Source: Cristatella mucedo (Eukaryota > Bryozoa > Phylactolaemata > Cristatellidae). From it: 64,000 nucleotides of DNA. The DNA is taken from NCBI GenBank assembly GCA_009760855.2, contig WPIO01000001.1, positions 2,350,501-2,414,500 on the forward strand, given 5' to 3'. The translations under genes and the position numbers were made by a program. This document shows, one piece after another, positions 1 to 64,000 of this stretch. Numbering within the stretch: the first letter of the stretch is position 1; every line of letters starts with the position of its first letter. The notes below the pieces were generated by a model. The model ran no database searches. It was not told the DNA's origin and saw only the letters and a list, made by a program, of their open reading frames with translations.

Positions 1-904
1 GGGCGCTCGAGCCCCGCGGAATGCTTGAGGCGACTGGGTGGAGATTACTTTCCCCCTAGGCACTGAACAAGCAACTTTTTTAAATTTTGAATGAAGATAT
101 TGTATTTGCAGGATAATGGAGCGGATACAAAACCCTCAATCTCGCCGAGAGCCGCTGAGGTGTATGAGTCGGAAGGACCTAGTCGTTTCTTCATTTCGGC
201 ATCCGGAAAGTTTCAAGAAATAGCAGCTGAAAAAAGCTATGCCGTCATAGCCACCAACGAATTTTCCTCGACTGATTGCGCATCGACGTTGTGATGACTT
301 GCAACTTGAGTTAGCGAGCGCCTCCGTTCAAGCCACTCGTTTAAGGCTCGCTCGCTGTAAATGGAGACACCGACGATATCAGCGGAAGCAATTGCGTACG
401 GTTGACAAACTGCTCCCTAAATGAGGCGGGCTCGTCCGCTATAGCAGCCAGTCATAAGTTAACTCTATTTTTTCGCCATCATTGCTATGCCCTGAGCATG
501 CTTTGCAGGCGAACCTAGCTACCATTGCTTTGACGGCAGACAACGACGGAGGGTAGCGAACTGTGGAGATAATGAAAACAAATAAATTTGAATTTGCTCC
601 CGACCTTATACGTAGTTCGTCAATACTTGAAAACAGAGTTGTGAGAAAAGGAAACCTGTAATATGTAGTAGTGCTGATGAAGGCAACCTGCAATACGCAG
701 CAGTACTATGACATCCAGGTTCTCATAGGCGTGACTAAATTGATATGCCTTGTGGCTGTAGGTTTTAAAAACCGATCAGAATAGCACGGTCCTTGTAAAT
801 TGGTTATCGCATCGTCATAACGAGTTTACCCAAGCAGTGCGAGGTTTTGGACGGACGGTGTGGGCGGAGGAGTTGGCAGAGAGGATATGCGTTTGACATC
901 GCTA
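1..904. other. Unassigned DNA, no gene seen
   Basis: Mixed-composition sequence with only short open frames (under 90 codons) on both strands. I see no repeat family, domain or splice-supported exon here. Confidence 0.5.
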
Positions 905-1003
905 AAAAATAATGCACTCGCTATATCGCCCAAAGAGAACGCAGTCTCTTTCAAGGCACTTTACAATGGCTGCGAAGGAAATACAATCAAATGATTAGTG
1001 GTA
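905..1003 (-). mobile_element. LINE-A 3' tail fragment
   Basis: Reads as the 3' end of LINE-A in reverse: an A/T-rich start, then the tail stem-loop (AAAGAGA...TCTCTTT core) and the conserved block before it (TGC-AAGGAAAT-CAATCAAATGATTAGTGG). It is 5' truncated to about 100 bp and diverged, and it carries no coding sequence. Confidence 0.6.
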
Positions 1004-1291
1004 AAAAAGCAGTTAGGCTAGGAAAGTCTATGAGAGCTGATCTTTTTTTCATTTTTATACTTTGCAAGAATGACATTACCAGTCTCCTGCTATTCCGATC
1101 TTTTTTAAAACCTTATTATCAATTTTCTCCACTGTCAAGGTGTTTCAAGGCTCTTGAAAGATATATACCGCAGGTTGGTTTTGGCTGACCCCCCCTCTGT
1201 GACTTACCGATACATGCGTTCGGTTCCAACTGAGCTCAGCTGCTTTTGGTATGTGGACGCTGAGATCAGTCGTATTGTTGCTTTTCTTGTC

Positions 1292-1374
1292 TTTCTTAAT
1301 GCTAATGCATTGAAGAACAAGGCAAGTTGTAGCCTTTGGTGAGAGCACGTGTACTAGTCAACGCTCTCTTGACC
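1292..1374. repeat. 83-bp dispersed repeat, copy 1
   Basis: This 83-bp block recurs at 32258-32340 in the same orientation with about two differences by eye. The blocks start TTTCTTAATGCTAATG and end ACGCTCTCTTG. Flanks differ at both loci. It is not part of either LINE or SINE family as far as I can see. Confidence 0.75.
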
Positions 1375-1807
1375 CTGCAGCTCAGTTAAGATCGTTGCTT
1401 GACATAATCATTGCCCATAGCTTGACTGCCAGTCAAGCCTTCGGCAGTGTGCCTCGTCTGACTCACAGACGAGTCATTGCCTTCGCTTGCGTCCATAGCT
1501 GCCGAATTAGAGCCTCGACCTTCCTTTAAGTTGGCGCTCACGTAGGAGAGCGATAGGCCACCCAAAGTGTAAAGGGTGACTGACACGAGTCCAGCCGCAT
1601 AGCTTGACCAGATGCTCACACATACCGCCTATGGCCATAGCTGGGTTGTCAGTTGCTGCTCGAATCATCGCGACAATGTTCATGTAACGGATTTCGTCCC
1701 GGATTCTCTTGACAAAACTACTGCATCAGGATGTGAAAGTATCGAGCTCAGTGAGTGCTTAGCACTAGTGACAGAGCTAGCTGTGCTGGCTCTTAGGTTG
1801 AGACAGT

Positions 1808-1873
1808 AATATAAATATATATTGTAATATATTAAATATATTATTAATTATACTATTAATATAGTAATATATT
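1808..1873. repeat. AT-rich tract
   Basis: Almost pure A/T with TATATTAATAT-like palindromic steps. It lies in 1375-2089, which otherwise shows only short chance ORFs. Confidence 0.8.
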
Positions 1874-2091
1874 GGCTGCGAAGCAGATTCGTAAAGTCTC
1901 CACTAGCTGATGCCACAGCCTCATTCATATAGTTGGCAGGACTGCTGCAGCCATCAGTCCACCTTGACGCTAAGAATAAACAAACTCCTGCTGCAGAGCT
2001 CAATCCCAGGACGCGTTTCCTGAAATACGCTGCCTTTCGACAAGGATTTCGAGCAATTTTCAGTGGAAAAATTCTCAAAGACGACTGCAAC

Positions 2092-2972
2092 TTGTGTGTG
2101 CATGTGTTTGTATCTGTGTGTGCGTGATGTGTGTGTGTGCAAGAGTGTGTGTGTGTGTGTGTCTCTGAGTGTGTTGCAAGTGTGTGTCTGTGTGTATATG
2201 TGTGTGTGTCTGCTTACATGCGCACGTATGTGTGCAAATGTGTGTGTATGCATATATGTGCATACGTGTTTGTGTATGAGCACGTGTGTGGTGTGTGTGT
2301 GGTCCATGTGTGAATGTGTATATGTGTGTGTGTGTGTCAGTGTGCACGTGTGGGATGTGTATGTGTGGTTCAGACGTCCGTGCTTGTATGTGTGTTTCGG
2401 TGTGTTAGTCTGTGTGTGCATGCAAGCATGCATCCGAGTGTGTGAGTTTGTGCTTGTGCATGTGTTGTGTGTGTTTGCGTGCTTAAATACCCGTGTGTGT
2501 GTGTGTGCACGTGTGTGTGAGTGTGCATATGTACGCGTGTGGTATGTGTGTGGTATGTGTATGTGTGTGTGTGTGTATGCGTGCGTACGTGTGTGTGTGT
2601 GTGTGGTCCAGACGTCCGTATGCGTGTATGTGCGTGTTTGTGTGCAAGTGTGTGTGTGTGTGTGTGTGTGTATATGTCTGTGTGCAAGTGTGTGTGCATG
2701 CCTGTGCAAGTGTGTGTGTATCTGTTTGTGGGTGTACATGTGTGTTTGTCTATGTGTATGTACTTTTGTACGTGTGTGTATGTGTGTTTGCAAGTGTGTG
2801 CCGGTATGTGTGACTACATGTAAACATGTCAGTGTATGTGTGTGTTTGTTTGCGAGTGTCTGTGTGTGTATGCATGTGTGTGCGTGCATGTGCAAGTGTA
2901 TCCACGAGTGTGTATGCGTATGTGTTCTTAATGTGTGTGTGTGTATGTATGTTTGTGTGTGGTGTGTGAGGC
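2092..2972. repeat. Long imperfect (TG)n tract
   Basis: About 880 bp of TG-rich DNA on the + strand, interrupted by CA, TA and AG steps. Both strands are open over hundreds of codons (Cys/Val-rich on +, His/Thr-rich on -), which is a by-product of the dinucleotide repeat. Higher-order structure is visible: the non-repeat island CAGACGTCCGT occurs near 2371 and again near 2608, each next to a TGGTYCA motif, so a unit of about 240 bp was duplicated. Confidence 0.95.
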
Positions 2973-3711
2973 TGTGACTCTGCAAGTGTGCACGCCCTTG
3001 CAGGAAGACGTGCACGCAACAAACATTTGTTCCCTATCCACGTTTGGCTTAACCTTGAAGACAAGGTACTGTCACTTCATCACGACCTACTATATACGGT
3101 TTAGTCTTTTAGTAGACCCCCTTTTGCTTAGTGGAAGCACGACTGATGTCTGACACGACTTTTTTACCATAGCATAGCAATAAATCAGCCACTGAATGAC
3201 TTTCCACTATCACCAGCTATCTGTTGACAGTGATTACTACAGCAGCTAGCAGTCTGCAGGTTGTAATGATTATACTGTGCTTCTCCTTTTGTCAGCAGCT
3301 ACCGAATTTGATCAAACCATTGGCAGGCACACCAAATAAACTATAGTGCAAGTTCATTTTATCAGCATCGATCCATGTCGTCTTGGTGGGGGTGAAAGGC
3401 TTTAGTTAACAATCGATTGCCTTAAGCCCACGAATTGCTTCGTGTTTCGTTGTGACCCATGCACGAAATCTAGAAATTTACCCTCCTGTCGTAGCAGCTT
3501 CGTTGTGGCAACAATGGTGATTACAACTAGCACCTACTGGATTAAAAGCAAAACAAAAATCTAACGAAATCAGATAAGTGCAGTGGAAATGCGAGCACGG
3601 CTGCACACTGCTGTTTCACTCAAGAAAGATTCGAGCTTTTTTACAATATCTAGTCCTCATCTCACTCGCTGTAGAGCTTTAGTCCACACAACTGACGTAG
3701 CTACCTTCATG
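2973..3711. other. Unassigned intergenic DNA
   Basis: No repeat family or coding signal recognised. Ends where the LINE-B 3' repeat (GTAATGTAATG) begins. Confidence 0.5.
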
Positions 3712-4215
3712 TAATGTAATGAATCTCCGTCAGTAACTTCACAAATACTAAGTGGATGTTACTTCGGGAGTTCTGTAGCCAACAGAGTTAATCTCACGCA
3801 ACAAAGAGAAAGTGGGAAGCATAGCAGAGTCAGGAGAATAGTTGAGGTATTGAGTGGCATGGCAGTAGCAGCTCAAGACCACTGAAAAGGATGTGCCATA
3901 GTCGGCAGCAGGAGAGTAGCTGTCTTTGTGTAAGAATCATGGAAGCGAGTTCCACAGTCTACCTGTAGAGCTAAAGCTTCTGTCACCAAAGATCTTTAAG
4001 CCGGGAATGAACAGCTAATTTATTGTTCATATAGTACATGAGGGCCCGGGAGGCTAAAACTGGGGGAACAGTTCTGCTAGGTATGGAGGAGCCAAGCCTT
4101 TGCGTGCCTTGCGGGTCACTGTAAGAACTTTTGCAAACCAGCCTTGCAGCCATATTCATAGCCATTCGCAGTGGCATAGTTGCTTTCATGACTGGGCGTT
4201 TCAATACTCCAGCTG
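3712..4215 (-). mobile_element. LINE-B 3' fragment
   Basis: Starts with the inverted 3' terminal pentamer repeat GTAATGTAATG, followed by blocks shared with the copies at 18240, 36565 and 49497 (GTGGGAAGCATAGCAGAGTC, GGACCGCTGAAAAGGATG-like, GCCATAGTCGGCAGCAGGAG). At about 4135-4200 it still matches the 49497-51140 copy (AGCCTTG-AGCCATATTCATAG, GGCATAGTTGCTTTC). The reading frame of the RT C-terminal region is broken by many indels. Confidence 0.8.
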
Positions 4216-4399
4216 CTTCTCGTCCTATCAACAAAGCTCTCATGAGTACCGCGATTAATGCAAAAAGCCACAGGAAATACTTGAGTCGGAAGATGCCACG
4301 GCGCAATGCGGCAAACCACCATCTGCTTACGCCCGAGAACGCGTCGCTAAGCTCCCAGTGCGGGGCGTCGTCGCTGCAAGAAACCTCACTGGAGTCAGA

Positions 4400-5932
4400 T
4401 GCAAATCACTTGCGATTCTCTTGGGAAAAAACTATTTTTTGCCAAGCGGGTTGACAAGGAACGTACCCGCCACGCGTCGCTAGCGGCGTCGGGAAGACCC
4501 ACCAGGTGGCAAGCGGCGCAAAAGCCAGCGTACGGATGGATAGTGGCGGGAAAATCCGCGGCTGACGAACAGACTCGCCAGGCGGCCCGCCGGCCGGAAG
4601 ACCCGCATAGCGATCAGCGGCGGACAACGGGATGCCGGCAGAAGTCGTCGAACACGGCATCAAAGCCTTGAAGCAATAAGGGGTCCGTACCTTATCGCTG
4701 CACTGGGGCAGCTCTCGGCTTAGCCGCGATGGGAGCCCTTGCCTTAGTGGGGTCAACTAGGGCGCCTAGTACAGACCTCCCAGCTCCTGATCCACCTTCA
4801 GCTCAGGTTAGAATGGAGCTGTATGCAGGCGATGCGGTTAGGAGATGGACTAATGTGCTTGCCTTAGCGGGTTCGACTAGGACAACTAGTACACGTCCGG
4901 CACCTGGTCCACCCGCTAAAGTTAGAATTGTAACCGGGTTCCAGCGGTCAAAGGCTAATTCCCGCCAAACCCCGCCATCCTCCGGCCACGCTGCCGCTCG
5001 CCATGCCGCCGAGCTAGGGTAAGACGAGCGGCCGTCAGGTTTAACATCTTTATAACGCAGGCGCCAACAACAACAGGTGAACTAAACAAGTCTACAGGGA
5101 GGGTCCTATACACAATACACTACGTGGGCGCAAGACGACGCAGCAAGCGCGAACAAACGTGTTAGTTGGGCTCAGTCGGCTTCTGCAGTCCTGTCGTTGT
5201 ACCGACTCCGAATCCAGCAGTACGAGCGTACGCCGTCCAAAACCCGGCTGGCTGAGTAACTGCTGGCTAGTCTGAGTCGGCAACTACCACAGTCGTAAAC
5301 TTCCACCGAAAGACGCCAACACACGGGGGTCACGAACATGCTACGCGGGGAAAGCGGAATAAAAACAAGTCAACAACGAGCGAGCTATCCAGCTCCGCTC
5401 GGGCCTTGGGTACTAGTTCCCTTGCGTGCGTGGCAGCATCGCCGGAGCACGCCTGCACGAATCCAGGTGCATAACTCGGCGAGACCGGGAGCCTCCAACA
5501 CCACGACTTACTTGGCCAACTTCCCGTACCCAAGAGCCCCGGCGACCTCACGTCACCGCATACATCCGGCCATACCATAGGGTCCGACCCCGGCCTAGCC
5601 GGTGACCCTAACCCTCACCATAGCCGTCCGATGCCAAACGAACCCAGCCTGGGTACAGAATGAAGCCTGGTGCAGACGATGCGGTCAGGATGTGCACCGA
5701 CTAATGGGCTGAAGTAGAAATAGCAGCTACACGCGAGGTCAGGAGTTGAGAGGAGAGAGAATATAATGATGGGATGACTGACAGAGCTAAGAGCTGCAGC
5801 GTGGTAGTCGATGCGAGACTACGCTGCGAGAGCACGAGAGACGAACCTCCGGCGACGAACAGCTAAGTGCAACTTACACCGCTCAGTTGTGTTCTGCCGG
5901 CTACTCAGTTAGCTGCTCGTATCTTGGGATGT
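4400..5932. other. GC-rich, CpG-rich block with internal duplications
   Basis: Noticeably richer in G+C and CpG than the flanks. It contains ORFs up to 116 codons on both strands, but none has a recognisable domain and long frames are cheap at this composition. It could be the body of a decayed LTR element whose LTR candidate starts at 5933, or a CpG island. An imperfect hairpin (GCAGCG...TAGTC / GACTACGCTGC) lies near 5796-5836. Confidence 0.4.
4735..4930. repeat. Two diverged tandem copies, third copy near 5672
   Basis: CTTGCCTTAGTGGGGTCAAC followed by CTAG-GTAC at about 4739-4775 is repeated as CTTGCCTTAGCGGGTTCGAC, CTAG-GTAC at about 4859-4895. The linker GATGCGGTTAGGAGATGGAC near 4830 has a third relative (GATGCGGTCAGGATGTGCAC) near 5679. 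The period is about 120 bp. Confidence 0.6.
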
Positions 5933-5982
5933 TGTAGCGGCCCGCCTTCGGGGTTGGGACAATCGCTAGCGACGCGCGCGTA

Positions 5983-6134
5983 GGATAGTTTATTACACGC
6001 GGGCTTCGGGCGTTCGTGCAGTTAACTCCGTCGGTCCGGTGCGCGCCGCGTAAACTCACAGGTTAGTGTATTATACTCGGGCTTCGGGAGTTCTCACGCA
6101 GTTAATTCCGTCGGTCCGGTGCGCGCCGCGTAAA
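5983..6134. repeat. Two-copy direct repeat, ~78-bp period
   Basis: Copies at 5983-6054 and 6061-6134 share GGGCTTCGGG, GCAGTTAA-TCCGTCGG and GGTCCGGTGCGCGCCGCGTA almost exactly. The placement upstream of a TATA box is like the enhancer duplications of LTR U3 regions. Confidence 0.85.
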
Positions 6135-6225
6135 GCGCTTGAGCCGGCGCGCAACCACTACTAACAAGCCCACGATAAGCTGTCGCTTTCGGCGCCCAGC
6201 TGTGGCCGCTTGTGTTTTAACCACA

Positions 6226-6259
6226 CTGCAGCGCTGCACTACACAGTGCAGCGCTGCAG
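6226..6259. repeat. Perfect hairpin, 15-bp stem, 4-nt loop
   Basis: CTGCAGCGCTGCACT at 6226-6240, loop ACAC, and its exact reverse complement at 6245-6259. The stem itself contains the palindrome GCAGCGCTGC. Confidence 0.9.
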
Positions 6260-6826
6260 AGAGCCGGGGCACGACACGAGCTCGCTGCTCGGTTACAATT
6301 CTAATAGGCCCGTGCCCTTAGTGTAGACCAGTCTGTTTGACAGCAATCAGCTGTCAAACTTACAGCATTCAGTGCCGTTGTGTGAATGCCAGCGTGCAAT
6401 TGACTATTAAATGAGTAGTGCTTTTTATAACGTTAAATTAAACATTATCGCACAACCCGTTCCCAATCGATATATTTCAGGGGGCCTTAGTCGACATTTT
6501 GGTGGTCACAGCTTAGCTGGTGAGGCTTTCAAGCGATTGCCCCCATCCGTATAAAAAATGTTCAGTTCATAGTTATAGAGCAGTGATTTTATTTAATTGA
6601 TGACACTGCCCCTGATCGCTGTACGAGTGGGCCGTGACACTCGATGTGGTAAGCAGCCCGGACGTGCTATTAGTGTTTGTTTTGACAAGGGAGTCGGGGG
6701 ACTCCGGTGGGCGAGACGGGCGAGGAGAGTCGTGCTTCGCCCTGCTACGTGTGGAGATGGAATAAACTGGTGGTGTTGCTCGTCGGCCGGTGTCCTGTGC
6801 CGCTTGCGACCATAATTCAGACTACA

Positions 6827-7152
6827 AGAGCGGCTATATGTAGCAGCAGCTTCCAACACAGTTCAAATCGCTTAGAAGAAGGAGAAGGAGACGGATCAAT
6901 TAGCTATGGAGAAGTCAGAGTCGGAGAGTTGCTGTCCGATTTTTTAAAGGCGCACCAGGGCAGATGTTTTAAGGCGTGAGCGGCACCGAAGAACGTGGCC
7001 GCCCTATGAAAGTGCCGTTGGCGAGTAATGGCGACCTCGGGCGAGAAAGCCTGCCGGCCCTCATCCATCCATCCATGAGTCGGCGCGGCTTCTTACCTGA
7101 TCACCGTGTCTCACACGCTGCCCCCTTTGCCGGCGACGGATCCTCAAGGCCT
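6827..7152. other. Unassigned, purine-rich start
   Basis: Has an AAGAAGGAGAAGGAG purine run near 6870. If 5933-6826 is a 5' LTR, this would be its internal start, but I cannot identify a primer-binding site. Confidence 0.35.
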
Positions 7153-7262
7153 TATATTACTCACCATTCAATTGCATTTCCTTTGCAGCAAATGTAAAGC
7201 GCCAAGAGAGAGACTGAGTTCTCTGAGGGCGCTTGTATCAAGTGCATCATTATTGTTATTGC
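7153..7262 (+). mobile_element. LINE-A 3' tail fragment
   Basis: Contains the conserved pre-tail block (TACTCACCATTCAATTGC, TTTGCAGCAAATGTAAA), then the stem-loop GCGCC (7199-7203) ... GGCGC (7228-7232) with inner AGAGA/TCTCT arms, and ends in a TTATTGTTATT tract. It is heavily 5' truncated. Confidence 0.85.
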
Positions 7263-8059
7263 TCGATCTGCTCAATTTCGAGCCAGCCATTATCACTCGG
7301 CTCCGACGGCTCCTGATGACCAGTTCGCAAGCACACTCCCTCCGAGGCGGTTGGGCCAGGGCTTTGTGGTGGCAGAGGTAGACCGCTCGGGCACCTGGGT
7401 ACGTGGACAGTCGACGCCCGCCGATGGCCACGGTACGCATACTGAATTGTGCTGTTGTCCGTTTGTTAGGCTGTCCGAGAGGCCACCCTGCTTCAGGTGC
7501 ATGCTCCTATTCACCAGATCGCGTTTGTATGGAGTGGTACCATTGAATGAGAAACAATTTAACAGAGTAGAGTAGGAAGGAATTCGCATAGATTGAATAA
7601 AAATCTAATTGCAATCAACAATTCCCTTCCCGTTGGCCACGGCCGTCGATATTTTTACCTGCTCGGCCATCCACTCTGAGCAGGCGCCATTCTGCAGGGT
7701 GCCTGAAGTCCAGCCACGTGGTTGCCAGAGCAAGACGTTGTTGCAGGATTGGCTCACGGAGGTGAACTATTCAGTTAGCTGCTTCAAAATCAAGCGTAGA
7801 TACGATCTGTCATACGCACCCCCCCCCCGATCGTCAGGAGCCCAATCTTTTCACTCCTTGCCAAAATGCGACTGGCCACACTGGCTCATGCGATTGCTGC
7901 ACCTGTGTGCTTGAACGGGATTTTGCGGGGCTCACTCCTGGCTTGCCGCCGGCACTGATACCTCAAACACAGAGCCTCGACCAGGAATTGACATGGCTCC
8001 GTCGCTTCGGTACCTACTTTCCTGCATGCGCCGGTAAACGAGGCTGCGACTGTTAACGG
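7263..8059. other. Unassigned intergenic DNA
   Basis: Short overlapping ORFs only (up to 101 codons), no domain seen. A C9 run sits near 7820. Confidence 0.45.
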
Positions 8060-8240
8060 CTGGTATAGGCGTAAGATCTCAGCCTAGGGCTAAGGTGCTC
8101 GTTCTCTACGGCCTAGGTCATTGGTTCGAGTCCGGCGATGAGTGATCTTTTCTTTAACCACTGCTAGGAGTAACGATTGACCCATTGAGGCTCTCTAGCC
8201 GCTAGACAAAGGTGGTTAAAGTTAAATCGGTGAATCTGTA
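8060..8240 (+). mobile_element. tRNA-derived SINE, old copy
   Basis: Has a B-box-like GGTTCGAGTCC near 8125 preceded by an A-box-like GGCTAAGGTGCTC, then a SINE-1-like body with GAGTGATC-TTT and a degenerate gene-regulation-free tail. It is too degenerate in the stems to be a functional tRNA gene. Confidence 0.6.
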
Positions 8241-10030
8241 ACCTTTAGAAGCCTTCGACCAATCCAAAGACCCGGGGGTTTCTGCGAGCACGGGCGCCTA
8301 CGTTGACTCCGGGCCCGAGCTGCCCAGAATCCCCAGAAGGCTTGACTGACAGGCAGAACCATGCTCAACTTAAGCCCACTCACTCACTTTATCCTCGGCC
8401 GTCGTCGTCGTCAATTGACGAAGCGCCTGAGGGATAGCTAGCGAATGAGGGATAACTGACCATCGGAGAAATGTCGAGCGAGCTGTTCAGGCTTGCATGA
8501 GTGCGGTGCTCGCTGAGCCCAAATGTGCGCCAAACGTAGTTCCGTAGCGCTGCGACAGCGACGAAAAGCACGGGCCACGCCGCCGCCCTCCTTGAGCTAG
8601 CCTCGTACTGGCAATAGAGTCGCAGTGGTCATCAGCATGGTCACCAGCACAGAAAGAACCAGTTGAACCTCATCCTGGCTTCGGCGGCTTTTTGATGGCG
8701 CTGTCAAAGTGGTGCAACCCGGATCCGGTCCGGCCCAGATCAATCCTGTGCCGCTTGTAGTAGTGCAGTGTCGCTGCCCGGTGACCGAAGTCGAGGCTGG
8801 CCCACAGACTGGCGGGAGAGCCCACCGACTGGCGGGCCAGCTAGAGCCAACATCGTGCCGTGTTGAGGCTTGTCATTCCGGGCCAATCGGTGTGTCCACG
8901 GAGCACTCCTAAATGTGCTTCCGGTCCCTGCTACGAGAGGCCTCTCCGCCCCAGAGTAACTGGAGGCAAGATGTATGTATTGCCTCTGAGCGGGAGACTT
9001 TTTCTGCTTCATCAGCAGCTACTGTTGGCTGATCTTGGAAATAATTTGAGCCGGTGAAATCCAAGTTTGAGTTTCTTCACCCAAAATCATTCTGCATCAC
9101 ACAGGATGAGTTTCTTCTTGGTGGTATAGCGGGCAACTAACGTTGCTACGGCGGACGTCGTCGTCGATACCAGGAGTGACGGAGCGGTTGAACACGGCTT
9201 TTCAGTGGCCTTAAATCTCCGACGCCAGCATCTGAGCTGAAGTTGCGTGGTCTCGCGTCCGTTGTAGTAAGACAAGCGCTGCGACCTCTACTCTGGCCAA
9301 CAAAGGCTTCTGCGGCTGAATACATTGCATCAATAATTCAACCGCACCATTTTATTATGTATATCATATGTGTATAATTTGTTTGTACAGCGCTCTAAGA
9401 TGGCCAACTCACTGCTCGGGCGCTTGTAACACGCCGCAGCGATTGAGCTCGGTAATCATAGGCGCGAGCCCCTTATACCGCTTTGCCAATCCAGCTAGGT
9501 GCAAGTGAATTTGCGGCTAACTAAATTGTATCTACTCATCAACCAATGTAGCTTCTAGAGTGAGTCGGTCCGATATTTGGTACCCTCGTCACTTTCAATT
9601 CGTTTATATTGTGACCTGTGAGCTTTGTACGGTATTATTCAGATGATGCAGCAATAAAGAGTTTCATGTCAACAACATTAGAGACAATAATGTGTCTAGT
9701 TGCATTCGCTAGTTAATTTTTGCACTTGCTAGCGAAAATTGAACATCGAATTTTGCGCAGAGTTACGAAACAGTAAGCGGTTGTCTTTAAATCGGATCTG
9801 TATTTCACTATATACTTAAAAAATAGGAAAATATCTTCCAAGGATAGGAAATTTCGGGGTTATCGTTCAATCTTCGATGCGTGGCTTGCTACTACTGCCT
9901 GATTTTGGCTTAGGATTCTAGTGCGATCGCGATAGAGATATTTAGCGGTTCAGTATTTTTTGGTTAGGGTTGGTGGGCAGGGGACGCTGCAGCCGGATGC
10001 CCTGCAGCTATATATAATTGTAAATTCAAT
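8241..10030. other. Unassigned intergenic DNA
   Basis: No element or gene recognised. 8400-9300 is moderately CpG-rich; 9350-10000 is AT-rich. Open frames are at most 90 codons. Confidence 0.45.
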
Positions 10031-10165
10031 TCATTTGTATGGCGCCCTAAGAGAACTTAATCTCTATTCAGGCGCTTCACGTATGCCTCGGGGCTCGAAC
10101 CCACGACCTCAACCTTGGTCGGGGCGAGCACCTTAACCGCTGGACCAAATCAGTTGGCCTGAAGT
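10031..10165 (-). mobile_element. SINE-2 (tRNA head, LINE-A-like tail)
   Basis: Read on the minus strand: tRNA-like head with A-box region (CAGCGGTTAAGGTGCTC) and B-box GGTTCGAGCCC, then directly a tail GGCGCCT/AGAGATTAAG/TTCTCT/AGGGCGCC. That tail folds like the LINE-A 3' stem-loop. Other copies are at 36041 and 51455. Confidence 0.75.
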
Positions 10166-11399
10166 GACTGTCGGCTTCAAATAGCCTATTCTTAACTGCA
10201 GCTATCAACATCTTGTTTATCCTATTTCCTTCGTATGTATACGCACGACTTTATAGTTTGTGACTTTTGATCTTTGCACTGAACAGCACGGGTTTAAAGC
10301 TGGGTCCTGCAGGGTAGCACCAACATGCTGCTACTTTGCTTTGCTCTGTTCAAGCCGACATCGAGGCGATCTACAGAATTAAATTGTCATAAGAGAAATA
10401 GTTCAGCGACCAGTTCAAAAGCTGAGGATAAACGATGGAAAATTCTTGGCGGAGAGCAGCTGAACACCCACGAGTGCAGGCCGGCGCTAGCATGCGACCC
10501 GAGGACTTGACTTGGGCTTGGTTGCCGGGCAACTGCGTCCTGTCACGCTATACTCGTAGCCGGACTCCGTAAACGAAGTTCTCAGAAACTACCAAGCAAT
10601 AAAGGAAAACAACTTACAACACGTAAATTTGATAAAAACCTATTAGCATTGCATGCCAAGCATAGTTGTACACACACAATTTTGCTTAGCCATTGATGAA
10701 AAAATCCAACCTCCATTAGCAAGTAAAACGTCAAGCAAGTATTCCTTACACGCCTCAGAGAACGTTATGCCTAAATCCCGGCAAAGAATGGTCGGTTTGA
10801 CAAGTGAGTTAAAGCCTAAATCGTTGCTAAATGCGTGCCAACTTTACCCTGCAAAATGTTACTTAGCGGAATAACGGGACCTGATTTACTCTCTGCTTGC
10901 GTTAGGGGCCTCTACAGGAAACACATCTCCCCTTTAATTCCTTCATTTGAATGTTGTTGGTGAAAGAAAGCCTTTTTAGTGCATGTCCAGTACATTTACA
11001 GAACTCACTTTACAATCTTTACACGGCGACATCTATTCTTTTACTGCCATCAGCATGTCCCTTTTAGCCTTTATTACTCTACCGCTTCCACTTTGCTCAC
11101 ATCCAAAATGCCTTCCTGACTCAGCTCTAACTGTGGCTTCTTTTTATTTTATTTCTAATCTAATTTCAGCGTGAGATGAAATGTTCCAACTGCTGCATGC
11201 GGACCGAAAACCGCTAGGGTACTGTGCGACGCAAATATTTTATTCGCGACGCCCATCTAGTCGTTGTGGCTACGCGGATTTGCCAACCGAGATAACGCCA
11301 CGTTGCGCGAAAATTGAACAGGAGATATTGTCACAAGGTCACGCGAGTCGCCCCAGTTTGCTCGTTTACCAGTTCGTACGCCGTGCTTTTCCGTGAACA
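10166..11399. other. Unassigned intergenic DNA
   Basis: Short chance ORFs (up to 73 codons); nothing recognisable on either strand. Confidence 0.45.
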
Positions 11400-12038
11400 C
11401 GAAGCAGAAGTGCGGCGGCGGGATGACGACCAGCGAGTGACCGGCGAGAGATCGCTGCTTTTCGCCCTAGTTTACCACCTACCGGTAACTGCTTGAGCTT
11501 TTGACGCAGACACGAGCCCCGCGGCCGACTGCTACTACTTACTTTCCACCGCTGCCTCGCCGGGCGCCGAGCGGGATGGAGGCCGCAGGCGCGCCGTCGG
11601 CTATAGCCGGGTCTGCCGCCGCACGGGCCGCTCGCGACGAGCGCGGGCGAACGACTCTGCCTCGGCATGTGGCTCTCGGTCGGAGCAGCGCGCGCACGCC
11701 GGAACGCCACCGCCGGGTCTTGGCTGCGGCGCCGAGCCGGGCCTAGGAGCGCAGCGGCTGGCCACGAGGACTGCTCTGCGCCTCCGCTAGCCTGGTGCTT
11801 GCGGCGGCGGCGGTTGGGATTGGACGCAGTGCTGTGGCCTTAGTCGACCGCGGGCAATTGCCGGATCACGTGGGTCGCTGTTCTCTGCTGTCGCGCGTGA
11901 CATATGCCGCCGATGAATTCGGGCGAGCCGAGCCGCTTGCTTTCGGGACTGAGGCGAAACTTTTCAGAACCTTTTGTCTGCGTCTTCTCACGCTCTCCGC
12001 TCCGAAGCTCTTTCTAGCTTTTGAGCGAGCTGAAAGTC

Positions 12039-12081
<43 letters not shown>

Positions 12082-12300
12082 TGAGGGAGAGAGAGCGGCG
12101 GATGAACGCACCGACTCGCCGGGTCCCAGAATTCAACGCTTTTCCGCGGCGCAGCGAAGCCCCGGAGTAGGCGCGAGCGGAATGCGCCCGCCGGATCCAG
12201 TCGGGCCTGCTGGGGCGCATTTCTAGTCTCTTGGGCGTGCTGTCGTTCCCTCGTCGTCAAAGGCGCCATCGTCGTCCCAGCTTGACCTCTTGACCGGAGA
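11400..12300. promoter_or_regulatory. CpG-rich block, possible CpG island
   Basis: Visibly dense in CpG and GCC/GCG triplets compared with the flanks. ORFs on both strands reach 143 codons, which is not informative at this composition. It could mark a promoter or 5' exon of an unrecognised gene; I found no convincing start-codon/donor pair. Confidence 0.3.
12040..12096. repeat. (GA)n microsatellite
   Basis: About 57 bp of GA dinucleotides with one GAAGA interruption inside the CpG-rich block. Confidence 0.95.
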
Positions 12301-12342
12301 TAAGGACACGGCTCGCACGAGGGAGCTGAGTGCGTGGGGTCA

Positions 12343-12463
12343 TAATAATAATAATATTATTAATAATGCACTTGATAAAGCGCCCTCAGAGAACTCAATC
12401 TCTCTCTAGGCGCTATACATTTGCTGCAAAGAGAAATGCAATTGAATGGTGGGTAATATAATG
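12343..12463 (-). mobile_element. LINE-A 3' tail fragment
   Basis: Begins with the inverted ATT repeat, then TGCACTTGATAAA, the stem-loop (GCGCC 12380-12384, GGCGC 12409-12413, inner CAGAGA/TCTCT arms) and the block TTTGCTGCAAAGAGAAATGC ending near AATGGTGGGTAATAT. It is a short 5'-truncated copy that separates two CpG-rich blocks. Confidence 0.9.
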
Positions 12464-12469
12464 ACGTCA

Positions 12470-13229
12470 CTTCCGTCGATGCTCTGCGGCTCCGAAAAAT
12501 GTCACGGCTCCGAAAAGTGTCACTTCCGCAGCACAGGAGACGCTGCTGACATTTTTGCTCAGAAATTTAGGCCCGTCATCGCGTGCGAGCGGCGGCATCG
12601 TTGAACAGTAATTTTCGCCCGACATATTCCGGAAATGCGGCGACGCATGCGCACCGTCGCAGCTCTGGCAATCCTCCCGGCGTGGTCTTGTCGAGTGGCC
12701 GCTTCTCGTGGCTTCACGACTGCCACGGCTCCACTCGCCGACGTGACGCTGTCGCTCTGTGCGCTCGATCCGCAACAAAAATCTCTCAAGGTGAGATATT
12801 GCCATTGCTAAGACGCTACGGAAATGCTCGAAATTGTATTTACGACCCTCGGAAATTTTATTTATCCAAGCGTCGGGCGGCGTCGTGTACGGGCCGTGAT
12901 CTGCAGCTCGGCGACAATCCCGTTTTCCCGCCGCCGCTCGCACCCGCTTGGCGTCACGTCCTCACTCTGCCAATCGGGCGGCAAACCCAATTAACCCAGT
13001 CGAGCGGCCCGCAGAGGGTACCCTGGCGGTGAAGGCTGGATCGCGGCCCCCACGTCCAATGCGGCAGCACGTTCCCCCCCCCCAAGCAGCCGTGGCGGCA
13101 GCGGCAGCGGCGGCTAGAATTCCGCGTGGCCCCAGAAGCGGCAAAAACCAGAGCTGGAAAGCTCTCGGCGAGGCGCGAAGGCGTCTCGGACGCCCTCTGC
13201 CATTTCTGCCCTCTCGATAGAATGTCTGG
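12470..13229. promoter_or_regulatory. Second CpG-rich block
   Basis: CpG-dense with a CRE-like TGACGTCA at its left edge (about 12471) and a GGC-rich run near 13090. Opposing ORFs of 158 (-) and 149 (+) codons overlap, so neither is trusted. May be one island with 11400-12300, split by the LINE-A tail. Confidence 0.3.
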
Positions 13230-16200
13230 TTCGATGTGCGTTTGCGTTTTTGAGGCTCTCGAAACTTTTTTCAAATGATTGCAGCAGTCTCGGCTACTGC
13301 CGGAGTTACTCATTAACAGCCAGTAGCCGCCGCTGAGGCCTTTGTGTGCATCGTCCATACAGTCTGCCGCACGGTCAGCGGCCACGTCACACGTCTCCGT
13401 CACACGTCTTCTCATCGCGCTAGTTAACCGCTTCGCGGCCAGCCTCTCTTGTACCGAGGTCAGAGGTAGCCCTGCAGCGACGCACCTGACTTACGACGCG
13501 TCGTACTGTCTTGCACTAGGATTTCTAGGGGCTAAGTTAGATGCATGTGATAATGCAGCTACCGTGCACGTGCACGCACGCGTTGAAGCCGGGAAATAGT
13601 CACTTTGTTGGAGGCGTGGATAACACTGATGTATTTTGTCATATGTAAACTCTAGATGAAAGAACTCCAGCACCATTTGCCTACTTTTACCTTGTAGAGA
13701 ATGCTTGCCTTGCCGTGAAAGAATTTCAAATGACTGATCCCTGTTAACGGCAGCACGCATCCCTTAAAGCTCAGCCATCGCTATGGCCGCAACTGCTCGC
13801 CTGCTTGAAGTTCATGCATGCGCAGTAGCGACGCGAACGCCGCTGTAGTGGATTGCAAAGCAGTGTGCGTCCATCATCTGTAGTCACGAAATGCATGTGC
13901 GGTAGACCGATTGGAAAGCTCAGTAACTTTACCGATGACGCTTGGTGCACACAGCCTATCGCTCTAGCTGAAGGTGCAGGTGCGGTTGTCTCACGCTGGG
14001 CGCGCGGTGCGGCTCGAGCTGGCGCGGCGGCTTGCTGCCTCCTTCAGAATGCCCGCTGCAGCACCGAGGCAGACGTTGGCTCGTCGACTGATGCCAGCGC
14101 GGTCTGCCACCAATCGCCCAGTCTAGTTTACGCTGGTTCCCGCAACGTTGAGATGAGGGCTTTCTAGAAGCCTGGCGCGTCGGTTCCAATCTCGGAGGGC
14201 AAACTGCACTTGTTCGCCGCCCTCTTGGAGCATCGGGCGCAATGTGCAACGTAAAGCGATCGACTAAGTTGGAAGTGCCACAAATGGCGCCATTTTGGGG
14301 CGAGACTCTTTGGAACATGAAACGACTATACGCGTAGCTAGGATGGGCCAAGGAGGGGCCGGATCTTGCTCTTGTCGGAGGTGGCAACCACCCATGGGCA
14401 AGTAGAAGGGTCATAGGGCAACGATTCTTCACAGCCTTTCCCAGCAGCTGTTGCTGGAGTTGACTGCCTCGCACGGCAGGTAGAACTCAAATGATCTGGT
14501 AAATGCCCCCTGATAGTGACCAGTCAGAGTCAGAACTCACCGTCACTTTGCCCGCTGCAGGCCCTGTCTTTTACGATGTGGATTTTTGCAATTGCTTTGA
14601 TTGCTCCGTCTATTCTGTAGAGTTGTGCTGATCTCCTAGCATTTCGATTGCAGAATTAGCACAATCTCATTTTATTTCAGCAATTTAACCTTTCCACAAA
14701 GTTTCTTCAGATAGTTTTGAGTTTCTGCCGTTAGGCGAGTATGGTGGCATACTGCATTTACATTTTCGCATCCGATATTGAATGTGTTTATTTATTGGTT
14801 TGAAGATGCTCTTTATTTTCTACTTCGGCAGATCGTCTGTCTTTATTTTCCTAGCGAGATTTATTGTATATCCTGGCCGTTAACCGAGTTTCAAATTTAT
14901 GCTTCATCACTGTCCGTAGGCCTATGGGATTTGAGTCTTCTGAAAAGGTGAAAGGGCTTTCTTATTCCTGATTATTGTCTGTATCCACTGGCGTCTTATT
15001 TATTGCAGTGCCGCCATTTTTTGATAGCTTAGAAAAGCTATATCCAAGTGATTTTAGTATTCGTTACGAATGACCTTGCAGAGATAATCATCCGCTTTTC
15101 GGTATTCGAGGCGTTGGCTTCCCTTACAGGGCGGACGGATCCTGCGTCCACCTACTTGCATACACTGCTTTAAGAATTCATGTAGTCAAAGTCATTTTGG
15201 ATCCCTAAGTCTAAATGAGTATTTGTTTCTCTCAGCTGATTCTCGACGGCTATTGTGTGCTTCATCTACCTTGATGCCGTGCTTTCTGACCCAGAGTGCA
15301 TGAGGAGGGTCTGCAGCTCGCTTGCCTTCACATTATCCTGCAGCCACGTGAAGGCCGCTGCCACATCTTTACGTATGACACTCACCGTGCATGACTTTCG
15401 CCGAAGGTATCTGCAGAAATGCATGTCTTACACCAAATGTACGACCCATTATTCGCGAGTTGTGGGACACTTTTTCCACTTTTTCGAGCTCCGCTCTTCC
15501 GATGGATTTGTGAATACCACAGCACAGACCTCGTCCGCTAGAAGGAGGGAATTTTTAGTGCCGGCTGCAAATACAATCGATCGACTATGCCTTGTTTGGT
15601 CAGTTTACATGCATTCGCAAAACTAAGACTGGCTGACCGCCCGCCCCATAAAGGGCACGTGGGGAGTTGCATTTTCGTTAGCGATTGGTTGTGTATCTCT
15701 CGTCTGCTGTCGAAGTTTGTGCTGCATCTTCGTTCTTTGCTACAACAGCAACTAATCCTTGCTTTGGCGCGGTGACCTTCATAAAGAAATGCGATTAGAA
15801 ATTCAGTTAATGACTGCCTGTAAATCCACCAGCTTTGAACTCATTTTACATCAGCTTCAAGAGTTTTGACAAGCTGCATTAGCTGATTCGCAGCTAATAT
15901 AGTAGATATATATTAATATATATATATTATAGTTATATATGAATAGCCATAGTGCCATAGTGGCATTTAACAAACAGTATCGATTTTTATTGTCAACTGT
16001 ACATTCTTAACAGGCTGGTTTATAGGTTGAAGACACTCATTATTATTTTTCAAAGCAGCTGAAAGATCTGCTATGCTGTGCTACATGGGTCAGATCTTCT
16101 AGCTAATGATCTTGATTGTGCATAAGTTTAGGTTATCAGAAGGAAGGTGGTCACCGGACCCTTGCCAACTTGAGCCCACAAGAAGGTAAGTGTAACAGCT

Positions 16201-16439
16201 CTTGCTTTTTGTAGTTCGCCTTCAACTTATCTCCATACATCACCTGTGGAACGCTAATATTTGCCTGCCTTGGAATAATTATGGACACTACTGGAGCAAT
16301 TAGCACGTGATTGATTCCTACCCTCTAACTGAGTTACTTAATATCTACCTTTCTAAAAATAACTGAACCGGCTGCTAATATGTAATACTTAGACTAAAGC
16401 GTGTCTCTTTAACCATGTAATGCCTATTAAAATTTCGCA
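13230..16439. other. Unassigned intergenic DNA
   Basis: 13.3-14.4 kb is moderately CpG-rich with overlapping ORFs on both strands (up to 172 codons on -, no recognisable domain). 14.5-16.4 kb is AT-rich. A TA-rich palindromic tract lies at about 15894-15945. A 123-codon + frame at 15255-15626 has no family resemblance I can name. Confidence 0.4.
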
Positions 16440-16552
16440 TGCTACTAATAATCATTTGATCGTGTTTTTTTACAGCATTTCTAAAGTGCCTAGAAAGAGA
16501 TTAGGATCTCTTATCTTGATATACAAATGTATTACTTTTATTATAATTACTA
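16440..16552 (+). mobile_element. LINE-A 3' tail fragment
   Basis: Matches the LINE-A end in order: ATCATTTGATCGTGTTT, then TTTCTAAAGTGCCTAGAAAG, AGAGATTAGGATCTCT stem, CTTGATATAC and a TTATTATAATTA tract. The outer GCGCC/GGCGC pairs have decayed. Confidence 0.7.
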
Positions 16553-17835
16553 ATTTGATCCATTATGTTGCTCTGCTTTCGGCTAATACGGAACTTTAGC
16601 TAAGTGTGTCACCACACTAAGATTCAGGGCCCTTTTTACTTTTTTACGTGCCACGCTGCTCTCGGCCCTCGGCCAGATTCAGGCCTACAATGTAGATTTG
16701 TTTGGTCAGTAGATCCATAAGTGCAACAGACTATATGATACGTCTACCATTCATCTGGAGACGAGAATAATAGGCGGCCTTTTGGTATACCGAGCTGTGG
16801 CATTCAATTTCTGAAGTGCTTCTAAGGCTGAGGCTGAGGATAAAAGGCCAACTCCTCAATTAAGACCACCTATTTATGCACCAGCACATAGTGACTCCCA
16901 GTAATATGGGTACCCGTTTAGCACCATCTACTGATGCACGACCATTGAGGGGGACGGTCTTCACTGCAGACGGTGAAGAACTTGTTCGAAGTGACTGGTC
17001 AGGGTAGCTCAGAGACATGCATGTTTAGACATGGCCGACCATTACCTTTTCTGGAAATCAGCCACCTAATGCGAATCGGTCAGCCATCTACGGCTCTCGG
17101 GCAGTGCCTGATCGCTGCTCTTTAGTTCTATAAGCTAATTAAAGGTATATTCAGATAAATGGAAATAGACATGAGCCTTGGGAGTGCTTTAGTTCCTAGG
17201 GGAGGGCTAAAAGTCCCTGCCGTCTCCCTGTGGGTAGAAGGGTAAAAACTCGTAATGAACACATACCCTTAGCGTATGTCAGCTAAGGTTATTAAGGAAT
17301 AGCCTCAACAGGTTCCAGCTCTACCTCTCCAAAGATCAGCCACTCTTGATTAAGCTTTTATAAGCCTAGAGGAAGAGATCTACGGAACTGAGAGGGGTAG
17401 GGAACCCACGATCCCCTCCCTTCCGGGTGGAGCTGCAGTCTGCGGACGAGAGCTCCCCTCCCTAGAACATCCTCTACGGTATAGTATCGGAATAGCCCTA
17501 GTTGACCCCTCACCTAACCTCTTAGTGGCTACTAAGTCTATCTGGAGCGTGGATCTACGTGTAATAATATACGTACAAGGTACTTTGTCAGTGCCAGCAC
17601 GATTCGATACTGCCCACGAAGAACCTTTCTCCGTCCAGTGTTCTAAGTGACATTGCCAGTAGGTACTGGCGGTTCGTCCGAAGGCAAGTTGGCCAATGTG
17701 CTGCTTCAACCTGAGGCCACTGAGGTCGATCATTCTTCCGACACGACGCCGACTCGATAACGAGGCTGCTCTGCCGACGAGCCGCCGAAGCTTTGCCAAG
17801 CGTCAGGCTCGGCATGCCAGAGGCGCTGCGGCCTG
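16553..17835. other. Unassigned intergenic DNA
   Basis: No element recognised. A minus-strand frame of 139 codons at 17380-17799 runs into the GC-rich hairpin region and shows no domain. Confidence 0.45.
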
Positions 17836-17874
17836 CGTCGAGGGCGCGCCGGGCCACCCGGCGCGCCCTCGACG
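17836..17874. repeat. Perfect hairpin, 18-bp GC stem, 3-nt loop
   Basis: Left arm 17836-17853 (CGTCGAGGGCGCGCCGGG), loop CCA, right arm 17857-17874 is its exact reverse complement. Very stable as RNA or cruciform DNA. Not part of a larger inverted repeat. Confidence 0.95.
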
Positions 17875-17917
17875 TCAGCTCGTTCTCGCTTGCGCTTCGA
17901 CCGCTCGTCGAATCGCG

Positions 17918-18003
17918 AGCGCAGCAGCAGCAACAGCAACGAGCAGCAGCAATAGGCAGCAACGAGCAGCAGCAGCAACAAGCAGCAGCAACAAGCTACC
18001 AGG
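17918..18003 (+). repeat. Imperfect CAG/CAA repeat
   Basis: A run of AGC/AAC triplets which on the + strand can read poly-Gln (Q6AAIGSNEQ5-like frame) inside a 115-codon open frame (17793-18140), and on the minus strand as poly-Leu/Cys. It could belong to a coding exon, but no other evidence supports that. Confidence 0.85.
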
Positions 18004-18239
18004 CGCGCTGCTGCTGCGAGAGCGACACTAGGACACAGATGGCTGATGCGGCTGCTACGGCTCCGGCCGCTCGCCGGTTCGCCTTCTGCAGCGTCGATCG
18101 GCGTCATCCACCGCATGAGCCCCCATCTCTTTCGGTCTGAGGTGGCCGCCGAGCCGGCCACCAGTAGCCACGAGGCTTAGCAGTGGCCGGGTTTGATGTG
18201 CTGCCCGGATTTATTTGCTTCCCCTAAACGACAGCTCGC

Positions 18240-18590
18240 AATGTAATGTAATGTAATGTATCTCCGTCAGTAACTCCACAAAGTCATAAAGACCATGTGG
18301 GCGTTACGCAGGAGAGTTTTGTATAGCGCACTCACAGCCTAAGCGGCTTTCGGTACGCATTCGGTAGCCAACAGACTTCGTCTCACGCAACAAAGAGAAA
18401 GTGGGAAGCATAGCAGAGTTAGGAGAGCAGTTGAGGTAGTGAGTAGCATAGAAGTAGCAGTTCAGGACCGCTGAAAAAGATGTGCCATAGTCGGCAGTTG
18501 GAGAGTAGATGTCGTTGCGTAAGAATTGTGGAAGCGAGCTCCACAGTCTAGGACCTGCAGAGCTAAAGCTTCTGCCGGTGTTCACACTTG
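18240..18590 (-). mobile_element. LINE-B 3' fragment with RT C-terminal remnant
   Basis: Left end is the inverted terminal pentamer repeat (AATGTAATGTAATGTAATGT). The minus frame from about 18580 retains SFSSAGPRLWSSLPQFLRND, the typical C-terminal motif of L2/CR1-type LINE ORF2 proteins (xAFSxAAPRLWNSLP). It is 5' truncated and followed (on -) by an in-frame remnant to about 18304. Confidence 0.85.
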
Positions 18591-19313
18591 TAATGCTGCT
18601 GCTGCTGCTCAAACGTCAGCACGCCGTTCTAAATATCGCTTGCAGCTGAACGATCTGACATCCGTTCTCAGCTGCAGTAGGCAGGCAAGTTCGTGCAAGC
18701 CGCTGGACGCAGTCAGCTCGCCAGCGGGCGTCGGCTTCGCCAAACGCCGCCAGCTACACGTGAACCCAAGTTGGTGCTTCACTACGGACACCAGAAAGCA
18801 TCGAAGCGCGCTCGCTTCTGCTCGCTCTCGGAAATCAACCACCCTTTAGGCTGAGGTGAAGCTTGGCTGAGGTTCGTACAGGTATATTTCTAAAGCCGGT
18901 GCTCCAGGCACACACCCCCGGCGAGTAATTAAACGGCTCTTTCCAACTGCCTTTACCGGCTGCCTCGCCATTATTGTGACTGTGGAGGTGCACGGTTCAA
19001 AGTTAATTTCTTTCTCGCTCAAAAGCAAAGATGGCCGGCTTTAATAGCATCTCTCGTGTAGTGGCAGAATAGTCCTGATGGCTATCACCGTCACTTGCAC
19101 TGGGCCACAAAGAGGACTGTCCCTAGCCGCGTCTCTGCTTGAACAGGCGCCCCAGTGTCAATTGTACTGTGCCCCTGCAGCCTACGACCCCCCCCCCCGA
19201 TGCAACCTAGCTCACTGCATTCCTGTTAGTCAGACACTCGTATCAGGGCTATGCCCCTCCACAAGGTCAGGCAACTTTTACTGAGCGGGATGCGACATGT
19301 TTGCTATGCGTGT
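18591..19313. other. Unassigned intergenic DNA
   Basis: ORFs up to 107 codons on both strands, no domain. Mixed composition. Confidence 0.45.
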
Positions 19314-19883
19314 TCAGCCTTGGTCGGCTGCGAGCCGACAAACGCTGAAGCAAGAGGGAAACTGCTCGTTGTTGCGATGGCCACTCTCTCGAAGCTTCTC
19401 GGGATAGATTTGAAAGTGAACGCCACAACGGATCCTGCATGTCACGTCCGCATATGCGGGCTCCATGCATTCTTGCATGTCGACTCTGGCGGCGAGGCTG
19501 GGCTGAGTTACCTTGAGCCCACGAGCCAGAAGCAACTCTCCCTGCGGTAGAGCGAGGCTTGCAGCGCGGCCGAGACACACTGAGTTGACCTGTCCCCTAT
19601 GTTGAGGTGCAATTCTAGCGAAACTACTCCCTGTTCCTGCCGACGACCCGGCTGCTGTGGCGGCACTTGTAGCTGCAGGCCTATTGGAAACATCAATCGG
19701 GTCAGTCTCTGCCGAAATTGAGCATCGTCGAGCTGCTGCTGCTGTTGAATCGCGCTTCCCTGAGACACTTGGTTGTGATAGCAGCTGATTTGACTGCATG
19801 CTACCCAAGCGTTGGCAGCGACACATTCTAACAGGCTTCCAACTCCGGCGAAGCCTGTCCAGTCGTCCTCTACTGCTACTCAC
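19314..19883 (-). CDS. Hypothetical 189-codon ORF
   Basis: One of the longest frames not explained by a repeat, starting MSSSRGRLDRLRRSW. It is rich in Ser, Ala, Thr and Arg, with an Ala/Thr/Ser stretch (ATSAATAAGSSAGTG) and no domain or signal peptide I can recognise. A shorter overlapping minus frame (19508-19768) with a Gln run is also open, so the frame is uncertain. About one ORF of this size is expected by chance in a window like this. It would be divergent from the 20753 gene model. Confidence 0.15.
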   Translation of the reverse strand: MSSSRGRLDRLRRSWKPVRMCRCQRLGSMQSNQLLSQPSVSGKRDSTAAAARRCSISAETDPIDVSNRPAATSAATAAGSSAGTGSSFARIAPQHRGQVNSVCLGRAASLALPQGELLLARGLKVTQPSLAARVDMQECMEPAYADVTCRIRCGVHFQIYPEKLRESGHRNNEQFPSCFSVCRLAADQG

Positions 19884-20107
19884 TTCCGACTCAATCGCAT
19901 GCTTGAATTGCTCTTTGGACTCATATTTTCATGGGACTTTCTGGCTGTAGAGTGAGATAGAGTTGTGTGGCTCTACCAAATACTTTCCTATTGCCGCTTA
20001 GGGTTTGGGTAGGCCTCCCGGGAAACCTCTTACAGCAGTGACAACTTTGTTTTCCGGCTTTGCTGAGCCACAGTCAGAGAACGTTGCACAATGCGTGCGT
20101 GTACTTA

Positions 20108-20155
20108 ACCTTACCTTGCAATAACTAACCTTAACCTTAACCTTACCCTGAAATA
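20108..20155. repeat. Short CCTTAA repeat
   Basis: CTTAACCTTACC and later ACCTTAACCTTAACCTTACC form a short, imperfect hexamer array. It is not the canonical metazoan telomere hexamer (CCCTAA), so I treat it as a simple repeat. Confidence 0.7.
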
Positions 20156-20211
20156 CTCAGCAGGCGTAGTAACAGAACACGTTTTGTGGGTTGTTGGTAA
20201 ACATTAGGCGG

Positions 20212-20375
20212 CGATAGCTCAGAAGGTAAGGTGCTTATCCTTCACGACCGAGGTCGCGGTGTTTGAATCCTGCAGCGGGCAATATTTTATTGCAAACCGA
20301 CTAAAAGCCGTCGTGATATCCGTTAATGCTCTTTTACCACTTCTAAAAAAGAGGCCGTTAAATCAGCTAATAGTA
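20212..20375 (+). mobile_element. SINE-1, tRNA-derived
   Basis: Head GGCGATAGCTCAGAAGG fits a tRNA A box, and GTGTTTGAATCCTG fits a degenerate B box. The body then follows the SINE-1 order: GCGGGCAAT-TTTATTGC, GATATCCGTTAATGCTCTT, AAAAAGAGGCCGTTAAATCA, GCTAATAG. The T-arm is degenerate, which argues against a real tRNA gene. Confidence 0.8.
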
Positions 20376-20752
20376 GTTCGCTCATTCGTCGCAAGCAATC
20401 TTTAACGCCAACCTGCCGCCGATCATCCGGCTCATCGAGAATGGTAGCTATCTAATTAGGTCAACTGAAGTCCCCTAATTCTAAATATCTTCGAAGTTGC
20501 TTTGCGTACGAAATTTCGACGAGCTTTACCAAGACCGACCCACCGGCGAATGGCCCAAAGCCTTTATATTTGGCAAATAAGGGCGATAGCGGCAGCAGCG
20601 GCAGCGATAGATCTACTGATTCCTACAGCCTTTACATTTGGCAAATAGAGGCAGTGGCGGCGGCGGCGATCGATCTACTGATTGCTTACTTTACAGCGTC
20701 TACCCAAGGAGCCTCCGTGCAGCTGCTGCTTGACTGAGTTAGTTAGTCGGAG
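20376..20752 (+). promoter_or_regulatory. Upstream region of the 20753 gene model, with a tandem repeat
   Basis: Two tandem copies of a ~70-bp unit at about 20558-20625 and 20626-20694 share GCCTTTAYATTTGGCAAATA, a GGC-rich core and GATCTACTGATT. They lie 60-200 bp before the ATG at 20753, a plausible promoter or 5'UTR location. No TATA box at a confident position. Confidence 0.4.
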
Positions 20753-21281
20753 ATGGCAACTAGTAAGGGCTGTGAGACGGACATGGTACCCAACGAGTAC
20801 GAGGATCAACTAGTTGAGGTCATTGATGACGGTGAGCAGCACGCGGCACGATATGGCACTAGTGGCGAGCAGTGCATGATCTTGAACATCGACGGCCAGC
20901 TGGTGCGCCACGTGACAAAGGCTACGCCAACCCAATCGCCGAAGCACCGGAACGTGACGTATATAGGTATGCAAACCCAAAACTGAATAATCGCAGTCTG
21001 TGCTCTATTTTTGTACATACTCTCTGTCTCCGTCAAGGCTCTCTCTGAGAAACTTGCACAGTTAATTACGAAGAATCCATTGCAGGCTGACCCACGCTTT
21101 TTCGTTACATCGCGGCTTGGCAGAGCAATCCAGATGACGATGTATCTTTTCTGCACACTTGATACAGTCTCTGCTTTTGCATTCTGCTGCCCTGCAAGGT
21201 TAATAGCAAGTAGCATGATTCTTCTAGCTGTTTGCCTGCGTGCATACATGTGCGCGAGTGCTTGTATGTGTGTGTGTGTTT

Positions 21282-21325
<44 letters not shown>

Positions 21326-21538
21326 ATGTGTGATTGCTACGGCATTTCGTAAGCTTGAACTCAAAGAGCTGGACATTCTCATCTCTTTACAGAATTTATT
21401 CAAGTAGGTCAGGCTTCATCGAGATCCCAGGTTGGCGCCAACCACGGCGAGTCGCGTGGAGCTGGAGAAAGCAGCCGAGCGAGGCCGCCACAGCTGAATT
21501 GGGAGCAGCGAGCTTTACAATCCGAGCTGATGGTGTGA
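20753..21538 (+). CDS. Hypothetical protein, two-exon model, 119 aa
   Basis: Best host-gene candidate in the window. Exon 1 is 20753-20966, exon 2 is 21393-21538. The ATG has a purine at -3 and G at +4. Exon 1 gives 71 residues, acidic at first (EYEDQLVEVIDDGEQ), then MILNIDGQLVRHVTKAT, and ends in phase 1 at a good donor (TATAG|GTATGC). The intron is 426 bp and holds a GT microsatellite. The acceptor follows a pyrimidine run (CATCTCTTTACAG). Exon 2 restores the frame with Glu and reads FIQVGQASSRSQVGANH, then LNWEQRALQSELMV before a TGA at 21536-21538. I do not recognise a domain or family. Exon 2 may continue into further exons instead of stopping there. Without splicing the first frame ends at 20986. 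Confidence 0.45.
21264..21324. repeat. (GT)n microsatellite in the candidate intron
   Basis: About 60 bp of nearly pure GT between the proposed donor (20967) and acceptor (21392). Confidence 0.95.
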
Positions 21539-21784
21539 ATGCTTCGCGAATGTGTCACCAGACTCGGCATGTCTGCGGCCATACTACTGTGCGATGCTTG
21601 CTACTGTATTCGTTTCGCTGCTAACGTTGACGGATTGTAGGGCCAACTGAAAACCGCTAAGGTCTGGGATCAATATGCTGCTTGTCAAGGTCATTGGGTA
21701 CATGACCTTCTCCTTAACCTGTGTGCCGTCTCTTTATGCTTAGGCTATGGCTGAGGGCTGTTCAATATTAAGCTCGCTGTGAAA
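21539..21784. other. Unassigned, possible 3' end of the gene model
   Basis: No AATAAA signal is obvious before the LINE-A tail at 21785, so a polyadenylation site for the 20753 model is not identified. Confidence 0.35.
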
Positions 21785-21860
21785 TAACAATAATAATAAT
21801 AATAAACTTGATGAAGCGCCCTCAGAAAACTTGAGCTCTTTATAAGCGCTTTACATTTGA
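21785..21860 (-). mobile_element. LINE-A 3' tail fragment, inverted
   Basis: Inverted ATT repeat, then AAACTTGATGAA and the stem-loop (GCGCC 21816-21820 with AGCGC at 21845-21849). It ends at ACATTTGA, abutting a + strand LINE-A copy. The head-to-head arrangement could be two insertions or an insertion-time inversion. Confidence 0.8.
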
Positions 21861-22698
21861 GATCTCAGACCTAGCAAGCAAGTTCCAGTCTGGGTTTAGA
21901 GCGAATGACTCCACAGAGTCAGCATTGCTTAGGATGTATAACGATTTTCTCGGGAATGCAGACTTAGGTAAAGTCAGTCTGCTTGTTCTACTTAATCTAT
22001 CAGTGGTATTAGATACCATTTTTCACAACGGCTTTCCATGGCGTTTCGCATCTTACCTGGGCATAAACTGCCATTGCTTTGCAATGGCTCAGGTCTTATC
22101 TCTACCGCTAGGCTGGTCTGTCTTGAGCGTCGCAATTGCCACATCACGCCACTTCTCACCGAACTGCCCTGGCTACCGGTCAAGCAACGGATCGACTTCA
22201 AGGTTTTGTCGCTGACTTTTAGGTCCCTTCATTCTACCTATCAGATGTACTCCCCCACCAGGCTTAGCAAAGTACCACCCACTTTTTGGATACTAACTGT
22301 TTAACTATACCTCGTAAAAACCTCAAATCCCTTGGAGACCGTGCATTTAGTTCGTATGCTCCCAAAGCCTGGAACTTACTCCCGACTTGCGTCACGACAT
22401 CCCTTGACTTGACCACATTTAAAAAAAACTTAAAAACACATCTATTTAGGACAGAATTTAGTGGGTCCCTGTGATTCGTCACTCATGTGCTTATGCGTGC
22501 TGAAACTGTGCATCCTGCCACTAACCTCATTTGCATGCTGACCCAGTGCATGTCACCCCCTAATCATGTTATTCATGTTGTTTATCACGCATGATACCAC
22601 TCACCATTTAATCGTGTTTCCTCTGTAGGAAATTTAAAGTCCTTAGAAAGAGTTTGAGCTCTCTGAGGGCGTTTTATTAAGTGTATTATTATTATTAT
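21861..22698 (+). mobile_element. LINE-A copy, RT fragment with complete 3' end
   Basis: Starts inside the RT: FQSGFRANDSTESALLR, then VLLNLSVVLDTIFH, which corresponds to the catalytic A block LDLSAAFDTIDH with the first catalytic Asp region damaged. An internal deletion joins this to the C-terminal region (ARLVCLERRNCHITPLL, LPVKQRIDFKVLSLTFRS), followed in another frame by NLKSLGDRAFSSYAPKAW and LKTHLFRTEFSGSL. The 3' UTR and stem-loop (AGAAAGAGTTTGAGCTCTCT) lead to the ATT repeat at about 22680-22698. Frameshifts and stops make it a dead copy. Confidence 0.9.
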
Positions 22699-22838
22699 TC
22701 TTATCTCAGTGGGAGACTATAGAGTATTCATGTGAACGAAATTAGAGAATCAGAGGAGCCCCTGAAATATACCGGGGGGGCACCAGGCTCTCGGCTTAGT
22801 CCCGTTTTTTCACGGTTTATACTGTCCCTCTAGCAAAT

Positions 22839-23726
22839 GTGATTGCCAGGCACAAACTGAGCTTTCACTTCTATGCAGGTGAAACTCTTTTGTACTTTTG
22901 CTTTTATCTCTCCCAGCTCTTCAGCATGTCAAATTCCTTACATACACTTGCTGCATCTATTTATTACATCCGCACATGGATGGCAGACTACTTTCTTATA
23001 TTGAATGACGAACAACACAAATTACTAGTTTTGAGCAAATTGACAACCGATTTCGGAAATTGAAAAACCTAAAGCTCAAAATTGGCTCTGTCGCCATATA
23101 TCCTGTTTTATCTGTACGAAATCTAGATGCCCTGCTCCAAAGTGATCTTTCATTAGACGACCATATAAGCTCAGCAGTCAGGTCTGCCTTCTTTCAGCTA
23201 CACAAAAGCCGAAAGGCAGGCTAGCTTAGATAGGGATACTACATTCCAATTGGTCCACGCTTTCGCGACATTCCATCTCGAATTCTGCAACTCACTGTTT
23301 GTTGGTCTCATGATATGTGCAATCGGAGGCTTACAGTTGGTGTACAACTCTTCAGCTAGGCTCGTCAGTCATAAACATCGCAGTATCCCACATCACAGTG
23401 CTTCTCGCCGACCAGCACTGGCTCGCAATCGAGCGGCGTATCGAATTCAAGGTGTTGTCACTTTTGGCTCCAGCCTATCAATCATTACTATTTCCCCACC
23501 AGGCAAAGAATCGAACCCGAATCGCTTGGCCAAAGAATCTAACTCGAATCGCTTGGATTACCTCGTACGAACCCCAACATCTTTGGCGGACATGCCTTCA
23601 GTTCTTGTGCTCCTAAAGCATAGAATTCACTACCGACGCACGTCGCAACGTTCCCTTACGAAATATAAAAAGAAGCTGACAACTCACCTGTTCATTACAG
23701 CATTTTTTGGGTTTTGTGATTCATCC
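22839..23726 (+). mobile_element. LINE-A copy, 5' part, interrupted by an LTR element
   Basis: Broken RT region. FHFYAGETLLYFCF corresponds to the catalytic YADDTQLYLSF block with the Asp pair lost, followed by WMADYFLILND, SVRNLDALLQSDLSLDDHIS and FATFHLEFCNSLFVGL. The C-terminal end (KYKKKLTTHLFITAFFG) reaches 23705, and the 3' UTR starts GTGATTCATCC. There it is cut by the LTR element and resumes after 25796. Multiple frameshifts and stops. Confidence 0.85.
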
Positions 23727-24074
23727 TGTCGTTCGGTTCGCACAGCAGAGAGCCAGCCAATGAACAACGCCAACAGTTTATTGCACGAAGCATGGCTCCA
23801 TTTGCCCCATTCTTCCACCCGACTCTCTCCTCTCCCCGACTCCTGCTGTCCCCTGGTCAACCCCGATGATTCATTTAGGAGGACCACAACTGTGAGCCGG
23901 CCGAACCTGATGGTGAATCCACCATTTTTTCCCCAGCAGGTGACTGCCGGTCTCCACGCCACATCAAAGGTGGACCACAGCTGTGCACTGGCCCCTATTG
24001 GTGCTGCTCCCAAAAGCTGTTCACCAGCGGTTTAGCAGAGGAGCAGTACCGGCCTGCATACAACCCAACTATGC
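23727..24074 (-). repeat. Left LTR (3' LTR of the minus-strand element)
   Basis: About 348 bp. Shares with the right LTR, in order: TCGTTCGGTTCGCACAGCAG, CTCTCCTCTCC-like CT-rich block, GACCCCGATGA, AGGAGGACCACA, TGAGCCGGCCGA, TGATGGTGAATCCAC and TTTAGCAGAGGAGCAGTACC. The inner edge near 24074 is placed by alignment with ACCCAATTGCA of the right LTR. Confidence 0.85.
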
Positions 24075-24408
24075 CCCCTCACACGCTCCGAGTAGCCACA
24101 CAAGTAGCTGCGATGTACAGGGCAGCAACGAGCGAACCTATCGTCTACAAATGATACAATTTAGACACCACATCTGCGGCATAGCAGCTAAAATTAATAG
24201 CTGACCCCACAGGCAAGCTGGCTACCTTACGGCTGCTCAAAGAAGCCGCGCTGGTACACGGCCTTTTGCGACCAGCCGGCAACGTGAGCCACCAGCCATC
24301 GTCGCCGAGCTAATGTCCACAGCCACCGTTTTGCGGACCTCGGCCTCCGTCGCTTCAGCCGATTTTGCCACCACTGCTTCTACGGCCTGCACAGCTTCTC
24401 CGTCCTTC

Positions 24409-24972
24409 TCAGCCTCTCCAACCTTGCGCAGTCTCTCCGGCCTTCACAGTCTCTCTGCCCCGAGCAGACTCTCCGCGCTGCACAGACTCGCCGGCCTGTG
24501 CAGACTCTTCAGTCTGCACATACTCTCCGGCCTGCAGCGCGTCGCAGCCCACCGGCTGGTCGCAAGCCAACGTCACATTCATGGCTTTCGCTGCATCGCA
24601 GACCATTGCTTCTTTGGCAGACACCGCCGACTCTAGCTCGGACGCCGCCGACTCTAGCTCGGACGCCGCCGACTCTAGCTCGGACGCCGCCGACTCTCGC
24701 TCGGATGCCGCCGACTCTCGCTCGGATGCCGCCGACTCTCGCTCGGATGCCGCCGACTCTCGCTCGGATGCCGCCGACTCTCGCTCGGATGCCGCCGACT
24801 CTCGCTCGGATGCCGCTGACTCTCGCTCGGATGCCGCCGACTTTCTCACGGACGCTGGCGACTCGCTCGCGGGCGCCGGCGCCTTTCTAGCGGACGTCAC
24901 CGCTTCTCCGCGCGCCTCAGCCACAACGCTGACCGTTGCCTCACAAAACGCCGATGCTTCGTGGAACATCAT
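24409..24972 (-). CDS. Repeat-coding frame inside the LTR element (187 codons)
   Basis: Minus-strand frame starting MMFHEASAFCEATVSV. Residues ~45-120 are about ten heptads of the type ESAASER, a charged, alanine-rich pattern that could form a coiled coil. A linker then leads to hexapeptides with a GE core (AGESVQ, RGESAR, GRETVK, AGETAQ). The frame stops at 24409, but the hexad pattern continues in a neighbouring frame (VGEAEK, DGEAVQ), so a one-base shift has probably truncated it. The + strand is also open (205 codons, DAADSRS repeats); I prefer minus because the Gag-like frame and LTR polarity are minus. Confidence 0.35.
   Translation of the reverse strand: MMFHEASAFCEATVSVVAEARGEAVTSARKAPAPASESPASVRKSAASERESAASERESAASERESAASERESAASERESAASERESAASERESAASELESAASELESAASELESAVSAKEAMVCDAAKAMNVTLACDQPVGCDALQAGEYVQTEESAQAGESVQRGESARGRETVKAGETAQGWRG
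24626..24835. repeat. 21-bp minisatellite, 10 units
   Basis: Unit GCCGACTCTNGCTCGGANGCC. The first three units carry TAG-C variants (CTCTAGCTCGGAC), the later ones CTCTCGCTCGGAT, with degenerate units beyond 24836. The length keeps frame (7 codons). Confidence 0.95.
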
Positions 24973-25068
24973 TGCAGCCTAACTAATCGTCACCGCTTTG
25001 AGAGCCGTTGCCTGCCGTCACCGCGTGGCAAACTGGCCAACGTCATTCACCTTGCACACTGTCAGTAA

Positions 25069-25404
25069 TCACTGCTGCTGCTTCCGGTCGCTCCTGTCGG
25101 CCCTCTCAGTCTGACCAGCTTTTACCCGATCAGCGTGCAGCAATCTCGCTCTACCGGCCGGCGAGGTGAATGCCCTCACTAGGGCCTCATGAAGCTTGGC
25201 AAAATCGTCTTGAACTGCCTGCAGGAGCCTCGAGGCAAACGTGAAGGCCCCGCCTTGCGTCGCAAGGAACAAAGACAAGTGACACTCACTCGGTTTTTAG
25301 CCACTTTTCTAGATCTCCCTCTCGAAGTTCAGCAGCCAGCCAACGAAATCTCCGAAGCCAGCGAAGCTTTGGGATGCTGCACAGGACATCTCCGAGGGCG
25401 TCAT
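25069..25404 (-). pseudogene. Decayed Gag-like (Ty3/Gypsy) reading frame
   Basis: The first ATG (25404, MTPSEMSCAASQSFAG) lies 24 bp inside the right LTR, where gag normally starts. GDFVGWLLNFE resembles the conserved GDFexWLxxFE opening of Gypsy Gag capsid regions. After two in-frame stops (TAG, TAA, near 25304-25315) the same frame continues LSLFLATQGGAFTFASRLL, LQAVQDDFAKLHEALVRAF and SPAGRARLLHADR, again Gag-like (hydrophobic helix, DDFxxLxxAL, then a basic segment). It ends at a TGA near 25069. Assignment is by pattern, not by database match. Confidence 0.5.
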
Positions 25405-25427
25405 CGGCTCCTTCACCAGAAACAGCT

Positions 25428-25796
25428 TGTCGTTCGGTTCGCACAGCAGATAGCCAGCCGATAAATGACACCGAGTGTTTCTTGCACGACGCGCGGAGTC
25501 GAAGATCGCACGGCTCCCTTCGACCCCTTCTACCACTCTCCTCTCCTCTCCTGGACTCTCTGTCTCCTGGTCGACCCCGATGACTCATCTAGGAGGACCA
25601 CAGCTGTGAGCCGGCCGACCCTGATGGTGAATCCACTATTTTTTCACCAGCGGGTTATCGGCACGTGTCCATGCCACGTCACAGGCGGACCGCAGCTGTG
25701 CACTGGCCCTTCTTGGTGATGCTCCCAACTGCTGTTCACCCACGGTTTAGCAGAGGAGCAGTACCGGCCTGCATAACATAATATAACCCAATTGCA
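25428..25796 (-). repeat. Right LTR (5' LTR of the minus-strand element)
   Basis: About 369 bp, longer than the left LTR because of small indels and an extra ACATAATAT near the outer edge. The two LTRs differ at many positions, so the insertion is old. Shared blocks are listed under the left LTR. Confidence 0.85.
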
Positions 25797-25930
25797 CATC
25801 CATCTTGTGCATGTACCTGCTTACACTATGCCTACCGCTTGCGGGCGTTACCGCTAATTCGTTAATCTTTCTATACAGCATCTGTAGTGTTCCCTGAGGG
25901 CGCTATAATAGTGTCCTATTATTATATTAC
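25797..25930 (+). mobile_element. LINE-A 3' tail, displaced part of the 22839 copy
   Basis: Opens with the target-site copy CATCC and continues LINE-A 3' UTR-like sequence to CCCTGAGGGCGCTATAATAG and a TTATTATATTA tract. It completes the LINE cut at 23726. Confidence 0.75.
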
Positions 25931-27448
25931 CTAGGCGCCCGCTGGCTAAATGGGCTCTCTAACTCCATCCTTATCTCCTCCGCTCCCTCACCTCCCTACT
26001 TTCATGGATACCTTCCTTACTAATAACGGTAATGCGTTTGCATAGCAACCTTAGAGAACTGAACCCCTTACCGCTGCACCTACTGAATCCTGGGACAGCT
26101 GATCCGGTTGCTATAGCGGCCATAACACACGAGGCAACGGCTGCGAGTCGCGCTTTGTCCGGCGGCCGGTCAGCGTGGTGACTTGGAACTAGCGCGTCGT
26201 TTATAGTGAGTCAGTCTAAATATGTTGATCTAATTATATTCAAGGAAATTGAGGTAATTTCAAATTCACATTTATGTCGTTTATGGTTTGGTTTTTCTAT
26301 GGTCGAACTCGGGTGAGTTGGCCTGCTTTAGCTTGGTTTGACGTCCGGTGGTGTGAGACTTATCGTGGAAATGTTCTGCTTGTGCTGTGTAAGAGTATGA
26401 TTAAGTTGAACTATTCCTAAGATCTTTATTTATCAAGTATTGCATTTTTATGCTACGCATAGCATTTCTCAGTGCTGTCGCTTGGTTTTAGCTTGGGGTT
26501 CTCCCTCTACCTGCAAATGAAAGTAAACATATGTTGTCGCTTATTCATATCTCTTCAAAAAAGAATTTGTTTACCTTAACCATTAGGAGTATATGATTGA
26601 TTGTATTTACATATATTTCCAACCTTCTCACGTGCATATTGAAACTAAGTAAATAGACTTTTTTGATCAAGAGCTGGCTGTGTCATCACGCGACCTCGGT
26701 CATCACATGATTGACTCTCCTTGACTTGACCTTGGTCGTGGTGAGCGACTAAACGACCGGGTTAAATTCTGTCTCAGGGCACCGAAACTGCGTTCATAGT
26801 GGCCATCATTATTCCAAACATTATCAGCGAGTTGCCATGCCATTTAACGAGTCATGACGTTCGCTGCAGACATCCATGCTTTTGAAAAAGGAAGCTATAG
26901 CGACTCAGTAATTCAGCTCTGGTTGCGACCGGTCTAGAGTTGGTATTCTATGACGGGTCGATTGCATCGCCACGAAGAGGTGTCCCACTGCAATACTTAA
27001 TGACTATGGAGTTGGCACCTTGCGAGCGAACTCATTCTGGCACAAGTAACACGTACCTTTGCAATTTTTACCTCCATTTCAACGATTCAACAAGCCCACA
27101 AGTATTATGAATTACCAAGTTACATCCGCGAATGCATTTTCTCACCTCTACTCCTACAAGCGGTGTGCATGCATGCGTTCAAGAATGGACACCATATTTG
27201 ACGAGGCACGGCAGTGAGTTACACAGTCGCTCTCACACGGCTAGAGGTAAAAGCAGAAACACGCAAAGAAACACAAACTAAAGACCCATGCGGGACCCGG
27301 TCCAGATTTTGCCTTTACTATCCCATCATTGAACGACGCACGCGAGCTTGCTATTTGTATTGTAAGAGTCGCTCAAGCTGGGTCTAAACACGAGAAGACA
27401 GCCCTACTACATCCTACTCAGTGTGCAGCAAGTCATTTAAAATCGATT
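25931..27448. other. Unassigned intergenic DNA
   Basis: AT-leaning sequence with no ORF over 60 codons and no repeat recognised; the emptiest stretch of the window for coding signal. Confidence 0.55.
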
Positions 27449-27620
27449 TGTGAGCCGCGATAGCACACTAGGTAACGTTGTTGCTCCTCGCGTCCTCAGT
27501 CCCGAAGTCGTGGGTTCGCATCTTGCGGCGGAAGCGTTCCTTTATTACCGCTGGAAGAGGTAGCGGTAGCGTTTATGGATCCTCTGCTGCTATACAAAAG
27601 TTACTGTTAAATTAGCTATA
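27449..27620 (+). mobile_element. SINE-1, tRNA-derived
   Basis: Starts GAGCCGCGATAGCACACTAGG, with B box GTGGGTTCGCATC, then CTTTATTACCGCTGG, GGTAGCGGTAGCG, and TACAAAAGTTACTGTTAAAT ahead of an AT-rich tail that runs to about 27715. Confidence 0.85.
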
Positions 27621-27715
27621 TAGTATATATATAAATCTTATATGTATATACTGTATAGCTATATATTACAAATTACATATTATATATTTATATATTACAC
27701 ATCTCCGTATTTTCC

Positions 27716-30660
27716 CAGGCCGTTGACTTCGACTGCCGCGAATTGCCCTCGTATGTATGTTCAAGATTGGTTGATAAGATGCGGTTGCACTTTTACCACA
27801 GCATATTATTATTTTTTTATCCTAGCTGATTAAACAGCCTCTTTTTGTATAGCGACAGAAGAGCCTTTACGGCTATCACCACCGCTTGCAGTGGCGATAA
27901 AGGATCGCCCACTGCAGGAATCGAACCCACGACCTCGGGACCAAGGTCGTGAAAGCAACCACCTTACCTAGTGTGCCATCACGGCTCACCAAATATTATA
28001 TTGCTACGCAAGAAAAAATAGGGATCTTCTCCTACCAGCTTTTTTGTAAGTGTAGCAGACAATCTTACATTGCTCTATTGTCTCAGGCAATTGCCGTCGA
28101 TTGCCATGCATTGTTCAAGGTTGAACGCAAAAACTGACAGTATGTGCGCCCACAGTGAGCATTGTGTGGTAGGATAATTACAAATTCAAACAGCCGGATT
28201 CCAGCAAATTTGAAACAGCCTGCAGTAGAGGCCGGGCCATTGCCGTCGATTGCCGCCAATTGCCTTTGATTGTGCCTTTTTCGATTTTTTAAAAAGATGT
28301 GGCTGCCCTTTTAATGGACTGTAATGCATTACGCAAGTAAAGTTAGAGGTTCTCTCAGCAACTGTCTGTCCATTTGTAACTGACCGTTATGGATTGGCGT
28401 ATTTACCGGGCCATGCCATCGATGGTCGTGCATTGCCCACGATTGAATGCGCACAATGGGTGAAAGATAGGCAGGCGCGCACAGGTACACATTACGTGGA
28501 ATTAGAATTGCAGGTTATTGCAGCCAATCTTGTCAATTTCCGCGGATTTTGCTATCGGCTCCAACCAATGCTGTGGATTGCCGTGCATTGCTGACAGTTA
28601 ACGAGCGTAGCATCTTGAAAATGCCACAGTTTTACTTTGGACGGAATGTTATATGTAATGACAATTGAGAGTTCCGTGCTGCCAATTTCAGTCAATTTTC
28701 CGGAAACGGTATTGACCCTGGACATTGCTTTCAATTGCCATTCATTGGTCGCTATTGTACGTTCGCGATTGGTTAAAAGGATTTAATTGCACTTTCAACA
28801 CAGCGGGTTGTGACAGGTAAGATATTTTTTATCGTGGCCCAGTCAGTTTCCAGTAATTTGCGATGGATTATAACGCATTGCCGGATTTTCCCGGGCCATT
28901 GCCGTTGATTGCCATACATTGCACAAGATTTAACGGTCAGACATGGTTAAAAGGGTTAAAGGTATGTTCGCACGGGGTAAGATGTTACTTGGAATGAGAA
29001 TTGGAGCTTGGTGCAGCCAATTTCTCGTCGATTTGCCACGAATTTCGGTATTAGTTCCGTACATTGCTGTCGATTGCCGTGCATTGTTGACGATTAACGT
29101 GCAAAATAGCTTGACAGTCCTACGATTTCACTTTTAGCACAAAGAAATGAATGTGAATTGTGATGACATTCGGCACTTCGTGCAGCCAGTTTGGGTCGAC
29201 TTTCTACGGATTGTAGGGGATAGCTACTTCGAGCCGAGCCGCTGCCGTAGATTGTCGTGCATTGACCGAGATTGTGCGAGCGACATAGCTTAAACTGATG
29301 TGGCTGACTTCAATCAGTGTGCATTGTAACATGCATTAAAAACTGAAGTATTGCGAAACCGAGTTCAGGGCATTTTGCATCAGATTGCTGTAGATAGAGG
29401 CATTAGCCCGGGCCATTGCAGTCAACTGCAGGGCATTTCTGCCTCGCGGTCAAGGCGGTTGTAGCAAAATTGTGCGATTACACAATAACCTAAAGTTAGA
29501 GCAACCTCCAATCACTATTAGAGCTTAAAGTTAACGCATTCTGGTCGTTTTGCGGAGGGTTGCTCTAGATCGACCTACTGGCCAGGGCAATTTTTGCAGC
29601 CGATTGCAGTGCATTGCTGCAGAATGGCCGAGACAATTAAAGTTGAGTTATGTGAGTACACAATAACTAAAAAATAGATCAGCCTGCAATCACAATTAGA
29701 GCTTTTAGTGAACGTGTTCTGGTCGCTGTGTGGCGGATTGTGGTATGGGACTGAGCCGTTGCAGTAGATTGCAATTCATTGAATGAGAGTGCGTCTACAC
29801 AACGGAGCGAAATTATGTGGGTGCACTTTTAACATATTCTAATCCTTTATGCAATGTCAATTAGAGCTTCGGGATGGCGATTTGAGTGCGATTTGCCGTG
29901 GAATAGAGTGGACTGTTGTAGTTTTTTCAGGTCATTTCAGGCGATTGCCGCCCATTGCCACAATGCGAGGATGCTCAATTTACGTTTATGTGCACACAAC
30001 ACGGGGCAATTTCATATTTAATAAAAACTGGAGCTTGGCGTAATCTATTTCGATTTTGTACGCGGCCGATACGGTTGATTGAGGTGGATTGCGACTTTGT
30101 CCCGGGCTACTTCGGTCGATTGCAGCACATTGCACGAGAACGGCCTTACCAATGCATGTGAAACTTTTAAGTGCAATTGTCGCAGAGTGTGCTGTCATAT
30201 GCAATCAAAAAAGGTGCTTTTCGAACAGGATTTCTATCGTTGCAACGTGGAATGCAGTGGATGGCGGTGGATAGCGGTGGGTTGTGGTATTGGCGTGGCC
30301 ACTGCAGTGTTATTTCAATTGACTTGAGGGGAACGAGTGAGCGGAATCACGCGAAATATTTTGGGTACATTATGCGTGTAGCGTACATTGATATTACAAA
30401 CTTTATGGAGCTGTTCACAGCTGATCTATGGTGGATTTATCGGGAATTAGAATGGATCGCGGTCGATTGCAATGTATATCGGTACTGGCCGGGCTTCAAA
30501 GCTCATTTGCACAAGTTCGCGTAGCGACATGAAATTTAGCGGACAGATATATTCGAACATGTGTTACAATATCGTTGCAAAATTTGAGTTCGGCACGCCT
30601 ACGTCCGGTCGTTGTTAGCCAAATTAGATTGGATTTCTGTGGATTGCTCTAGCGAGCATT
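27716..30660 (+). repeat. Diverged ~170-bp satellite array (about 16 monomers)
   Basis: Each monomer opens with a GGGCCATTGCCGTCGATTGC-like block followed by CGTGCATTG. Openings fall at about 27716, 28085, 28234, 28408, 28564, 28720, 28893, 29058, 29236, 29410, 29582, 29753, 29930, 30104, 30294 and 30487. Spacing is 149-193 bp, mostly 165-178. Later in each unit are AATTGCACTTTTA, CAATTAGAGCTT and CAGCCAATTT-GTCGATTTG-like blocks. Monomers are far from identical, most diverged toward the right end. The monomer length is in the range of nucleosome-sized satellites. Confidence 0.8.
27822..27990 (-). mobile_element. SINE-1 inserted into the satellite
   Basis: Minus-strand copy: read in reverse, GGTGAGCCGTGATGGCACAC, B-box GTGGGTTCGATTCCTGC, GCAGTGGGCGATCC, AAAAAGAGGCTGTTTAATCA. 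It is flanked by ATATTAT on both sides (about 27804 and 27994), a plausible target duplication, and it splits the first satellite monomer. Confidence 0.9.
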
Positions 30661-30785
30661 CGCTGTGAGCCTTCATTGTGCCTCATCTGAGAATGCCAGA
30701 TCCGGGTAGCCCTACCGATTGAGACACGTGACGCCTTTATTCGGTAGCTTTAATCTCATCTCGACTACTTGAAGCTACTAGTCGA
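30661..30785. other. Unassigned spacer
   Basis: Between the satellite and the alanine-rich ORF; nothing recognised. Confidence 0.4.
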
Positions 30786-31139
30786 ATGCTCAGATCGACA
30801 GCTGTCGGATCCACGTTTGGCACGACACGCCGCCGCCCCCGGGGGCGGCGGCGCGGTCGGAGAACGTCGGCTGCTAGCGCCAGCAGCGCCTGCTATGCTT
30901 CGAAGGAAGCGGCACTTGAAGCGGCACTACTTGCACTTGAAGCGGCAGTACTTGCACTTGAAACGGCAACACTTGCACTTGAAGCGGCACCACTTGCACT
31001 TGAAGCGGCAGTACTTGCACTTGAAGCGGCAGTACTTGCTGTTGAAGCGGCACTACTTGCTCTTGAAGCGGCACTACAAAGTTTCGCGAAGGCCGTTTCT
31101 CAGACTCGGGCTTCTGAGTTTAGGCTTTTGGCACCATGA
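30786..31139 (+). CDS. Hypothetical 117-codon ORF with Ala/Leu heptads
   Basis: A basic N-terminal third (RRRPRGRRRGRRTSAAS) is followed by eight 7-residue repeats of the LEAAVLA type (residues ~42-97), then a non-repeat end (SFAKAVSQTRASEFRLLAP). The heptads place Leu/Ala at regular spacing and would favour an alpha-helix or coiled coil. Another + frame (30769-31239, 156 codons) reads LKRQYLH repeats and is also open, so the repeat alone explains the openness. No known family. Confidence 0.2.
   Translation: MLRSTAVGSTFGTTRRRPRGRRRGRRTSAASASSACYASKEAALEAALLALEAAVLALETATLALEAAPLALEAAVLALEAAVLAVEAALLALEAALQSFAKAVSQTRASEFRLLAP
30828..30853. repeat. Perfect 26-bp GC palindrome
   Basis: Symmetric around 30840/30841 with core CGCCCCCGGGGGCG. 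No loop, so it is cruciform-prone. Confidence 0.95.
30915..31077 (+). repeat. 21-bp minisatellite, 8 units
   Basis: Unit CTTGAAGCGGCANTACTTGCA with starts at 30915, 30936, 30957, 30978, 30999, 31020, 31041 and 31062. Frame-preserving length. Confidence 0.95.
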
Positions 31140-31189
31140 TATAAATGACAGAAGTCAAACAGGCTTGGCGGATGTTTCGAAGGAGAATT

Positions 31190-31445
31190 TTTGTAAAGTG
31201 AGCTCAAACCCTATACGGCTCGCGGTGCGCATGCACTAGCCAACAACAGGCTTCATCTCGCATCAGAGCAGAGATAAAGTGAGAAGCGGAAGCTACTGTC
31301 AGAAGGTAATTTATGTAGTAAGTAAAATGGAGGTAGCAGCTCAGAACGACTGGAAAAGACTTCTCATAAACGACAGCAGGAGATTCGTTGCGTAAGAATT
31401 GTACAAGTGAGCTCCACAGTGTGGTAACTGCAGAGCCAAAGCTGG
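31190..31445 (-). mobile_element. LINE-B 3' fragment
   Basis: Contains the LINE-B signature blocks (TAGCAGCTCAGAACGACTGG, CGACAGCAGGAGA, GTTGCGTAAGAATTGT, AGCTCCACAG). The minus frame retains LWSSLVQFLRNES, a decayed PRLWNSLPQFLRND motif. Abuts a SINE-1 at 31446. Confidence 0.8.
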
Positions 31446-31615
31446 TGAGCCGTGATGACACACTAGATGAGGCGGTTGCTTTTCACGAACTCGGTCCTGA
31501 GGTGCTGAGTTCGAATCCTGCGGTGGGTTGTCCTGCATTGCCGTTTCAAGCGGTGGTGATAGCCGTTAAGGCTCTTCTGTCGCTACACAAAAAAGGCTGT
31601 TAAATCTGCTCATAC
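31446..31615 (+). mobile_element. SINE-1, tRNA-derived
   Basis: Head GTGAGCCGTGATGACACACT, GAGGCGGTTGCTTTTCACGA, B box GAGTTCGAATCC, body GGTGATAGCCGTTAAGGCTC and tail AAAAAAGGCTGTTAAATC then CTTTTTT. One of the better-preserved copies. Confidence 0.9.
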
Positions 31616-32089
31616 TTTTTTCTGTCGCCAATCGTCTTCTGCAGCTAGCCACTGCGATGGCCATCGTGCGGCATGGCGCCACGTCATACATTGCAAGACA
31701 TCTTTTCTCGCATCCTTTATACTTGATGTCTGCTTACTTCGTAAGCCTTAGCTATGCTCTCTAGAAAAGAATTAAGCTGCTAAAACCTCTGCCAGGGTTC
31801 AACGCAAGCCCAAACGGAAACGTGTAGTGAGACCCGCTGTTTGGTAGGCCTCATCTTTTGATCGCATTTATTGACCCGATCTTCTTGCGCACATCCGCCT
31901 CCGCTTAACCTAAAATCGAGGAGATTTGTGTGTACTCAATCGAAGTGCCTTTTCATGAGATAGATATGCATGCTCGGTAAGGATAGGTATGACAGGTAGG
32001 TAGGTAGGTAAGGATAGGTATGATAGGTAGGTATGATAGGTAAGAATAGGTATGACGCCACCAGTAATGCTTTTCATATACTACGGTTG
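31616..32089. other. Unassigned, with GGTA/GATA microsatellite
   Basis: Nothing coding. 31979-32055 is a TAGGTAGG/ATAGGTATGA tract. Confidence 0.6.
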
Positions 32090-32245
32090 ATATGCTTAAG
32101 TGACCTAAAAGTGAGCGACAAAACCTTGAAGTCGCTCCGTTGCTTGACTGGTAGCCAGTGCAGGTCAGCGAGAAATGGTGTGATGTGGCAACTGCGACGC
32201 CCACGGCAGACAAGTCTAGCCGCCGAGTTTTGTGTTTGTTGTAAC
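32090..32245 (-). mobile_element. LINE-A RT C-terminal fragment
   Basis: Minus frame reads NSAARLVCRGRRSCHITPFL then LHWLPVKQRSDFKVLSLTF, the motif block before the LINE-A C-terminus. No 3' tail is attached, so this is an internal fragment. Confidence 0.85.
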
Positions 32246-32257
32246 CTTAACCTTGTA

Positions 32258-32340
32258 TTTCTTAATGCTAATGCATTGAAGAACAAGGCAAGTTGTAGCC
32301 TTTGGTGAGAGCACGTGTGCTAGTCAACGCTCTCTTGCCC
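32258..32340. repeat. 83-bp dispersed repeat, copy 2
   Basis: Near-identical partner of 1292-1374 (see there). Confidence 0.75.
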
Positions 32341-32467
32341 CCTCAGCCTCTGCCTCTGCCTCTGCCTCTGCCTCTGCCTCTGTCTCTGCCTCTGTCTCTG
32401 TCTCTGCCTCTGCCTCTGCCTCTGCCTCCGTCTCTGTCTCTGTCTCTCTTGTCTCTGTTTGTCAATC

Positions 32468-32557
<90 letters not shown>
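32341..32557. repeat. (CTCTGC)n then (CT)n microsatellite
   Basis: About 110 bp of CTCTGC/CTCTGT hexamers, a short break, then about 90 bp of pure CT. Both strands are spuriously open (Leu/Ser-rich on +, Arg/Glu-rich on -). Confidence 0.97.
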
Positions 32558-32559
<2 letters not shown>

Positions 32560-35067
32560 CCTCTGTCTTCCAAAAGTAGGAAATGCTTGGCAAGTGAACT
32601 TTTTAACTTTTAGTTCAAGTTTACAAGTGCATTTAAGTAATCTACTTTCAAGCGATGACGCAATGCCTAGCAGATTTGAGAAATTACCATTGATAGTGCC
32701 GGTTGGGTCGCGTCCGCCGGAAATCCTGTACCGGTACTTCAAGCTCTTCACGGGACTCTCCTAAGCAAAGGCAAAAAAACTGTTTTCTTAGAGAAATGAC
32801 GCATTAATTTATAATTGGACCTTGCGCACCGGCACACGATAAACCTAACCTCTAAATCGTATCAACACGACTGGAAGTAACACATTCCTCATACGTATTG
32901 CCGCATTTTTGCAGCAATGTATCTCTTATAAAACTCCAATGAGAAATTAATATAATTTCTATTCATCCGCTGCTAATTTTTAAGGCACTCTACGGTCTTT
33001 CGCAACACCGACTACATGTGCAACGCGTCGGATAACCGGCGGCAGCGGGCGGTGACTTGATCGACATTTGCCTTCGAGCGGTCGGTGCTTTCGCTTCCGT
33101 TGGCTGTGGCGCGAGGGAAATGCAAAATCCAACAATTATATTTGCGCAAAGCAGGGCTTTTGCCTAAGAGTCTTGCGATCAAGGTGACCTCTGCGGCTGC
33201 GGGACGGGGGGGCTTCGGATATTTGGAGTGACCCGGACTTGTCACGTGAACAAATATTTAGCACATATTATTGTAATTTTTACTGAAAGTTGAATCTTTA
33301 ACTATTGTGAGACTCTCTAAAAATGAAAAAAAATAATAAATTTATACTAGCGAAATCAATCCATTTTCTTTGTTATCGCATTGCGAATCTGAAGTCTCGT
33401 TCCAGAATCATGAGTCAGGTGCACGAAATTGCAAGATATCAAGACAAACTCGCATAGGAGAGCAAATGCACGGCTGCAAGAGTGAATTAATTTATGGAAC
33501 CATCTTAATTAAGTCCATAGGAATTGGACTCCGGCATCCCACGAGCCACAGGAAAGACTGAAGGATACTATGATGGAAGCAACACTCAACATGAAGTGAT
33601 TGAATGTGAAGAGAAACATTCAAAATGAACTACGTTTTCCTCAAAAGAATGGAATGGGCAGGGCCAAGATGTTGAATATCATCAGTGAGTTCTAGCTGTT
33701 TCTGACAGACTGGTTCGATGGGCCCAAGTCATGCCTCTAGAAGCAATTACTTCCCGGTAATGACCCTGCATGCTGGCCAAAAAAATGTATCCCGCGGTTT
33801 ATGTACTGAAATTTTAAAATTTGAAGTTGTTTCACATTAAGCATCAGACATTTCTTAAATCAAAATAAAACCATGGATCAAATCAAGGATTATATTCCAA
33901 GACACTGCCAAACGGAGAAACGATTTTCCGAACACGGCTTGTGATTTAGGAACATCAGGATACCGTCTACTCTTTTGTCTGCACGTTTGTTGGAGCAAAA
34001 ATAAGAATAAACTGTTAAAGGCGTCAGCAAGCACCCTGAATGAGCACGAGAAGTCAAGGAACCAATTAAGGCGGTGGCGCATAATGGACTGAAAGGACCT
34101 TGAATTACAGCTTAACGGGGTCAACTCTTGAGAAACAGTTGCTAGCTTTACATGGAAAATGACAGGGCTCATTATAGCAAAAATTTGCAGAGCATCATGG
34201 CAAAATAAATTTAAAAGAAAATGGAATATCAATCTAGATAGGCTCTACGTTCATGTAAACAGAAGTTCTCTTGAAGGAGCTAGGCTACTAGCAAAGCTTG
34301 CTCCTAACGGCCTAGCACTTAGGGTGAATTGAGAGGCCGTGGATCATTAACTGAGGCCTGAAAGTGATAATTAATTGATCAGTCTAATTCTGATCGCATC
34401 TTTGAGTGGAGATATTAAAAATAGCACTTGAAGGATGCTAAATACTACGTGATTATATTTAATTGCACGTCTGATATTAGAGCCAGCACAAGCAAATGAC
34501 TACGAGTCTTCATTTCCCTAGAATTTCGGAACAACCAAAGAGGGATTTGAAGAGTGGTTGTTCCATTTTCGAGAGTGGTTAGCACAAGTGGAACAAGACT
34601 TTTCAGCTTCTCCCCTAGTAAAGATCGCTTGGTCGTTGGGCTGAAGCGGTAGGTCAAGCAGAGATCAAGCTTGCGATAAGGGCGGCAACATGAAGGACAA
34701 ATACTCCGGCGTTAAAGCGCACGACTTGTAAAGATGAGCCCGCGATCGTTCTATCAACCTTCGATTGATTGCAATCTCACCTTTGTTTTTTGGTCTTTTC
34801 GGTAGCGGTCATCAATTTTCTTTTTGGTACTTGCAGCGAGTGCATTCAATTTCCGCTGCATGAACTTCCAGACAGATTACTTTTAAAAGAGTTCTGGTCT
34901 ATTACTATGAAATATACGTCGGATACTCGCTAGGAAAGCAAAACTGCAAGCTTAAAAGCGCTCCAGTTTCCAAAAATAAGAAGGTCCACGCAGCGCACTG
35001 CGTGGGCATCGGCGATACTTCGTCAGGCAAAGAATCCGAAGCAGCTCGCAGGAGAAATGCGCATATA
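32558..35067. other. Unassigned intergenic DNA
   Basis: AT-leaning, no element recognised. The longest frame is 125 codons (minus, 33855-34232), which is within chance expectation and shows no domain. Confidence 0.5.
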
Positions 35068-35155
35068 GCAGGATATAGCAGGACATTATATATTGCAATA
35101 TATATATATATATTGCAATATGTATATATATTGCAATATATATATATATATATTG

Positions 35156-35225
<70 letters not shown>

Positions 35226-35390
35226 CAATATATATATATATATATATTGCAATATATATATATATTGCAATATATATATATATATTGCAATATATATATA
35301 TATATATGTATTGCAATATATATATATATGCATTGCAATACATATAGCAATATATAGCAGGATATAGAAATGCGCATATAGCAGGAGAAA
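35068..35390. repeat. AT-rich palindromic repeat with TTGCAA nodes
   Basis: TA dinucleotide runs separated by TATTGCAATA at semi-regular spacing, so the tract is full of nested inverted repeats. It is bounded by GCGCATATAGCAGGA at about 35069 and about 35372. Long frames here on both strands (Ile/Tyr) are artefacts. Confidence 0.95.
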
Positions 35391-36040
35391 CATGCTAGAA
35401 GGAGAAATGACTTCGTTGAACTACTAGCTACTGTGGTACTTGATATCAACCAGTTGTCACCAAGGTACTCCAGGAAGGTAACGTACAAATCGACTTGGCC
35501 CAGGAGCTCGTGCACACAGTCCTTCCTCATTTACCGCGGTTAATTTTCTCCAGGCTCTGCCACAAAAAGTTTTTTCCCCGAAGTAGGGTCTTTTTTAACA
35601 AGTCAAATACTTCGCAGTTTAGTAGCCGTCGGTTTCGTAGCTAATCATTTAACAGTACGCTCTCATCGGCTTGGCTTACCGCCCTCAGTTATTTGGAACA
35701 AAGCTCTTGCCCGCACACAAGGAATGGTCAATCAAAGGTGGCACATGGCGTTGAAGAATTTTCGGGGCAGCTCGAAAGCAGAGGCCTATAGTCCATACGT
35801 ACAGGTATTTTAGTTTTAATTCGATTACGGGGCTATTAATTCGATTATTTATTATACTTATTTATTTCGATTAATTATTTAATTCGATTACGATACAATT
35901 GACTCGGACAACCAAGCGTACGCTGTATCGTCTTGACTATCTTGATCAACTTTTTAATAAATATACGTGTATTTGAAAAAGAAAACGCGATTGAGTGAAG
36001 CAACGAAAGTCAAAGCGCGAAGTAGCGAAAGACGACTGCA
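35391..36040. other. Unassigned intergenic DNA
   Basis: Includes an ATT/TTCGATTA-rich patch near 35820-35890. No gene seen. Confidence 0.45.
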
Positions 36041-36185
36041 TATGCAATTCATTTGTGTACTTCCCTAAGTGAACTTAGCATATATCCAGGAACTTTAAAT
36101 ATGCCGCGGGGATTAAGCCCACGGCCTCGGTCATCGAATGCACTGACCTCTACCCCGGTCGTTAACCGCCAGCTCATCACAGCCA
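36041..36185 (-). mobile_element. SINE-2, degenerate copy
   Basis: Same order as 10031-10165: CAATTCATTTGT, a decayed stem-loop (CCCTAAGTGAACTTAG), ATGCC-CGGGG, then the inverted B box region (ATTAAGCCCACGGCCTCGG) and A-box side (GGTCGTTAACCGCCAGCTC). Confidence 0.6.
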
Positions 36186-36358
36186 TGCAGCGCTTGCTAC
36201 GCTGCTATCGCAAAAGCGACAACTTGTTCTCGTCAGCAGTCGACGCGGCGACAAATGTGTGCCGCAAACTGTACTTATCAGCTGAAACGCGCCGACGTAA
36301 GCCGCACCTACACTGTGGATGAAAAGATCGAGAGGAACCTCTCTTTGAGGCTGTGTAC

Positions 36359-36418
36359 AATCTCAAAGCTCAAAGTTCAAAGCTCATAGCTCAAAGCTCT
36401 ACTTTCAAGCTCTACACG
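36359..36418. repeat. Short CTCAAAG repeat
   Basis: CTCAAAGCTCAAAGTTCAAAG and CTCATAGCTCAAAGCTC, about 6 imperfect units. Confidence 0.8.
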
Positions 36419-36564
36419 TTGCTCTTGTCTCCGCCTGGTTAATAGCGTGCTATGCTGAGCATGCACATGTACATGCTCCAATTTTCCTTAAACGTTCTTT
36501 TAAAATGTTCTTTTAAATTGTTAAAGCTACAAAAAAATATTATTTTTAAACTTGTAAGCCAGTA

Positions 36565-36745
36565 AGAACCAGAAAGTGGGAAGCATAGCAAAGTCAGGAG
36601 AGCAGTTGAGGTAGTGAATAGCATGGAAGTAGCAGCTCAGGACCGCTGAAAAAGATTACCCATAGTCGGCAGCAGGAGATTAGTTGTCGTTGCGCAAGAA
36701 CTGTGGAAGCGAGTTCCGCAGTCTAGAACCTGCAGAGCTAACGCA
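36565..36745 (-). mobile_element. LINE-B 3' fragment, both ends truncated
   Basis: AAAGTGGGAAGCATAGCAAAG, GTAGCAGCTCAGGACCGCTG and GTTGCGCAAGAACTGTGG match the other LINE-B copies. The terminal pentamer repeat is missing. Confidence 0.8.
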
Positions 36746-37314
36746 TAATAATTTAATATGTATTTATTGCAATAATTATTGTAGCGCGGTGCATGAAATC
36801 TTTCCTCAATCTTATATCAATGCAAAAGAGCCTATTTTTTAATTACAGGGTACGCGAAGCCGAAAATTGGCGGCTGTTCTCCGAGAGTCTCGCCGCGGCT
36901 CTGCACGAGCGGCGTAGCTCGACAGAGCCTCGCCTCGATGAACGATTCAAGCGATGGCACTCTTTATGCTACGAAATAAAAACTAAGCGAAACCACGCTC
37001 AAACGCTGCAACATTTCTGAAGGACGAATTTCACTGGAGCCTGCAGATTCTGTCATAAGGAGGCGTATGCATTTGCCCACCTTTTCAGCAAGAAAGGCGA
37101 AGCTGGTGAATCGGAAACTAACAGAGCAGAGAACGAGGTTTTTGCATTTAAAACCGCTTCATCGCAATTGCGTTTGCTTGCTCTCGGCTGGCTAATCGAC
37201 TCAGGGGAGGCAACTCAGGCGACGCCCTGCAATGCTCTCGGCAGTCTTTAGTCACTACTACGGTTGACTACGATTGATGTCGAACTCGCTACCTACTGAG
37301 ACAATGCATGTGAA
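36746..37314. other. Unassigned intergenic DNA
   Basis: A 75-codon + frame (36793-37020) is the only frame of note and has no family. Confidence 0.45.
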
Positions 37315-37450
37315 GTCTTAGCCCGGGGGCATGGTGCTAGCTTTTCTCGTTTGGTTCGTACGTTCGAGTTCTGCTGTGGTCGATTATTTATTGACCATTG
37401 CGAGCGAGGTGGCGACAGCCGTGAAGGCAACACAAATAAGGATATTGAAC
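37315..37450 (+). mobile_element. SINE-1 relic
   Basis: AGCCCGGGGGCATGGTGCT, B-box-like GTTCGAGTTCTGC, TTATTGACCATTGCGAGCG, GGCGACAGCCGTGAAGGC: SINE-1 order with heavy decay. Confidence 0.5.
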
Positions 37451-38362
37451 CAACTAAGTTATAATTAATATACTTTGAGGTAATCAGGGCTCACGAGAGT
37501 GAGGAAGCCATTGGGTTTGAATTTTTTTTCAAACCGAGGCACAATGCAGACGGGACTGCCAATTATCATAAGCTCGTTTCGTTGCTAAAAGCCAAGTTCA
37601 GACAGATGGTAGTGACTTTGCAGCGAATTTTCGAAACCAGCTTAGACTCCTTTATTACTGTCCCGGTTAAAGGAGGAGCAGCGGAGAGACCGGAGATCCA
37701 TCCGATGGACATGTGTATCAGCACGCTATTCCTCACCTCGTCTTGAAGAATAGCTGCAAGTAGGAGTCCCAACATGGCTACTGACGCGGACGTACTGCTG
37801 AGATGCCGCAAAGAGTGATGCAGAGGTCTGAGCGAATGATCGATCGGGATTTTTGGCCCGCTGCCTACGGTTATGTCTGCAAGGTCGGGAAAAGACAATG
37901 TTCTATCGCGTTCGATCTAAAAAGTAGCTACTTGCAGCCCTACTAACGTTACTGTGGCGAATGGTGGGCAGTCAACTAAGCGATTAGAAAATTCAATAGT
38001 TCGCTACGGCAGCTTTTAAACGATTTCGTTTCGAGCCGATTACTCCAACCATGATAATGACGCCAATCGCGATGAAGAATGAAAATCGAAGCTGCTTGGC
38101 CATTGCTGAAAATGTAATCCACAGTTCGCGAACGAAACGAACTGACTTGCACTACCATTTTGAATGTAAAACGCTTAGTGGTTTTGTTATTAAAATAAAA
38201 CTATCACGAAGAGCTTAAAATAGAGCCGATTTGTATGAGAAAATCGCTCAGAAATGCCAAAACACTGCCTCTGCTACCTCTACCTGTCTTTATTTGTCGT
38301 TGTGAAGCGATCCTAGCTGCTCGGCAAGGAAAGACGTGAGCTGACCACGCCAATCAGCCGTG
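37451..38362. other. Unassigned intergenic DNA
   Basis: A 110-codon minus frame (37566-37898) shows no domain; nothing else seen. Confidence 0.45.
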
Positions 38363-38600
38363 GACTGATGAGCTGACCTATCAGCCTATCAGCTGCAGCT
38401 CGGATGACCTGACCTATCAGCCTATCAGCTGCGGACTGATGAGCTGACCTGTCAGTCTATCAGCTGCTGACTGATGACCTGCCTACCCCTTCAGATGCCG
38501 CTCGGATGAGCTACACAATACCGTCCTTGTATCCAGATGGCTCGGCTCGGACGATCAATACAATGCGGGTCTTGTATGCAGATGACTCGGCTAACCACTC
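38363..38600. repeat. ~36-bp minisatellite
   Basis: Units built on GAGCTGACCTATCAGCC-TATCAGCTGC with alternating GACTGATG or GCTCGGATG starts, about four copies to 38500. A looser duplication of CTTGTATGCAGATG-CTCGGCT follows at 38527-38595. Confidence 0.8.
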
Positions 38601-38824
38601 TGCGGTATGAGCCAGCCATTTGGCAGTCCTTCTTAGCTTTCCAAGCAATAGCTATTGCTTGCTCTGAGCTACAGACATTCAGGTGTCACGCCAGCATGTT
38701 AAAATTGATTCTCGGCGACTGCTGACTAGTATGCTATTTTCCTCTGTGACGTCTAGGCGTATAGCGTATTATAAATGGTAAAACTGCTTGGTTTGTGGAC
38801 GGCTGCTGCTAAGCCCTTCAAAAA

Positions 38825-38985
38825 ATATTAGCTGATTTAGCATCCTATTTTTTGTAGCGATATAAGACCATTTACGGCTAGCACCATCGCTGCAGCTGCA
38901 ATAAAAAATCGCCCACAGCAGGACTTAAACCCACGACCACGGGACTGAGGTCGTGAAAAGGATCCGCCTTATCTAGTGTGCCAGT
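38825..38985 (-). mobile_element. SINE-1, tRNA-derived
   Basis: Reverse copy: tail TAGCTGATTTAGCATCC, GACCATTTACGGCTAGCACC, inverted B box GGACTTAAACCCACGACC, GGTCGTGAAAAGGATCCGCC, TCTAGTGTGCCAGTATG. Confidence 0.8.
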
Positions 38986-41759
38986 ATGTACGCAGTATTC
39001 ATTAGTGTGCGCCATCAGACTCTCGGGCTCGCAGGCATCAAGACATCAAGATAGCAGATACGCAGCCACCACCATAGCAGAAGATTGCAGACTAAATCTC
39101 CGGCCTGTTTCACTGAGAGTATGGTATTAGAGTCGCTTCACTGTCACTAAACATATAATTTCACAAATACAGTGCTAATTCTCTCAACATGGCAGCAGAG
39201 ATGCCGCCACTGTCTCTTGAGATTATGGTATCAGGCAATTGGCCACACAGAGAACACAGCAACAGCTGCTGGTGTTGTCTGTGTGAGCACGGCACGACAG
39301 ATTTTGTAAGTATTGGATCGAGCATGTTACCAGCGCTGCGCGAGACGCTAACAGCACGGTGCATTTCCATTCCACTCAGTATCTCTGCACACCTATCCTT
39401 TGTTCTCCGTGTGCATTTTTTCGTATCAGTGCATGATTCAGTCCATCTTACTTACCAGGAGTCGGACTAACCAATGTCCCTAAGTATCTTTCTGTGCGAT
39501 TCGGCTTGCTTTTCCAAGCAGGATTCCCATCGCATCCTTAACATCTGGTAGTTGTTTCTCTTGCAGCGAGCTGCCAGGCGCCTGAATAGAGATTTGGTTC
39601 TCTTAGCTCGCTAAGCAAATGAAACCACGTGACCGGGGATGCCGCAATTTTCATTGAGGTCATTGTACGATATATAGGTAGCTACGTTAACAAAGGGCAA
39701 GGTACGCAAGATGCAAAAGCGTCACTGAGCGCATAGAATCAGCATGACAGGAAAAAACATGAGCCGCGGTACCAGAGGCGCATCCACTGGCACAGTTCAT
39801 AGAAACACAAATGGGTCCGCTGTCACTTAGGGCGTGGTACGAGAGATCAAGAACGATCGCCGCACAGAGCTTGGTAGCAGATACCAAGGCACTGCCGATT
39901 GAAGTATCAGACTAGAGATGCGTCTACTGTTACTACCAACATTGTAATAATAATAATATTGATAATAATACACGCTATAGCAGACAGACATGGAGCCATT
40001 TTTGCACGCACAATTGCACAGAGCATATTGTTCAAGAGAGGTAGCCACTATCTACGAGAGAACGATGCAAAAATCAGTTCGATAGTCACGGAGAATAATT
40101 CACCAGATTTGAAACAACGGCCGCTGCGATCACTGTGCAACAGATGCTTACACTTCTGTTGATTCCGTCGTTCTAGAGGTGCAAGCCTGGGAACTGTGAG
40201 GATTAAACCGGACAGGTAGTCACTGTGATAAATATTCAAGATTATCGTTTAAAAATGTAATTCAATTTCGTTGATAACAGGGCGCGGTATATATAGACTG
40301 TGTTACTTACAGCGAGTTCAGGAAAAGTAGCCAATGTCACTGAGAGAGCATGACCCTACAGATGCGGCCGCTATCACTAAGAGCCGCGAATCCGCGATGC
40401 AGCCATTTCTACTGAGAGCCAAGAACCCGAGACACTGCCACCGATGCATTGAGCAATGTTCTATCTGATGCCAAGTCGAACAGTAATTGCTTTTAGCGTG
40501 CCATCGTTATATCGGCAGTTCATCTAAAGATGACATAAGTGAAGACCCAAACCGGCCGTTCGAACTAGACATGTCACACACTGGCAATGACGGCACGTTT
40601 TTACAGAGAAAAAAGTGAAATCTCTGCTGCTTTGCACCGGTGAGTATCATTAACTGTAACTGAAAGCTGTGCCAGTAACTGAAATTCAACGACAGCTTTC
40701 TTCCCAGCCGCAATCAACGATTCAGTCAAGATCAAATATCACTTCTCGCACGCTTACCTGCAGCAAGGATATGCAATGCCTCACTAGCATTCGTATCACC
40801 TTTAAGTCCTTGATCAGCTACGATCTGATCAACAATTACAGCGATAACTGGTCCTTTTATGTTGCCCAACATAAAAGGGATGCAATATATACCGAATCGC
40901 TTTGTCTTATATCAGTCAGTCGTTAGTTGTACAGCTACAGAAATACCCACATAATGATGCCGTAACAAGGTTGAAACGGACGAGATAGCATTTGGTCACT
41001 ATCGAGCTGCCATCTCAGTACCGTATTTTACCATGCAATCCTCCTTTCCCAACATTTGGGGTCAGATAATGGGGAGATAGCTTAAACATGTAAATTTTCT
41101 TATGTGCTTTAGTATTGCGCTACACAACGTACCCACTTTCAATGCCACCCAACTAATATTAATTGACAATCAAAGTGTGTGAGATATTCTTGTTTTTCAA
41201 GAAGTGTGGCATTTTAAATTCAATGAATGGGACGTAAAATGATGCAGTCTACAAAGAGAGTGACAACGACAGTGATGAAAACGGAATTTCCACCAAATTT
41301 CAAGCCTGGGATATGAACGAGAAAAGCGAAGAGTGTTTGAGCACCATTCCAGATGCAAAAGACAGTGATAGTGACATAAATAACTCTTATAAGTCTTGAT
41401 ATTGTTTAGTTCATTCAGTTATTGAATGAAAATATTTTTTTCAAAAAAATGTTATTAAAAACTTGGAGGCTTATACATTGGGGAGGGGTTGTAAATAGTA
41501 AAATACGGTATTCTGTTGCAGCTGCGGCAGCCGTCTCGTCAGCCCTGTGCCAGTCATTGAAAGCTCGTTACATTTGAATTCTACTTAAGTTTAATATATC
41601 ACATGATATCGGGTCTTGCGAATTACGGATTGCTACCGATGGCCGTCTTGGCAAAGTTTTCTCTTCCGCTTTCGCCCCAACTTTCGCTTTTAGTCCGAAC
41701 CACGTCGACCGGTGGAATTGGCGTGGCAGACGACGAACCATAATACTAGATGCTACTCG
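38986..41759. other. Unassigned intergenic DNA with a SINE-2-like tail
   Basis: No gene recognised; frames up to 93 codons. 39572-39630 carries a stem-loop GGCGCCTGAATAGAGATTTG / GGTTCTCTTAG like the SINE-2/LINE-A tail. An ATT-type microsatellite lies near 39940-39970. Confidence 0.5.
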
Positions 41760-42062
41760 CAAGCTAGAGAGAGAGAGAGAGAGGGAGAGAGAGAGAGCGA
41801 GAGAGAGAGCGAGAGAGAGACAGAGCGAGAGAAAGACAGACAGGCAGATAGACAGACAGATAGATAGACTGACAGATAGACAGACAGATAGCATCGCCAG
41901 CGGCGGCGACTGTCTACCGGCTGAGAGAGAGCGAGAGAGAGACAGACAGGCAGATAGAACAGACAGATAGACAGACAGATAGACAGACAGATAGACAGAC
42001 AGATAGACAGACAGATAGACAGACAGATAGCATCGCCAGCGGCGGCGACTGTCTACCGGCGG
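41760..42062. repeat. Compound GA / GACAGATA repeat with duplicated segment
   Basis: GA-rich tracts grade into GACAGACAGATA octamers. The unique block GCATCGCCAGCGGCGGCGAC-TGTCTACCGGC appears twice (about 41891 and 42029), so a ~140-bp module was duplicated, followed by expansion of the tetramers. The 235-codon minus frame here is an artefact. Confidence 0.95.
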
Positions 42063-43585
42063 CGAGGCCGCGCTGTCTGCTCTTCTTCTTTCGCGACGGG
42101 AATGATGTTTCCGGCCGAATGTTTCTGAGGCTCTAAATCCGAAGACTCGGACGATATCTGGCGCATGCTGTCGCTTCGAGGGTGCGATCGGGTGGACGTT
42201 GGACCTGGCCGAGACGCCGGCAATGCACTTTGAAAAAGAGTCGTACATGCACGGCCGCTTTCGCTCTGCAGCCACGTGGCTTATTGGCAGCGAAACGAGG
42301 GCTCCGGAGGTAGAGCGGGAACCAATGTTTGCTACCAGGCCGAGGGCCTGTCACCGTTCTACTAGCGCTCAGTGCATCAAGCAAGCACCGGAAACTAGAG
42401 CACTGACAGGCTAGTTACAAGGTGACGCAGTCACCACGCCGTCGCCGGTCGATGTCGCGAGCTCAATCTCACGATTTTAATTTTTGAAATGCAATGACCA
42501 GATGGCAAGCCCGGGCAGTCACACCTCTGACGTGCAACGAAAAGTTTTGGCCTCCGAGAGGCTCAAATCGATAGCCTTAATCGTGTCATGCACATCGTCG
42601 AGTCGCAGGCTTCTAACGTCAGCGAAGGCACATCTCTGTTTATTCGCGCTCCAAACCATCAGCACGATTCAGCGACACATTGCAGGCACAATTTCAGAAG
42701 CACGATTGACTGGCTTCCACGCTATAGCGGAGCCTGGGCCCGTTAACCCCTCCCAAGCGCGAGGCAATGACCTGGGCCGCTCCCTCCTTATTTCTATGCC
42801 AACTGCACTTGAACAACGACATAATCATTTCAATTCCATTCGATGAGCGATCATTGAGGACTTCCAATGACTTCAAAATAACACTATGATTTGACTTTAT
42901 AATTTCTTATATTTGATGGTCTATCCTTGCCTACGTGAAAATCGTTCGCTCCTTGCAGCCCGTAAAAGAAACGTATTGTGTGGTTCTTGCCCTCCAAGAT
43001 AAAGATCTAAGGGGGCGTTTGTCTTTGCTGTTATACGGCTTTGACTATCAGCCTTGGGCATAGGTCATAGGTCATCATATAACCGCCCCACAGCCCTAAT
43101 ATTTCCGGAACCCCGTATAATGGGTATGAGGCGTAATCTGGCAGATTTAGCACTAAGCGGCTTATATATCTGTGATAGCATCCGTGTTGCCAGATTTCAT
43201 CAGCACAAAAAAGTAAGATTAACTTGGAACCAAGCCAATACTTTGGGGGAAAGTTGCAGTTTTAGCTTCTATTTAGATTCGTCAACTCAACGGACGTCTT
43301 GATGTCAGTCGGGAACGACGATCGGACTTTAGTAGCATGCGAACGGAAGGGTAGTTTCCAAGCGATTTAAAGTCGTTTAAAGGCACAGCCACGGTATCGT
43401 ACTCAAAAAACAATTGTATTGGGATGCGTAGCTTAGCATGATTAGCATGAATTGCAAAGAGTTCGTCCTGAACTAGAGAATGGAGCCATCCTAAAGTGAT
43501 GGGCTGAACCTTGAAGTTGTTATGCTACTTGATGGGTAACCGGTGCCGATCGGTGAGAGTGCAGAGGTTCTCGACTCAGATCTCT
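42063..43585. other. Unassigned intergenic DNA
   Basis: 42.06-42.45 kb is moderately CpG-rich. Frames up to 120 codons, no domain. Confidence 0.45.
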
Positions 43586-43772
43586 TGATTCTGCCATGCT
43601 TCCCAATTTGTCTTTGTTGCAGGATTTGTCTTTTTTGAGATGAAGTCTGTTGGCTAACGAATGCCTATCGAAAACCGCTTAGGCTACGAGAGCACTGTAC
43701 ACAACTCTCCTGCATAACACCCACGTAGCCTTTGTGACGTTGTGGTGTTACAGACGAAGATAAATACATACC
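43586..43772 (+). mobile_element. LINE-B 3' end, plus strand
   Basis: CCATGCTTCCCAATTTGTC, GATGAAGTCTGTTGGCTAAC, ACAACTCTCCTGCATAACAC and GACGTTGTGGTGTTACAGACG are reverse complements of blocks in the minus-strand LINE-B copies. Its 3' end abuts the target site of the solo LTR. Confidence 0.85.
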
Positions 43773-43777
43773 AAACT

Positions 43778-44067
43778 TGTGGTTCGGCATACAGAACGCT
43801 GGCCTAGAACAATGCCAACGGTTTATTGCACAAGGCACGGAGCAGCAAGACGCACGACTGCCTTCGCCCCCTTCTCACACTCGAGTCCCCTCTCTCTTCC
43901 CCTCGGGCTGTCACTTGGCCGACCCCGATGGTGAATCCACCATCTGACTGTGGTTACCGGCCTGTCCAAACCACACCACAGGCGGACCACAGCTTTGCAC
44001 TGCCGGTGATGCTCCTGGCAGCTGTATACGAAAGGAGCTGTACCGGCCTGCATACACTCAGACCACA
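43778..44067 (-). mobile_element. Solo LTR of the 23727 element family
   Basis: 290 bp flanked by the exact 5-bp duplication AAACT (43773-43777 and 44068-44072). Ends TGTGG... and ...CCACA, i.e. TG...CA. Shares AACGGTTTATTGCAC, GACCCCGATGGTGAATCCAC, ACAGGCGGACCACAGCT and TACCGGCCTGCATACA with the LTRs at 23727 and 25428. The + orientation matches those LTRs, so the element is minus. No internal region remains. Confidence 0.9.
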
Positions 44068-44072
44068 AAACT

Positions 44073-44522
44073 GCCAAGACTGGCTGCAGAGTGTGAAAAC
44101 ATATAATTGATGAAAAGACGCGAGATTAGTGAGTTCGCGTCTATACGAGATGTCACCAGGAGGCCTCTACCAAGTGGCTGCCGGTCACCTTTTTGACAGC
44201 CGACGCACGCTCGCTGAGTACGAGCGGCATTCAAATCTCAGCGAAGCTCAAGCTGTGCTTCTTCTCGTGCATCGTGCAGCAGCTCAGCCTATTGAGCACC
44301 TCAATACGCTTGAGCACCTCGTCGGGGTCACCGGCGGAGGGGTGACAGATATCTGCAGCAACTGCTCTGATCTCCATGATCTCAAACAAATTACCATCAT
44401 GACGATGCTCTCTAATAGCTGCTCTGACAGCTGATCTCCGGGCAGCGACTGCCATCAGACTCATCGGTCTGACATTAAGCAGGGGAAGGGTTCCGCTGTT
44501 AATAATTCGGTGGCATAATACT
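44073..44522. other. Unassigned intergenic DNA
   Basis: Opposing frames of 101 (+) and 77 (-) codons both look protein-like but neither is recognisable. Confidence 0.4.
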
Positions 44523-44690
44523 GGCTGATTTGACGGCCTCTTTTTCGTACAGTGGCGGAAGAGCCTTTGCGGCTATCGCCACGGCTGGCAGCAGCGATAC
44601 AGGATCACCCACGGCAATATTCGAGTCCATGACGTCAAGACCAATGGCGGGAAAAGCAACCGCCTTACCTAGTTTGCCATCGCAGAATGA
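44523..44690 (-). mobile_element. SINE-1, tRNA-derived
   Basis: Reverse copy: GGCTGATTTGACGGCCTC, AGCCTTTGCGGCTATCGCC, GGATCACCCACGGCA, inverted B box TATTCGAGTCCATGACG, CAACCGCCTTACCTAGTTTG. Confidence 0.85.
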
Positions 44691-45009
44691 TTTGTAGATC
44701 GCTCGTTAAAGGAGAAGGCCGCTGGAAGCGACCTAGGTCGGAAACATCTCCGATGAAATGTTGCCCTTCTGCTGGCGCCCGAGAGTTTTGTATCTCGACT
44801 TAGTTGCTCTAGATACCGCTCCTCTAGCCAGAACACCGACCGGCAGCCAGCGCCGTGGCCGGCTTATCGCTTCGAGGGCCACGTGACTCCCGCGTGACCC
44901 CCCCCCCCCTAACACTTGCCGATGCGTCGCCGGTGCGTGCCACCCCCCATTGCTATTCGTCTGCGGCGCACTAAAAGCGTAAGCTGTTTTCGTGCACACG
45001 GGGCCAAGA

Positions 45010-45075
45010 AAAGTCTATCTAAATCTATAACTCCATCTTAATCTATAAGTACATCTTAATCTATAAGTACATCTT
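45010..45075. repeat. 18-bp tandem repeat, ~3 units
   Basis: ATCTATAAGTACATCTTA repeated, the first unit being ATCTATAACTCCATCTTA. Confidence 0.9.
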
Positions 45076-45192
45076 ACAAAACGCATACACGGCAGCAAAG
45101 TCGTGGTCTATGGACGCGTTTCGGTCTACTCTCTAGTCTAGTGCACTCGGAGCTCTCGCACAGCGCCAGTGCCGCCGCCGCCGCCGCAAAAG

Positions 45193-45230
45193 ATGCACGA
45201 TGCCGCACGTCTGCGAGCGGCATCGTGCAT
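45193..45230. repeat. Perfect hairpin, 14-bp stem, 10-nt loop
   Basis: ATGCACGATGCCGC at 45193-45206 and its exact reverse complement at 45217-45230. Confidence 0.9.
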
Positions 45231-45322
45231 TCAAGTGCAGGGATCCCGGGGCCTACCGCGAACAAAGAGCCGGACGTCTGCCAACGGAAAATGGCGGTAA
45301 ACGAAGCCAATTAGCTCGGCGA

Positions 45323-45340
45323 CTCGGCGACGTCGCCGAG
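45323..45340. repeat. Perfect 18-bp palindrome
   Basis: CTCGGCGACGTCGCCGAG with no loop, 90 bp after the hairpin, in the CpG-rich block. Confidence 0.9.
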
Positions 45341-47035
45341 CAGCACTCCGGCTACCAAGCTGCAGACGGCGCTCGGCACGCCGCCGCTCCCTGCACGCTT
45401 GGTTGTTTTGGCCCGCCATGCTGCATCCGTTCGACCCCGATAAGTAGATCGGGCGTAGGTGTATGCGTAAGCGGAACGCTCAAGGCATGCATCGGCAGCA
45501 CGTCGTGGGATACGGCGGAAAAAAAGCGATACATCCGGGTCCGGGCCAGGTCTGGTCAGAAAGAAGGACGCCCTAGTTAGCGTAGCCTACGCGGTGCGAG
45601 TGCGTCGAGTAGTAGTGTCGAGCTCGGTGAAGCACGACTAAGAACCCAAGTTATGCGGGTTTACCAGTATACCGCAAGCCTAAGCGCCTCACACGCATAG
45701 AAAAGGCTGGTCAGAGCGTAAGTCGACGCGACAAATGGCCGGCGGCCCGAACGGGGCTGGCCATAAATGAGCAGATGGAAAAGTTTTCATTTGACTCGAC
45801 GCACGGGAAAACGTGGCATTTCCGCTCGCGGCGCCGGATCGGCGCCGCGGCGCTTGAGAAGCAAAGAACTACATTGGGCGGACGAAGGACTGACAGGACA
45901 ATCAATCAGGTCGGACGCTCGAAATTAGGCAGAAAGCGGACTGCGTCCAGCCAGGGCTCGCCGGCGTCAGAATTGGAGGGCAGGTATTTCCCGACGAATT
46001 CCGCGCGCGCGATCCGCTCGCGGCCCCGCTGCTCGGGCGTTAAACTCGCCTTCCGCGTACGGAACGATGGCGTTGCGACATGCCGCGGAGCTATCCGCGT
46101 GGTCGAGGTGCTGCGCGGTCTTGGCTGCCGCCGCCGTCTGCAGATAGTGGGACCCGCGTCGAGCGATCGTGGCGCGCGAGGGTGACGAGAGAGTACGGAT
46201 GGCGGCAGGAAGAACTGCAGCTGCTCCGCAAACAGTTGCCGCTCGCCGCCGTTGCCCCGGTGCCGGGAAGCTGCGAAGACTGTTAGTGAATTTCGGTCTG
46301 GATCTTTCTGGACTTTGGTCCGTTGCCTCGGCGTATCTTAGTACGCGCGAAGCAGTCGGCAGATCCCGCAAGTTAACGACGCGGCCCGTGACGCGGGAGC
46401 AGATGCAGACGGAGTTATGCAGCCACTGAATTTGCACGGAACAAAGATCGGGGGGACTGAGAGACATTTAGATAAGGAGCGAAGAGTTTCTGAGGCTGTT
46501 CAGCGGTCGAGCCAACAGCGCAGCTCCAATTTCCATGAGTGCTCATCGTGCTGAGAGCGCATCGTCCCGCGAGTGCTCATTTCTCAGCCGCACCATCGGA
46601 GAGTGCGGCGTTTCATTGGCATCAGTCGGCGCGACGTTGCGGGGTGCCGCTGCCGACTCGTATTGTGTTATGTCGAGGCAGACGCTGCACCAGATGCCTC
46701 GCTGCAGCGAGCTTGCACTTGCACGCTTTCGCTCCGGCCCCAGCATCCCCAGCGCGCAGACGCAGCTGTCGTCTGTGTCCAATGCAAAGCTACTACGTCA
46801 CTCTGCGTGCGACCTCACGCGCTCGTGCCGATATCCCAGTTCTCTGGGCTCTAGTGCAGAAGCTGCACAACAGCGTGCAAATACGCAAGTACTCTTCGCG
46901 CGCTTTCGCTTCGGATTCGTCCGCCATGTTTACGTGTAGAAAAACGTATTCCACACACGCTTGTCACGCGTTCAGTTTTTGCCAACACATCCAGCGGGCT
47001 CCTAATCAATAGCTGGAGCTATGCGCCTGCGTCGC

Positions 47036-47105
47036 CTCCTGGGTCACTCGAGCATCGAACTTAGCGGCCAGGCCGCGGGTTCAACTCTTGAGGCTGGCAA
47101 AATCT
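47036..47105 (+). mobile_element. tRNA-like SINE fragment
   Basis: CTTAGCGGCCAGGCCGCGGGTTCAACTC resembles the anticodon/T-arm side of a SINE head (B box GGTTCAACTC). Sits just before a fuller SINE-1 at 47131. Confidence 0.45.
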
Positions 47106-47130
47106 TGCATTGCAGCCGCTAAAGCTCTTC

Positions 47131-47440
47131 AGGTGAGCCGTGATGGTGGCACATTATGTAAGGCGGTCAGTTTACACGACCTCTGGCCCGAGGTCGTGGA
47201 ATCGAATCATCCCGCGGGCCATGTTAATAATAATAATAATACACTCGATAAAGCCCCCCCCCCCGCAGAGAACTCAGTGTCTTTCTGGGCGCTTTACATT
47301 TTCTGCAAAGGAAACGCGATCGAATAGTGAGTGGTATCGTACGATCCTTTATTGCCGCTGCAAGCAGTGGTGATAGCCATAGAGGCTCTTCTGTCGCTAT
47401 GCAAAAGATATTGTTCAATCAGCTAGTATTTTTTTTCAGC
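47131..47440 (+). mobile_element. SINE-1 split by a LINE-A tail
   Basis: Left half 47131-47223 (GTGAGCCGTGATGGTGGCAC to CCCGCGGGCC). Right half 47341-47440 (ATCCTTTATTGCCGCTGCAA, GGTGATAGCCATAGAGGCTC, TTCAATCAGCTAGTATTTTT). Joined, they follow the SINE-1 order with no loss. Confidence 0.9.
47224..47340 (-). mobile_element. LINE-A tail inserted into SINE-1
   Basis: Inverted ATT repeat, ACACTCGATAAAG, a C10 run replacing the 5' arm of the stem-loop, CAGAGAACTCAGTGTCTTTC, GGGCGCTTTACATTTTCTGC and AATAGTGAGTGGTATCG. Younger than its host SINE. Confidence 0.9.
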
Positions 47441-47948
47441 GATACATGAACGAGGCTGACAAGTCAGCTTATCTGTTCGCGTTGTGTCAAAATAAGGTAT
47501 ACGCTGTCCTTTATGAGGTGACTGAACCATATCTGCAGGCAGACGTTGACACTACGGAGCGAAGGCGCTCACCTTTAGCGACCGATATCGTGGGCGTTGT
47601 GTATGCGTCCGGCTGCGTGGCTGAGTGATGCAAGCACACTCTGAGACCAGAATCCGGTAGATTTTCTTTATCGGTGCGAGGTGCGAGCAAGAAGCAGCGG
47701 AAGAATTTACGTCGTCCGAGGCTTGCAGAAAATGCGTCACGCAGTACGCTAGCTTTTCGTACAGACGGTTTGCGCTTCTGTGTACGTACGCGCATGACTC
47801 TAGTTGCTGGGCACGCTGGCACTCGGCCGCTGCAAGTAGACCGGTGAGTGCTCTCCACTGAGCCTGGGTCGAACAGCTTGTGGGTGTGGTCCAGTAGCTG
47901 TGGTCTGATTGCTGTGGTTTGGGCACTGGCCGGCTTTGTCCGCCCGCC
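47441..47948. other. Unassigned intergenic DNA
   Basis: A 60-codon + frame (47446-47628) and minus frames to 132 codons, none recognisable. Confidence 0.4.
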
Positions 47949-47962
47949 ATCTCACGGGGATG

Positions 47963-48180
47963 AGTTGTGGTTGGGTACAGGCCGGCTTTGTCCGCCCGCC
48001 ACTCCGTAATGGCTCACTGGGTAAGGCGGTTGCTTTTCACGACCTCGGCCCCGAGGTCGTGGGTTCGAATCTTGTGGTGGGCGATCCTTTATCGCCACTG
48101 CAAGCGGTGGTGATAGCCGTCAAGGCTCTTCTGTCGCTATAAAAAAAAGAGGCTGTTAAATCAGCTAGTCTTTTTTTTTT
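47963..48180 (+). mobile_element. SINE-1 with 14-bp target duplication
   Basis: Flanked by ATCTCACGGGGATG at 47949-47962 and 48181-48194. Core starts near CACTCCGTAATGGCTCACTG; B box GTGGGTTCGAATC; body GGTGATAGCCGTCAAGGCTC; ends AAATCAGCTAGTC and a T11 run. The first ~35 bp repeat the sequence just upstream (GGCCGGCTTTGTCCGCCCGC). Intact flanking repeats make it the youngest-looking SINE-1 here. Confidence 0.9.
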
Positions 48181-48194
48181 ATCTCACGGGGATG

Positions 48195-49496
48195 GACTCT
48201 GGTTGAAACGGAGTGAAGGCAGTTGGAACGCCGGCCATTGTGGCAGGACAAAATGCGGTAACACCCGGCTGTTTATTTTGGCAGCCGGGAATGATCAGCA
48301 ATAAACAAGAATTGTCCTTACCGCTAATGACTCCTAAAGACTTAATGCTGTGTACACTTTGTTGTGGCTACTGTGGACATCATAGATTGGCTCAATGTTT
48401 AGTAGCTTGCACTCTGCTGACTTGTCGATATGCTAAGTGCTTACCTTTGATCCATGAGCCTGCCTTCTTAAGCTAGAGTACCACTCATCTAATTCCAGTC
48501 CTTGGCTTGCAGCTGCAATATGCTGATGAAGTCACTTAGCTGCTCCAATTTGAAAAACCCAATGATTTCAAGCCTAGCTGAGCTGCTCGACTCTGTCAAA
48601 TCCTACGCTATGACCGCGTGCAATCCACACAGCAGCTCAGCAGCAGTCGGTGCAGTGAAATCATGTACTGCCGCTGCCGCCAGGCACCGCAGGCAGACAG
48701 TCGTGCCACTGTTGAAAACCTTCGAACGCCGCACTTGGGATGTTACACAATAAACTCAAAATTGAAGCTACCTTGTTATCCCAAGAACTCCACGGATGGC
48801 TCCATGCTTACAACATAGGTACGAGACTAATTTCGTACCATGCCCGGCTGAAGCTGTTGATAAAATCGCTTAAACTATCAATGAGTTGCTTTTGATTGCA
48901 ACTGACACACACAAAGTACATGTGCTAGAGCTAAAGAAAAATTCAATGGGCCCTCAATGAAAGACCTTCTGTTCAAAAGCAGAAAGCAGAGATGCTTACT
49001 CTAGTGTGCAATACTTCTGGAACTTTCGGAAGCAGCCATTCCTAATAAAGGTTGAACTAGTTGGCAACAGAGGTGAACAATTTTAACTAATCAGCCGCCA
49101 CGACTCTAAGCAACAGACTAATATAGTTTGCTAGCGAGGTTCAAGGCCAAGGACAATGCTCCATGACTGCTCATGGATGGAAGCTGTCTATTTCTTGCTT
49201 TGCGAAATGGACTGCACCTTATCTCGGCTGGCCGACACTGTTTCTGTTGAACACCTCGCTCGTCTTCAGCCCGGACATAACATGCCAGTAGTCAGATAAG
49301 TGAAAGTCATAAGTTGAAAATTAATCGCAGACTGATTCGAGTAGCAGCATATACGCAACGCGCCTGCTTGATAAAATTATTCTCGCTAAGTCACACTACG
49401 TCCAAAAACTACTTTTCTCAAAAACTCACACGTTTGCTTCAACTGCGTTTCAAAAGAAGCGAAATCTACCACGAGATCAGAGCATCACCAATATGT
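48195..49496. other. Unassigned intergenic DNA
   Basis: Frames up to 87 codons. TTGTGGCAGGACAAAATGCG at about 48238 recurs at about 53667, just before a LINE-A tail. Confidence 0.45.
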
Positions 49497-51140
49497 ATGT
49501 ATGCATGTATGCTCCGTCTGTAACTCCTCAACGTCATAAAGGCTATGTGAGTGTTACGCAGGAGAGTTTTGTATAGCACGCTCACAGCCTAAGCTGCTTT
49601 TGGTACGCATTCGGTAGCCAACATACTTCGTCGCATGCAACAAAGAGAAAGTGTGAAGCATAACAGAGTCAGGAGAGCACTTGAGGTAGTGATTAGCACT
49701 TAAGTAGCAGCTCAGGACCGCTGAGCAGGATGAGCCATAGTTGGCAGCAGGAGAATAGTTGTCGTTGCGTAAGAATTGTGGAAGCGAGTTTCACAATCTA
49801 GGAATTGCAGAGCTAAAGCCTCTATCGTCGATGGTCTTTAAGTGGAGGAATGGAACAGCTAATTTATTGTCCGAACAGGACCTAGGGCGCGAAGAGGCTG
49901 AAACTGGTGCAGCAGTTAAGCTAGGTATGAAGGAGCCAAGCCGTGGCGGGCCTTGTGGGTTAGCGTAAGAACTTTCCTCTGTATCCTTTGGTCAACCGGC
50001 ATGCATCCTTGCTCTTTTAGCTAAGGAGACACGTGCTCACACCTCTGGAACTTGAAGACTAGCCTTGAAGCCGTATTCATAGTCAGCAGCAGTGGCCTAG
50101 TTGCTTTCTTTGGTAGCCCAGCCCCAAGGGAATTACAATGATCAAACAGAGACAAAATTAAGGAGCTAGGTAAATGTTTTTAGAGCCACTGTGGAAGACA
50201 ACTCCTAATCTTGGATAGAGATCGCACGCGATGGCTAGCTGTAGAAGCAGTCTTCTGAATGAAGCTTTTAAAATTTAGGCAGCTGTCGAAAACGACACTT
50301 AAATTTCGAGCGGATGGTGATGGTCGCACAACAGCATCACCTATTAAAAGATCGAAGCCTTGTAATCCAGCCACACGCTTAGGATGTCCTATGAGCAGCA
50401 GCTCGATTGTATCGTCATTAGGTTTCAAGAAGTTTTCCGCCAACCAGGATCTGTAAGGTCTGTAAGGCAAGCATTCATTTTCTCAGTTGCTGCAGCAGAT
50501 TCCGACGGTTTGAACGACAAATACAGCTGAGTATCATTAGCATGAAAGTGATATCCTATTCCATGGCTCTTAATAACTTTTCCTAGAGGTTGAGCACAAA
50601 TGGAGAAAAGCAAGGGACCGAGTACAGACCCTTGAGGGACTCCACAGGTGACCGTCTCGTGTGTGAGACCTGACCCTCACACGTCACGGATTGAACACAA
50701 TCAGACAAGTACGATTTAACACATGCCAGTTCTTTGTCTGCCTGACCGATCGCTATTCTTAATCGTTCAAGTAGAATATCGTGATCAATGGTATCAAAGG
50801 CAGCTGACAGATCTAGCAAAGCTAGGGCAGTGACATTCCCGTCATCGTTGCCGCGTAGAATGTCATCGTCAACAGGGAGGAGAGCAGTTTCAGTGGAGTG
50901 CTGGCTTTTGAACCCTGATTGCAATGATTCTGACAATTCATTCTTTTCAATGGGTTCAACCAGCTTCTTAGCAACCATTTTTTCAAAAATCTTTGACAGG
51001 AGAGGAAGAAAGGAAACTAGACGGTAGTTTGCAAGGACCTCTGTATCTAATTCAGACTTTTTAAGTATGGGTCTAATGATTGCTAATGTGAAGGACTTGG
51101 GGGCGACCCCTATCCCCAAAGAAGTGCAACCTGATTTGCT
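49497..51140 (-). mobile_element. LINE-B, longest copy, with RT domain
   Basis: L2/CR1-type reverse transcriptase fragment, 5' truncated. Minus frame 51119-50583 carries ANYRLVSFLPLLSKIFEKMV (residues ~30-49), SGFKSQHSTETALL (~68-81) and the catalytic A block ALLDLSAAFDTIDHD (~100-114). A frameshift then moves to the frame with GVPQGSVLGPLLFS and FHANDTQLYLSF; the second catalytic motif is HAND instead of YADD, so the enzyme is dead. Next come WLAENFLKPNDDTIELLLIG and SPSARNLSVVFDS. The 3' UTR blocks are those of the other LINE-B copies, ending in an ATGT-rich terminal repeat near 49497. Confidence 0.9.
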
Positions 51141-51454
51141 GAGTTTCCTTCAATACCATATCAAACCCTGTGCGGCACTGCTAAGTCATCGTGCAATCAT
51201 CCCCAGTACCCGCTTTAGTACTGCATCATTTAGAACATAGCGACAGGCAATCATAGCTACGAGAAAGACGGACATCGATGCAAAACTGGCCGTAAGCAGT
51301 AAAGTAATCCCCAAAAAAGCTATTGCTCCTTAATGCCACTTGGCGAGTTCGACTTAGGCAGACGGCTTATCTCGTTTTGATTTACGGTGCCGCTTTTTGT
51401 CAGAGCTTGAATGCGACAGGCTAAGCTGAGTACTTTGAGTTTGTACAATACATC
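51141..51454. other. Unassigned, perhaps more decayed LINE-B
   Basis: Lies upstream of the LINE-B RT on its strand; I cannot recognise endonuclease motifs. Confidence 0.35.
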
Positions 51455-51600
51455 ATTTATATAGAGACCTAAGAGAACTTAATCTCTATTTAGGCGCTTT
51501 ACATAAGCCATTGGGCTCAAAACCACGCGCTCGATCGTCAAATCCTTTCGCGTTGACCTTTGTTCGAGGTGATAACCTTAACCCCTCTGCCAAAGCAAAC
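51455..51600 (-). mobile_element. SINE-2
   Basis: CCTAAGAGAACTTAATCTCT stem-loop, TAGGCGCTTTACATAAGCC, inverted B box region GGGCTCAAAACCACGCG, and head GTGATAACCTTAACCCCTCT with a small internal duplication. Confidence 0.7.
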
Positions 51601-51852
51601 TATCAGCCTCTAGTTTGGTTACTACGACAGCAGCATCAGTACATTGAGCAGCACACAGTGGACCCTTCAGCTCTGGCCAGCTCTTTCCATCTGTCCTTTA
51701 TATGTATGAATCTTAAAGCAAGACTAGATGGAGCTCTTCCTTATTAGAAACCTTTTGATAATTCTATATGCATATGACAAGGACACGACAGCATGCGGAT
51801 TACTCGTCAGTCAAACAATCATAAAATGCTCCGTGCTGGAAAGCTAACTCGA
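51601..51852. other. Unassigned spacer
   Basis: Between SINE-2 and a LINE-A tail; nothing recognised. Confidence 0.4.
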
Positions 51853-52206
51853 ATAATAATAATAATAATTATAATGTACTTGATAAAGCGCCCTCAGAGA
51901 ACTTAATCTCTTTCTAGGCGCCTTACATTTGCTGCAAAGGGAAATGCAATTAAATGGTAAGTAAAATCATGCTTGAAAAACAAACAAATGAATAACATGG
52001 TTAGAGGTGACATGCACAGGGTCAGCATTCAAATGTGGTTAGTGGCAGCATGCATAAGCACGTGAAAGACGAATCACAGGGACTCACTAAATGCTGTCCT
52101 AAATAGGTGTGTTTTTAAGTTCCTTTTAAATGTGGTCAGGTCAGGGGATGTTCTGACGCAGGTCGGGAGGGAGTTCCAAGCTTTGGGAGCAGCTAGTACT
52201 TTAAAG
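51853..52206 (-). mobile_element. LINE-A 3' end with ORF2 C-terminus
   Basis: Inverted ATT repeat, TTGATAAA, stem-loop (GCGCC 51888-51892, GGCGC 51917-51921), full 3' UTR, then minus frame APKAWNSLPTCVRTSPDLTT and KRNLKTHLFRTAFSESL at the stop. Truncated just upstream of APKAW. Confidence 0.92.
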
Positions 52207-52739
52207 ATAGCACCGATCAAGACCTTCGAAGACTGCTGCCTTTTCGATGAGCATGTAAGCGACGAGCCCATCGACGGCTGCCCTACGTAGGACACAGCGT
52301 GCGGTGAAAGTGAGCAGGTGCTCTTTGGTCGTCACGTATTTGGCAGCGGCTGCAGCTGCACACGTACTGTCTCCAGTGGCCCGCCCTCACCTTTGATGAT
52401 TCAACACACAGGATAGCGTGTTGATCTTTTTCTATTTGCGATGCTTATTGACAGTGCTTGGATTCCGCAGATTGAGAGGGAAGTTCGTGCCGTTCAAGGA
52501 ATTCGATTGCATGCCAGTATATTACTAGAGGCTGGATCTTTAAGGATGGTCGAAAAGTCTTACAATAGTACCCTGTCCTAGGATCCCGCCACCAAGACGG
52601 CGGGCGACAAGCATGCTACCAGAGGGCAGCTGAGGGCCAGTTCCTTTTCTGTACGTTAGCAGGCCTCACGGGATTATCGTAGGAGTCAGCAAAGCTCAGT
52701 GTGTTGAGAGCGCACTTGAGGTCGTGTACTTTCCCTCCA
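52207..52739. other. Unassigned intergenic DNA
   Basis: Ends in a pyrimidine run and AG (TACTTTCCCTCCAG) that could be a splice acceptor for the next feature. Confidence 0.4.
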
Positions 52740-53311
52740 GCACTGACGCGTGTTAATTCCTCGCTCAGCTACTTGGTCTTACCACTTGACCCTGAAGTCA
52801 TGTGGAAGTTTTCCGCAACCTTTCAAGGACATATAAGTTTCCATTTAAGCTTCATTGCTGCTCTGGCACGAACCCTTACGAGACAATCGCTGAAAACATT
52901 GTCGACGCCGACATTCATTTCTTTGAAATTAACAAGCGATTGCCATTCCAGGGCCTCGACCTATTGGCTGCTGCCACTATACTCGGCAAAAGGACAGATA
53001 ACCGAAAACATGCAGTGGCTCTTCTTCAAATGCACCAGATTGAGACTATAATACGAAATATTGCACGGTTTGAAGAGAACAGCTGCCAATTAAATGGCTA
53101 GCGCCTTGTTCAATTGTGCAGCAACAAGTCCACAGTCCATGCTAAACCCAGCCACATGATTGCCCGGTTGAAGTTTGTTGAGTCCACATTTAACGACTAC
53201 TTGGGCTGCCGATTCTCATTCGTCGGTCTTTTGTGTGCAGCAGCAGCATGCCTGTCTTGCTGGGTGTTTGGCAGTGTCGATCAATCTGAAATGTACGTGA
53301 CTTCTCATTAA
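52740..53311 (+). pseudogene. Unrecognised broken coding stretch
   Basis: A frame from 52796 is open to a TAG at 53099-53101 and, without changing frame, open again to TAA at 53309-53311 (about 171 codons with one internal stop). It reads protein-like: ENIVDADIHFFEINKRLP, LLAAATILGKRTDN, MHQIETIIRNIARFEEN; after the TAG, HMIARLKFVESTFNDYLG and a hydrophobic segment FVGLLCAAAACLSCWVFG. Just upstream a different frame reads SSLSYLVLPLDPEVMWK, suggesting a frameshift near 52805. I recognise no family; it may be an old gene or transposon relic. Confidence 0.3.
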
Positions 53312-53689
53312 ATCTTAAAAAACCGTGACTGCTGCAGCATCCAGAACCCAAGGTGAGACCAGCGGTAGACGCCGCCATAGCAGCTTCAGCCGCAGGGTGT
53401 ATCAGCACATTGGTTTCATCAGAGCGACCAATTTAATTAGGACTGGCACGCATTCAAGGATGCTTTCTGCGATCGTCTTTGGACTTTTTTGAGGCCACTT
53501 CTTCTTCAATGGTTGAGTTGGTATCATACTCACATGTGAACCTAATGCACACTCTTTAACTTCCAAGGACCAGTGGAATACATCTTTGTGTAACACTACT
53601 TTGCCCTTTAGGGGCGTCGGGAATTATAAAAAATTCGTCAGCTGCTGTATCCAGTTTTCGGAGATTGTGGCAGGACAAAATGCGTAATT
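53312..53689. other. Unassigned intergenic DNA
   Basis: A 64-codon minus frame (53402-53596) only. Confidence 0.4.
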
Positions 53690-54455
53690 AATAATAATAA
53701 TAATAGTAATAATACACTTGATAAAGCGCTCTCAGAAAACTCAATCTCTCTCTAGGCGCTTTAAATTTGCTGCAAAGGGAAATGCAATTGAATGGTGAGT
53801 AATATCATGCTTGATAAACAAATAAAATGAATAACATGGATAAGGGTGACATGCACAGAATCAGCATGCAAATGTGGTTAGTGGCAGCAGGCACAGTGTC
53901 AGCACTCATAGCACATGAAGGACGAATCACAGGGACCCATTAATTGCTGTCCTAAATAGGTGTGTTTTTAAGTTCTTTTTAAATGTGGTCAGGTCAGGGG
54001 AGGCTGCGACGGAAGTCGGGAGAAAGTTCCAGGCTTTGGGAGCATACGAACTAAATGTACGGTTTCCAAAGGATTTGAGGTTTGTACGAGGTATGTGTAG
54101 GCTGTTGGATTCCGAAAAGCAGGTGGTACGATGCTTGGCCTGATGAGGGAGTATATCTGAGAGATAAGCTGGAGCCAAAGAATGAAGTGACCTAAAAGTT
54201 AGCGACAAAACCTTGAAGTCAATCCGTTGCTTGACTGGTAGCCAGTGCAGGTCGGCGAGAAGTGGTGTAATGTGGCAACATCGACTCCCACGACAGACAA
54301 GCCTAGCTGCAGAGTTTTGCACCAGCTGCAATTGCCTGATCGCACATGCTGGTAGGCCAGTCAGCAGTGAGTTGCAGAAGTCGAGAAGGGATGTCACGAA
54401 TGCCTGGACCAACTTGGACGTGGTATCCTTATCTAAACATGCCCGAATTTTTAAG
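53690..54455 (-). mobile_element. LINE-A 3' end with 161-residue intact ORF2 C-terminus
   Basis: The best-preserved LINE-A coding segment. Minus frame 54412-53927: VQAFVTSLLDFCNSLLTGLP, IRQLQLVQNSAARLVCRG, LHWLPVKQRIDFKVLSLTF, LAPAYLSDILPHQ, NRTFSSYAPKAWNFLPTSV, and TFKKNLKTHLFRTAINGSL at the stop. This is the region after the RT in L2/CR1-type LINEs. The 3' UTR, stem-loop (GCGCT 53726, GGCGC 53755-53759) and ATT repeat (53690-53714) are complete. The 5' end is lost at about 54455. Confidence 0.95.
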
Positions 54456-54545
54456 AATTAATTAAATTAAATTTTAATCAAAAATTAAAAAATTAAAATT
54501 AAATTACAAATTGATAAATAATTAAAAATAAATTAAATTAGATTC
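54456..54545. repeat. AT-rich AATTAAA tract
   Basis: TTAAATTAAA-type simple sequence at the 5' truncation point of the LINE. Confidence 0.9.
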
Positions 54546-57317
54546 ATAATGCCAGTTTGGAGGTTGCTTACACACTAGTTTCATGAAAAAATAATCTCTT
54601 AAACGAAGATGAAAGATGCGGCTTCTAGGCTTCAAAAGCCAATATTTTATTCTTTATCGAGAATACGACGTGCACACACACACTTATATACAGGCATGCC
54701 CGTAACAAATTTAGCAGCGACAATGTGAATGACCTCAACCAATACGTCATGGTTTCCCTTATTCTGAAGTGAATTGTAACACAGGCAACGACTGATGCAG
54801 CGCCGGCTTCAGCAGCTGCACTTCTGTTTGATGCAGCAACATAGACAGCTGCAAGATATGGCGATATATGCAGCGTTAGTTCAAAGGCTCAGTCTGAGGG
54901 ACATCCAATGAATAGCCGGTGGAACACGTATACATTGCGAAATTCAACCCCATGCTTGTCTGTGGTGAACTTTATATAGTCAAATTCCTTGACTTAACTC
55001 AGATATGCACTGCCTTTCGATGAGGTCGCTAACTAGCGTTAAAATTGAGCGTCATTCGATAATCCACCCCTTCATTTTCTTGCACCAGATTTCCTATTTG
55101 CATCACTTACCCATCTTTTGCCTTTCTTGAAACTGGCTCGTCCAGCTAGGGATTCTCAGCATTGCTTTCAATAAACTGAATACAAACTCGTGGGTCCAAA
55201 TAAATGGTGCAAAGTGACTGCCATGAAGTCAAGGTGGTAAACGATATAAAAATCTAGCTTGCCTGTGAACGCTAAGACTTTACTTGCCGCAAACGCCTGT
55301 GAGTAAGACATCGGCTACTCCGTTTTCGCTAGCTGATGAAGGATTTTGAAGCAATAGGCAAATATTTACAGAAACCTTTTTTCGTAGCTACTTGTGTTAG
55401 TACTGAGTTACATCATTAAGACGATCGCACAGTGAGGTTTCATTCTGCATATGTAAATGGCCAAGTGACATTAAGATTTCGATTCGTAGCAAATCTTTTT
55501 TGGCACTGACCTACAGCAGACGGTCTTGAGCCATTGTGTATTTTAAAATTATCATTTACTCACATCTACTGCTTAAGGTCAAACGTGTATGCAGCCTTTC
55601 AAGTTTTGCAGTCACATCCAAGGCACACAGCTCTTTGATTTTATCCCCATCCTTGAATTTATTCACATCTAGATAGTTACATCAAGACAGTGTTACAATA
55701 CTGTAATCCACAAAAAACAAGATGAGAACTGCTATATTGGTTGTTAACAGATGACATTGTCATACTCTTAAACCTTTGTAAAATACGAATGCAGTTCGTT
55801 TACATGTAATTCTCTATTATTCCTTTATAAAATAGGTCGGCGTGACAAGATCAGCAAGGTAAAGCAAGCAAGGTACAGCAAGGTCAAGACAAGAGTCAGG
55901 TAAAACGACGATTTTGCAACAGCCAGACATTTTGTTCACAATATTGGCTCTTGCTGTTAAATTCGGTCATTTGTACTTGGCTTTGCTTTTGATAAAAAAT
56001 CTCCGTCTTCTTCCGATTCTTTGAAAGCTAATAAGATTCAGCATGGCTGGCTATTGACAACAGCTAATTCATTTCGTCTTTTCTAGCCATAGTTGTGACG
56101 GTCTCGAAGAGTACCTCAACGTTTGTGTCCTCGCCGCATTCAGACTATACATCCAAGTTAGCACCCCTGCACCTGAAAATATAGTAGACGATTAAAACAG
56201 GAGGATCTTAACCCATACATGAGGTCACCGTTCTGCCATATAACAGCCCAGGGCAGAATTTGAGCTGGTGCATTTAAGTATGCCGAAACAATAGTAGGCA
56301 CAGATGACGCGACGAAGAGCCTTCAAATCAGTGCTATGAAGAGCAACCAACGCCCGTCAATTAAAATTTAAGGTAAGTGCACTGCAAATCGGTCACTTTT
56401 GTGTGAGAGCAAACACAGCGCATGCCGCATTGTATGAGCAATTTGTTCATGAAAACTTGCTCTATACGCTGCGAAAGTATTCAACGTTTAGTGGACAGCT
56501 CCTCCTAGGCAGAGTAGTTTGGCTGCACAGCCGAAGCAAGGAAATGGCTCGTTCGCTCATCCCAGTCGCTAAGCGTGAAAGGAAACCATGACCGTGGCCT
56601 CACAGCTCCGAGCTCTCTCTCTCTCTCTCTCTCTCTCTCTTCAGGCTAGACGGGCGACTGCAGCAGCACGTCACGAGTGGAGCTCAAGTAAATGCTGCTA
56701 CTCGACAGCATTGGTGACTGCCCGCCGGATACACGATAGCCGCTTTCATCCTATACAAAAAATTATTACACCGATCCGTTTAGATCAGAGCGCTACGTGT
56801 TGCAAGCCACTGCACTCAGTAATGCTAATACAGCCATGGAAGCTTGTTAAACGAACACGATTTAACACGAACAGCAAGTTGGCTGGTGCGTGCCTTACAT
56901 CATTCGACAACAAACTAAGGGTGAATAAGAAACGTCAGGCCAGTGCTTGCACTTGAACTGGATGTCAACTGTCATAACTCCATGACTATTCCTTCGAAAG
57001 TTGTTAGCTGCACTGCTGATGGCTCTCGCTTAATACCCTCTCTTTCATCTGCTGGAGAGGGATTTAAATGCTTCATAAACAATTCTTCGCTTGTTTGACG
57101 TGCCAACAAGCGTATAATGCCTACGTAGCGGAACAGAAAAATGTAGCTGTCATCACACATTTGGCTCCATATTCATGCCGTGGACCGTGAGCAAGATAGG
57201 AGACAAGACTTGTTCTTGCAGTGCAGATTACTGCCTATCTCAACTCAGCGTAAAGATTTTGCTAAGAGCAGCCAAAGGATAACCCCCTATGCGGCACAGC
57301 ACAGCACAGCACTAGTT
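54546..57317. other. Unassigned intergenic DNA
   Basis: AT-leaning to about 56.4 kb. A (CT)n run lies at 56617-56641. Frames up to 122 codons; no domain. Confidence 0.5.
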
Positions 57318-57485
57318 GTTTGTACATGTGTGTGTGTGTGTATGTGTGTGCGTGCCCGTGCACTCGTGTGTGATGGAGTGCCTGTGTTTCTGTGTGTGAG
57401 AGAGACATAGAATCGATGTGAGTGTGCTAACACGTCTGTTGACACACACACACACGTGCGCGCGCGCACGCACGCGTGCACGCAC
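57318..57485. repeat. Inverted TG / CA microsatellite pair
   Basis: A (GT)n arm (57325-57370) and a (CA)n arm with a CGCGCGCGCACGC core (57440-57483) face each other about 75 bp apart, so the strand can fold back. The alternating purine-pyrimidine core is Z-DNA-prone. Confidence 0.9.
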
Positions 57486-59203
57486 TAGGGAGCTGGACTC
57501 TCCATCATTAAGAAACAAGCATGCCATTTCAGTAAAGCACCACGAATTGATCACCATTACTCTAACTAAGAAGGATTTTGTAGGGCTTGTGCCGCTCTTG
57601 GACAATAAAGAAAAGCAGCTTTGTTGCCTCAATTTAGAGGCTGCTATTTTGCTCAAGCTGCGGTTTTTCATACTAAAAAACCCACACTTGAGAGTGATAA
57701 AAGCATGGAGGGTATTGCCTCATTCCTGCTTGGCCCAATAGCAACGTTTGACAAAGTCAATCACGAACTCCGTCAAAAGAAATGTCAACCAACGGTCAGG
57801 CTGGTGGTAGAATGCTTTCACTTCAAGATGAACTTTACAGCTACGAAAAACAAAGTGAAACTGGAAACTGGACAGCCGCAGCTTCAAAACTGGCTCAGCT
57901 ACCATATCTCTTTTAGCCTCTACACACCTTTTTTCTAGGTGAACACATCAGTGCAGCGATCATCAAGTCTCTCCCTAATGCCAACGAGGCATAATAGCAC
58001 TGGCAGCAGACATGGGCACTGCGAAAATTTTGTCAACCTGTCACAGTGGACGAAGGACGGTTACGAAACAGCAGTCACCCAAGAGCCTCACGCACCTGAG
58101 TAGCTGCACCGAGGTAGTCCGAATAGCTTGGTCCTGGTGCTTTCTACAATCAATTTCTTTGACAGCATCCACCAGAACCTGTAGCATAAGCAACAATCTA
58201 GTCAGCGACGTATGAGCGAAACAGTTTTGTCGATTCTGCAATCTCCACGGAAAACCCTAAACATCAATTAACACTGCAGATTTTCTATCCAGATCGGCGG
58301 TGACCGGATCGTCGATGCGACACCGGCGAGTGAGCGAAACTCGAGAGTCCACTTTAATAGCTCTTCACGATCAAACATTTTCTTCAGAAGACTCCATACA
58401 CCGCATTCGGTATAGGTACTTCTACCTATACAGCCGACCATCACTCGTGATCCCGGTCCATAGCTAGCCGATACACCCAGCGATCTTACACTGACTCTAG
58501 GTTTGCAACTAGACTTGGCCTTTTGTAATTCGGTAGTAGCAGAACTAAAGAAAAATGCTAACAAGACTCTATCTTTAGTGACGAAAGTGGCTGCAATTTT
58601 GGTTGATAAATTCGTCAAATTTATAGTCAAGACTTCTGTGCAAAAAGAGCTGCGATGTCTTCAGGTTGACAGGTAAAGAGCAAAACTTTACTCCGAACAC
58701 CACCACCACCATGGCTTGGCTCCTTCATACCTAGATGAACTGTTGCATCCTTATCGGTCTACTCGCACCAATAGGTCTTAACAACAATAAACTAAGTATT
58801 TATTCTTCCTGACCACTTTTGTTACATACGAATTTGATTTGTGATTGCTGAACAAAAATTGACTTACCTAATTCTTACCAAGATAGTGACCTAGAGCAGA
58901 AGCTGTTCTCTCACCCAGTCCCTCGGCAGGCGGGTTTTGTCAGTTTTGTGATTCTTCGCTGAAACGTTGTGGCAAAAAGCTGATCTTATAGTCAGGCTAC
59001 TGTAATACAAATTTTCATACAGTCAGGAATTCACAAGCACAGACGAGGCACAAAGAAGCCCGTGGAGAGGGTGAAAGAAGGGTTGAAGAGGTGAAAGGGG
59101 TGCACATGGTCCACCATCAAAACTATTCATGCACAAGCCAATACAATATTCTTGTACCATCTCAAGTTAGTTAAAGGGTGCTATTTCACTACCCCGAAAA
59201 ATG
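57486..59203. other. Unassigned intergenic DNA
   Basis: Frames of 107 and 105 codons (+, 57418-57938) and 120 codons (-, 58268-58630) are protein-like in places but unrecognised and within chance length. Confidence 0.4.
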
Positions 59204-59207
59204 CATG

Positions 59208-60400
59208 TGTAGCGCCCTGCTGGCCTTGGCTGAATTTTAGCACGAACAAGAGCTGTTCGGAGGCGGGCTAGAACTCCTTTGTCCTGGAGCAGTGAGCCAG
59301 AGAGGAGCGTCAGTGCAGTTAGAGAGGAAGCGCTTAAGAGCAAGCCAGGAAGCTCTTTGACCAGCGGTGGCGAGTCGGCCTTTAGAATTGTTCCGATACC
59401 CGCGGGAGCGGCTGATTGATATTGGCTGGCCTGTCAACCTTCGCCATCACTCTGTCCAAAAAGAATCGTCTGGAACCCATTCGCCATTCAAGCTGGACAG
59501 AGGGGACATTCCAGTGGCCTAGTGCCGGTATTAATTCCTTACCGTAATGGGCCCTGGTTTCGGGCCCAATACCACTAAGCTCTCGCCCCATTGTCTCAGC
59601 TAAGTATTTAAGAGTCGAGCGACGCTCGCTCTGGGCCTCGTGTCTTTTGTCTTTGGTCCGGCTCTGCGCCTCGACGCGGTCGGGCACTCGTTTCTCTGAA
59701 AGCGAGGGAGGAGGGCGGGCTGTCCGCCGACGATGGACGGAACAGGACGAGACAGCGCTACGAGGATTCAGTGTAACTCCACCAAACACGGTCGTATCGC
59801 GCCCGAGCTGGCATTTTGTGTTCTTTCGTGTTTCGTATGTGCGCGCTAGCACGTGGTCTCGGCATAGGGATTTGCCGGTGCGAGCTAGGCGTAGTTGGCG
59901 TCTGTGGAGCCCTAGTTCTCCGGGTAGGGTTTAGACTTCGGTTCGCGCTTCAGTGTGGAGAAGTACTTCCTCCGCAGGAGTGTTTACGTTGGCGTGTTTG
60001 GGGTATTCCCTCGGCACAGGTGGGAATGGATTCCTAGTTCACCGGTTAGGGTTTAGGGTCCGGGTCGCGCTTAGTGTGGAGGAGTATTCCCTCCGCAAGA
60101 GTGTTAGTGCAGCTGAGAACGTGCGAGGAGTGTGTAGATAAAGCTGGACTAGACGCGCAGCGACTTTGTGCGCTTGCGAATAAAGTTCAGTAAAATCCCC
60201 AATCTGTGTGTCTCGCGTCCAATTCACGCCGCGGACTCACGACCCCCTTTAGTAACGGTAAGCAGGTCAGCGCCAGAAACGCTCGTTTCGTGGCGGCCAG
60301 CTTATTGCACGTAGGCACGCACCGAACGGCAGTAGGCGCAAGGTTACGCCGCTAGGTAAGCGGCAGGTCAAGCCTACCCCGCCGAGCCTTTGGCGTAACA
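59208..60400 (+). mobile_element. Solo LTR, Ty3/Gypsy-type, 1193 bp
   Basis: Ends TGTAGCGCC (59208-59216) and GGCGTAACA (60392-60400) are TG...CA and match as inverted repeats at 7 of 9 positions. CATG flanks both sides (59204-59207 and 60401-60404), a 4-bp target duplication. Inside, in promoter order: TATTTAAG near 59605, a CG-rich presumed start region, a two-copy ~122-bp duplication (59911 and 60033) and AATAAA at 60179-60184. No internal coding region lies beside it, so it is a solo LTR. The 156-codon minus frame and smaller + frames inside are incidental. Confidence 0.8.
59911..60120 (+). repeat. ~122-bp tandem duplication inside the LTR
   Basis: Copies begin CCTAGTTCTCCGGGTAGGGT (59911) and CCTAGTTCACCGGTTAGGGT (60033) and share CGCGCTT-AGTGTGGAG-AGTA and CCTCCGCA-GAGTGTT. 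Confidence 0.9.
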
Positions 60401-60404
60401 CATG

Positions 60405-61729
60405 TCTGCATGGTTGGTCATCGTGGCATACTGCGGTGGCGATCTCGGGCGAGTCATGTACAACATGCAGTGAAGCATACATAAGAATGAATGCACTGCT
60501 GCTTCTGCCGCGGCCACAAACCTAGTAGGCAGCAGACTGACAATCGTTGTATGCCAACACTTGGTGGACACCATAGGAAAACACGGCATGACCATGAATC
60601 ATGTAAGAAACAAATAGAGCCACACATACAACTGGCTAACCTTGAAAACCAGCTGTCGCCATTGAATGACCTCGTCAAAAAATGTCAGTGGACGTGGTGT
60701 GACTATGCTGCCGGTGGCTGGATTGTGGAGAATATGGCATTATAAATAGTGCGGTAAATAGAGCTCCTCTTGTTCGTGTAGGCAGGCCACTGATCTGAAT
60801 AATGGACAGGCCCCTAGCCGTAACCGGTATCGGCAATTGAACAACTTCGTCGGTCGGCTGCATGGTTGAGTACAGTAAATTTCACTGCAAAAATAAGTGA
60901 GCACAATAAAGAGTAGAAATGGGCACCCTGTAAGCAAGCGTTTTTCTTCAGAGCAATTACACAGGCCAGTGGTAAATTCAAGCTGAATCTGAACCAAGCC
61001 CCGTGGAGCTGTAGGCCAATTGTCAGGTAAATGTCTACAGATGGCAATGGAAGTTGTGCATCCAGTTTTTCTCGACTACGACAGCTCTGCTAGTAGCGGG
61101 CATGCTCTATCTACATCTCTCACCTAGCTTCGGTTTCTTCCATTTCGAGCAGACCCTGATTTTGAATGTTGCATTTCACCATTGAGCGATATCATCTTAA
61201 GCATGTGGCACTTCTGCAGACAAACGCGAACAGCTCTATAGTTATCGCTAGCCTACCGTAAGTCAGCGACTTTTGCCAAGCACATTCAATGTGACGACTG
61301 GCGCCACAAGGGTGAGCATAGATAGCTTCGGCTGCTGGCCGAGCGATTTTTCTGTCTCGGTCGAGTCATCTCTTTTTGTCGCGACACACCCACTTGCAGA
61401 ATGTCACCCCCCCCTGAGCCATGGCAGCAGTCTCGAGGCAAGGCAAGGAAGGGGTTCGAAGCCGTGACAGAACCTTCTCCCACTGACAGGTACTCGCTGA
61501 TCAGGCATGCATGCCCGCGTAGTGCCCAGGTGAGAGCAAGTAGTGAATACTTATTTAATCGTACAGAGCCCCCTTCAGCTTTCTCCAAGCCAATTGTACG
61601 ATTTGAAACTCTGCTTGGGGGATTAATGGAGCAGGGCTCACTTTCCATTCCCAGCCACGACAGCGGGACAGCGTTCACATCTGGGAACATATCCAGGTAA
61701 AAGCATCATGTAATATATCTACTGCTACA
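60405..61729. other. Unassigned intergenic DNA
   Basis: Overlapping small frames (up to 134 codons, minus, 61286-61690). No repeat or domain recognised. Confidence 0.45.
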
Positions 61730-61850
61730 CGTCTTAGCCCACGGCCAGGGTGCTCACTCTTCACAAGAAAGGTCATAGGTTCAATTGCAACAGCAGCAGA
61801 TGATCCTTTTTTTATTTCGGACTGCAAGTGGAGATAATAGGTAATGTGGT
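61730..61850 (+). mobile_element. SINE-1-like relic
   Basis: CTTAGCCCACGGCCAGGGTG, B-box-like AGGTTCAATTGCAAC, GATCCTTTTTTTATT. Confidence 0.5.
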
Positions 61851-62959
61851 TCCATTGTCGCACCACGCGAACACGTACGGTAAATCAGACGACCTCTGCC
61901 TGTAAAGTCGACCATAGGCAGGCACCTTACTAGTCATGCTGAGCCCGCCCTGCAGTAGAACTGATGTCACCGAGGTGGGGGTAGATAGAGGAGGCTGCCC
62001 ACAAACAAAAGCTTGGCTGCCAAAATTACTTAGCTGAGAAGTGCGAGAGTAAGACACAGAGGTGCGAACATTTTGCCGAGGGTTTGTGTGGCAAAGCCTT
62101 TGTGGGTGGGAAGCCGATGACGTTCGCCGAGTTGTAGGCGTCCGGGGGCGAGCAACCATACCCGAAAAAGAAACAAAGTTGCGACCGGTGCTTCAGCACA
62201 ATAACCAAAGCTCTTTTGAGTGACACAAGTGGAAGTGGTGCTTACAGTAAGTTACAAGTGAGCAGCCCGGGCACTTGGGGCCCTGAAAAAGGGGGATCAG
62301 CCCAGCCGTGTGAGGGTAAGCTTCAAGGCATTGCCCAGCCTTCTTAGGTAGCATAGCTCACAGCCCTTTGAAACTGGGTTCTTGGTATATCGGTCCCTTC
62401 CCACAGGAATGAAAAGGATGTCTATGATGCCCTCGGTGCTTTCAAGTCACTGTATTAGTTCTACGAAATCGCAAGAAGCCTGGCTTCAAAAGCCATACCC
62501 AGACCCAGACGAGTGCCTGCAACCTGTTTACTGGTGCAGTACCATCCGCGAGAAGATTTGCGATTGTGAAGAGATCTAGTCTCGGAAGGGGGGAAGCTGA
62601 GCCAGCTCCTCCAGCCTGGAACACTGCGTTTAGCCTAACAAGAGCTCCAAAGTAATCTTATGCAGTGCCTCGACAGAACTTGGAGGCATTTCCACCAGTT
62701 GATGGTGGGCAGATGCCCACCAATGTTGTGCGAGCACACAGCCCCCATGCTCGGCAAAGAACCGCAGCTTTCTGATGCTCCAGTTCATCATAGTGAAGCA
62801 GAAACAGACTCTGAGCTGCCTCATAGGGAGCCTGACTGGTGAGAACGAATGCACCAAAAGCAGATAAAAACATGCACACATAGCGACGCACGCACACACG
62901 CACATGTAGCAGATATAAGCATGTACGCATGAACCGACGCGAGTGCACATGAAAAATCA
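61851..62959. other. Unassigned intergenic DNA
   Basis: Frames up to 115 codons; nothing recognisable. A CACA-rich patch lies near 62870-62905. Confidence 0.45.
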
Positions 62960-63372
62960 TTCAACGGCAGAATCTAACTGTCTACCTATACCTCGTATAA
63001 ATCTAGAATCCTTTGGAGACCGTGCCTTTAGTTCTTATGCTCCCAAAGTCGGGAACTCATTCCCGACATCATCAGGACATCCCCTGACTTGACCACATAT
63101 AAAATGAGATTAAAAACACACCTATTCATCACAGCATTTATTGGGTCCCTGTGATTAGACCTGTATGTACTTATGCATGCTGACACTATGCATGCTGCCA
63201 TAAACAATGATTGCATGTTGTCTCTGAGCATGTCACCTCTAACCACGTTATTCTGGTTGTTTATTGAGCATGCGACCTCTGACTATTCTATCATGCTTCC
63301 TTCGTAGCAAATTTAAAGCACCTAGAAATAGTTCTCTGATGGAGCTTTATCGAGTGTATTGTTATGACTATT
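62960..63372 (+). mobile_element. LINE-A 3' end
   Basis: Plus-strand copy with decayed RINLESFGDRAFSSYAPK-type C-terminus, KNTPIHHSIYWVPVI-type frame break, 3' UTR (GCATGCTGACACTATGCATG) and a reduced stem-loop (CACCTAGAAATAGTTCTCTG) before TTATTGTCATTAT. Several indels. Confidence 0.85.
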
Positions 63373-64000
63373 AATATTATTGTCATTATGGCATGTACGA
63401 AAGCTAATATTGAAGTCGGGCGTCGATTTGCTACTAGAAGCAGGGGCAGCAGCTCAAGCAGCAGCACTAGATGTATCTCCAACAGGCTCAGAGGCGGCAT
63501 TGGTAGCAGCAGAGACAGCAGCAGCAGAGACGGCAGCACCAGTGACAGCAGCATCAGTGACAACAGCACCAGTGACAGCAGCATCAGACCCAGCAGCATC
63601 AGTGACAACAGTGCCAGTAACAGCAGCACAAGTGACAGCAGCACGAGAGCCAGCAGCATCAGTGACAATAGCACCAGTGACAACAGCACCAGTGACAACA
63701 GCACCAGCAAAAACAGCTCTAGTGACAGCAGCACCAGTGATAACAGCATCAGAGCCAGCAGCGCAAGTGACAGCAGCACCAGTGACAATAGTTCCAGTGA
63801 CAGCAGCACCAGTGAAAACTGCACCAGAGCCAGCAGCATCAGTGAGAACAGCACCAGTGACAACAGCACCAGTGACAGCAGTAGCAATGATAGATGCGCT
63901 GGCAGCAGCAGAAGCAGCAGCAGAGGCAGCAACGCTAACAGTATCGGCAGAAGTAGTGGTAGCAGCAATTTTAGCAATAGCTGAAACACCGGCAGCTGTC
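63368..64000 (+). CDS. Open frame over a 15-bp minisatellite, runs off the window
   Basis: This + frame has no stop from 63368 to the window end (211 codons). It reads an Ala-rich start (EAGAAAQAAALDVSPTG), then PVTAA/SVTTA pentapeptides, then a non-repeat end (AVAMIDALAAAEAAAEAAT, VVVAAILAIAETPAAV). A Ser/Asp-rich + frame (63364-63984, SDSSTSDNS) and a Leu-rich minus frame are also open, because the repeat lacks stop triplets. If any is real I favour the PVTAA frame, since its flanks also stay open. No splice evidence. Confidence 0.15.
63425..63885. repeat. 15-bp minisatellite (AGTGACAGCAGCACC type)
   Basis: About 25-30 imperfect 15-bp units with ACC/ATC and ACAGCAG/ACAACAG variants, flanked by looser GCAGCAG triplets to the window end. 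Confidence 0.95.

Follow-up and report, generated by a model that had tools for sequence, protein, structure and literature searches.

An old LTR element inside a LINE

The window, a 64,000-nucleotide stretch of Cristatella mucedo DNA, carries at positions 23722–25801 a real LTR element on the minus strand, an old and dead copy inside a LINE. Its two LTRs (23727–24071, whose inner boundary may be off by about 3 bases, and 25428–25796; both minus strand) align end to end with 296 of 348 ungapped columns identical (85%, K2P 0.167), and the local score of this pair is 426 compared to a maximum of 40 among 200 shuffles. Identical copies of the target-site duplication CATCC flank the element (23722–23726 and 25797–25801). 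The interrupted LINE copy occupies 23226–23721 on the plus strand, where it is 67.6% alike 53919–54436, and seems to resume at 25802. When the flanks are joined without the element, the alignment to the LINE copy at 53.7–54.4 kb crosses the junction and runs 37 bases further, which raises the score from 374 with only the left flank to 401. Against this LINE copy the right flank by itself scores 36, which is not significant (shuffles reach 39). The paired LTRs, the 5-bp duplication and the nesting in a LINE had all been proposed in a sequence-only reading of this DNA, and are confirmed by these alignments. An Rfam search of the whole window at gathering thresholds returned no match.

The sequence-only reading also placed a purine tract beside the downstream LTR and a Gag-like frame just inside the upstream LTR, and both placements had to be revised. 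On the plus strand, the longest purine runs in the final 100 bases before the downstream LTR are five bases long (GAGGG, AGAAA). The tract GAGGGGG lies on the minus strand and adjoins the window-left LTR. The capsid frame at 25072–25296, with matches throughout the genome, is also on the minus strand, just inside the window-right LTR. Since the AATAAA signal of the window-left LTR (23777–23782), the GAGGGGG tract and the capsid frame are all read on the minus strand, this must be the polarity of the element; the window-left LTR is the 3′ LTR, and the window-right LTR is the true 5′ LTR. We rejected the plus-strand reading on the same three grounds, and because none of the six plus-strand frames of the element finds a Pfam match with E < 0.9.

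The interior is about 1.35 kb long and contains no long pol frame, as the earlier reading had stated. The following features all lie on the minus strand and are given from the 5′ LTR inward. A leader starting with AGCTGTTTC (25406–25427) is the probable primer-binding region. An N-terminal piece of the gag frame (MTPSEM..., 25312–25404) ends at a stop and is followed by the capsid N-domain piece, 75 residues without stops (25072–25296). The next part of the decayed ORF is an open stretch of 189 residues with an array of SAASERE heptads (24412–24978). The C-terminal part of the gag-like ORF (24240–24443) is also decayed; a 1-base shift within an 18-bp array moves it into the following frame, as evidenced by the array spacing of 18, 37 and 18. 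The polypurine tract GTGAGGGGGCA (24072–24082) adjoins the 3′ LTR. The coding minisatellite recognized earlier in this interior resolves into two arrays: a heptad-coding 21-bp array (24624–24896) and the 18-bp array within the repeat tail (24379–24536). Stops and the one frameshift mark this copy as decayed.

A gag-only family across the genome

The 572 Mb genome contains at least 150 scored matches to the capsid piece. These matches are dispersed, and 24 of the 150 lie in frames that stay open for 400 residues or more. The copies that we opened, 14 in total, fall into three subfamilies (A, B and C) with a common layout of capsid N-domain, linker and variable Ala-rich repeat tail. Paired LTRs are present in 11 of them (A: 7/8; B: 1/2; C: 3/4); in L032 the 5′ LTR is almost entirely missing, and L037 and L038 have no LTR pair in the stretch examined. 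The copies with paired LTRs contain a single Gag ORF between them, and no pol is seen in any of the 14, going by the size of the interiors, the reading frames and a map of integrase matches. Their interiors measure 1.3–1.75 kb, with the exception of L036, which measures 3.5 kb owing to a nested LINE. Over aligned segments, the LTR pairs are 85 to 99.3% identical, with one pair at 99.3%. Inspection by eye identified exact 5-base duplications in eight of the 11 LTR-paired copies (including L035, once the edge of its 5′ LTR is adjusted by two bases) and duplications with four of five bases alike in two more; none is visible in L036.

The frame from capsid start to stop spans 401–481 residues in six copies picked for long frames (the subfamily-A copies L029–L034 were selected by this property). 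A CCHC motif is absent from all seven subfamily-A proteins checked. Ends similar to the C-terminal part of the window copy (KTVAVD...GSRCRLVAKGR) were recognized by eye in other copies. The purine tract TCAAGGGGGCG stands next to the 3′ LTR in subfamily A and is weaker in subfamily C. AATAAA occurs in element orientation in five of five subfamily-A LTRs tested, and is absent from the LTR of L019 (subfamily B). The leader AAGCTATTTC is conserved next to the 5′ LTR, and AGCTA[T/C]TTC occurs at this place in all three subfamilies as well as in pol-bearing relatives. It does not look like a usual site for a tRNA 3′ end, as TGG is missing beside the LTR, and a search for self-priming from the LTR found no match in the two copies tested.

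We then asked how often an integrase lies up to 8 kb downstream of a capsid match, in the same orientation, using a map of 150 scored out of 812 integrase candidates. This arrangement was found for none of the 150 subfamily-A matches (all scored matches) and for two of 115 subfamily-B and -C matches (out of 151, with repeats of subfamily-A places omitted); both of the latter integrases belong to separate neighbouring elements. For two pol-bearing Gags the same arrangement was found at 12 of 66 and 21 of 54 places. The first of these sets was drawn from 108 matches, of which mostly short fragments were dropped. Since two dropped places (C667 and C550) do have an integrase nearby, 12/66 is if anything too low. 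The second set comprises the first 54 of 151 matches, and its difference from subfamily A is significant (Fisher p 2e-14).

We conclude, with a probability of about 0.88, that the window element belongs, as a degraded copy, to a large and old non-autonomous family derived from Ty3/Gypsy elements. The sole protein of this family would be a Gag in which a basic linker follows the capsid N-domain and leads to a variable Ala-rich repeat tail. The absence of pol from the opened copies identifies the family as Gypsy-derived and non-autonomous rather than as a full Gypsy element. The sequence-only reading had anticipated a gag-only Gypsy family whose tail codes for repeats, and had set against it the prospect of a normal pol in other copies; many copies with the layout LTR-gag-repeats-LTR exist, and none of those opened contains pol. 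The idea that these are domesticated copies of a host capsid gene instead of a transposon would account for a constrained ORF with a truncated Gag. On the other hand, LTR pairs with identities from 85 to 99%, exact 5-base duplications and at least 150 dispersed capsid matches refute domestication for the family as a whole, and we assign it a negligible probability. A single LTR-less conserved locus could be domesticated.

Pol-bearing relatives and constraint on the ORF

The search for a pol-bearing partner, also suggested by the earlier reading, led to two Gypsy families with capsid and integrase in the same genome, which we named P1 and P2. Their integrase lies in the same frame as the capsid or about 2.8 kb downstream. 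At the P2 locus C528 both domains are encoded 938 codons apart in one 1,248-residue frame, and therefore belong to one ORF. P1 and P2 have in common with the gag-only copies the LTR, the leader, the capsid N-domain and, for P1, the purine tract. They differ by a capsid C-domain-like sequence after the N-domain (our reading) and by the integrase, both of which are missing from the gag-only copies. LTRs of gag-only and pol-bearing elements are about 65–73% alike, and their capsids about 40% or less. Hence, the partners are related but constitute different families.

This distance bears on the simplest origin of the window copy, internal deletion of pol from one autonomous Gypsy element with later expansion of the repeats. 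The copy indeed retains LTRs and a gag remnant, and pol-bearing relatives exist. However, divergence from these relatives amounts to about 30% or more in the LTR and about 60% of capsid residues, and since they are different families, loss of pol from a single copy does not explain the window element. Furthermore, the same capsid and repeat layout recurs without visible pol in 14 opened copies from three subfamilies. We consider a simple deletion very improbable.

P1 and P2 are the likely helpers of the gag-only family, as judged by sequence likeness, and the criteria for choosing between them conflict. LTR and capsid point to P2: its LTR and leader match the window copy with 69% identity over 334 bases (E 9e-46), and its capsid dN to gag-only copies is 0.73–0.78, versus 1.02–1.08 for P1. 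The leader of P2 also matches that of subfamily B (97% over 33 bases). For subfamily A, leader and purine tract point to P1: the leaders agree in 25 of 26 bases, and the block around the P1 tract TCAAGGGAGCG is 82% identical over 62 bases. A purine tract was not seen in P2.

The gag-only protein matches no Pfam capsid model. Searches with the window pieces and natural ORFs gave only weak Pfam matches, such as GAGA_bind with E 7e-4, below the cut-off of this model. PDB searches by sequence and by profile found nothing meaningful and no solved capsid, and none of 13 pattern matches from an IMG/VR scan was confirmed. Comparison within the genome was more informative. Capsid profiles of 26 gag-only and seven pol-bearing sequences align in hhalign with a probability of 97.9% (E 5e-13), and this match stops after the capsid N-domain. 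The best blastp hits of individual gag-only sequences to pol-bearing Gags range from 1e-13 to 0.009, compared to 0.02 as the best of one shuffled set. The integrase-bearing Gags are in turn linked (97.3%) to further Gags from the same genome, whose own matches to Pfam PNMA and Retrotrans_gag stay below cut-off. The putative identity of the gag-only protein as Gag is therefore based on relatives within one genome.

Between subfamilies, seven copies give dN/dS values of 0.19–0.51 at a dS of about 0.85–2.4. Within subfamily A there is a weak excess of synonymous changes (16 of 38 changes over 345 sites, p ~0.05; 22 of 47 over 498 sites, p 0.016), and within subfamily C 19 of 53 changes are synonymous (p ~0.2). 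One of five control frames, on the reverse strand with shared third positions, gives 0.30, as low as the 0.35 of the real frame. The ORF may be incidental to repeat-rich, G+C-rich DNA, in which case the family would be non-coding and TRIM/LARD-like, and the protein without a role. Weak selection within subfamilies and the absence of a Pfam match are in line with this explanation, as are the array periods: both are divisible by three, so that frames easily stay open. Against it stand the dN/dS values between subfamilies, the homology of the capsid part to Gag of integrase-bearing elements, and the 24 of 150 matches with frames of at least 400 residues, each with a chance below 1e-4 by a random-sequence estimate that ignores repeats. 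We regard an incidental ORF as improbable, though less so than a simple deletion.

A possible satellite lineage with an expandable tail

How may a family without pol persist? RNA of the gag-only elements may be packaged together with reverse transcriptase and integrase of a helper, and would be copied through the ends common to both. Because its amino acids stayed constrained, the family's own Gag may still function, and would probably join the helper particle or build one. The tail, which occupies the place expected for capsid C-domain and nucleocapsid, may lengthen and shorten through slippage or recombination. As a tentative proposal that we hold to be possible rather than probable, the family could represent a long-lived satellite lineage that lost pol before the three subfamilies split, used several helpers via shared ends and rebuilt its Gag. 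The self-expanding Ala-rich tail would then replace capsid C-domain and nucleocapsid, either as a new part for oligomerisation or RNA holding, or as a means to enter and tax (or restrain) helper particles.

Several known systems are similar in part. Mammalian MaLR/THE1 elements are also old and non-autonomous LTR elements present in high copy number, and encode no more than a gag-like ORF, but they derive from class III ERVs and not from Gypsy, and are not known to carry an expanding coding minisatellite tail. LARD and TRIM elements are likewise non-autonomous LTR elements moved by relatives. In contrast to the present family, with open frames of 401–481 residues in six copies, they have no coding capacity.

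The closest parallel is found in plants. Two reports describe TR-GAG elements (terminal-repeat retrotransposons with GAG domain) with two LTRs, one Gag ORF and no pol; in Arabidopsis, where transposition of such an element was observed, the genome also carries a similar element that is potentially autonomous (PMC8704663, PMC9784723). The Arabidopsis Gag is full-length (562 residues), and whether gag-only plant elements are mobile or only supply Gag was long open, according to the former source (PMC8704663). Compared to TR-GAG as described there, the bryozoan family has the same two LTRs, single Gag ORF, lack of pol and related elements with capsid and integrase in the genome. It differs by a Gag of only capsid N-domain and variable repeat tail, by its three subfamilies and by its occurrence in an animal. 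In our search of the literature on gag-only and other non-autonomous LTR elements and on MaLR, no gag-only Gypsy family built like this one came up for an animal, although this does not prove that none exists. Within that scope, what is new is the combination of a truncated capsid and an expandable tail, and how deep the lineage is. A large animal family that is gag-only, with one copy whose LTRs are nearly identical, with likely helpers and with natural variation of the tail, makes two questions testable: why non-autonomous elements keep Gag, and how much Gag a particle needs. The window itself also contains a solo LTR of the pol-bearing family P1 (43776–44069, minus strand), which is 75–82% alike P1 LTRs over about 277 bases.

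Structure and polarity of the window copy

The element at 23722-25801 lies on the minus strand, since the AATAAA of its LTR, its purine tract GAGGGGG and its capsid frame all agree on this orientation. The sequence-only reading had placed it on the plus strand with a Gag frame inside the upstream LTR. The same three marks rule out this polarity, and no plus-strand frame of the copy gave a Pfam match. The window-right LTR is therefore the true 5' LTR. In other copies the order is LTR, AAGCTATTTC leader, gag frame, repeats, TCAAGGGGGCG and LTR.

The paired LTRs and the CATCC duplication described in that earlier reading held up: the LTRs enclose an interior of about 1.35 kb and are identical in 296 of 348 ungapped columns (K2P 0.167), and CATCC flanks the element on both sides. 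When the flanks are joined without the element, an alignment to another copy of the same LINE crosses the junction by 37 bases; the right LINE flank by itself gave no significant alignment to that copy. LINE frames in the window read as CR1/L2-like, which points to a probable animal host; one of the 60 window frames scanned has an RVT_1 match. The window copy is dead. Stops in the minus frame separate an N-terminal piece, the capsid piece (25072-25296, minus strand) and the repeat part (24412-24978, minus strand), and a one-base shift lies inside its 18-bp array.

A family without pol

The window LTR gave 1,894 candidates at first look, and scoring covered the best of these; the 41 matches listed from the scored set, both window LTRs included, are 72-100% identical. 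None of 20 such places, viewed with about 10 kb around them, contains a second same-orientation LTR of the window kind, so they resemble solo LTRs. In the stretch L019, which is among these 20, a different gag-only element, of subfamily B (6680-8929), lies about 3 kb from the solo LTR.

The 75-aa capsid piece gave 150 scored matches out of 582 candidates in the 572-Mb genome, 24 of which fall in frames 400 aa or longer. Fourteen copies were opened: eight of subfamily A (the window copy, L029-L034 and L039), two of B (L019 and L038) and four of C (L035, L036, L037 and L040). The sequence-only reading had asked for further copies with the LTR-Gag-repeat-LTR layout, and these exist: LTR pairs were found in 11 of the 14 (A 7/8, B 1/2, C 3/4), and no pol frame was seen in any of the 14, as judged from frames and interior size. 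Interiors of the paired copies measure 1.3-1.75 kb, too small for pol, except in L036, which contains a nested LINE. Over aligned segments the LTR pairs are 85% (window), 88.8, 90.6, 94.3, 94.4, 94.9, 95.0, 95.1, 95.3, 97.8 and 99.3% identical. If divergence tracks age, the family would have been mobile over a long span and up to recently without a pol of its own.

Co-location with integrase (PF00665, counted when on the same strand and no more than 8 kb downstream) points the same way. Integrase follows 0 of 150 subfamily-A matches and 2 of 115 in B and C together, against at least 12 of 66 and at least 21 of 54 places in two sets of pol-bearing Gags; since scoring covered 150 of the 812 integrase candidates, these counts are lower bounds in every group equally. 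In both B/C exceptions, when opened, the gag-only element closes with its own LTR ahead of the integrase-bearing stretch. In L035, a subfamily-C element (868-2955) and an unrelated pol-bearing Gypsy (2972-8250) are arranged head to tail with some 16 bases between them.

A truncated Gag under constraint

In six A copies, selected for long frames, capsid start to stop spans 401-481 aa. With L039 added, the seven A proteins have an N-part of 164-166 aa that comprises capsid and linker, then a tail built from variable AASATES-like heptads, 102-184 aa long and 41-46% Ala, and finally an end block (109-145 aa); none of the seven has a CCHC motif. Tail units in B and C differ from those of A, being AAAEL-like and AAAPED-like. 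The capsid part matches the Gag of integrase-bearing elements (hhalign probability 97.9%, E 5e-13, columns 14-83), and by this comparison the homology is limited to the capsid N-domain. Ty3 capsid has an N-domain and a C-domain, the latter with retrovirus-like packing (PMC6525542); no counterpart of the C-domain was seen in the gag-only protein. The subfamily-B capsid of L019 continues for about 30 residues past the N-domain, and this stretch may be a remnant of the C-domain that was lost.

Compared with one another, the subfamilies give hhalign E values of 1e-19 to 1e-34, closer than their match to the pol-bearing Gags; by eye, they also share the end block and the SPTVC.A..V.Q.A linker that follows the capsid. 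This pattern fits a single loss of pol before their split. Between subfamilies (seven copies, three from A and two each from B and C), dN/dS is 0.25-0.38 for A-B, 0.42-0.51 for A-C and 0.19-0.31 for B-C at dS of 0.85-2.4, values that indicate long-term amino-acid constraint. Against pol-bearing Gags it is 0.36-0.85, for unsaturated dS comparisons alone. Within subfamilies the signal is weak, one control frame being as low as the real frame; most recent changes there may have arisen after insertion.

Putative helpers and comparison with TR-GAG

The pol-bearing partner with related LTRs that the earlier reading had proposed to look for has two candidates, the separate Ty3/Gypsy families P1 and P2. 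P1 occupies 54 places among the best matches, down to 61% identity; its copy on contig C22 has a GTTAG duplication, and the two LTRs of that copy are 99.3% identical over 291 bases. P1 resembles the gag-only family over LTR plus leader (about 65% over 269 bases); its leader matches that of subfamily A at 25 of 26 bases, and the purine-tract blocks of the two are 82% alike over 62. A P1 solo LTR lies in the window (43776-44069, minus strand), 75-82% alike to P1 LTRs and 94% to one over 125 bases. In P2 on contig C528, the capsid and integrase matches fall 938 codons apart in one 1,248-aa frame. The LTR plus leader of P2 aligns with the window copy at 68% over 343 bases (69% over 334 for the copy on contig C675, E 9e-46); against a young A LTR the figure is 73% over about 265 bases. 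The P2 leader matches that of subfamily B at 97% over 33 bases. LTR and capsid favour P2, the A leader and purine tract P1, and on these similarities both are likely helpers.

The AAGCTATTTC leader is conserved beside the 5' LTR in gag-only, P1 and P2 elements and, as a sequence mark, sets them as one group, because the unrelated Gypsy in L035 has instead an ordinary TGGTAGCAGAG primer-binding site adjoining its LTR. The leader does not correspond to a tRNA 3'-end site, and no LTR complementarity was found in the two copies tested.

Shared ends, separate families, protein constraint between subfamilies and copies with near-identical LTRs are direct observations. Mechanistically, reverse transcriptase and integrase of a helper would act upon the shared ends, the gag-only protein would enter or build the particle, and the Ala-rich tail might substitute for the lost Gag parts or simply be tolerated. 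In its way of working the family resembles the plant TR-GAG elements (PMC9784723, PMC8704663); compared with them, its Gag is truncated and bears a coding tail that can expand, its subfamilies are deep and its host is a different one. We file it as Gypsy-derived, TR-GAG-like and non-autonomous.

The window also holds related tRNA-like repeats at 27819-27991, 48003-48178, 31443-31621, 38820-38986, 44517-44681 and 47342-47436, probably a SINE family; ARAGORN calls a tRNA-Lys within them at 48003-48082. Inverted arms lie within 27447-27992, and a 15-bp array at 63505-63881 yields a Ser-rich frame of 214 aa.
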